In this document: positions 1-32,881 of the stretch, piece by piece
How positions within the stretch are numbered: the first letter of the stretch is position 1
Layout of the letters: every line of letters begins with the position of its first letter
Assembly: GCA_001920415.1 (NCBI GenBank)
Contig: MNJR01000147.1
Location: 1-32,881 of the forward strand
Direction of reading: 5' to 3'
DNA: 32,881 nt
Origin: Acidobacteria bacterium 13_1_20CM_3_53_8
GTDB taxonomy: Bacteria > Acidobacteriota > Blastocatellia > Pyrinomonadales > Pyrinomonadaceae
Made by a program: the position numbers and the translations under genes
Notes under the pieces: model-generated
Database searches by the model: none
What the model saw: the letters and a program-made list of their open reading frames with translations, nothing else
What the model was told of the DNA's origin: nothing

Positions 1-14
1 AAGAGCAGTGACTA

Positions 15-105
15 AGAGCAGTTTTCAGTTTTTAGTTTTCAGTTTTCAGAAAGAAGCGAACTGCTTTTAACTTAAAACTGAAAACTAAAAACTGAAAACT
101 GTTCT
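15..105. repeat. Long AT-rich inverted repeat behind the kinase gene
   Basis: Positions 19-46 and 74-101 are perfect reverse complements (28 bp) around a 27-nt loop. The arms are made of the word cagttttcag and variants. The dyad ends 6 nt from the kinase stop codon. A second copy with the same arm sequence lies at 8941-9046. A transcription-terminating or RNA 3'-end role fits the position, but there is no GC-rich stem followed by a U tract. Confidence 0.85.
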
Positions 106-106
106 T

Positions 107-1807
107 CTACGGTCTTCCCATGCGGCGGCGCTGTTGTTGCTGTTGAATGATCTGTCGCTCCATACGCATCATCCTTCTTCGCTCCATCTCCTGCCGACGC
201 TGTTCGGCGGCCTGGCGTCTGGCTTCCCAGTAGCCCGGATCGTTTCGCGGCGGAAGGTTCGGCGGAGCACCCACAGGTGGAGGCGATTGCTGTGTAGGCG
301 GCACGGCAGCAGCGCTCTTCGCATCGTTCTGAGGCTGCGGCGAAGGTTGTACGCTCTCCTCATGCGGCTGGGTTCTGTGCTCGGTTGGGTGGCTGACGAT
401 TCTGCTAGTTGAAGTCTCCGCCGGATGACTTGTCTGCGTAGGTTCAGCAGTAGGCTCGGTCTGCGTGGATGCTTCGACCTGAGACTGAGCGGGCGATGGT
501 GCGCTGGACGCTGAAGGTTGAGGCTGCGCTTGTATTGCTTGAGAGGCACGCTCGGCGCGCGACCTTCGCATAGCCACGTAGCTCGCTGCAACAACTATAA
601 GTAAAAGCAGAGCGCCCGCTGCTATTAGAAACATTCGGCGCGATGATGGTGATTGAGTCGAGAGAGCTTGCTGCTCTCTCACTTTCGTAGCGACTGAACC
701 TTCATCCGTCATGGTAAGTCCTGCGGCTGAGTCCAGAGCAGTTGCAGACGCACGCGTCGGCGTGACGGTGGGCTGTGCTGATGCAGCCATGAGCGGCGGG
801 ATTTCTGACGCGCTCATGCGCTCGGTCTCAGCAGTGCCGCGCTCAGTTTTTCTCGCAGGCTCGTTGGCAATCGCTTGAGTCGGGGGAATTCCTTCGCCCA
901 TGATTCGAGTGTCCTGCTCCGACAACTCATTAACCACTGTTGGCAGTGCGACGGACGAAGATGCTAGCGCTCTCTCGGCCTGGCTTGCAGCCTGACGCAT
1001 CTCCTTGCGCATCTCTTCAGCAGTCTGCGGTCGCTGAGCGGACGACTGAGCCATAGCTCTGTGAATCACCTGAGCGACAGCGCGCGGCACTTGCGAGTTG
1101 ACTTCGTTCGCAAGTTGAAGCGGATCAGGCTGGTGATTCAAAACGGCGGTTGCACGCGTGAGAGCATCCGGCGGAGTCACGCCCGTAATCAGGTGATAAA
1201 GCGTTGCGCCCAATGAGTAGAGATCGCTGCGAACATCCGTGCCAGCGCCCTGAATCTGCTCAATCGGAGCGTAGTTGCGCGAGTAGCCGAAGATGCTTCC
1301 CGTGTTGGTTACGCGCGAGAGTTGAACGGGCGCGCCCTTCGCCAGCCCGAAATCAAGAAGCACTATGTGGCCGCGCGGCGTAATCTTCAGATTCTGCGGC
1401 TTGATGTCGCGGTGAATGACGGGCGGCTCCTGCGTGTGTAGATAATCCAGTGCGTCCAGCAGTTGATCCGCCCAGTCCAGAACCTGCGAGACGGAAAAAG
1501 CGCCGCGCTCCTTTAGCATCTCCGCAAGATCGTCGCCGGAGATGAACTCCATCACAAGGAATTGCCCTTCATCCTCCGTAAAATGGTCTATAACTTTCGG
1601 AAGCGCGCCGTGTCTCAAGTGATTCAGAAGACGAGCCTCGCGCTCGAACGCCTTTCGCATTGATGCGTCCGTGAAGAAAGTCTCCTTCAATGCGACAGTG
1701 CTGCCAAAGCGCTGGTCAGTTGCAAGGTAGACCGCGCCCATGCCGCCCTGCCCGATCTCGTTAACTACAAGGTAGCGGTTCTGCAAAAGGGTGTTGGGAG
1801 CGATCAT
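107..1807 (-). CDS. Membrane-anchored serine/threonine protein kinase (PknB/Hanks type)
   Basis: The 566-residue protein has an N-terminal eukaryotic-like kinase domain (about residues 12-275). Visible are the glycine-rich loop GQGGMG (19-24), ATP-binding Lys41, the catalytic loop HRDIKPQN with Asp134, and the DFG motif with Asp152. A linker rich in Ala, Ser and Thr follows, then one membrane helix at about 392-412. The tail beyond it is rich in Pro, Gln and Ser and ends in Arg/Gln-rich sequence; it has no recognisable sensor such as PASTA. By family the kinase domain is cytoplasmic and the tail extracytoplasmic. The ATG at 1807 is preceded by AGGAG at good spacing. It is the last gene of the minus-strand block. 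Targets cannot be told from sequence. Confidence 0.93.
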
Positions 1808-1888
1808 AGTTCGATTTCTCCTACGATGATTTAGACGAGTGCCGGGTGCGGTATGGCGAACTTTTCAATCCGAAGGCTTACATATAGT

Positions 1889-2012
1889 AAAGGCAAAAGT
1901 AAAAAGGTAAAAGGCAAAAGTTAGGACAAAATCTTCGTCTACAATTTTTAATCTTTAATTCACGCCGCAGGCGTGCCCACACTTTTGCCTTTTTACTTCT
2001 ACCTTTTGCCTT
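1889..2012. repeat. AT-rich dyad behind suhB, made of ggcaaaagt-type words
   Basis: The left arm 1889-1921 and right arm 1981-2012 are imperfect reverse complements built from aaaggcaaaagt-like words. Inside lies a small hairpin, cacgc/gcgtg, at 1961-1975. The section 1937-1989 recurs in inverted orientation at 2878-2930 on the other side of suhB. It fills most of the gap between the suhB stop and the kinase start. Confidence 0.8.
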
Positions 2013-2029
2013 TCCCTTTGCCTTAGCTT

Positions 2030-2797
2030 TCACAAAGCGAGCACGCGCATCATTGCTTCGTGAATGAGGCCGTTGCTGGCGACTATTGGCGGCGTGTAGA
2101 TGTCGAACGGCCTGCCATCGTAGTGCGTGACGCGACCGCCAGCTTCTTCTATTAGAATGACGCCTGCCGCAACGTCCCAGGGGTGCAAGCCTTCTTCCCA
2201 GAATCCGTCGAAGCGACCGCACGCGACGTAAGCCAGATCGAGAGCGGCTGAGCCGTCGCGCCTTACGCCTTGCGCGTGCATTATGAAGTTGAAGAAGTGG
2301 CGCGCGAAATCCGTTCGCTCGCGCACATCGTATGGGAAGCCCGTGCAGACAAGAGAAGCATTGAGGTCTTCAATCTCCGAAACATGAATGCGCCGCCCGT
2401 TCAATGTCGCGCCCTCTCCCCGTTCAGCAGCGAACACTTCGTCACGCACGGGATCGTAAATCACGCCCAGAGCCATCTTGCCGTTGTGCTCAAGCCCGAT
2501 TGAGACGCAGAAGCTAGGATAGCCATGCGCGTAGTTCGTAGTTCCGTCGAGCGGGTCAACTATCCATTTCCACTCTGCCACGGGCGCCCCCATCCTCTCC
2601 GATTTCCCAGACTCTTCCGCCAGGATAGCGTGGCGCGGATAGTAAGATTTAATTCTTTCAATAATCAACTTCTCAGAGGCCACGTCTGCCTCCGTCACAA
2701 GATCAATCACGCCCTTGTTCGTTATCTTCGCGCGTCCCAACCGCTCGGCCAAGATAAGCCCCGCATCGCGCGCCGCTTGGATTGCAAAGTTAAGCAA
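2030..2797 (-). CDS. suhB: Inositol-1-monophosphatase family protein
   Basis: The 255-residue protein has the normal length for this Mg-dependent phosphatase family. The metal-binding motifs are present: EESG with Glu61/Glu62, WIVDPLDGTTN with Asp81 and Asp84, and a C-terminal WDVAAG. Family members hydrolyse inositol phosphates and some other sugar or nucleotide phosphates, so the exact substrate is open. The chosen start is TTG at 2797: it gives the usual N-terminus (MLNFAIQAARDAG) and GGAG lies 8 nt upstream. The gene sits between two inverted copies of an AT-rich intergenic repeat. Confidence 0.93.
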   Translation of the reverse strand: MLNFAIQAARDAGLILAERLGRAKITNKGVIDLVTEADVASEKLIIERIKSYYPRHAILAEESGKSERMGAPVAEWKWIVDPLDGTTNYAHGYPSFCVSIGLEHNGKMALGVIYDPVRDEVFAAERGEGATLNGRRIHVSEIEDLNASLVCTGFPYDVRERTDFARHFFNFIMHAQGVRRDGSAALDLAYVACGRFDGFWEEGLHPWDVAAGVILIEEAGGRVTHYDGRPFDIYTPPIVASNGLIHEAMMRVLAL

Positions 2798-2814
2798 GAT
2801 AAGTCTCCAAAATC

Positions 2815-2978
2815 AAAGAAGGCAAAAGGTAAAAGTAAAAAGGCAAGCTGAAGAAGGTAAAAGTAAAAAGGTAAAAGGCAAAAGTGTGGACACGCCTAAA
2901 GGCGTGAATTAAAGATTAAAAATTGTAGACGGAGGCTTTCTTCTTCCTTTTGCCTTTTACCTTTTTACTTTTGACTTT
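2815..2978. repeat. AT-rich dyad between the M24 peptidase stop and suhB
   Basis: Runs of aaaggtaaaagt-type words (2815-2886) face their reverse complement (2944-2978). The central section 2878-2930 is an inverted copy of 1937-1989, with a few mismatches around a small hairpin, cacgcc/ggcgtg. The dyad ends 4 nt before the peptidase stop codon. Confidence 0.8.
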
Positions 2979-2981
2979 CCT

Positions 2982-4304
2982 TCACCTGTTCCCAAGAATG
3001 GCGAGCACCTTCGTCTGTATAGGCTGGCCTGTCACTTGCGCGTCCCGCTCGCTGACGTAAACATCAATCTCCGAGCGCACGCCGAATCTTCCTTCCAGAT
3101 AAATTCCGGGTTCGATTGAGAAGCATGTGCGCGGGATTATGGTGCGCGAGTCCTGCGTTTCCAGATTGTCAATGTTCGCGCCATTGCCGTGAACCTCTTC
3201 GCCTATTGAATGTCCTGTGCGGTGTATGAACTGCCCGCCGTAGCCCGCGCGCTTGATGACGCCGCGCGATACGTCGTCAACATCCGCGCCTTTGAAAGCA
3301 CGATTGGCGCGCACGTTCTCTTGCACGAACCGTACGGCGGCGTCGCGCGCCTCGCGCACTATGTCGAAGATTCGCGTGTACTCTTCGGGCACTGTTTCGC
3401 CCACGTAACCCGTCCAGGTCTGATCCGTGTAAACCGCCAGAGGCTTCTTCAACTTTGCAGAGACATCAAGCAGAACGAAATCGCCGCGCTTAATCGGTGA
3501 AGTCACTTCGCGCGTAGGCGTGTAATGCGGATTCGCAGCGTTCGCATTCACGGCTACAATCGGCGGGTCGCCATCGCTAGTCATTCCTTCTTCATCGTAG
3601 CGGCGCACAATGAACTGCTGAATGTCATACTCGGTCGTAGGAACATTGGCGCGAATGCGCCGCGCGATTTCGTCAAAAGCCTGCATGATGATGCGGTGCA
3701 TCTTGTCCGAGGCTTCTATGTGCATCTGCAACTGTTCAGGCGACCAGACGGCTTCAAATCTTTGAACCAGATCGCCGCTCGATACGACTTCGATGCCGAA
3801 CGAGCGTATGAGTTCGATTGTTCCGGCATCAACACGCGAGATGTAGGGAATGGCGTTGTTGGGCGAATACTGCATGGCTATACGCGGCGGTCTGGCGTTG
3901 GTAACAGTTGCTAGACTGCTACGCGACTCCCTGACGCCCGTAATAGTTTCTCGCAAATCCGACTGCAACTCCTGCCAGGGAAGATAGACAATCTTTCGAC
4001 CGGGCAGTTGATCCAGCTTCCCGCGCTCAATCGCGTGCACGATCTTGACAGGCTCGCCATTGGCTGGAATGTAATAGAACCAGCGGCGCGTCGTGATGCC
4101 GTTTCTATCCAGTTTCAAAATGCGATAGGCGAGCGGGTCGCTCCCGCGAAAATCATAAAAGAGCCAGCCGTCTAGATGAGCTTCGCGCAAAGCGGCCTGA
4201 ATGTCGCGTACACGCTCTTGCGGCGTTTGCGCGCTGGCGGTAAAAGAGATAGCAAATAAAAGAAGAATAAGGGCGGGCGCGATTTTGAGATTAATTATCT
4301 TCAT
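2982..4304 (-). CDS. Secreted M24-family (Xaa-Pro type) peptidase
   Basis: The 440-residue protein starts with a signal peptide (Lys-rich start, hydrophobic core, TASAQ end). A creatinase-like N-terminal domain and a pita-bread metallopeptidase domain follow. The five expected metal ligands are visible in order: Asp in LLDVSAK, Asp in VYTDQTWTG, His in HRTGHSIGEEVHG, Glu in SIEPGIYL and Glu in RSEIDVYV. By family it removes N-terminal residues next to proline or acts as a related dipeptidase, here outside the cytoplasm. The ATG start has no clear ribosome-binding site. It lies 38 nt downstream of hutU and may be co-transcribed, although no link to histidine breakdown is evident. Confidence 0.9.
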   Translation of the reverse strand: MKIINLKIAPALILLLFAISFTASAQTPQERVRDIQAALREAHLDGWLFYDFRGSDPLAYRILKLDRNGITTRRWFYYIPANGEPVKIVHAIERGKLDQLPGRKIVYLPWQELQSDLRETITGVRESRSSLATVTNARPPRIAMQYSPNNAIPYISRVDAGTIELIRSFGIEVVSSGDLVQRFEAVWSPEQLQMHIEASDKMHRIIMQAFDEIARRIRANVPTTEYDIQQFIVRRYDEEGMTSDGDPPIVAVNANAANPHYTPTREVTSPIKRGDFVLLDVSAKLKKPLAVYTDQTWTGYVGETVPEEYTRIFDIVREARDAAVRFVQENVRANRAFKGADVDDVSRGVIKRAGYGGQFIHRTGHSIGEEVHGNGANIDNLETQDSRTIIPRTCFSIEPGIYLEGRFGVRSEIDVYVSERDAQVTGQPIQTKVLAILGNR

Positions 4305-4342
4305 ATGAGTATAAATTCGCAGATAAGGGTATGCCAGTGCAG

Positions 4343-5992
4343 CTACTCTTTCGACGCATCGAGCATAGGAATGCTGATGCCTTTCTCGCGCGCTGCCTTT
4401 TCAGCCTCTTCATAACCGGCATCAACGTGGCGCGCAATGCCTATGCCGGGATCATTCGTCAGAACACGATTCAAACGACGCGCTGCTTCCTGTGTTCCAT
4501 CTGCGACGGAGACCTGTCCCGCGTGCAGCGAATATCCTATGCCTACGCCGCCGCCGTGATGAAACGAAACCCAGCTTGCGCCGCTCGCTGTGTTCAAGAG
4601 CGCGTTCAGTATAGGCCAATCGGCAACAGCATCACTCCCATCTTTCATCCCTTCAGTCTCGCGGAAAGGCGACGCCACGCTTCCGGTGTCCAGATGATCG
4701 CGGCCAATCGCAACGGGCGCACGCAAATGACCGCGCTTCACCATGTCGTTAATAGCCTCGCCCATCTCCGCGCGCTCGCCGTAGCCCAGCCAGCAGATTC
4801 GCGCCGGAAGACCTTGAAATTGCACGCGGTCTCGCGCAAGACGAAGCCAGCGATTCAGTGTGCCATCGTCTGGAAAAAGTTCTAGCGCGAGGTCGTCAGT
4901 CTTGCGTATGTCGTTTGCATCGCCGGAGAGAGCGACCCAGCGGAACGGGCCTTTGCCTTCGCAGAAGAGAGGCCGTATGTATTCGGGCACGAAGCCGGGA
5001 ATCTCGAAAGCATCTGCGCATCCGGCATCGAAAGCCTGCTTGCGAATATTGTTGCCATAATCGAAAGCGACCGCGCCCGCACGTTTAATAGCAAGCATAG
5101 CTTCAACGTGCCGCGCCATTGATGCACGCGAACGAGCTATATATTCACCAGGATTTTTTTGGCGAAGTTCTGCTGCTTCTTCCAGACTCAAATTTTCGGG
5201 GACGTAACCGTTTAGTGGATCGTGCGCGCTTGTCTGATCCGTAATCACATCAACACGGACGCCGCGACGCACAAGCTCAGGCAAGACTTCCGCGCAGTTG
5301 CCCACAAGTCCGACGGAGACGGCGCGCTTCTGCTCACGCGCGTCTTCGCAAATCCGCAGAGCTTCATCAAGTGTGAGCGCCAGACGGTCACAATAGCCCG
5401 TTCGCACGCGGCGTTCAATGCGCGCTTGGTCAACGTCAATGCCAAGAAAGACTGCGCCATTCATAGTAGCCGCAAGCGGTTGCGCGCCGCCCATGCCGCC
5501 CATCCCGCCGGAGACTAAAAGTTTGCCTCTCAAGTCTCCGCCGAAATGTTTGTCGGCCATCGCAGCGAAAGTCTCGAACGTGCCCTGAACTATTCCTTGC
5601 GTCCCAATGTAAATCCAACTGCCCGCAGTCATCTGCCCGTACATCATCAAGCCCCGTCGTTCCAATTCATGAAAGTGCTCCCAGTTGGCCCAAGCCCCTA
5701 CGAGATTTGAATTCGCAATGAGCACACGCGGCGCGTACTCGTGCGTCTGGAAAACCGCAACAGGCTTGCCGGATTGCACGAGCAAAGTCTCATCGTTCTC
5801 AAGCTCTTTCAATTCCTTCACAATCGCATCGAACGCAGCCCAGTTGCGCGCAGCCTTGCCCGCGCCGCCGTACACGATCAACTCATCAGGCCGCTCCGCT
5901 ACATCCGGGTCAAGGTTATTCATAAGGCATCGCAGCGCAGCCTCTTGATGCCATCCCTTGCAACTTAATTTCGCCCCGCGCGGCGCACGCAC
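4343..5992 (-). CDS. hutU: Urocanate hydratase (urocanase)
   Basis: This enzyme converts urocanate to imidazolone propionate, the second step of histidine breakdown, using tightly bound NAD. The 549 residues cover the full family length with hallmark stretches: ELSCKGW-like start, [59 protein letters not shown]-like RDHLDTGS and [13 protein letters not shown]. The start is GTG at 5992: homology begins there with RAPRG, and an in-frame stop lies just upstream. hutH is 1.4 kb upstream on the same strand, separated by two unrelated small genes. hutI is not in this window. Confidence 0.97.
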
Positions 5993-6120
5993 AATTCATA
6001 ACAGAAAACAGGTGAAATCGCTAAGGGCTGCGCGGTCGTGAAGCTAGATTTTTTTGAGGATTTCTGAGGATTCTTTGAATCTGTTTGTAGCCTGACTGGA
6101 AAAGCCTTTTTCTGGTTGCG

Positions 6121-6525
6121 TCAGCGTCTTCGACGCGCAGCTGGTTTTGGGCATGGGCATGTTTTATTGCTGGAATTTCCATTAAGGTAAATTTCGCAGC
6201 ATATATTATCATTTAATTGAATAATATCTTGATAGACCATGTTATCGCCCAAATATATTTCGAGCAGGTAAGACCTTTCTGATAAACCTTTGAATTGGAA
6301 ATTACCAGAATTGTCCGTAGTGGTCATTAAGATGGGTTTGCGGCTAATTTTTGGAGGGTATAGCTTTATACTGAAGTGCGGAATTGAAGCCTGAGACGGG
6401 ACGCCGAACTTTATATGACCGGTGAAGGTGAAACCATTTTGAGCACCTCCTGCACGGCACAGAGGGGAAGCGCTAAGTGAATATAGTATGAGGATTGAAA
6501 TGAGAATCAGGTCTCTAGGTTTCAT
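6121..6525 (-). CDS. Small secreted protein with a carboxypeptidase-regulatory-like fold (unknown function)
   Basis: The 134-residue protein has an N-terminal signal peptide (KPRD, hydrophobic run, SPLCRAGG). A short beta-rich region follows with the pattern NSGNFQFKGLSERSYLLEIYLGD, typical of carboxypeptidase-regulatory-like (transthyretin-like) domains. The end is Cys/Pro-rich and closes in four Arg. It follows the 194-residue membrane protein by 18 nt, and the strong site GAGGTGA precedes its ATG, so the two form an operon. The region below its stop down to hutU (5993-6120) shows no gene. No function can be assigned. Confidence 0.75.
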   Translation of the reverse strand: MKPRDLILISILILYSLSASPLCRAGGAQNGFTFTGHIKFGVPSQASIPHFSIKLYPPKISRKPILMTTTDNSGNFQFKGLSERSYLLEIYLGDNMVYQDIIQLNDNICCEIYLNGNSSNKTCPCPKPAARRRR

Positions 6526-6543
6526 TGTAGAATCACCTCTAAC

Positions 6544-7128
6544 TTATCTGTACTGGTCAGCCTGCGGGACTGTCGCCGTCTGTCTGGGAATTTCGGTATT
6601 CGAAGCAGGCATCAATTGCACCTCATGCTCTGGAAACTGGTAGGGTTTGGTAGGATCATCAAGATTAAATGGATCGGTTATAGGCCCAAAGGCTCCGCTG
6701 CTCGGGTTAAAGTACATTATTCGGTAAGGCGTATTTTTCACAAAAGGTACGTTGAAAATTACACTCTCGCTCGTCATGGGTTGTTGACCAATAACGGCAT
6801 AAACGTCAACAGGCACTGAAGTTTTAATCTTACCCGTAACCGGCACCATCACAGGGCACGTTTTCGTGTGGAGTGAGAGATCGGGACAGATGTTTTTAGC
6901 GTAGTAAACTGGAAAGGCCAATAGAAAGCCTCCGAAAAGAAACATGACTAGAACCGGAGCCTGAGTGTTGAGTTCTATCTGCCAGGGCAGTTTAACCTTT
7001 GTTGCCGATACAGGCCTGCCGCGACTGTCCAGACCTATGCGGCGTGTCCAGAGCAAAAAGAGACTGCCAATCACCATTATCATTCCGGCAGCCGAGCACA
7101 AAACGAAAAGAGCCATATTCCAGTCCAT
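6544..7128 (-). CDS. Membrane protein of unknown function with two N-terminal helices
   Basis: The 194-residue protein has a membrane helix near residues 5-27 and a second near 57-76, joined by a short polar segment. The remaining ~115 residues are probably outside the membrane and contain two Cys (NICPDLSLHTKTCPV) that could pair. The C-terminus is rich in Pro, Thr and Gln. GGAGG precedes the ATG at 7128. It is followed by the small secreted protein at 6121-6525, and the two probably act together at the envelope. I do not recognise the family. Confidence 0.7.
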   Translation of the reverse strand: MDWNMALFVLCSAAGMIMVIGSLFLLWTRRIGLDSRGRPVSATKVKLPWQIELNTQAPVLVMFLFGGFLLAFPVYYAKNICPDLSLHTKTCPVMVPVTGKIKTSVPVDVYAVIGQQPMTSESVIFNVPFVKNTPYRIMYFNPSSGAFGPITDPFNLDDPTKPYQFPEHEVQLMPASNTEIPRQTATVPQADQYR

Positions 7129-7436
7129 TTCAAAATCCTCCCTCTGTTTATAGAAAGAGCAGCCCGCCGGAAGAAGAAAGCTTCGTCATCTGTCAAGGAG
7201 TTTCTTAAACGGGCGAGAGCTAAAGACTCGCTCGATGAGATATTTTGTGTACTTGCGAGGAAAACTGAACGCGGAGCAAGCTATGAGAACGGGCGAAGCG
7301 TATTCCTATTATCAGGGTAAGTCAATAAAAAATTCGCGTGCCCAAGCTGGCCTGGCGGCTGATGTTTGACCACGAAGATGAAAAATTTTAGCAGTAAACT
7401 GGCCTCAGCTCAACCCTGAAGCTTACTGCACTAGAC
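7129..7436. other. 308-nt gap without a recognisable gene
   Basis: No reading frame with family features or good coding character is visible on either strand. I see no tRNA, strong terminator or convincing -35/-10 pair. It should hold the promoter for the two-gene minus-strand operon at 6121-7128 and the 3' end of the hutH transcript. Confidence 0.5.
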
Positions 7437-8930
7437 CTAGAAGTCTCCACGACGAACCGCTTCCTTGAGTTTCTGGAAATCGGGCGCGAGCGTGCGGTCT
7501 TCTGTGAGTCGCGGCGCGTGTGAGCGAACTATCTCGTAAGCTCTGCGTACTCCGCGACCCGGTTGCAGGGGCGCGCGAAATTCCAGACCTTGCGCTGCTG
7601 TAAGAAGCTCTATGGCGAGCATGTATTCTGCCAGTTCAACCAGATTGCGAAGCTTCACTGCGGCGGTCATGCCCATTGAGACGTGATCTTCTTTGCCACC
7701 GTCCGTAGGCACGTTGTCAACACTCGCCGGATGCGAGGATGCGCGCGCGTCCCCAACGAGCGAGGCCGCTATAATCTGCGCCATCATAAAGCCTGAAGAC
7801 GTACCGGCGTGTTCGGTTAGAAACGGCGGCAGGTCTTCGTTAGAATCTGGATTCACAAGACGATCAATGCGCCGTTCGCTTATGCTCATTAAATCCGTCA
7901 AAGCAATCGAGGCGTAGTCAAACGCAAGAGCAAGCGGCGCGCCGTGAAAGTTTCCGCCGGATATAACTTCTTCTGTTTCTGTGAAGACGAGCGGGTTGTC
8001 TGTGGCGCTTCCCGTTTCAATCTCGACCGCTTCGCGCGCATGATTCAATGCGTTGAGCGCAGCGCCGTGAACCTGCGGCATGCAGCGAAGGCAATAAGCG
8101 TCCTGAACGCGCGGGTCGTTTTCGAGATGAGATTTTCGGATTTCGCTGTCGCGCAAGAGTTCACGCAAGTGCGCTGCAACTTCCATCTGTCCAGCATGTG
8201 GACGAGCCGCATGTATGCGTTCGTCGAAAGCTGCGGGCGTGCCGCGCAGTGCTTCCAGAGTCATTGCGCCCGCTATATTAGCTGCGCGCGCAACGCGCAA
8301 CGCGCGATGAAGTGCGAGCGCGCCGACCGCTGCCATCGCTTGCGTGCCGTTCAGAAGCGCTAGTCCTTCTTTCGCTTCTAACTGAAGTGTTTCAATCCCT
8401 GCGCGACGAAGCGCGTCTGCGCTCTTCATCCTCAAGCCTTGATAGAACGCTTCGCCTTCGCCTATTGCGCTCAGAGCAAGATGCGCGAGCGGCGCTAAAT
8501 CTCCGCTTGCTCCGACAGAGCCTTTTTCGGGAACAACGGGATGCACGCCGCGCTCTATCATCCAGACGAGCGTGTCAATCACAACGGAGCGAGCGCCGCT
8601 GTAACCTAAAGCGAGAACGTTTGCACGCAGCAGAAGCAGCGCGCGGACTTCCTCTTCTGACAGCAATTGACCAACGCCGCACGAATGGCTGCGCACAAGA
8701 TTGAGTTGCAGCGCACGCAACTCATCCGGCGGGATGTGAACATCCGAGAGTTTTCCGAATCCAGTGTTCACGCCGTAAACGACCCGGCCCTCGGCAACTA
8801 TCTTCTCTATCACACGCCGCGCGGCTTCAACACGCTCGCGCGCCGCAGCCGACAACGCTACGCTTTCCGCCCCGCGCGCAACAGCCGCCACCTCTTCGAG
8901 CGAAAGTCTCTGTCCGTCAAGCTCAATCAT
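7437..8930 (-). CDS. hutH: Histidine ammonia-lyase
   Basis: This enzyme removes ammonia from L-histidine to give urocanate, the first step of histidine breakdown. The 497-residue length is typical. The Ala-Ser-Gly triad (141-143 in GSVGASGDLAPLAH) forms the self-made MIO electrophile, and Tyr52 in VYGVNTGFGKL is the usual catalytic tyrosine. Further family stretches are QDAYCLRCMPQVHGA, TGSATDNPL and GGNFHGAPLA. The ATG is at 8930. The upstream gap is almost entirely a 42-bp inverted repeat, which leaves little room for a promoter of its own, so read-through from the DUF2270 gene is possible. Confidence 0.97.
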   Translation of the reverse strand: MIELDGQRLSLEEVAAVARGAESVALSAAARERVEAARRVIEKIVAEGRVVYGVNTGFGKLSDVHIPPDELRALQLNLVRSHSCGVGQLLSEEEVRALLLLRANVLALGYSGARSVVIDTLVWMIERGVHPVVPEKGSVGASGDLAPLAHLALSAIGEGEAFYQGLRMKSADALRRAGIETLQLEAKEGLALLNGTQAMAAVGALALHRALRVARAANIAGAMTLEALRGTPAAFDERIHAARPHAGQMEVAAHLRELLRDSEIRKSHLENDPRVQDAYCLRCMPQVHGAALNALNHAREAVEIETGSATDNPLVFTETEEVISGGNFHGAPLALAFDYASIALTDLMSISERRIDRLVNPDSNEDLPPFLTEHAGTSSGFMMAQIIAASLVGDARASSHPASVDNVPTDGGKEDHVSMGMTAAVKLRNLVELAEYMLAIELLTAAQGLEFRAPLQPGRGVRRAYEIVRSHAPRLTEDRTLAPDFQKLKEAVRRGDF

Positions 8931-8940
8931 TGTTGAAGAA

Positions 8941-9046
8941 AGTGAGAAGAGCAGTTTTCAGTTTTTAGTTTTCAGTTTTCAGCAAAAGCCCGCTCGCTCT
9001 TCTTCTGAAAACTGAAAACTAAAAACTGAAAACTGCTCTTCTCACT
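8941..9046. repeat. Perfect 42-bp inverted repeat between the DUF2270 gene and hutH
   Basis: Positions 8941-8982 and 9005-9046 are exact reverse complements with a 22-nt loop. The arms hold the same cagttttcag words as the dyad at 15-105. It starts 10 nt upstream of the hutH start and ends 11 nt from the DUF2270 stop. A transcript would fold into a very long hairpin. Confidence 0.92.
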
Positions 9047-9057
9047 TATCACCTCTT

Positions 9058-10059
9058 TTACGTTAATGTCTTCTCTCTTGCCGGTCTTCTATCGGGCGTC
9101 TCTGTGGTGTGAATCTGACGGTCGGGAGTTTCCGAGATGTCAATGCGCTTGAACTGTCCTGTGGTGCTGCCGCGAAGGCGCTGGCGTGCTTGCTTCGCAC
9201 GACGCGTGCTGCGTCGCGTAGTGGCTGCTACGCGCGACAATCCTGTCACGCGTCCCAGTGTGCCAAGCGAGAATTCATGCTTCGGCAGAACTTCACCTGT
9301 AGCCTCGCGCAGGCGTAGCGTGGCTAGGGCGAAGATGATTAACCCCAGGTTGAAGATGAAGCCTACTAGAAGAACAACTGAGCCGGGGACAACGCCTACG
9401 GCTGCGCGTGCTATAAATTCGCCCATGTCTCGCGCCGTCTGCGGATGCAGGTAGACCTTCAAATTCCAACTGAGCGCGAGCAGTATGAAGAGCCATAGAT
9501 AGTTGCGGCGAAGACGGCGACCAAGCGCCTCAGACTCGCTGATGGTGAAATGCGGCGTGGTCAAGTCCGCCATCAGATGCTCTGCCCAGACGCGATCAAT
9601 CGTCTGCTGCGGACCCAACATCTGCGCAAAATAGCCTGACTCCATCACGCGCACGCGGCTTGCCCAAATCTCGTAGTAGCGATAACGGCGCGCCTCCATG
9701 AAGAGGAAGAAGGCTACGACGATTGAGTTAATCAGGATGACGAAGTGCGGGTTGCCGGGCGCGCTGAATGCGAAAGAGAGCGTAGCGCCCGCAGTGATGA
9801 CAGCCCAGTTCGTAGTCGTATCAAGACGATTGCGCCATGTGTTCGAGCGTTGAATCTCGCCGCGATAGAAATGGACCATCGCCGTGTTGAGTTCCGACGC
9901 TGAAAATTTTATTGCGCCCGCAGCGGCTTCCGTGCTCTTAGCGACGCCGGGTATTTCTGTGGTGTGCGGCGAGGTCTGGCGCAGACGGCCTGTGGGGCGA
10001 TCAGGTGTGCTGGTGGTGTGTGGGCTGACGGGTCTTCCCGGTCGCGTCTCTGTGCTCAT
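9058..10059 (-). CDS. DUF2270 family membrane protein
   Basis: The 333-residue protein has a central DUF2270-like core: SELNTAMVHFYRGE, then RLDTTTNWAVITAGATLSFAFS, two adjacent membrane helices, MEARRYRYYEIWASRVRVMESGYFA, and a second helix pair near residues 188-245. Both ends are long, polar and probably disordered. The first ~45 residues repeat Thr-Pro-rich phrases (TPDRPTGR) and the last ~60 are Arg-rich, ending in similar phrases (ETPDRQIHTTETPDR). The family has no established function. AT-rich dyads lie on both sides of the gene. Confidence 0.85.
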   Translation of the reverse strand: MSTETRPGRPVSPHTTSTPDRPTGRLRQTSPHTTEIPGVAKSTEAAAGAIKFSASELNTAMVHFYRGEIQRSNTWRNRLDTTTNWAVITAGATLSFAFSAPGNPHFVILINSIVVAFFLFMEARRYRYYEIWASRVRVMESGYFAQMLGPQQTIDRVWAEHLMADLTTPHFTISESEALGRRLRRNYLWLFILLALSWNLKVYLHPQTARDMGEFIARAAVGVVPGSVVLLVGFIFNLGLIIFALATLRLREATGEVLPKHEFSLGTLGRVTGLSRVAATTRRSTRRAKQARQRLRGSTTGQFKRIDISETPDRQIHTTETPDRRPAREKTLT

Positions 10060-10099
10060 CGCCTCAACCTGATCTCCTCAAAAAGCAGATGCTAGTAGA

Positions 10100-10226
10100 A
10101 AAGTCTGGAGTCTGGAGTCCGGTTGATTTTCGATTTTGGATTTGCGATTTTCGATTGAAAGATGCAAAGTGCTTTTAAATCGAAAATCTAAAATCCAAAA
10201 TCGAAAATCCCCAGACTCCAGACTTT
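10100..10226. repeat. AT-rich inverted repeat behind alkA, made of gattttcgatttt-type words
   Basis: The outer arms aagtctggagtctgg (10101-10115) and ccagactccagactt (10211-10225) pair. Inside them, gattttcgattttgga words (10124-10155) pair imperfectly with 10177-10209. The loop is about 20 nt. The dyad ends 13 nt from the alkA stop. It has the same design as the other intergenic dyads but a different word. Confidence 0.85.
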
Positions 10227-10238
10227 AATCATATCATG

Positions 10239-11165
10239 CTAACGGCGCTCAGTGCTTATAGTTCCTGCGCGCAAGCCCGCTAGAAAATAGACTGCGGCGT
10301 AAGATGACCAAAGACCCCAACGCTCACGGGCCAGCGCGCGAATCTCTCGCTCAGACATCTCGCGCCCGTTGTTGTAGTATTTCTGTACGAACAGGCCGAG
10401 CGCAAGATCGCCCGCAGGGAAAACGTCTGTGCGACCGAAGTGAAGCATCAAAGTCCACTCGGCTGTCCAGCGCCCTATGCCGCGCAAATTGGTGAGACGA
10501 GCTATCAAAGTTTCGTTCTCTTCCGTCTCTAATTCGCTCGCGTCCAACTCGCCTTTCGAGATTTTTCGGGCAAGCTCAATCACACCTAGAGCCTTCGCGC
10601 CAGACAGGCCAAGCGAGCGCAAATCTTCCACGCTCGCGCGGGCAATTGCTTCGGGGCGTGGGAAAGCGAAGAAGGTTTCGCCATCTATCGTTATCTGCTC
10701 GCCGAACTTTTCCACCATACGGCGCTTCAAAGTCATAGCAACTGTCGTAGAAATCTGCTGTGAAAGAATCGAGATAGCAAGCGCTTCAAAAAGGTTGGGC
10801 CAACAGGCCAGATGCAGGCCGCGATGATCCTCTTCCAATGTGCGCATCAACGGATCATCTTTCACACGCGCGCGAAATTTTTTTAGATCATGGTCGGTGC
10901 TGAACATTCGCTCGGCAAGCCTTTTAGCCTTGCTCTCTTCATGCTTGGTAAAAGTGCGCTTGTCAGTGAACCAGAGAGCGAGCAAGGGGCGCGAGCGTGT
11001 GCCGCGCGATTCTATGTTCAGCAGGTGAAGATTTTCGGCAAAATGGAAAGCGCGGCGGTAACGCTCGCCTAAAAAAGTGTCCACAATCTCGCTCTGAGTG
11101 AAGCGAAAAAAACGCGCAGTCGCCGCGAAATCAAAGGGAGCGCGCGGGATTATCTCTATCTCCAT
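10239..11165 (-). CDS. alkA: DNA-3-methyladenine glycosylase II (HhH-GPD family)
   Basis: This base-excision repair enzyme removes alkylated bases. The 308-residue protein has an AlkA-like N-terminal domain and a C-terminal HhH-GPD domain. The helix-hairpin-helix is LRGIGRWTAEW (about 228-238) and the catalytic Asp is Asp253 in VFPAGDLALG. LSQQISTTVAMTLKRR is the usual helix before it. Length and layout fit AlkA rather than endonuclease III, since no iron-sulfur Cys cluster is present. It is divergent from tadA across a 116-nt shared gap. The ATG at 11165 has only a weak ribosome-binding site. Confidence 0.9.
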   Translation of the reverse strand: MEIEIIPRAPFDFAATARFFRFTQSEIVDTFLGERYRRAFHFAENLHLLNIESRGTRSRPLLALWFTDKRTFTKHEESKAKRLAERMFSTDHDLKKFRARVKDDPLMRTLEEDHRGLHLACWPNLFEALAISILSQQISTTVAMTLKRRMVEKFGEQITIDGETFFAFPRPEAIARASVEDLRSLGLSGAKALGVIELARKISKGELDASELETEENETLIARLTNLRGIGRWTAEWTLMLHFGRTDVFPAGDLALGLFVQKYYNNGREMSEREIRALARERWGLWSSYAAVYFLAGLRAGTISTERR

Positions 11166-11217
11166 TGTGCCCGGAAGTGTCGCGCAACACGCACGCTTAC
11201 GTCAAAGTCATGTGCGC

Positions 11218-11247
11218 TTGACACCGCAGTTTGCGCGCACCTATAGT
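11218..11247 (+). promoter_or_regulatory. Probable sigma-70-type promoter for tadA
   Basis: TTGACA at 11218-11223 and TATAGT at 11242-11247 are separated by 18 nt. The predicted start site is about 28 nt before the tadA ATG. Confidence 0.6.
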
Positions 11248-11281
11248 CTAATTTTGCGTTTGAAGCTCGGTTGAATTCACT

Positions 11282-11770
11282 ATGTTGACAGAGGGCGCTC
11301 CTGTTGGCGCGGACGAGCAATGGATGCGCCGCGCTCTTGAGGCTGCGCGCGACGCCATGCGGCTTGATGAAGTTCCCATAGGCTGCTGCGTCGTAGCGAA
11401 CGATCAGCTTCTAGCCATCGCGGGAAATCGCACGCGCACAAATTGCGATCCAACGGCGCACGCAGAGATCGTAGCGTTGCGCGAAGCGGCATGGATCGTT
11501 GACAACTACAGGCTCACGGACGCCGTTGTTTACTCTACGATTGAGCCTTGCGCCATGTGCGCGGGCGCGCTCATTCAGGCCAGAATCGCAAGATTAGTTT
11601 ACGGCGCGCGTGACGAGCGCGCTGGCGCAGTTGATACCAATTTCAGCATCTGCGCCTCAAGCTCTTTGAATCATCAAATCCAAGTCACGTCCGGCGTGCT
11701 TGAAGAAGAATGTCGAGCAATAATGCAAGAATTCTTCAGAGCGCGGCGGGACGAGATAAGGCAAAAGTAA
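11282..11770 (+). CDS. tadA: tRNA-specific adenosine deaminase
   Basis: By family it converts adenosine-34 to inosine in tRNA-Arg(ACG), using zinc. The 162-residue protein has the deaminase motif HAE (His60, Glu62) and PCAMC (Cys90, Cys93), with the typical substrate-loop phrase [15 protein letters not shown]. The ATG at 11282 gives the usual N-terminus leading into [12 protein letters not shown]. It stands alone between the divergent alkA gene and the tRNA-Ser, and an AT-rich dyad starts over its stop codon. Confidence 0.95.
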
Positions 11771-11860
11771 GAAGTAAAAAGGCAAAAGGAAGGCCGCAAA
11801 CCAAATTTCTCTTAAAGCTTTTATCCTAACTTTTGCCTTTTTACTTTTACCTTTTTACTT
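11763..11860. repeat. AT-rich inverted repeat between tadA and the tRNA-Ser
   Basis: The words gcaaaagtaagaagtaaaaaggcaaaag type (11763-11790) pair imperfectly with cttttgcctttttacttttac type (11832-11860). They are the same words as the dyads around suhB. The left arm overlaps the tadA stop codon and the right arm ends 7 nt before the tRNA. Confidence 0.8.
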
Positions 11861-11867
11861 CCTGTGC

Positions 11868-11952
11868 GGAGAGGTCGCATAGTGGTTTAGTGCACCGGTC
11901 TCGAAAACCGGAGTGGTCTAACGGCCACCGTGGGTTCGAGCTTCTCCCGCCA
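11868..11952 (+). tRNA. tRNA-Ser(CGA), 3' end damaged by integration
   Basis: Acceptor strand GGAGAGG is at 11868-11874, followed by a D-arm, the anticodon stem CCGGT/ACCGG with anticodon CGA at 11902-11904, and a serine-type long variable arm GTGG/CCAC (11913-11928). The T-arm starts normally with GTGGG and TTCGA (11930-11939). The matching CCCAC strand is missing and the sequence goes straight into cttctcc, which still pairs with the acceptor. About 6-7 nt are lost compared with a normal serine tRNA. An intact 3' end (T-stem, acceptor, discriminator G, CCA) is found 3.9 kb away at the right end of the inserted element. The gene is probably non-functional or poorly functional as it stands. 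Confidence 0.75.
11900..11934 (+). repeat. Left attachment-site repeat (attL core)
   Basis: This runs from the tRNA-Ser anticodon loop through the variable arm to GTGGG. It matches 15819-15853 at 34 of 35 positions; the difference is A at 11912 against G at 15831. Confidence 0.85.
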
Positions 11953-13051
11953 CTTGGCGCGAAGTTGGCGCGAATGAAAGCACCCGCCCCTGCGCTAGAG
12001 AGTCAATTGCTGTTCTTAATTTCTGAGGAACAGCATGTGAATAGCCGAGCGTCATCTTCAGCGTCGAGTGTCCTAGAAGCGTCATAATGTCCATCTCATG
12101 CGTCCCTGCCGCTCTCAATCGAGTAGCGAAAGTGTGACGAAGATCATGGAAACGGAAATCCGTAATCTCGGCCTTCTTCACTGCCGATTCAAAGCAGACC
12201 ATCATCTGCCTACGTTTTCTCCCTGTACGCGCATGATCAAAGATTAACTCTTTTTCAGGTGCATCCTGCCGCAAAGACTTTAGTATTGCCAGAGCCTTTG
12301 CTGATAGCGGGATACGGCGTGGCTTGTCTGTTTTGGTCTGCGGGATATAGATCGTCTGAGTCATCGGGTTCACATGCTCCCACCTTGCATTGAGCAGTTC
12401 CCCTAGTCGCATCCCGGTCTCAAGTGCGAGGTTGACTAAAGCCGGAAGATGCTCGCCATAAGGAACGAGCGCCTTCAGCAACTTTTCTTCCTCGTCTGGC
12501 GTCAAGTATCTCTCCCGGCCTTGTGGTTCTCTAAGGCGTTTGACTCTCGACATCGGATTGCTATCGACCAAACTATTCTCATAGGCCATCGAAAGCACCC
12601 TTGACAGGACTTGAAGCTCGCGGTTGACGGTCGCTGGCGAACGCTCGCGCTTGTATCTAGTTGGAGTCTTCAGCCTTTCAAACTTGAACTTCTCTATCAG
12701 AATGGGAGTAATGTCTCGCACTGCTCGACCTTTGAAGAACTCTTTAATCGGGCGAGCGCGTTCCTCGTCATCCTTCCAGCTTCGTTTAGACTCTTTGGCC
12801 CACTTCAGAAACACGTCATCTACGAAATCCGACAGACGCGTTACTGCTGTAGCTTTGTTGTATTTTCTGTCAAAGATCGCCTGCTTGATCTGCGTCTCGA
12901 CCTGCTCGGCCTGCTTCTTCGTGCGGGCCTCCGGTACAGCTTCTTTGATGTAATGACCACGAAGCGAGAACTCGACAACCCATGTGCCGTGCTCCCAATT
13001 CGGATCGTTCGTTTTAATTCGCTTCCCTTTGAAGCGTTTGTAGACTGCCAT
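11918..13051 (-). CDS. Tyrosine recombinase/integrase
   Basis: The 377-residue site-specific recombinase has an N-terminal Arm/SAM-like region (about 1-175) and a C-terminal catalytic domain. The active-site residues are visible: Arg215 (ETGMRLGEL), a Lys near 240-243 (QTKTDKPRR), His302 and Arg305 (HDLRHTFATRL), His328 (LLGHSTLKMT) and nucleophile Tyr337 (GYSHAVP). AGGAG precedes the ATG at 13051. The last ~20 residues are encoded inside the tRNA-derived attachment site, so the stop codon lies within tRNA sequence. It should catalyse integration and excision of this element at tRNA-Ser. Confidence 0.95.
   Translation of the reverse strand: MAVYKRFKGKRIKTNDPNWEHGTWVVEFSLRGHYIKEAVPEARTKKQAEQVETQIKQAIFDRKYNKATAVTRLSDFVDDVFLKWAKESKRSWKDDEERARPIKEFFKGRAVRDITPILIEKFKFERLKTPTRYKRERSPATVNRELQVLSRVLSMAYENSLVDSNPMSRVKRLREPQGRERYLTPDEEEKLLKALVPYGEHLPALVNLALETGMRLGELLNARWEHVNPMTQTIYIPQTKTDKPRRIPLSAKALAILKSLRQDAPEKELIFDHARTGRKRRQMMVCFESAVKKAEITDFRFHDLRHTFATRLRAAGTHEMDIMTLLGHSTLKMTLGYSHAVPQKLRTAIDSLAQGRVLSFAPTSRQVAGEARTHGGR
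11952..11973 (+). repeat. Left copy of a 22-bp direct repeat (possible integrase arm site)
   Basis: The core is ttggcgcgaagttggcgcga, itself two TTGGCGCGA units 11 bp apart. The same 22 nt occurs at 15690-15711 near the other end of the element. It falls within the 3' coding end of the integrase. Confidence 0.7.
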
Positions 13052-13124
13052 TTTTCTTTCTCCTTGTGATGGCAGCCGTCAAAGCGCGACGGAGCATATC
13101 ACAAGCTATTTAGACCGGAAAGAT

Positions 13125-13367
13125 TCAGCTTGCCCGTCTCTCCACGATCTGCATCTCGTGATGCCTCTTCTTTCTTTGCCGCGCGGCTTCTTCTCTCGCC
13201 CATCGATCCACCTCTTCACGATGATAGCGCCGCATCTCGCCCATTGACGCGCAAGGTAGTGGGTACTCGTTCTCCGGGCGCGCAGTCCACTTGCGGATTG
13301 AGTGTACTGTGACCTCCCCGCTCGGCGTCCGTAGCTGCCAGTACTCGGCCAGTTGCTTTTCAGTCAT
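13125..13367 (-). CDS. Small AlpA/excisionase-like DNA-binding protein
   Basis: Starting at the ATG at 13367 this is 80 residues. The N-terminal half reads MTEKQLAEYWQL, then VHSIRKWTARP, then MRRYHREEVDRWAREEAARQRKK, which fits a MerR/AlpA-type winged helix of the kind found in excisionases (pick the start, bind DNA, end in a basic tail). The ATG overlaps the stop codon region of the Uma2 gene by 8 nt, so translation is probably coupled. A longer form from TTG at 13400 is possible but has no ribosome-binding site. It is transcribed towards the integrase gene 73 nt away, and a role in excision control is inferred. Confidence 0.75.
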   Translation of the reverse strand: MTEKQLAEYWQLRTPSGEVTVHSIRKWTARPENEYPLPCASMGEMRRYHREEVDRWAREEAARQRKKRHHEMQIVERRAS

Positions 13368-14397
13368 CCAGACAGGTGGCGGTGCGATCTGCTTCAACAA
13401 GCCCGAACGTCATCAGCAACATGCCAAGTGTATTGCGCGTCCCTTCGCGACCGCAGATTTGCGGGCGGTCGTCCCACCACTCGAACTTCGCTTCGGGTGC
13501 CCACGCGAGGAACTCCTTGAAGTTGATCGGCTCTGGAATCAGCTCGACGCGTGGCGCTAACCGAACGCTTCCCCACGCCTCATCATTAATCACTTCTTGT
13601 TTGCTGTCGGCTTCGCCAGCGTCATGCTCCGCAATCTTTATAATCTGTTCCCATCTGTCCCTTTCCTCGGACCAAAGCTTCGCCGGGTAGAACTCGATTC
13701 TCGGTTCAACAGCAGGCCGATAACAGCCTTCCTCATCAACTCTCTGACTCGTGTAGCCATCGAGTCCGAGCCTTAGCATCTCCACCCGGCGCTCTTCTGG
13801 ATAAACGAGCCAGTATTCGCCGACGCCCGCCTCCGCGTATCGCTCTTTCTTCAGGCCAATCACGTAGTCACTATTCCACGGGCCGCAGATTTCCATGACT
13901 ATATCTGCTGGCCCGTCCAAGTGTGATTCATAAAGAACAGATGTTGAGCGAGAGCTTATGAAGATAAGGTCAGGAGTGAAGGCGTCTTCGCCAAGACGCA
14001 TCACAAAGTCGCGCCCAAGCGCTCTACCTAAGCCGGTGCGGTGGAAGGCGAGCGAGATGTCTGAGCGCAGTTTGGAGATAAGCAGTTGTGGTCGCTTAGG
14101 CAATTCAGGCAGGGTGATTTGATGCTCTACGCCAGCAGCCCATTTGCGCCACGCTTCCAAGTCAGACGGTTCTGCATCCGAGCCGCCGAAAGACTTGCGG
14201 AGCGCCGACCACCACTTCTCCTCCGCAGCAAAAGGGAGCGCTGCGTCCGCACCCCAACCGGCCAAGATGTAGCCGAGCATGGCTAGGCTGCCTCTTATAT
14301 TGCCCCCAAGAAGCAGACGGTTCGAGACCAGTTCCATGCGGGACTCCGGCCCATGTTCTGCATAATGTGTGAATGCGTCATGCGGGCTGAGTGTCAT
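13360..14397 (-). CDS. Uma2 family protein (PD-(D/E)XK nuclease fold)
   Basis: The ATG at 14397 is chosen because GGAGGT lies 9 nt upstream; an upstream GTG at 14430 would add 11 residues without such a site. The 345-residue protein contains a full Uma2 domain in the middle (about 145-230): FTPDLIFIS, then DIVMEICGPWN, then KKERYAEAGVGEYWLVYPE, carrying the Asp, Glu and Lys of a PD-(D/E)XK core. Both ends look like extra Uma2 N-terminal pieces (N-terminus ESRMELVSNRLLLGGNIRG; C-terminus FKEFLAWAPEAKFEWWDDRPQ...TLGMLLMTFGL). The C-terminal one is cut short at the overlap with the AlpA-like gene. Uma2 proteins are common in bacteria with many paralogues and their role is unsettled. Confidence 0.85.
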   Translation of the reverse strand: MTLSPHDAFTHYAEHGPESRMELVSNRLLLGGNIRGSLAMLGYILAGWGADAALPFAAEEKWWSALRKSFGGSDAEPSDLEAWRKWAAGVEHQITLPELPKRPQLLISKLRSDISLAFHRTGLGRALGRDFVMRLGEDAFTPDLIFISSRSTSVLYESHLDGPADIVMEICGPWNSDYVIGLKKERYAEAGVGEYWLVYPEERRVEMLRLGLDGYTSQRVDEEGCYRPAVEPRIEFYPAKLWSEERDRWEQIIKIAEHDAGEADSKQEVINDEAWGSVRLAPRVELIPEPINFKEFLAWAPEAKFEWWDDRPQICGREGTRNTLGMLLMTFGLVEADRTATCLDD

Positions 14398-14460
14398 AAA
14401 CGTCCTACCTCCGATAGGAAATTCTAACACCGCTTCTACCTAGCTCACTGATATTTATTT

Positions 14461-14474
14461 CCTCAAATTTGAGG
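14461..14474. promoter_or_regulatory. Perfect 14-bp palindrome upstream of the Uma2 gene
   Basis: CCTCAAATTTGAGG equals its own reverse complement. It lies 64 nt upstream of the Uma2 start and just before the degraded UPF0175 gene on the other strand. An operator for either unit is plausible. Confidence 0.5.
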
Positions 14475-14509
14475 CGAAGGTGAGCAGCCCTCCTATTACA
14501 TAGAACTGA

Positions 14510-14711
14510 CGCTATCCTCAGAGCCTTAGCCGGGTGCTGGAAGCCATTGCCGTTGAAGGTTACCGCACACAAGCTGAGGTCAGGCGAATGCTCAACCTGT
14601 CATGGCACGAAACGGAAGCCTTACCTGAAGGAGCGTCAGGCTTACCTACATTACGATGGGTCAGATTTGGAACAGGATCGCGCCGCCCTCAGTAAACTCA
14701 TCTCCAAATGA
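14510..14711 (+). pseudogene. Degraded UPF0175-type antitoxin
   Basis: Reading from 14510 gives SLSRVLEAIAVEGYRTQAEV, then RRMLNLSWHETEA, the helix-turn-helix core of UPF0175 proteins. One extra T near 14622-14623 (gccttacc) shifts the frame. Removing it restores AYLKERQAYLHYDGSDLEQD, then RAALSKLISK and a stop at 14709-14711. The N-terminal beta strand and a start codon are missing. The restored stop overlaps the next start as ATGA, the usual coupling in these pairs. Confidence 0.8.
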
Positions 14712-14923
14712 CCGTCGTTTCAGACACTAGCCCGATCAACTACCTGGTATTGATTGACTCTGTTCATATCTTGCCCGACTTATTCGAACAGATCGTTGTG
14801 CCGCAAGCGGTACGCGATGAGCTTCTCGCGGCGGGAGCGCCAGACAAAGTTAAGAATTGGATTACCAATCCGCAGGCAAATGATGTGGCGCAGACGGACG
14901 CTGAGAGCGGTGAAGTGATGTAA
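14708..14923 (+). pseudogene. Truncated DUF3368 (PIN-like) toxin
   Basis: The 71-residue product begins like a DUF3368/PIN toxin: MTVVSDTSPINYLVLIDSVH with the first acidic residue, then VVPQAVRDELLAAGAP. Family members are about 150-165 residues. This copy stops just where the next acidic motif (GE.E.I) should be (DAESGEVM then TAA). The other catalytic acids are absent, so it should have no nuclease activity. It forms a dead pair with the frameshifted UPF0175 gene. Confidence 0.75.
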
Positions 14924-14961
14924 GCAACGGCCATGCTGAACGCAGTGTGCGATCACCGGAT

Positions 14962-15396
14962 TTAGGATATTTCTTCCAGCATGAGTGCGCGGAAGCCTGC
15001 CTGTACGAAATCGTCGTCTGTGGTTAGAGCTTCAAGGAGTTGATGCTCCTGCATGACGATGAAGGAGGTGCAGTCGGTCAGTCCCCATGCCTTATCTTGG
15101 CGTTGACGGAAGAGGTCGAAACCGGCGTTGAATAGTTGAGAGGTCGCCGGGATTACTTCTACGAATGAGCTGGATGTGAGCCGACTGATTGCGCTGGCAG
15201 CTTCCAACCGATATTTGACGGCAGCAAGGCTATCGCCGATCTCGACCAAGATGAATTCTGTGGTGAGCAGCTTCCGTCTCTCGGCGGCCAACTTTTGCTC
15301 CCACCGGACGGCCCTTTCATGCCATTGGTCGCGCGTGTTAATGAGAGCATTAAGGTAGGCGGTGTCAAGGAAGATCGGTGTTCTTTGATCGGCCAT
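14962..15396 (-). CDS. PIN-domain toxin (VapC-like)
   Basis: From the ATG at 15396 the product is 144 residues. The four PIN acidic positions are visible: Asp in IFLDTAYLNAL, Glu in LLTTEFILVEIGDS, Asp in GLTDCTSFIVM and Asp in ALTTDDDFVQAGF. By family it is a Mg-dependent ribonuclease. It overlaps the upstream 82-residue gene by 32 nt, the arrangement of a toxin-antitoxin operon. A longer start at 15435 would lie deeper in the partner gene and adds only low-complexity residues (TTTTTH). Unlike the neighbouring DUF3368 pair it appears intact. Confidence 0.85.
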   Translation of the reverse strand: MADQRTPIFLDTAYLNALINTRDQWHERAVRWEQKLAAERRKLLTTEFILVEIGDSLAAVKYRLEAASAISRLTSSSFVEVIPATSQLFNAGFDLFRQRQDKAWGLTDCTSFIVMQEHQLLEALTTDDDFVQAGFRALMLEEIS

Positions 15397-15613
15397 GTGC
15401 GTAGTAGTCGTGGTTTTCGGCCAGGTCGCTGACACCCATATCCGTTGCCAGCGACCGGATAGCCGTCAACGGGTATTCCTCTTCGCCGCCGATTTCCGAC
15501 ACTTTCTCTTCACCCTCGATAATAACTATGTAGCGGGTGTTCGGCTTGAGGTCAACCTCCTCTTCCGGGTGTAGTACCTTGCCGTCATAGGTCGCGTGAA
15601 AAGTTGTGGACAT
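15365..15613 (-). CDS. Probable antitoxin partner of the PIN toxin
   Basis: The 82-residue acidic protein starts MSTTFHATYDGKVLHPEEEVDLKPNTRYIVII, a short beta-rich N-terminus of the type found with PIN toxins (DUF104/AF2212-like), followed by a toxin-contact tail (TAIRSLATDMGVSDLAENHDYYAHG). GGAG lies about 10 nt before the ATG at 15613. It comes first in the operon, as expected for an antitoxin. The family assignment is tentative and the pairing rests mainly on position and size. Confidence 0.75.
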   Translation of the reverse strand: MSTTFHATYDGKVLHPEEEVDLKPNTRYIVIIEGEEKVSEIGGEEEYPLTAIRSLATDMGVSDLAENHDYYAHGRSKNTDLP

Positions 15614-15689
15614 ACTCTGTTCTCCAGCCTTGCATTCTATCAGATTCGGGATGCGCTGTTGAGTAGCGCTGGACTTTCTCTATCCTTAA

Positions 15690-15711
15690 ACTTGGCGCGA
15701 AGTTGGCGCGA
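15690..15711 (+). repeat. Right copy of the 22-bp direct repeat
   Basis: It is identical to 11952-11973 and lies 107 nt inside the right attachment repeat. The two copies have the same orientation. The stretch 15614-15818 around it shows no convincing gene. Confidence 0.7.
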
Positions 15712-15818
15712 TGATGTGACAGTAGTTGCCATGATAAGCTATACTTTGACGGCTGCGAGTTGTTTGATTTCCCAGCAATTCTTACGGTTTCGCGTTTAAG
15801 CGAAGGAGGTTAAGGGAA

Positions 15819-15876
15819 CTCGAAAACCGGGGTGGTCTAACGGCCACCGTGGGAGCGAATCCCACCCTCTCCGCCA
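15819..15876 (+). pseudogene. Displaced 3' half of tRNA-Ser (attR)
   Basis: It contains the anticodon loop, the 3' anticodon stem, the variable arm, the T-arm GTGGG/CCCAC with loop AGCGAAT instead of TTCGAAT, the acceptor strand CCTCTCC, discriminator G and an encoded CCA. This acceptor strand pairs perfectly with GGAGAGG at 11868. It is the piece that the tRNA at the left end lacks. Confidence 0.85.
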
Positions 15877-15890
15877 TACTTCTTTCAAGC

Positions 15891-16034
15891 TCAAACATTT
15901 AGAAGGTAGTTGGCGATTCGGCTCTTCACTTCCAACTCACGCCAATTTTGCCACTTGGCGCGCTTTCCCTCTTCCAAACTATCAATTGCGTCTCTGAGTC
16001 TCTTCGGGACGCCGTGCGCGTAGCTACGCTTGAC
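15891..16034 (-). pseudogene. C-terminal stub of a second tyrosine integrase
   Basis: The minus-strand frame gives 47 residues, beginning VKRSYAHGVPKRLRDAIDSL and continuing EEGKRAKWQNWRELEVKSR to a TGA. It aligns with the C-terminus of the resident integrase (GYSHAVPQKLRTAIDSLAQG), including the nucleophile Tyr. A stop codon (TAG) sits immediately upstream in frame, so everything before the Tyr motif is gone. It ends 14 nt beyond the tRNA CCA, where the integrase of an element inserted in the same tRNA would lie. Confidence 0.8.
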
Positions 16035-16106
16035 CTAATCCTTGCGGCGGGCGCTCGGCGGTTCGCTTGCACGCTCGCTTTCGACGGGGTGGGCTGTGCT
16101 GTGTGC

Positions 16107-16149
16107 AGGCCGCCGTGATTACTCCCACTCGCCAAAGACACGGCGGCCT
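16107..16149. repeat. 11-bp perfect GC-rich inverted repeat
   Basis: aggccgccgtg (16107-16117) and cacggcggcct (16139-16149) are exact reverse complements with a 21-nt loop. A short T run follows on the plus strand (actttttag), so it could end plus-strand transcription leaving the island, or be a leftover element end. Confidence 0.55.
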
Positions 16150-16265
16150 TACTTTTTAGAATACCTCTGAAAAACATGACACTCCAAAGGCCAGGGTTTA
16201 AATATAAGTTTACATGGCATGAATAAGTGAGTTGAAAGAATTAGCAGTGGCTGTAAAAAATTTGC

Positions 16266-16293
16266 TTGACTTCATTCAAACGGGGACTATAAT
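16266..16293 (+). promoter_or_regulatory. Strong sigma-70-type promoter with no obvious gene
   Basis: TTGACT (16266-16271) and a consensus TATAAT (16288-16293) are 16 nt apart. The next convincing gene starts at 17202, and the 202-bp MITE lies between. It could drive an RNA or once have driven the regulator. Confidence 0.6.
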
Positions 16294-16387
16294 TCCAGCC
16301 CCTTGTTGAAGTCTTCACGCTTTTATTACTTCAGCCGACCAGACTTCCTGCTCGGGGAGAACTCTCAGGCGATTAACATCTTAATAA

Positions 16388-16589
16388 CTGATGTTACGCA
16401 AAAAGAAATGGCAGTTTACGCTTGACACGGAAAACATTAGGCTCTAACGCGCTTTTCCACGTTGCGCAGTTTTTGACAAATGGCGGTTTTGTTGGGCTTT
16501 TTGCCATTATCTACTGCCAAAAGCGGCGGTTTTGCTCAGGAAATCCACTTGTCAAGTTAAAACCCTAATTCTTGTCTGCGTAACATCAG
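16388..16589. mobile_element. 202-bp MITE-like element with terminal inverted repeats
   Basis: The ends are CTGATGTTACGCA (16388-16400) and its exact reverse complement (16577-16589). Similarity continues inward imperfectly for about 40 bp, with TTGACA placed 34 bp from each end. The flanks TTAATAA at 16381-16387 and 16590-16596 are a perfect 7-bp direct repeat, the target-site duplication. No reading frame for a transposase is inside. I cannot name the parent IS family. Confidence 0.88.
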
Positions 16590-16596
16590 TTAATAA

Positions 16597-17201
16597 AAAG
16601 CTTGTAGGGCGTGAACGCTCACGTTGGCAGGGGAACACCTCATGCGCTTTCATGCAAACTTCATCAGTTCCGGGCGCACCGTCGGCATCATAACGAGATT
16701 CGCTACCAATCTTTCTTCGCTCCAACAGGGAAGCTTTGCCCTTAGTAATATCTTTAACTTTTACGTTCACCCTCACGTGCAGCTTGAGGAGAAAATTTAC
16801 CGGCATTTACAAGCAGCACGCGTGCTATGACTGGCTTCATGCCTGACGGGTGACAGGCCTCTTGATCAACTCAATATACGGAAGCCACTGCCCTCGCAGT
16901 TCAACACTTAAACTAATGACGAAAGACGGCTTCATCCAGTTTTTCACCGTCAAAGTGACAACTCGTGGGCGTGGAATGCGGTCTGAAATCGCATTTTAAT
17001 CAACATTCTCGACCATAAATGACTGCTCGCCATTTTGTATCTTGAGGTAGGGCACAGTAAATGCTGGGAGTATAAAGCCCATAGCCATTAAACTCCTGCA
17101 ACAAGTAGAGGCGATGGGAGGCAGTCAACACGCATCCAGACAATAAAGTTTCTCTCAGATTAAAAGCCATCGGTGGCTTCATGTAATTATGAGGACCTAT
17201 C
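16597..17201. other. Long non-coding stretch before the sigma-54 activator
   Basis: Only short reading frames without family features are present. Visible structure includes a perfect 12-bp palindrome AGCACGCGTGCT at 16815-16826, an inverted repeat GCCTG/CAGGC at 16841-16858, and a weaker -24/-12 candidate at 17050-17065. It is probably the regulatory region of the activator gene. Confidence 0.5.
17050..17065 (+). promoter_or_regulatory. Possible sigma-54 promoter for the activator gene
   Basis: GGGCACA, 4 nt, ATGCT keeps the GG at -24 and GC at -12 with correct spacing but differs from consensus at other positions. The predicted start would be about 125 nt before the gene. No copy of the 14-bp palindrome lies 126 bp upstream, so it is weaker than the two promoters downstream. 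Confidence 0.35.
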
Positions 17202-18617
17202 ATGAACCCGGCGAAGATTTTGCTGCTCGACCTGAATTCGGCAGACGATCTAAGCAATACGCTGTTAGCTGCCTTTGAATCTCCTCACACTCAGTACAGT
17301 ATTCAATTCAGAAGTGAGAAGGTCAATGATAACAACGTAGCGTTTCCCGATACTGATCTGCTCGCAACCATTGCTTGCTTCCAGCCGGACATCATTCTAC
17401 TTGCTGTTCCGCGCAACTTAAACAAGCAAGCCCAAGCCTTTTTTCAGGCCATGAGACGGAAGCATATCACAGCCCCTGTGATCCCCGTCGTGGAAACCAG
17501 CGAAGCAGATAGGGCGCTTAACTGGCTTAAACTCGGAGCCGCCGACTTTATCCCGACCTCGATCAGCAGCAACGATATTCTCGCCCGCGTCTGCCAGTTA
17601 TTAGAGCAGGTTCCCCCCGGAGAGGTGCTGGCGCAGAGGCTCAGAGAAAATCTTGGGATGAGGCTTTTAATCGGTAAAAGCTCGGCGTTCCTTGAGGAGA
17701 TAAATAAAATTCCGCTGCTAGCCAAGTGTAACGCGAGCGTCCTGATCGCAGGCGAAACAGGAACGGGAAAAGAGTTGTGCGCGCGCGCCATCCATTACCT
17801 AGGCCCGCGTGCTCATAAACCTTTCATTCCCGTGAACTGCGGAGCCATCCCCGCAGATCTTGTCGAAAACGAGTTGTTCGGTCATGAGCGCGGCGCTTTT
17901 ACCGGTGCCAAGAACTCAAAAATCGGGTTAATTCAAGAGGCCGACGGAGGCACGCTTTTTCTGGATGAAATAGACTGCCTGCCGTTGCTCTCGCAAGTTA
18001 AACTCCTGCGTTTTCTTCAGGAAAAAGAGTATCGCCCTCTTGGCTCGACCAAAGTCTGCCAGGCAGACGTGCGTGTCATCGCTGCGACCAATAGCGATCC
18101 GGAAGAAGCAGTCAAGGCGGGAAAACTTCGGCAGGATTTTTACTACCGCTTGAATGTCATTCCGCTTTTGCCGCCGCCGCTGCGGGCGCGGCGCGAGGAT
18201 GTTCCGGGATTAGCCCGCTATTTCCTTCATAAGTTTGCCGCCGAACTCGATAAACCAGTAGCGGGATTTTCGATTGAAGCCATTCAATCACTCGTCGCCT
18301 ATGATTGGCCCGGTAATGTGCGGGAACTCGAACATATCGTTATGCGCGCGGTGGCGCTCTCAACGCAGCCGCTGATTCGCGCCGCTGATCTCACCCTGCC
18401 AAACCGCAATCCGAAGCTGCTGCTGGAATCCTTCAAAGGAGCTAAGAACAAGGTGGTCGCAGAGTTTGAAAAGAGCTACATCAAAAAGCTGCTGCTTATG
18501 TATGACGGCAACATCAGTCGAGCAGCGCAGGCGGCGCAGAAGAATCGGCGAGCCTTCTGGCAACTGATCCGCAAGCATCGCATAGATGTGAAAAGTTTAA
18601 GGGCCAGCAATTTCTAG
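17202..18617 (+). CDS. Sigma-54-dependent transcriptional activator with a degenerate receiver domain
   Basis: The 471-residue NtrC-type enhancer-binding protein has a receiver-like domain (1-140), an AAA+ domain (about 150-395) and a C-terminal Fis-type helix-turn-helix (about 440-468). Walker A is GETGTGKE (186-193), the sigma-54 contact loop is GAFTGA (233-238) and Walker B is LFLDEID (254-260). In the receiver, the strand that should end in the phosphorylated Asp reads IILLAVP, with Ala68 at that place, and the usual Lys-Pro motif reads FIPTS. It is therefore probably not switched by a standard histidine kinase. GAGG lies 7 nt before the ATG. Two good -24/-12 promoters lie just downstream, which makes local control likely. 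Confidence 0.95.
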   Translation: MNPAKILLLDLNSADDLSNTLLAAFESPHTQYSIQFRSEKVNDNNVAFPDTDLLATIACFQPDIILLAVPRNLNKQAQAFFQAMRRKHITAPVIPVVETSEADRALNWLKLGAADFIPTSISSNDILARVCQLLEQVPPGEVLAQRLRENLGMRLLIGKSSAFLEEINKIPLLAKCNASVLIAGETGTGKELCARAIHYLGPRAHKPFIPVNCGAIPADLVENELFGHERGAFTGAKNSKIGLIQEADGGTLFLDEIDCLPLLSQVKLLRFLQEKEYRPLGSTKVCQADVRVIAATNSDPEEAVKAGKLRQDFYYRLNVIPLLPPPLRARREDVPGLARYFLHKFAAELDKPVAGFSIEAIQSLVAYDWPGNVRELEHIVMRAVALSTQPLIRAADLTLPNRNPKLLLESFKGAKNKVVAEFEKSYIKKLLLMYDGNISRAAQAAQKNRRAFWQLIRKHRIDVKSLRASNF

Positions 18618-18642
18618 TATGGACCTTCACTCGTCTTCACGG

Positions 18643-18656
18643 TGATAAAATTGTCC
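18643..18656. promoter_or_regulatory. Candidate activator-binding site 1
   Basis: TGATAAAATTGTCC is a near-palindrome. It starts exactly 126 bp before the -24 element at 18769. The sister site at 19929 (GGATAAATTTGTCC) has 12 of 14 positions the same and the same 126-bp offset from its own promoter. Confidence 0.65.
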
Positions 18657-18710
18657 TACCTTTATATTCTCCTACACCTCGACTTTGCTTTCTCTGCGCG
18701 CGCTGGGCAC

Positions 18711-18724
18711 TGACAATAAAGTCC
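18711..18724. promoter_or_regulatory. Possible second activator-binding site
   Basis: TGACAATAAAGTCC keeps the outer half-site bases GACAA and GTCC of the palindrome at 18643/19929. It starts 58 bp before the -24 element. It is weaker and has no partner at the second promoter. Confidence 0.35.
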
Positions 18725-18768
18725 TAGCTCACCGATCAGTCTTCCCGATAATTCAAACATTAGACAAT

Positions 18769-18784
18769 TGGCGCGATGTTTGCA
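18769..18784 (+). promoter_or_regulatory. Sigma-54 (-24/-12) promoter for the winged-helix/DoxX unit
   Basis: TGGCGCG, 4 nt (ATGT), TTGCA matches the TGGCACG-N4-TTGCW consensus at all but one position. Transcription should start near 18795, about 19 nt before the ATG at 18814. Confidence 0.8.
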
Positions 18785-18813
18785 GAGTTGTAGGCTCCGA
18801 AGGCACAAATTAG

Positions 18814-19089
18814 ATGGCCGACGAAGAGCAAGTAATCGCTTACAACATACTGTCCTACTTGAGCAAACACAAAGAGGCCCAGGATACGCTGGAAGGCATC
18901 GCGCAGTGGTGGCTGCTACAGCAGACCGTCGAGCAACATCTCCTCCACGTCAAAAAGGCCCTGGCAATGTTGATTGAACAAAATTTGGTTCTCGTTCTTG
19001 AGGGAAAAGGCACCGAGGCGCGCTACGTAATCAATTCAGAGAAGAGTGCGGAAATCTCGAAACTGCTGGAAAGTAAATCAAATCTCTAA
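18814..19089 (+). CDS. Small winged-helix-like protein of unknown function
   Basis: The 91-residue protein has a helix-rich first part (AYNILSYLSKHKEAQDTLEGIAQWW), a likely recognition region (VEQHLLHVKKALAMLIEQNLVLVLEGKG) and a short beta wing (EARYVINSE). That is the size and order of a single winged-helix domain, but no family can be named with certainty. There is no signal or membrane segment. It is the first gene behind a strong sigma-54 promoter, 196 nt after the activator gene. It may be a regulator or adaptor for the DoxX and haloperoxidase-type genes that follow. Confidence 0.75.
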   Translation: MADEEQVIAYNILSYLSKHKEAQDTLEGIAQWWLLQQTVEQHLLHVKKALAMLIEQNLVLVLEGKGTEARYVINSEKSAEISKLLESKSNL

Positions 19090-19228
19090 AGGCATTTTCC
19101 GCCCCGTGCGTTACCTCACACGCCACCATAATGCTTCGAGAGCCGCTTGACCGGGAGCACTATTCAGAATTGCAAAATGATGCGCAGGTCGCAGACAGGG
19201 CGGCCAGTACGACAGGAGTCAAGACGCG

Positions 19229-19822
19229 ATGGTACGGGCAAGAATGAACATCGGACGGCATGCCTATGTGAGCGAGTTGAAAATTACGCCCCCGCCAAGG
19301 CGGGCGACATGGTGGCACGATCACCTTATCGGCTTACTACGCCAATGGAGCATCCCGGCGCTGCGTGTAACGCTTGGCTTAGTATTCTTGTGGTTCGGTG
19401 CGCTCAAGTTGTTAGGTGTTAGCCCCGTCTTGTTAATCCTGAAACAGACTTACCCGTTCATCCCCGTAGGGCCTTTTGCCATGGTGCTCGGCCTCTGGGA
19501 AGTGATGATCGGTGGCGGCCTCATTATGAAGCGTGCATTGCGCTGTACGCTGGTGTTGCTCTGTTTTCACCTGACGGGAACATTCATCTCGCTGCTGTTC
19601 GCGCCATCGCTCTTCTTTCTGCACGGGAGTCCGCTGTGGCTGACCGTAGAGGGCGAATTTGTGGCGAAGAACATGGTGCTCATGGCAGCAGGGTTAGTGA
19701 TCGGAGGATACGAGGTGTCGCTCGTGGGAGAGAGAAAGGTTGATTCAGACCCGGTTAGTGAAAGCGAACTCGTTTATCTAAAAGACCGCCCGCGGCGCGC
19801 ACACGAGGGGCTGCGCCTCTAA
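19229..19822 (+). CDS. DoxX-like integral membrane protein
   Basis: The 197-residue protein has about four membrane helices (near residues 40-60, 70-95, 100-130 and 140-162). Its core ALRVTLGLVFLWFGALKLLGVSP is typical of DoxX/DoxD and related DUF417 proteins. The polar C-terminal ~35 residues are probably cytoplasmic. The start at 19229 has GGAG 11 nt upstream; a start at Met6 (19244) is also possible. It lies 139 nt behind the small winged-helix gene and may share its sigma-54 promoter. DoxX-type proteins are linked to membrane redox and oxidative-stress functions, but the role here is unknown. Confidence 0.82.
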   Translation: MVRARMNIGRHAYVSELKITPPPRRATWWHDHLIGLLRQWSIPALRVTLGLVFLWFGALKLLGVSPVLLILKQTYPFIPVGPFAMVLGLWEVMIGGGLIMKRALRCTLVLLCFHLTGTFISLLFAPSLFFLHGSPLWLTVEGEFVAKNMVLMAAGLVIGGYEVSLVGERKVDSDPVSESELVYLKDRPRRAHEGLRL

Positions 19823-19928
19823 CGCCCGAATGATTGCTATCTCATCCGTCGCCCTCATTGAATAATTCGCGGGGAGCGCGCGAGTCGAGTCTACGGCTTT
19901 CATGAAGAGGCGGTTGATTATTCCGCTA

Positions 19929-19942
19929 GGATAAATTTGTCC
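19929..19942. promoter_or_regulatory. Candidate activator-binding site 2
   Basis: GGATAAATTTGTCC pairs with its reverse complement at all but one symmetric position pair. It starts exactly 126 bp before the -24 element at 20055, the same geometry as site 1. The surrounding 19823-20054 shows no convincing gene. Confidence 0.65.
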
Positions 19943-20054
19943 CCTTTTGATGGCGCTCTTTTGATTATCTGCACGTCTCAGGGGCCCAGTCGGGTAAGAG
20001 GGAAGAGAATATTTGACTGCGCGGGACGGACTAGAAACATGGCTCGCGTCCATG

Positions 20055-20070
20055 TGGTATGTCGGTTGCT
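20055..20070 (+). promoter_or_regulatory. Sigma-54 (-24/-12) promoter for the haloperoxidase-type gene
   Basis: TGGTATG, 4 nt (TCGG), TTGCT matches TGGYAYG-N4-TTGCW fully. Transcription should start near 20081, leaving a leader of about 290 nt before the gene. I see no defined riboswitch or second promoter in that leader. Confidence 0.75.
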
Positions 20071-20369
20071 AACAGTCTGCGTGGAGTCGCATCGTTACTT
20101 TCAACACTCAGAACTTCCCATCAACGGAAGAAAGCCGGGCGCTTGCTGAACAGACCGCAGCTAACATTTGTGATCCTGTCTTAATCTCTCGCCTCATGGG
20201 GCGACGGCTTTTGCTTGCGAGCACGCCGGTTCAGCACCACTCGCCGCCCGCGCAAGCATGAGCATCATTGAAGCGCTTCGGGGTTCGAAGATGAATAGCG
20301 GAACAGGCAGGGAAATTCATCGGGCGCACTAAACCTCCCAATAGCTCATAGGAAAGCGAGGAATGTCTT

Positions 20370-21947
20370 ATGAAAACTCGTCAGTGGCTTAAACCCCGGT
20401 TAATGATTGTTGCAATCGTGAGCGTAGGTCTTCTCATTGGCATAAGAGTGCTGCATACGTCTGGCAAGATAGATGTGATGCCGTCGGCCAGCACCGCAAC
20501 GACACTTCCGCAACCAGAGCAGGCCAGATCGGCTGCTTACCAATGGCTAGAGATAGCGTTGGAGGCCACGGCCCGCGAACATGCGCGCAATATCCCGCGT
20601 CCTACTATCGGCTCGCGCATGTTGGCGATCATCGTGACCGCCATGTATGACGCTTGGGCTGCTTATGATGAAAGGGCAGTCGGCACGCGTCTGGGCGGTA
20701 GTCTGCGCCGCCCGCTGGCTGAGCGCACACAGGCCAATAAAGAGAAGGCTATCGCCTATGCTACCTACCGTGCGCTGCTAGATCTGTTTCCAGAAGATAG
20801 CGAGTGGCTGAACGGGCAGATGCGCCAGCAGGGCTTCGACCCAAACGACACTTCGACCGATCCATCGACACCGCAGGGCGTGGGCAACGCGGCGGCGGCG
20901 GCCCTGATCGCCTACCGACATCATGACGGCGCAAACCAACTCGGCGACGAAGTTGGTTCTAACGGCAAGCCCTATTCCGATTACACGTTTTACAAGCCTC
21001 TAAATCCGCCAGACCAAATTAGAAACCCGGATAGATGGCAGCCGATTCCATTTGACGATGGTCATGGCGGCAAGGTCATCTACGGCTTTCTCACGCCGCA
21101 GTGGTATCGCGTGAAGCCGTTTGCGCTCAAGAGCAGCGGTCAGTTTCGTCCGGGACCACCGCCGAAAGTTGGCTCTGAGCAACTGCGCAGGGAGGTGGAC
21201 GAAGTTCTCCACTTCAACGGCAATCTGACGCTGGAGCAGAAAGCTATCGTCGAGTTTATGCGCGACGGCCCGCGCTCGACGGGTCAGTCAGGCCACTGGC
21301 TGCGCTTTGCGCAAGCCGTGTCGCGACGCGACAATTACAGCCTTGATCAAGACGTGAAGCTGTTTTTCGCCGTCGGCAATACGGCGTTCGATGCCTTTAT
21401 CGCCGCATGGGAAGCCAAACGCTACTACGATAGCTCGCGCCCGTGGACACTCATCCACTACTACTACGGGAACAAGAAGGTGGTGGGCTGGGGTGGCCCC
21501 GGCAAAGGTTTCATCACGCTGCCCGCAGCCGATTGGCATCCCTATTCGCCTTACACTTTCATCACGCCGCCCTTTCCAGGGTATGTCTCAGGCCACAGCA
21601 CCGTGAGCGCGGCGTGCGCCAAGATGCTGGAGTTGTTCACGGGCAGCGACTACTTCGGCGCGACCGAAGTTCGCCACGCTGGTGAATTAACGGAGCCGGG
21701 TGTCTCGTGCGAGTACAAGCAGGCGCGCAATGGAGTACAAGCCACAGGCATCACCTCGGACGGGACGGTCACGCTGTCGCTCCCGACATTCAGTGCGACT
21801 GCACAGATGGCAGGCATCTCTCGTGTCTTGGGCGGCTATCACATTCAGGCCGACAATACCGCCGGACTGAAGTTGGGCAGCAAGGTGGCAAACTACGAAT
21901 GGCCGCAGATTCAGGCATACTTCAACGGGAGCGCAAGCCCGCGTTAA
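20370..21947 (+). CDS. Vanadium-dependent haloperoxidase / PAP2-superfamily enzyme
   Basis: The 525-residue protein begins with a basic start and one hydrophobic helix (about 10-27), a signal anchor, so the enzyme is probably exported. The full acid-phosphatase/haloperoxidase signature is present: KX6RP (Lys350 to Arg357, KRYYDSSRP), SGHS with His409, and SRX5HX3D (Arg485, His491, Asp495, SRVLGGYHIQAD). These residues bind vanadate in haloperoxidases and phosphate in phosphatases. Length and the VSGHST form favour the vanadium haloperoxidase-like branch, but halogenation is not proven. GAGG lies 9 nt before the ATG. The sigma-54 promoter at 20055 should drive it. Confidence 0.88.
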   Translation: MKTRQWLKPRLMIVAIVSVGLLIGIRVLHTSGKIDVMPSASTATTLPQPEQARSAAYQWLEIALEATAREHARNIPRPTIGSRMLAIIVTAMYDAWAAYDERAVGTRLGGSLRRPLAERTQANKEKAIAYATYRALLDLFPEDSEWLNGQMRQQGFDPNDTSTDPSTPQGVGNAAAAALIAYRHHDGANQLGDEVGSNGKPYSDYTFYKPLNPPDQIRNPDRWQPIPFDDGHGGKVIYGFLTPQWYRVKPFALKSSGQFRPGPPPKVGSEQLRREVDEVLHFNGNLTLEQKAIVEFMRDGPRSTGQSGHWLRFAQAVSRRDNYSLDQDVKLFFAVGNTAFDAFIAAWEAKRYYDSSRPWTLIHYYYGNKKVVGWGGPGKGFITLPAADWHPYSPYTFITPPFPGYVSGHSTVSAACAKMLELFTGSDYFGATEVRHAGELTEPGVSCEYKQARNGVQATGITSDGTVTLSLPTFSATAQMAGISRVLGGYHIQADNTAGLKLGSKVANYEWPQIQAYFNGSASPR

Positions 21948-22148
21948 AGCACGGTGTGCGAGTGAGATTGTGTGGGGAAATGATGTTTGGACGATGAGTG
22001 TGCCGATAGCTGTAAGGCGCAACTGGCAGAGGAGCGTCTCGGACATATTAGTCGGGGGGCATGGAGACGCGGCTTTCGCTGACTACCTGATCACGGTCGC
22101 TACTCGCGCCGCTTTTAGTAAGGCGAATAACTTCCAGCGAGGTGAATC

Positions 22149-22685
22149 ATGAGACTAACTATCATGGGGCTCGTGTTAGCCCTTTGTTTTGGAGGAATGA
22201 CTCTTAATCTTTCGCAGCGCGTAAACGCCCAGTGCGGTGCTGCCGTTGCGGGGCGAACACTGGCAATAGGCGACGTTGCGCCAGATTGGACGCTCAGCGA
22301 CCCGAAAGGTAAGACTCATTCTCTGTCGAACTACCGGGGAAAAGTGGTCGTGCTCGACTTCTGGGCGACGTGGTGCTCAAAGTGTGCCAAGCTCATGCCC
22401 GTATTGGAGCAAGTGCATCAGAAATATAAGAACAAAGGAGTGGTCGTTCTGGGCGTTAGTTCTTGGGAGACGGGTGATCCTGTTTCCGTGATGCATCGGA
22501 GGGGCATGACCTACGAGGTGTTGCTTAGGGGCGAACGGATAGCCCCGGCATACGGAGTGGCAACCGTTCCGGCGATCTACGTGATAGGGGTTGATGGCAA
22601 GGTGATCTATTTCCAGGCGGGAGTTGAAGAGCAAGGCTTGCCCGCTGCGATTGAGAACTATCTACGGGCACGGGAGTCTGATTAG
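22149..22685 (+). CDS. Secreted TlpA/ResA-like thioredoxin-fold protein
   Basis: The 178-residue protein has a signal peptide (about 1-28, ending VNAQ) and an AhpC/TlpA-type thioredoxin fold. The entry motif is GDVAPDWTLSDPKGKTHSLSNYRGKVVVLDFWATWC, the redox pair is Cys76 and Cys79 (WCSKC), and the cis-Pro is in VATVPAIYVIG. By family it would reduce or shuffle disulfides outside the cytoplasm. GCGAGG precedes the ATG. It lies 201 nt behind the haloperoxidase-type gene, a gap in which I see no other gene. Confidence 0.93.
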   Translation: MRLTIMGLVLALCFGGMTLNLSQRVNAQCGAAVAGRTLAIGDVAPDWTLSDPKGKTHSLSNYRGKVVVLDFWATWCSKCAKLMPVLEQVHQKYKNKGVVVLGVSSWETGDPVSVMHRRGMTYEVLLRGERIAPAYGVATVPAIYVIGVDGKVIYFQAGVEEQGLPAAIENYLRARESD

Positions 22686-22748
22686 CGCGCATAAACATAC
22701 ACATCCGTTATTAACTATCCACGCCACGAAACTCCGTGACGTATTCAT

Positions 22749-22791
22749 TATACGCTGACATTTGCTGCCCCATAACAAACGTCGGCGTATA
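22749..22791. repeat. 11-bp inverted repeat before the histidine kinase gene
   Basis: tatacgctgac (22749-22759) and gtcggcgtata (22781-22791) pair with one G-U type mismatch across a 21-nt loop. It lies 25 nt upstream of the kinase start and could be an operator or a leader hairpin. Confidence 0.5.
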
Positions 22792-22815
22792 AGGAGTAAG
22801 TAAAAAGGCTCAGCT

Positions 22816-24564
22816 ATGCTGCCTTGTATTCAAGAGTCTGATGACAGTCCCAACGCCGTGCAAAGGTTCGCCACACGGGTCGCAAGCGGGTTGGGATTTT
22901 TTGTTTCCTGCTTTGTGTTCCTCGGCTGGGCCACAGACATCGCGACCTTCAGGAACGTGCTTCCCGGCCAACCACAGATGGTTCCCAATACGGCGCTCGG
23001 CTTCATCCTCGCTAGTATTTCGTTATGGCTGTCGCGTGATGAAGGCACGACCCTTTGGGCGCGCCGCTGTGCGTCGGGCTGTGCAGTCGCGGTTGTTCTT
23101 GTGGGCATGTTAACGTTGAGCGAGTACCTGTGGAAGATAGACCTGAAAATAGACCTTCTCGTATTTCAAGACAAATTGAACGGCGGCGGCTCGTCCTTCC
23201 CCGGTCGCCCCAGCCCGCACACCGCATTCAACTTTCTACTCGTCGGCTCCGCCCTGCTGCTTCTCGCCGCGAGGTCAAGAACACTCTACAGGCTTATCCA
23301 ATTTCTTGCGCTCACGTCATTCTTGGTCGCTCTCCTGGCGCTGGTGGGCTATCTCTACGGCGTGACGTTCCTTTATGGGGTCACTGCCCAGACGGGCATG
23401 GCTTTGCACACGGCGCTGACGTTCATCGTCATCAGCATGGGACTACTTTTCGTGCGCCCGAGGCGTGGGTTGATGTCGGTCATCGCAAGTGATACGGCGG
23501 GCGGCCACATGGCCCGTCACCTGTTACCCGCCGCCACCATTATTCCAGTCTTGCTGGGCGGACTCATCGTTTCAGGCGTGCGTAAGGAGATTTACGACGC
23601 GCCTTTCGCCATGTCGCTCTGCGTGGTGGGAAGCATCATCATTCTGGGCGCGCTCATCTGGCGGAACGCGCACACGCTGCACCGTGCCGACCTGGGACGA
23701 GCGTGTGCCGAGAACGCTCTGCGCAGAGCGCACGACGAGTTAGAGGTGAGGATTAAAGACAGGACCGCCGAGCTGTCAAAAGTCAACGAAGCCTTGCAGG
23801 CAGAAGTGGCCGCACACAAAAAGGCAGAGGCGGCTCGCGCCCAACTGTTGCGGCGGCTCGTTACGGCACAGGAAGAGGAACGACGCCGCCTCTCACGCGA
23901 GCTTCACGACTCGCTGGGGCAGCACCTCAGCGCGCTGATGCTTCGTCTGAAGACAATAGAAACTTCCGGCAATGTGTCTCCTGCGCATGCACCAGCCAAC
24001 TTGCTTCAGGTCGAGGAAATCATCTCTCAACTGATGCGCGAGATACATAACCTCGCCTGGGAGCTGCGTCCTGCGGCGCTCGATGATCTCGGTCTTCATA
24101 CGGCACTCGCGAACTACGTGGAGAAATGGTCGGAACGCAGCCGTGTGACGGTTGACCTCCACACCAACATCCGTGACAAACGGCGGCTGCCGCCGGAGAT
24201 CGAAACCGCCATCTACCGGATAGTGCAGGAGGCTCTTAATAACGTTCTCAAGCACGCAGGGGCGCATGGTGTCAGCGTTATCCTCGAACGCCGTCGCGAT
24301 CAGGTGGTCGTGGTCGTCGAAGACGATGGCCAGGGATTTAATGTTGACGCAGCCATCTACGAACCGGAAAAAGAGCATGGCCTCGGCTTATTAGGGATGC
24401 AGGAGCGCGTCACGTTGGTGGGCGGGACGCTAGGCATTGAATCCAGAGTCGGCAGTGGCGCGACCATTGTCGCGCGCATCCCCGTACCTCAGGCGGAAGC
24501 GAAGGAGATTCTTTATGGATACCCTGCGTATCGTATTGGCCGACGATCACGTAGTTATGCGTGA
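22816..24564 (+). CDS. Membrane histidine kinase (NarX/HisKA_3 type)
   Basis: The 582-residue protein has about eight membrane helices in its first ~290 residues, followed by a coiled coil (about 295-345). Next are a HisKA_3 dimerisation domain with phospho-acceptor His364 in EEERRRLSRELHDSLGQH and an ATPase domain with the N box (EALNNVLKHAGA) and G boxes (VVEDDGQGF, GLGLLGMQERV). No periplasmic sensor is obvious, so the signal is probably membrane-borne. AAGG lies 8 nt before the ATG. Its 3' end overlaps the response regulator gene by 50 nt, so the two are a translationally linked pair. Confidence 0.93.
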   Translation: MLPCIQESDDSPNAVQRFATRVASGLGFFVSCFVFLGWATDIATFRNVLPGQPQMVPNTALGFILASISLWLSRDEGTTLWARRCASGCAVAVVLVGMLTLSEYLWKIDLKIDLLVFQDKLNGGGSSFPGRPSPHTAFNFLLVGSALLLLAARSRTLYRLIQFLALTSFLVALLALVGYLYGVTFLYGVTAQTGMALHTALTFIVISMGLLFVRPRRGLMSVIASDTAGGHMARHLLPAATIIPVLLGGLIVSGVRKEIYDAPFAMSLCVVGSIIILGALIWRNAHTLHRADLGRACAENALRRAHDELEVRIKDRTAELSKVNEALQAEVAAHKKAEAARAQLLRRLVTAQEEERRRLSRELHDSLGQHLSALMLRLKTIETSGNVSPAHAPANLLQVEEIISQLMREIHNLAWELRPAALDDLGLHTALANYVEKWSERSRVTVDLHTNIRDKRRLPPEIETAIYRIVQEALNNVLKHAGAHGVSVILERRRDQVVVVVEDDGQGFNVDAAIYEPEKEHGLGLLGMQERVTLVGGTLGIESRVGSGATIVARIPVPQAEAKEILYGYPAYRIGRRSRSYA

Positions 24565-25168
24565 GGGATTGAAGTCGCTGGTCAACGCACAGCCCGATAT
24601 GCAAGTCGTCGGCGAAGCCGACAATGGCCGCGCGGCTTTGGAAAGGGCGAAGGAGTTACAGCCCGATGTCGTCGTCATGGACATTTCGATGCCGGAGCTA
24701 AACGGCATACAAGCCACCGAGCGCCTAAGGGCCAGTTGTCCGAATGTGAAAGTGCTCGGGCTGACAGCGCACGAGGAAAAAGGATACCTGCGGCAGTTGC
24801 TCAAGGCGGGCGCATCCGGGTGCGTAGTGAAGCGGGTCGCGGTCGAGGAACTGGTCATGGCGCTTCGCATGGTCGCCGCAGGCGGAGTCTACTTTGACCC
24901 GTCGGTGGTTGAAGAGGTGATTTGCGGCTACACGGGGAAGCGAAAGCCCAGAGGCGTGCCACAGCGCAGCGACCTCACAGAGCGCGAAGAAGAAGTCCTG
25001 CGCTTCGTAGCGTGGGGTTACACCAATAAAGAGGTAGCAAACTACCTGCGTATCAGTGTGAGGACGGTCGAGACGCATAAGGTGAACTTGATGGAGAAAC
25101 TCGATTTCAAAAGCCGCACCGACATCGTGCGCTACGCCCTGCGCCAGGGTTGGCTGCGCGACAGCTAG
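24515..25168 (+). CDS. NarL/FixJ-type response regulator
   Basis: The ATG at 24515 is chosen because GGAG lies 8 nt upstream and homology begins there (MDTLRIVLADDH). The 217-residue protein has a receiver with acidic Asp10/Asp11, phospho-acceptor Asp56 (VVVMDISMPELNG) and a Lys near 110. Its C-terminal LuxR-type helix-turn-helix reads LTEREEEVLRFVAWGYTNKEVANYLRISVRTVETHKVNLMEKL. It overlaps the kinase gene and is its obvious partner. A 13-bp palindrome follows 12 nt after its stop, in the promoter region of the Oar-like gene, and may be a target. Confidence 0.96.
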   Translation: MDTLRIVLADDHVVMREGLKSLVNAQPDMQVVGEADNGRAALERAKELQPDVVVMDISMPELNGIQATERLRASCPNVKVLGLTAHEEKGYLRQLLKAGASGCVVKRVAVEELVMALRMVAAGGVYFDPSVVEEVICGYTGKRKPRGVPQRSDLTEREEEVLRFVAWGYTNKEVANYLRISVRTVETHKVNLMEKLDFKSRTDIVRYALRQGWLRDS

Positions 25169-25180
25169 AAATGTAGTAAT

Positions 25181-25193
25181 GAGGTCAGACCTC
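25181..25193. promoter_or_regulatory. 13-bp palindrome upstream of the Oar-like gene
   Basis: GAGGTC-A-GACCTC is a perfect inverted repeat 131 nt before the next ATG. It could be an operator, for example for the adjacent LuxR-type regulator. No T run follows, so it is not a typical terminator. Confidence 0.45.
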
Positions 25194-25323
25194 TTCTGGC
25201 CTAGCGAGACCGTAACACATTTCAACTGCCACCTTGATTGCGTGATGCGTTGCTCCAACGCAGTTAGGGTTGCTGAAATCATTGTTTGAGGGCCGCTTTG
25301 CTCTCTTTGCCTGGAGGTGACTT

Positions 25324-28300
25324 ATGTCCAAGCTCGCTCGGCTTTCCTTCCTATGTTTTCTATTATCGTTTGCGGCGTTGCCCGTTTTGGGCCAGAGCAA
25401 TTACGCGTCCCTGAGCGGCACCGTTTTTGATCCGCAGCGTCAAGCTATTCCGGGCGCGACCGTGCAGATAACGTCTGTGAACACGCAAGCGGCACGTCAA
25501 GTTCAAAGCAACGATCAGGGAGCGTTTCAATTTACAGGTCTGCTACCGGGCGAATACAAGCTGTCCGTGCAAGCTCAGGGCTTTGCATTGTTGACCCAGA
25601 CCGTAAACCTTGAGGTCGGCCAGCAGATGACGCTTGACGTAGACCTCCCACTCGCCTCCATCAGCGGCAACGTGGAAATTACGAGTCAGGAGGCGGTGCT
25701 GCGGACTACGGACGCGGGCGTTGGCGAGATTGTCGAAAGAAAGTCCGTTAACGATCTACCTCTCAACGGGCGCATGCTGATAGACCTAGTGCTCACGGTG
25801 CCGGGATCCCATGAGAGTCATGGCGCACAGGCGGGTAACATGAGTCCCTTATACTGGCGTCCCGGCCAACGTTCGGCAGTGAGCATCGGCGGCAATCGGC
25901 CAAACGCGAACTATTTCCTCCTAGACGGTGCTACGGACACCGATCCCACGTTCAATACTCTCAACCTGAGTCCAGCGCCAGACGCGGTGCAGGAATTCAA
26001 GGTCCAGACCGGTAGCTATTCTGCCGAGATGGGTGGTGCTGGCGGCGGGCAAATCAACATCGTGACGCGAACCGGCACGAACGAGTTCCACGGAACCGTC
26101 TACGAATTTCTGCGCAATGGCGCGCTCGACGCACGCACTTTCAACCAGATGGACGAGTCTGCGAATTTTCTGGTGCGAAACAATTTTGGCGGCTCGTTCG
26201 GCGGTCCAATCGTCCACAACAAGAGCTTTTTCTTCGTCAATTACGAGGGACTGCGGCTCGTACAGGCCCAGATGATGATTGACACCGTGCCCACGGCTGA
26301 AGAGGTCAACGGCGATTTCAGCATGAGCGGCACGACCATTTACAACCCGTTCAGCTCGCACTCAAACCCGAACTTCGACCCAACGAAACCCATCAGCCCG
26401 AGCAATCCGCAGATCATTCGTGATCCTTTCCCCAACAACATGATTCCGTCGAATCTCATCAATCCTGCGGCAAGACTATTCCTTCAGAAGTATGTGCCCC
26501 GTCCTAATATGGATATGGGAATGAATGGCTGCGGCATGACGATGATGGGCATCCCAACGGTCGTCGGCGCGGGCGTGGATTGTAATAATTATCTGGACGT
26601 GCGCAAGGCGCGTCAGTCCACCAATCAAGGGATGTTCCGCTTTGATCAAATGTTTAGTCGCGGCGACACCCTGTTTGTGCGTTACTCGTTCGGAACCGAA
26701 AATGGTTTCACACCGCAGAACCTGCCGGGGTTCGGTGCTCTTAATGACAATCTCGCCCAGAACGGTACTATCGGATACACTCGCATCATCAGTCCCCGTA
26801 TAGTGAATATGGCATCCATCACTATCTCGCGGCTCGCTATGCACCGGTCGTCGGAGAACAGCGAAAGCAATGACATTGTGTCCGAGCTTGGGATTCAGGG
26901 TGTCGGCTTCGGCGGGCGCGGCGCATTCGGAGCGCCGTATTTCAACGTTCAGGGCTACTCGCCAATGGGCGACGCCTACATTGCCACGCCTATGCGCGCC
27001 TGGGACACGATTCTAGAAGCGCGCGACACGTTGAGTTGGCAGACGGGTCGTCACAGTTTCAAGTTCGGTGGCAGTTATCGCCGCTACATTTGGCCTATGT
27101 GGGGCTTCTTCCAGAATCGCGGCTATTACCAGTTCACAAACGGATTCACGACTCAAACCGCCACGAACGACGGCACGGGTTCAGCGCTTGCCAGTTTCCT
27201 GCTCGGCTTACCGGCGGTGAAGCAACGCCAGGCGGGCATTCCGCAAATGCAACTGCGCCAGTGGTACGCCGACGCATTTGTGCAGGACAGCTTCCAGCTC
27301 ACTCATAACACGACGATCCAAATCGGGTTGCGATATGAATACATGAGTCCGCTTGTTGACATCCGCTACGCTAACACGAATCTGGTTTTCGAGAATGGGA
27401 AGCCTTTTGTTTTTGTCGGCGGACAGCAGGGGTTTCCCGCTGGCTTGATGAAGGCGAACAAGCTTAACTTCGCCCCGCGCTTTGGCATTTCACAGAACGT
27501 TCCGCGCTACGGCATCGTGCTTCATGCGGCCTTCGGCATTTTCTACACCCCTGTAGACATGAACACCTGGTGCAACCAGCGCCACAACGTTCCCTATGTC
27601 TTCCCGGAAACCCAGCAGAGCGATAACTTCACTCCCGCCGCAGGCATCGTCGCTTCACGCTTTAACTTCGGGCAGCCGGTGCTCGGGCAGACGACCGTCA
27701 GTTTCGCTGCCTTCGACCTCAACGCGCCTCCGCAGTACATAGAGCAATGGAGCTTTTCGGTCGAGAAAAGCCTCGGCTCCGAGACCACGCTTGAGTTAGG
27801 CTATCTAGGGTCGCATGGCGTTCATCTACAGCGTTCTCGTCTCATCAACAACGCGCTTCCTGGGCCGGGGGCTATTGGCCCGCGCCGTCCGTTCACGACG
27901 CTCAGCTTTTTGCCGGGCATGACTCTGCCGGAAAACATCACTATCGCAAACACGACGTTCCCAGTCAGCGGTATCAACCTACTTGAGAACACGGCGCAAA
28001 GCTGGTATGACGCCGGATACGTCAATGTCCGCAGGCGCTTTGCGCGCGGCTTGACCTTTCTGGCTAACTATACCTTCGCCAAGAATCTGAGCGATGCGCC
28101 GGACTTTCGCTCGCCAATGTTCGAGTCCGGCATCCCGCAGAACAACAACAACCTTTCCCTTGAAAAAGGGCCAGCTTGCGACATTCGCCACCGCTTCGCC
28201 TTTAGCGCGGTCTACGACCTACCAGCCATCGGCGCATCTGGACTGGTGAACACGCTCACGCGAGGCTGGCACATAGCGCTCCTCTTTCAGGCACAGAGCG

Positions 28301-28716
28301 GATTCCCCTTCACCATTTCTGTTTTCGGCGACACCGCCAATGCCGGAACTTTGCTGGGCGAGAACCCGATCCGCGCCAACTATACGGGCCAGCCGGTGTT
28401 CGGCCCCGGCACGGGCACGGCAGAGAGATGGTTCAACCCTGCAGCTTTTTCCACGCCTTCGGCATTTACTTTCGGAAACGTGGGGCGCAACACGGTGTAT
28501 GGCCCGGGACGGCAAACGCTTGACCTAGCTTTGTACCGCGAGTTTGCTCTAACGGAAAGGGTACGATTCCAGCTTCGTGGGGAGTTTTTCAACGCGCTCA
28601 ACCACACAAATCTTGGCATGCCCAATCGCTTCGTGAACACACCACAGTTTGGCACCATCACGGAAGCGGCAACGCCGGGCCGGGAAGTCCAACTTGGGAT
28701 GCGGCTTTCGTTCTAA
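25324..28716 (+). CDS. Oar-like TonB-dependent outer-membrane protein with N-terminal carboxypeptidase-regulatory domain
   Basis: The 1130-residue protein has a signal peptide (1-23, PVLGQ end) and a carboxypeptidase-regulatory-like domain (about 27-110: SGTVFDPQRQAIPGATVQIT...GAFQFTGLLPGEYKLSVQAQGF). A plug domain follows (about 120-250: NDLPLNGRMLIDLVLTVPG, then YFLLDGATDTDP), then a large beta-barrel ending in GMRLSF with a terminal Phe. This layout is characteristic of the expanded Acidobacteriota family. A short Met/Cys-rich stretch lies at 396-408. GGAGGTGA precedes the ATG. The ligand is unknown; carbohydrates, peptides or metal complexes are possible. Confidence 0.93.
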   Translation: MSKLARLSFLCFLLSFAALPVLGQSNYASLSGTVFDPQRQAIPGATVQITSVNTQAARQVQSNDQGAFQFTGLLPGEYKLSVQAQGFALLTQTVNLEVGQQMTLDVDLPLASISGNVEITSQEAVLRTTDAGVGEIVERKSVNDLPLNGRMLIDLVLTVPGSHESHGAQAGNMSPLYWRPGQRSAVSIGGNRPNANYFLLDGATDTDPTFNTLNLSPAPDAVQEFKVQTGSYSAEMGGAGGGQINIVTRTGTNEFHGTVYEFLRNGALDARTFNQMDESANFLVRNNFGGSFGGPIVHNKSFFFVNYEGLRLVQAQMMIDTVPTAEEVNGDFSMSGTTIYNPFSSHSNPNFDPTKPISPSNPQIIRDPFPNNMIPSNLINPAARLFLQKYVPRPNMDMGMNGCGMTMMGIPTVVGAGVDCNNYLDVRKARQSTNQGMFRFDQMFSRGDTLFVRYSFGTENGFTPQNLPGFGALNDNLAQNGTIGYTRIISPRIVNMASITISRLAMHRSSENSESNDIVSELGIQGVGFGGRGAFGAPYFNVQGYSPMGDAYIATPMRAWDTILEARDTLSWQTGRHSFKFGGSYRRYIWPMWGFFQNRGYYQFTNGFTTQTATNDGTGSALASFLLGLPAVKQRQAGIPQMQLRQWYADAFVQDSFQLTHNTTIQIGLRYEYMSPLVDIRYANTNLVFENGKPFVFVGGQQGFPAGLMKANKLNFAPRFGISQNVPRYGIVLHAAFGIFYTPVDMNTWCNQRHNVPYVFPETQQSDNFTPAAGIVASRFNFGQPVLGQTTVSFAAFDLNAPPQYIEQWSFSVEKSLGSETTLELGYLGSHGVHLQRSRLINNALPGPGAIGPRRPFTTLSFLPGMTLPENITIANTTFPVSGINLLENTAQSWYDAGYVNVRRRFARGLTFLANYTFAKNLSDAPDFRSPMFESGIPQNNNNLSLEKGPACDIRHRFAFSAVYDLPAIGASGLVNTLTRGWHIALLFQAQSGFPFTISVFGDTANAGTLLGENPIRANYTGQPVFGPGTGTAERWFNPAAFSTPSAFTFGNVGRNTVYGPGRQTLDLALYREFALTERVRFQLRGEFFNALNHTNLGMPNRFVNTPQFGTITEAATPGREVQLGMRLSF

Positions 28717-28868
28717 ATGGAGAAGCTCGTTTCACGGGCCTGCGGCCCAACGCCCGAACGCCGAGTCATTTATCAGGGCCTCTCGGTTTCATCTCTTTGG
28801 TCAATTAAAAGGCGGATACATTTCCGCGCAACAGACTGAGCGTGACAAACGCCCAGAGGAGAATAACC

Positions 28869-29321
28869 ATGAAAAGAGTCTTAAGCATACTGGCTATGAC
28901 GGCACTTCTCGCTTTAAGTCAGAGCGGCGGCAGCGCGTTAGCGCAGAACAATGATGAAGCCGCTTTGAACCAACTGGTGCACGAATTGGCGGACGCCATC
29001 GTCAAAAGAGATTTCACGAAGCTCAATGCGCTTCGTGAAGACTTCACAGGAAACGCCCAGGGCAGAGCCTTCAACAAAAGGATGCTTCAGGCAGCGCTCC
29101 AATCAGGGGAAATGCAAGTAGCATCTTGGGAAATTTTCGATGTGAAGGTCAAATTCACGAGCAAGAGGACAGCCATAGTGACTGGCCGCAGCAGGCTGAC
29201 CGACGCAAAGTATCAGGGCCTAAATTTCAGCGGCGAGTGGGAATGGACTGACAACTTCTTGAAGCAGCGGGACGGAAACTGGCGGCTCATCTCCTCACGG
29301 TCTAGGATTATCAATAGATAG
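28869..29321 (+). CDS. Secreted NTF2-like (SnoaL/DUF4440-type) protein
   Basis: From the ATG at 28869 the protein has 150 residues, with GGAG 9 nt upstream; an earlier ATG at 28842 adds nine residues before the signal peptide. The signal peptide (about 1-26) ends SALAQ. The rest follows the NTF2-like pattern: LNQLVHELADAIVKRDFTKLNALREDF, then VKVKFTSKRTAIVTGRSRLTDAKYQG, then WTDNFLKQRDGNWRLISSRSR. Such folds bind small hydrophobic molecules or act as isomerases or cyclases, though many have no known function. It lies between the Oar-like gene and the polyketide-like genes. Its export argues against a direct part in cytoplasmic chain assembly. Confidence 0.85.
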   Translation: MKRVLSILAMTALLALSQSGGSALAQNNDEAALNQLVHELADAIVKRDFTKLNALREDFTGNAQGRAFNKRMLQAALQSGEMQVASWEIFDVKVKFTSKRTAIVTGRSRLTDAKYQGLNFSGEWEWTDNFLKQRDGNWRLISSRSRIINR

Positions 29322-29549
29322 ACCATAGAGAGACACACATCACAGTCTAGATGGCACGCAAACGATGCGCGGGCGTCGCTCTCTACGGGTCTGCCATGGC
29401 CACCCCTGTAACATCTTCTTTCTCTCCGTAAATTCCCTTAGAAGCTTTGCACTTTTTCACGATAGAAATTCCTTCACGCGGGCTTTATTTTCTCTGTTTA
29501 AGAATTGATCTTCAAGGTCAGTGGTTGACCGCAGTTGAAAAGTTTGCGC

Positions 29550-29566
29550 TTCCGCCTCCGGCGGAA
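29550..29566 (+). promoter_or_regulatory. GC-rich hairpin in the leader of the ACP/ketosynthase operon
   Basis: ttccgcc and ggcggaa (7 bp) enclose a 3-nt loop, 27 nt before the ACP start codon. It may shield or space the ribosome-binding site. The rest of 29322-29593 shows no gene or clear promoter. Confidence 0.45.
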
Positions 29567-29593
29567 ACATTGAAACAGAGGAGGCGCTCGACG

Positions 29594-29780
29594 ATGAGTG
29601 TGGAAGAGATCAGAGCCACGATCAAAGAATCAATCGCCAACATCGCTAATCTTGAGTTGGTGGACATTACGGATCACGCCTCTTACAAGGATGACCTAAA
29701 GCTTGATTCGCTCACCATCCTTGAGATCGCTGTGTCCGCCGAATTTTGTGCAGCAGTACCTTCTAGTGGAAGCGGCCTAG
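29594..29780 (+). pseudogene. Acyl carrier protein gene with an internal out-of-frame deletion
   Basis: GGAGG precedes the ATG. The first ~50 residues are a normal ACP N-terminus: MSVEEIRATIKESIANIANL, then DDLKLDSLTILEIAVSAE with the phosphopantetheine Ser in DSL. Helix III is then missing. In the +1 frame the sequence continues NFVQQYLLVEAA and a TAG at 29778-29780, which looks like a genuine ACP C-terminus and lies 2 nt before the ketosynthase ATG. About 20-25 codons appear lost with a frame change, so the ACP start now reads in frame into the ketosynthase (29594-31003, 469 residues). It is either a real deletion or a sequence/assembly error. Confidence 0.72.
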
Positions 29781-29782
29781 AG

Positions 29783-31003
29783 ATGCGCAGACGTGTAGCG
29801 GTAACAGGCATTGGAGTGGTGACGTCCGTCGGCACGGGGCGCGAGCAGTTCTGGGAAAGCATGCTCGCCGGGCGATGTGGCGTCAGCCCCGTGGAGTGCT
29901 TTGACACGAGCAGCTACAGCGTGCACCGGGGGGCCGAGGTGAAAGAGTTCTGCGCCAAAAAGTTTGTTCTGAAACTCGACGCGGCTCAACTGGGACGCGC
30001 GTCACAATTTGCGGTTGCGGCGGCGCGACTGGCTCTTGAAGATGCACGTGTGCGGATTGACTCGCTCGACCCCGGACGGGTAGGGGTATCGCTTGGGACA
30101 ACCTCGGGCGAGCCGCAAGAGATCGAGCGATTCGATGACTCTTACATGAGCAGGGAGCTAAATAAGGTTGGAGCGGAGTTCATCGCGCGTTACCCGTGCC
30201 ACATGATCTCAGCGCACGTTGCCAGTGAGCTGAACTTTTCTGGCATCAACATGATGATACCGACTGCTTGCGCCGCAGGTAACTACGCCATTGCTTACGC
30301 CTTCGATACGTTACGCGCAGGCCGAGCCGATCTCATGCTGGCCGGTGGGTCTGACGCCTTTTCGCGCATCACCTACACGGGTTTCGCACGCCTCGGTGCC
30401 ATCGCACCGGAGATTTGCCAGCCGTTTGACCGCCATCGCAAAGGTATGATTCCGGGCGAGGGCGCAAGCGTGCTGGTGCTTGAGCCTCTGGAGAGGGCAG
30501 TCGAACGTGGCGCGCGTATTTATGCGGAGGTGACGGGGTACGGTCTTTCCTGCGACGCGCACCACATGACGGCGGCACACCCCACGGGAGACGGCGCGGC
30601 GCGAGCCATGCAGCAGGCGCTTGCGGAGAGCGGCATCAGACCCGAGGATGTTAGCTACATCAGCGCACACGGCACGGGAACGCCGACCAATGACCGCCTT
30701 GAAACCGTTGCCGTCAAGCGCGTCTTTCAGGAAACGGCATATAGTATCCCCATCAGCTCGGTCAAATCCATGCTCGGTCATACGATGGGCGCGGCCTCTG
30801 CCATCGAAGCCGCAGTCTGTGCGCTCTCCGTCTTCAACGACCGGATTCCTCCAACCATCAACTTTGAAGAGCCTGACCCCGATTGCGATCTCGATTATGT
30901 CCCCAACTACGCGCGCGAGCACAGGGTTAATGTGGCGATGAACAATGCTTACGCGTTCGGAGGCAACAACGCCTCGCTCGTCCTCAAGAAATGTGAGGTT
31001 TAG
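29783..31003 (+). CDS. Beta-ketoacyl synthase (KS-alpha, FabF-like) with intact catalytic triad
   Basis: This condensing enzyme joins malonyl-ACP units to an acyl chain. From the ATG at 29783 it has 406 residues, normal for FabF/KS-alpha, and starts MRRRVAVTGIGVVTS. The catalytic residues are Cys163 (PTACAAGNYAI), His296 (SAHGTGTPTND) and His333 (KSMLGHTMGAAS). An upstream in-frame ATG at 29594 would fuse a truncated ACP to it. It is followed after 4 nt by a second, inactive ketosynthase, the KS/CLF arrangement of type II polyketide and aryl-polyene-like systems. Genes beyond the window are needed to define the product. Confidence 0.92.
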   Translation: MRRRVAVTGIGVVTSVGTGREQFWESMLAGRCGVSPVECFDTSSYSVHRGAEVKEFCAKKFVLKLDAAQLGRASQFAVAAARLALEDARVRIDSLDPGRVGVSLGTTSGEPQEIERFDDSYMSRELNKVGAEFIARYPCHMISAHVASELNFSGINMMIPTACAAGNYAIAYAFDTLRAGRADLMLAGGSDAFSRITYTGFARLGAIAPEICQPFDRHRKGMIPGEGASVLVLEPLERAVERGARIYAEVTGYGLSCDAHHMTAAHPTGDGAARAMQQALAESGIRPEDVSYISAHGTGTPTNDRLETVAVKRVFQETAYSIPISSVKSMLGHTMGAASAIEAAVCALSVFNDRIPPTINFEEPDPDCDLDYVPNYAREHRVNVAMNNAYAFGGNNASLVLKKCEV

Positions 31004-31007
31004 ATAG

Positions 31008-32249
31008 ATGGGAAAAGTCGTTATCACAGGCGCTGGAGTCATCTCGTCCCTCGGCGATTCGCTTGACGAATTTCATGCCGCACTATGCAAGGGGCAGAAC
31101 GCAATCAAGCCGATTGAGCTATTCCCGACCGCAATGCTTGGCTGTCCGCTTGGCGGAGAAATCAAGGGCTTCGATGCGCAGATGTATCTGGGCAAAAGAA
31201 ACTTGCGCCCGCTCGACCGCACGTCGCGTCTGGTCGCTTCGGCGGCGCAACTGGCGTTGGACTCAAGCGGCTGGACCGAAGAGATGAGGAACAACGAGGA
31301 AGTGGGCCTGATTCTCGGCACGATGTTTTGCAGCGTTCGCACTATCTCCGAATTCGACCGCCGTGCGCTCGAAGCCGGGCCGACTTACGCCAGCCCGATG
31401 GACTTCTCAAACACCGTCATCAATGCTGCCGCCGGACAAACGGCCATCTTGCATAACCTGCGTGGGGTAAACACCACTGTCTCGACAGGCAACACTTCGG
31501 GGCTGAAGGCTATTGCTTATGCGACAGACCTGATTCGTAGCGGTCGCGCTCGCGCTCTTCTGGCAGGCGGCGCAGAAGAGTTGTGCTTCGAATCATTCTA
31601 CGGTTTTGATCGCGCCGGACTTCTTTGCCGGTCAGAACGCCAGTCGGGCGATTTCCCCATTCCTTTCGATACGCGCCGGAACGGTATGGCGCTCGGCGAG
31701 GGTGCGGCACTCATGATGCTAGAAGACGCCGAGTCGGCGCGCGAGCGTGGTGTGCGCGTGCTCGCGGAGATTAAAGGATACGGCTGCGCGTACCACTGTT
31801 CGCGCGGGCGGGAGGAGAGTGCAGTCGAGGCCATCGCAATCTCAATGCGGCGTGCGTTAGATGATGCAGAGATGCTGCCACATGAAATTCAATGCCTAAG
31901 CGCTTCGGCGAACGGAAGCCGCCAAGGTGATCGCGACGAGGCACAAGCGCTCGTTGCGACCTTCAGCAGCAACTCACATCGCCTGCCTGTGACGGCCATC
32001 AAGTCAATGCTCGGCGAAACACTCGGCGCGTCGGGAGCCATGCAGGCGCTGGACATGGTCGAGACAATGCGCGATGGCGTGCTCCCCGGCACCATCAATC
32101 TGGGAGAGACCGAAGATGATTTCCCGTTCCCATGGATAAGCACCGTCCGCCGGAAGATTGACCCACACAACGGCTTGATTAATTCCGTTGGCTTTGACGG
32201 CCACTGTTGCTCGCTCATCCTTGCACGAGGAGTTGAATCGCTGTGTTGA
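31008..32249 (+). CDS. Chain-length-factor-like ketosynthase lacking all catalytic residues
   Basis: The 413-residue protein has the full thiolase-fold ketosynthase length but none of the active-site residues. The nucleophile position is Asn162 (VSTGNTSGLKAI instead of TACASG). The two His positions are Ser300 (SASANGSRQGD) and Glu337 (KSMLGETLGASG). It directly follows the active ketosynthase with a 4-nt gap, as KS-beta or chain-length factors do, and probably forms a heterodimer with it. Classical factors often have Gln at the Cys position; Asn here is unusual. Structural residues around the pocket are conserved, so it is not a decaying gene. Confidence 0.92.
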   Translation: MGKVVITGAGVISSLGDSLDEFHAALCKGQNAIKPIELFPTAMLGCPLGGEIKGFDAQMYLGKRNLRPLDRTSRLVASAAQLALDSSGWTEEMRNNEEVGLILGTMFCSVRTISEFDRRALEAGPTYASPMDFSNTVINAAAGQTAILHNLRGVNTTVSTGNTSGLKAIAYATDLIRSGRARALLAGGAEELCFESFYGFDRAGLLCRSERQSGDFPIPFDTRRNGMALGEGAALMMLEDAESARERGVRVLAEIKGYGCAYHCSRGREESAVEAIAISMRRALDDAEMLPHEIQCLSASANGSRQGDRDEAQALVATFSSNSHRLPVTAIKSMLGETLGASGAMQALDMVETMRDGVLPGTINLGETEDDFPFPWISTVRRKIDPHNGLINSVGFDGHCCSLILARGVESLC

Positions 32250-32311
32250 TGAAGCTAATACGTTTGTGTTCATCGAGAGTACCGAGAGGATGATCTCTGG
32301 AGGAGCGGACA

Positions 32312-32500
32312 ATGACTACTGGACTCTTTAATCCGGCAAGCGGAATACGAAAACTATTTCTGCACCTCATTTTGATAATAGCTCTCATTTTACTGCTCGC
32401 TTTTGGCAGCCGGAAATTATTAGTCCCGCAGCCTGAAGCCCAGACTATGGGCAGTTGTTCAGCCATGAACCGATCTGCTGAACATGCAGGAAGGGTTTAG
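32312..32500 (+). CDS. Small single-helix membrane protein (unknown)
   Basis: The 62-residue protein has one strong membrane helix (about 15-32, LFLHLILIIALILLLAFG) and a polar tail with one Cys. GGAG lies 7 nt before the ATG. Its stop is 2 nt before the HMG-CoA reductase start, so it is inside the operon. No family is recognised; it might anchor an enzyme complex. Confidence 0.65.
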   Translation: MTTGLFNPASGIRKLFLHLILIIALILLLAFGSRKLLVPQPEAQTMGSCSAMNRSAEHAGRV

Positions 32501-32502
32501 TC

Positions 32503-32881
32503 ATGCTCAGTTTACGCTCATCAGAATCTTTTATCAGCGACGAACGCTTGGAGCTAGTGCCGAGAATGAAAGGGCAGGGCTACCAGAGCGAATATGTCGA
32601 GCGTCGTCGCGCATGGATTGAGCAGAAGACCGGATGCCGTTTGGGGCGTGTCGGCGAATATTCCATCCCGAGCGAAGAGATGAGCGGCAACATTGAGAAT
32701 CCCATCGGCGCGGTGCAGGTGCCGCTCGGGGTGGCCGGGCCGCTTCTGGTTCACGGCCTTCATGCGCGCGGCACTTTCTACGTCCCGCTAGCGACGACCG
32801 AAGGCGCGCTCGTGCGCTCGTATGAGCGAGGAATGGTCGCGCTCACGCGTGCTGGCGGAGTGGAGACGCGCATCCATGCGG
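32503..32881 (+). CDS. HMG-CoA reductase, N-terminal part (runs off the window)
   Basis: The first 126 residues are present. They contain the class-typical sequence ENPIGAVQVPLGVAGPLLVHG (about 65-85), then GTFYVPLATTEGALVRSYERG with catalytic Glu100 in the TTEGAL motif. By family the enzyme reduces HMG-CoA to mevalonate with NAD(P)H, the entry to mevalonate-derived isoprenoids. There is no membrane anchor, so it is a soluble bacterial form. AGGAAGG lies about 8 nt before the ATG. It is in one operon with the KS/CLF pair. Either an isoprenoid branch is linked to the chain made by KS/CLF, or this paralogue reduces another thioester. The remainder lies beyond position 32881. Confidence 0.9.
   Translation, partial: MLSLRSSESFISDERLELVPRMKGQGYQSEYVERRRAWIEQKTGCRLGRVGEYSIPSEEMSGNIENPIGAVQVPLGVAGPLLVHGLHARGTFYVPLATTEGALVRSYERGMVALTRAGGVETRIHA

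What the first reader, a model, noticed from the sequence alone, without database searches (positions are those of the whole stretch)
29594..32881. KS/CLF pair in one operon with HMG-CoA reductase
An ACP remnant, an active ketosynthase, a catalytically empty partner, a small membrane protein and HMG-CoA reductase follow each other with short gaps. Type II polyketide chemistry coupled to mevalonate entry suggests a hybrid lipid or meroterpenoid-like product, or a reductase recruited to another thioester. A haloperoxidase-type enzyme lies 9 kb upstream, and such enzymes modify meroterpenoids in actinobacteria.
Basis: partly seen in the sequence, partly recalled or inferred. Interest (0 to 1): 0.75.

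Follow-up and report, generated by a model that had tools for sequence, protein, structure and literature searches.

The report
Repurposed HMG-CoA reductase in lipid cluster
A soil-bacterium gene cluster pairs chain-building enzymes related to those suspected of making the ladder-shaped lipids of anammox bacteria with an enzyme that looks like the statin target HMG-CoA reductase but probably turns a fatty chain into an alcohol instead of making mevalonate.

Summary
In detail: a broken ACP, an intact KS, a triad-less CLF, a small ORF and the start of a class I HMG-CoA reductase (HMGR) homologue end contig C17. The gene's remainder opens contig C45, followed by a CrtI-like oxidase, UnbV/FG-GAP proteins, an acyltransferase and UbiB kinases. 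Of 80 loci fetched by KS, 22 carry this HMGR, each 6-331 bp behind the CLF. In 396 genomes, all 11 with this HMGR carry this KS; 3 have the KS alone. It is probably no mevalonate enzyme: the own genome has DXR but neither HMG-CoA synthase nor MVD; catalytic residues are kept, the HMG pocket is replaced, much as in FcrA, an HMGR homologue shown to reduce fatty acyl-CoA to alcohol (PMC11948995). The KS/CLF is of the anammox ladderane-candidate type. Best reading: a KS/CLF lipid pathway with reductive release by an FcrA-like enzyme; product unknown. This genome's ACP has an out-of-frame deletion, so this copy may be decaying or misassembled. Meroterpenoid and haloperoxidase ideas are not supported.

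The parts
29594..29780 (+). acyl carrier protein gene with an internal, out-of-frame deletion of about 68 nt (remnant; carries the DSL serine)
   Evidence: weak match to NCBIfam ACP models, residues 2-50
29783..31003 (+). ketosynthase (KS), catalytic Cys-His-His intact, ladderane-operon type
31008..32249 (+). chain-length-factor-like partner (CLF), no Cys/His/His; Glu at the second His position
32312..32500 (+). small ORF with one hydrophobic stretch (read by eye), 62 aa; not a fixed part of the cluster
32503..32880 (+). HMG-CoA-reductase homologue, N-terminal part (126 residues); continues at the end of contig C45 (L005:19055-19810, minus strand)
22816..24564 (+). sensor histidine kinase; possible regulator (counterparts before the cluster in L080 and L094 only, of 91 loci)
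24437..25168 (+). LuxR-type response regulator; possible regulator (matches in 6 of 91 loci, two of them the same genome; 68% identity in L080, 27-35% in the others)

Best explanation
This is the start of a conserved Acidobacteriota lipid/polyketide gene cluster. A KS/CLF heterodimer (kin of the anammox kuste3605/3606 type) extends an acyl chain on a dedicated ACP. A CrtI-like flavoenzyme desaturates or isomerises the chain, and a class I HMGR homologue, no longer a mevalonate enzyme, reduces the finished thioester with NADPH to a primary alcohol, which an SDR-PlsC-type acyltransferase can couple into a lipid. Shown: gene content, order, co-occurrence, intact catalytic residues, replaced HMG pocket, no mevalonate pathway found in the own genome. 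Inferred: the reaction of each enzyme, the order of steps, whether the thioester is on ACP or CoA, and the product. In this particular genome the ACP gene is broken, so activity here is doubtful unless the deletion is an assembly error.
For: Own genome: DXR found, HMG-CoA synthase and MVD not found. HMGR tree: KS-linked clade A 100/100, FcrA-like clade B 98/83, mevalonate-operon clade C 100/99. Clade A keeps E559 (27 of 28 distinct rows, one cut), K691, D767 and H866 (28 of 28 each), but 684 is F/L (28 of 28), K735 is lost in 27 of 28, L862 is F in 27 of 28; clade C keeps the canonical residues in 8 of 8 except H752 (7 of 8). FcrA, an HMGR homologue changed at the same three pocket places, reduces fatty acyl-CoA and not HMG-CoA (PMC11948995: abstract, sections 19 and 20, passages). 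HMGR lies 6-331 bp behind the CLF in the 22 of 80 loci that carry it; CrtI-like gene in 20 of those 22. 11 of 396 genomes have clade A HMGR, all 11 have the KS; 3 have the KS only (taken to be the same draw; Fisher p 4e-19, not corrected for kinship). KS 81 of 81 Cys-His-His, CLF 0 of 73. In G386, where KS/CLF lie elsewhere, an ACP-like ORF stands right before the HMGR (L041:12316-12594).
Against: No enzyme assay. Clade A lacks the Glu at 684 and the Trp at 862 described for FcrA (F at both), and no characterised FcrA sequence was fetched, so its place inside or beside FcrA is open. In 4 of the 11 genomes (G386, G238, G172, G226) the KS/CLF lies on another contig than the HMGR, and in G318 3.3 kb with other genes lie between CLF and HMGR (L046). 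G386 has an HMG-CoA synthase hit, no DXR or MVD hit, and clade A as its only HMGR, so a mevalonate role there is not excluded. Five of the 11 genomes (G246, G368, G238, G334, G015) have MVD, so absence of the mevalonate pathway is not a rule for clade A. The ACP of this genome is broken and no other cluster-type ACP was found. C17 and C45 are joined by inference. The AlphaFold model of the HMGR monomer was poor (pLDDT 55.6), so the pocket was judged from sequence only.
Confidence: 0.62

Rival explanations
1. The HMGR homologue is a general fatty acyl-CoA reductase (FcrA-like) that supplies fatty alcohol for wax or ether lipids; the KS/CLF makes a separate product and the two merely share an operon.
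For: The sister clade B, with the published FcrA pocket residues, lies beside wax ester synthase in 3 of 13 loci (two of the three, L051 and L052, near-identical), UbiB in 5 and patatin in 4. In 4 of 11 genomes clade A HMGR and KS are unlinked. WS/DGAT is present in 7 of the 11 clade A genomes.
Against: In 396 genomes clade A HMGR was never seen without the KS; the HMGR sits right behind the CLF in 22 of 22 loci that carry it; own genome, G116, G172 and G226 show no WS/DGAT.
Confidence: 0.2
2. One reading: the enzyme makes mevalonate for a hybrid polyketide-isoprenoid (meroterpenoid) product.
For: It is a class I HMGR homologue by Pfam and NCBIfam. G386 has an HMG-CoA synthase hit and no other HMGR.
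Against: No HMG-CoA synthase or MVD found in the own genome, MEP enzyme DXR present; HMG pocket replaced; in G246, G368, G238, G334 and G015 the mevalonate operon holds a different HMGR, clade C, next to MVD; no prenyltransferase downstream among 16 of 17 ORFs scanned.
Confidence: 0.05
3. In this genome the cluster is a decaying remnant: the ACP is lost and the KS can no longer be loaded, or uses the housekeeping ACP.
For: 68-nt out-of-frame deletion in the ACP; the only other stand-alone ACPs found are the FAS ACP beside fabF (C148) and an unrelated one on C36.
Against: KS, CLF, CrtI-like gene, acyltransferase and UbiB are open and as conserved as in relatives; the deletion could be an assembly error in a draft genome of 155 contigs. 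It concerns this copy only (intact ACP in 6 of 6 relatives and 4 of 4).
Confidence: 0.4
4. The cluster makes true ladderane or ladderane-like chains outside anammox bacteria.
For: Shares ACP, KS, CLF and CrtI-like gene with the anammox operon; ladderane lipids include alcohols and ethers (PMC2649909, passages), which fits a reductive release.
Against: The B12-binding radical SAM gene that follows in Kuenenia and a FabZ were not found in the own cluster; for other non-anammox clusters of this class no ladderanes are reported in PMC9902471 and PMC7298704 (passages).
Confidence: 0.08

Closest known systems
FcrA, HMGR-type fatty acyl-CoA reductase (Natronomonas pharaonis, Ca. Promineifilum breve; PMC11948995)
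   Same: Class I HMGR homologue, catalytic residues kept, HMG pocket residues replaced at human positions 684, 735 (printed as Lys795 in the paper; I take it to be 735) and 862, often in genomes without mevalonate pathway.
   Different: F instead of E at 684 and F instead of W at 862; companion is KS/CLF instead of wax ester synthase; no N-terminal Lad domain seen; substrate untested.
Anammox ladderane-candidate operon kuste3603-3608 (PMC2649909, PMC4790861, passages); solved KS/CLF 9s5h/9s5i
   Same: ACP, KS with Cys-His-His, partner lacking the triad with Glu at the second His, CrtI-like flavoenzyme, in that order; KS 52-57% identical.
   Different: No FabZ and no radical SAM found next to it; HMGR homologue inserted between CLF and CrtI-like gene; acyltransferase, UnbV/FG-GAP and UbiB genes downstream.
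Highly reducing type II PKS for ishigamide (PDB 6kxd; the names Iga11/Iga12 and the product are recalled)
   Same: KS/CLF heterodimer (recalled); second-best PDB match of the KS profile.
   Different: Lower score (420 against 592 bits for 9s5h); actinobacterial and without HMGR homologue (recalled).

Membership tests
FcrA (HMGR-type acyl-CoA reductase) | catalytic Glu559, Lys691, Asp767, His866 kept | tested here: met
   27 of 28 (one row cut), 28, 28 and 28 of 28 distinct rows
FcrA (HMGR-type acyl-CoA reductase) | HMG-binding Lys735 replaced | tested here: met
   27 of 28 rows
FcrA (HMGR-type acyl-CoA reductase) | Ser684 replaced (Glu in N. pharaonis) | tested here: inconclusive
   replaced in 28 of 28, but by F/L, not Glu; clade B has Glu in 13 of 13. 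HMMER places a gap here instead
FcrA (HMGR-type acyl-CoA reductase) | Leu862 replaced by a bulky residue (Trp in N. pharaonis) | tested here: met
   Phe in 27 of 28; Trp in 12 of 13 of clade B
FcrA (HMGR-type acyl-CoA reductase) | branches within the FcrA clade | tested here: inconclusive
   sister to clade B against mevalonate HMGR and one archaeal HMGR; no characterised FcrA in the tree
FcrA (HMGR-type acyl-CoA reductase) | reduces acyl thioester to alcohol | not testable with these tools
   needs an assay
Mevalonate-pathway class I HMGR | HMG pocket residues S684, D690, K692, K735, N736 kept | tested here: not met
   residue roles in part recalled
Mevalonate-pathway class I HMGR | HMG-CoA synthase and mevalonate-PP decarboxylase in the genome | tested here: not met
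   for the own genome, 95.9% complete
Ladderane-candidate operon (kuste3603-3608 type) | ACP + KS (CHH) + triad-less partner + CrtI-like gene in a row | tested here: met
   (HMGR homologue interposed; ACP broken in this genome)
Ladderane-candidate operon (kuste3603-3608 type) | adjacent FabZ and radical SAM enzyme | tested here: not met
   no such Pfam hit in 16 of 17 downstream ORFs; Kuenenia has the radical SAM
Ladderane-candidate operon (kuste3603-3608 type) | ladderane lipid produced | not testable with these tools
   needs lipid analysis
Meroterpenoid cluster | prenyltransferase and isoprenoid precursor genes | tested here: not met
   (16 of 17 downstream ORFs)

The most novel reading that the evidence does not exclude
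An HMGR-fold enzyme that releases a finished chain from a type II KS/CLF system directly from its ACP as an alcohol: a new reductive off-loading route, in a cluster that shares its core with the anammox ladderane-candidate operon and makes an unknown, probably unsaturated or cyclised lipid alcohol in Acidobacteriota.
Probability: 0.35. Interest if true: 0.85.

Novelty: new variant of a known kind. Interest (0 to 1): 0.62.

Why it matters
Bacterial genes labelled HMG-CoA reductase are easily read as mevalonate enzymes. Here one is tied to a KS/CLF of the kind suspected in ladderane synthesis, in a genome where no mevalonate pathway was found. It gives a second repurposed HMGR lineage beside FcrA, with a different pocket, and a testable hint at chain release in ladderane-like pathways, whose chemistry is still unsolved.

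Tried and rejected
Meroterpenoid and haloperoxidase link: rejected. In-frame ACP-KS fusion as a designed two-domain protein: rejected, because the ACP tail survives in another frame. Phasin idea for the two C45 proteins L005:8235-8714 and 6802-8157: no Pfam hit for 5 members of the larger family up to E 10, for the own copy only a chance-level one (E 0.24); AlphaFold model pLDDT 73.8 with no PDB match at E <= 0.001. I drop the name 'phasin'. HMGR monomer model too poor to judge the pocket.

Text searches for this KS/HMGR pairing: in the listings I saw no paper describing it; no bioRxiv and few subscription journals are held, and one search listed only 15 of 356 papers. The paper behind 9s5h was not found; its source is inferred from 91-95% identity of chain B to Brocadia and Jettenia KS.

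The KS tree was the quick kind. Of the 26 loci without HMGR that are not Planctomycetes, some are cut by contig ends (L092, L133). FGb1 (L005:12932-14812) was not scanned with Pfam. One search's HMG-CoA synthase model also rings in E. coli and B. subtilis, so its hits are not all proof of the enzyme.
Full report
Observation. The window is the whole contig C17 of a draft genome (6.1 Mb, 155 contigs, 95.9% complete) whose phylum relatives are Acidobacteriota (contigs of G246 and G116 have the lengths of records titled Acidobacteria). From 29594 on it carries an ACP remnant, a KS, a CLF, a small ORF and the first 126 residues of a class I HMGR homologue. PF00368 has two matches in the genome: positions 2-90 at the end of C17 and 131-368 at the end of C45. 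I take them as two parts of one gene: the nearest relative L080 has the whole gene in the same order with KS 76%, CLF 70% and CrtI-like gene 78% identical. About 37 residues are missing in between.

The ACP. Six relatives have a separate ACP of 83 to 89 residues (one, L042, with a longer assigned start), and four more are intact. In the window about 68 nt are missing relative to L080, out of frame; the tail survives in another frame and the front now reads into the KS (the count is by hand from that output). No other ACP of this kind was found in the genome: PF00550 finds the FAS ACP beside fabF, one unrelated stand-alone protein and four matches in large open frames.

Downstream genes on C45 (L005, minus strand): HMGR remainder, CrtI/CrtISO-like flavoenzyme (522 aa), two pairs of FG-GAP and UnbV/ASPIC proteins, an SDR-PlsC acyltransferase protein (580 aa; only the acyltransferase part has a Pfam hit, the SDR part is my reading of the sequence), a UbiB/ABC1 kinase, two proteins without family, a TlpA-like protein, a second UbiB, and five ORFs without Pfam hit.

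Conservation. Of 80 loci fetched with the KS alignment (more exist), 22 hold the HMGR homologue, all 22 Acidobacteriota, each 6-331 bp behind the CLF; 20 of the 22 have the CrtI-like gene, 12 the acyltransferase, 4 UbiB within the fetched stretch. 32 loci are anammox or other Planctomycetes by title: CLF in 32, CrtI-like in 30, ACP in 26, HMGR in none. Of 10 loci of the Acidobacteriota-type KS group without HMGR, 8 carry a FAD oxidoreductase and most of these also a carotenoid-oxygenase-like (RPE65) protein; six HMGR-bearing loci carry one or both too (L045, L046, L082, L083, L084, L091) (families named from one member each). This speaks for an unsaturated chain. Nine of the 39 sequences compared have a FabG-like reductase. 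In 396 genomes of the phylum, 11 have the clade A HMGR (60% identity or more; the next long match is 48%) and 14 the KS at E <= 1e-125; the 11 are all among the 14, and the other 3 have KS identities of 50-56%. In 4 of the 11 the KS/CLF is elsewhere in the genome, and in G318 other genes lie between.

The KS/CLF. All 81 KS kept Cys-His-His; of 73 CLF none has any of the three, and 67 have Glu at the second His. Kuste3606 has Val/Asn/Glu there (PMC2649909, passages), the commonest CLF pattern in my set (18 of 73). The best PDB match, 9s5h/9s5i, is 91-95% identical to KS of Brocadia and Jettenia. Kuenenia locus L127 has the order ACP, a 169-residue ORF, KS, CLF, CrtI-like, radical SAM, as in kuste3603-3608 (PMC4790861, passages). 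In the KS tree the Acidobacteriota group (33 rows, with one Zixibacteria and one Verrucomicrobia row) is supported at 99, the anammox group (32 Planctomycetes rows and one uncultured) at 96.

The HMGR homologue. Three clades of class I HMGR occur in these genomes, each monophyletic in 54 rows. Clade C lies with MVD, kinases and in part squalene/phytoene synthase and keeps the canonical residues. Clade B has E684 and mostly W862 and has lost K735, the FcrA pattern, and lies next to wax ester synthase in 3 of 13 loci. Clade A, the KS-linked one, keeps the catalytic residues but has F684, E690, mostly R692, no K735 in 27 of 28, T736, mostly H740 and F862. The own genome, G116 and G172 have DXR and neither HMG-CoA synthase nor MVD; G318 has DXR, no HMG-CoA synthase and only a sub-threshold MVD match; G246, G368, G238 and G334 have HMG-CoA synthase and MVD with a clade C enzyme beside MVD; G015 has DXR, MVD and clade C but no HMG-CoA synthase hit; G386 has an HMG-CoA synthase hit but neither DXR nor MVD, and clade A as its only HMGR, which leaves a mevalonate role open there; G226 is 77% complete and shows none of the three. 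[quoted passage not shown]); a term search of that paper for polyketide, ketosynthase, ladderane and Acidobacter gave no occurrence in the main text.

Mechanism. KS/CLF elongation on ACP, modification by the CrtI-like enzyme, four-electron reduction of the thioester by the HMGR homologue, coupling by the acyltransferase. The first part rests on catalytic residues and kinship, the reduction on FcrA by analogy; the order and the product are inference.

Verdict. The finding is real, extends well beyond the contig, and is more interesting in its second reading (recruited reductase) than in its first (mevalonate, meroterpenoid). Both halves have a known counterpart (FcrA; ladderane-type KS/CLF); their union and the clade A pocket were not seen in the papers listed by my searches.

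Noticed in passing
L049-L057, L066-L069 (clade B HMGR): A second repurposed HMGR lineage in Acidobacteriota with the FcrA residues, beside UbiB (5 of 13 loci), patatin (4), a PHB-accumulation regulator (4) and wax ester synthase (3); families named from one member each.
   Followed up: partly
L075, L077, L079, L081, L110 and others: Related clusters without HMGR carry a halogenase-like FAD enzyme and an RPE65/carotenoid-oxygenase-like protein near KS/CLF; one MAG (L081 and L123) has both cluster types.
   Followed up: partly
L005:6802-8157 and 8235-8714 (contig C45): Two proteins with a shared N-terminal motif and no family hit; the larger one recurs in 6 of the sequences compared with HAG and FWxGxGR motifs and a confident all-helical core without PDB match.
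   Followed up: partly
window 20370-21947: Vanadium-haloperoxidase-like protein (DUF6851, VCPO second domain); a counterpart lies near the cluster in 1 of 91 loci only.
   Followed up: yes
L140, L147: Two Nitrospirae loci with a KS of this clade show short matches (37-54 residues) at 56-68% identity to the CrtI-like enzyme, against about 30-34% over longer stretches in anammox loci.
   Followed up: no
window 107-14430: Ordinary genes: protein kinase, inositol phosphatase, M24 peptidase, urocanase, aromatic amino acid lyase, DNA glycosylase, phage-type integrase.
   Followed up: no
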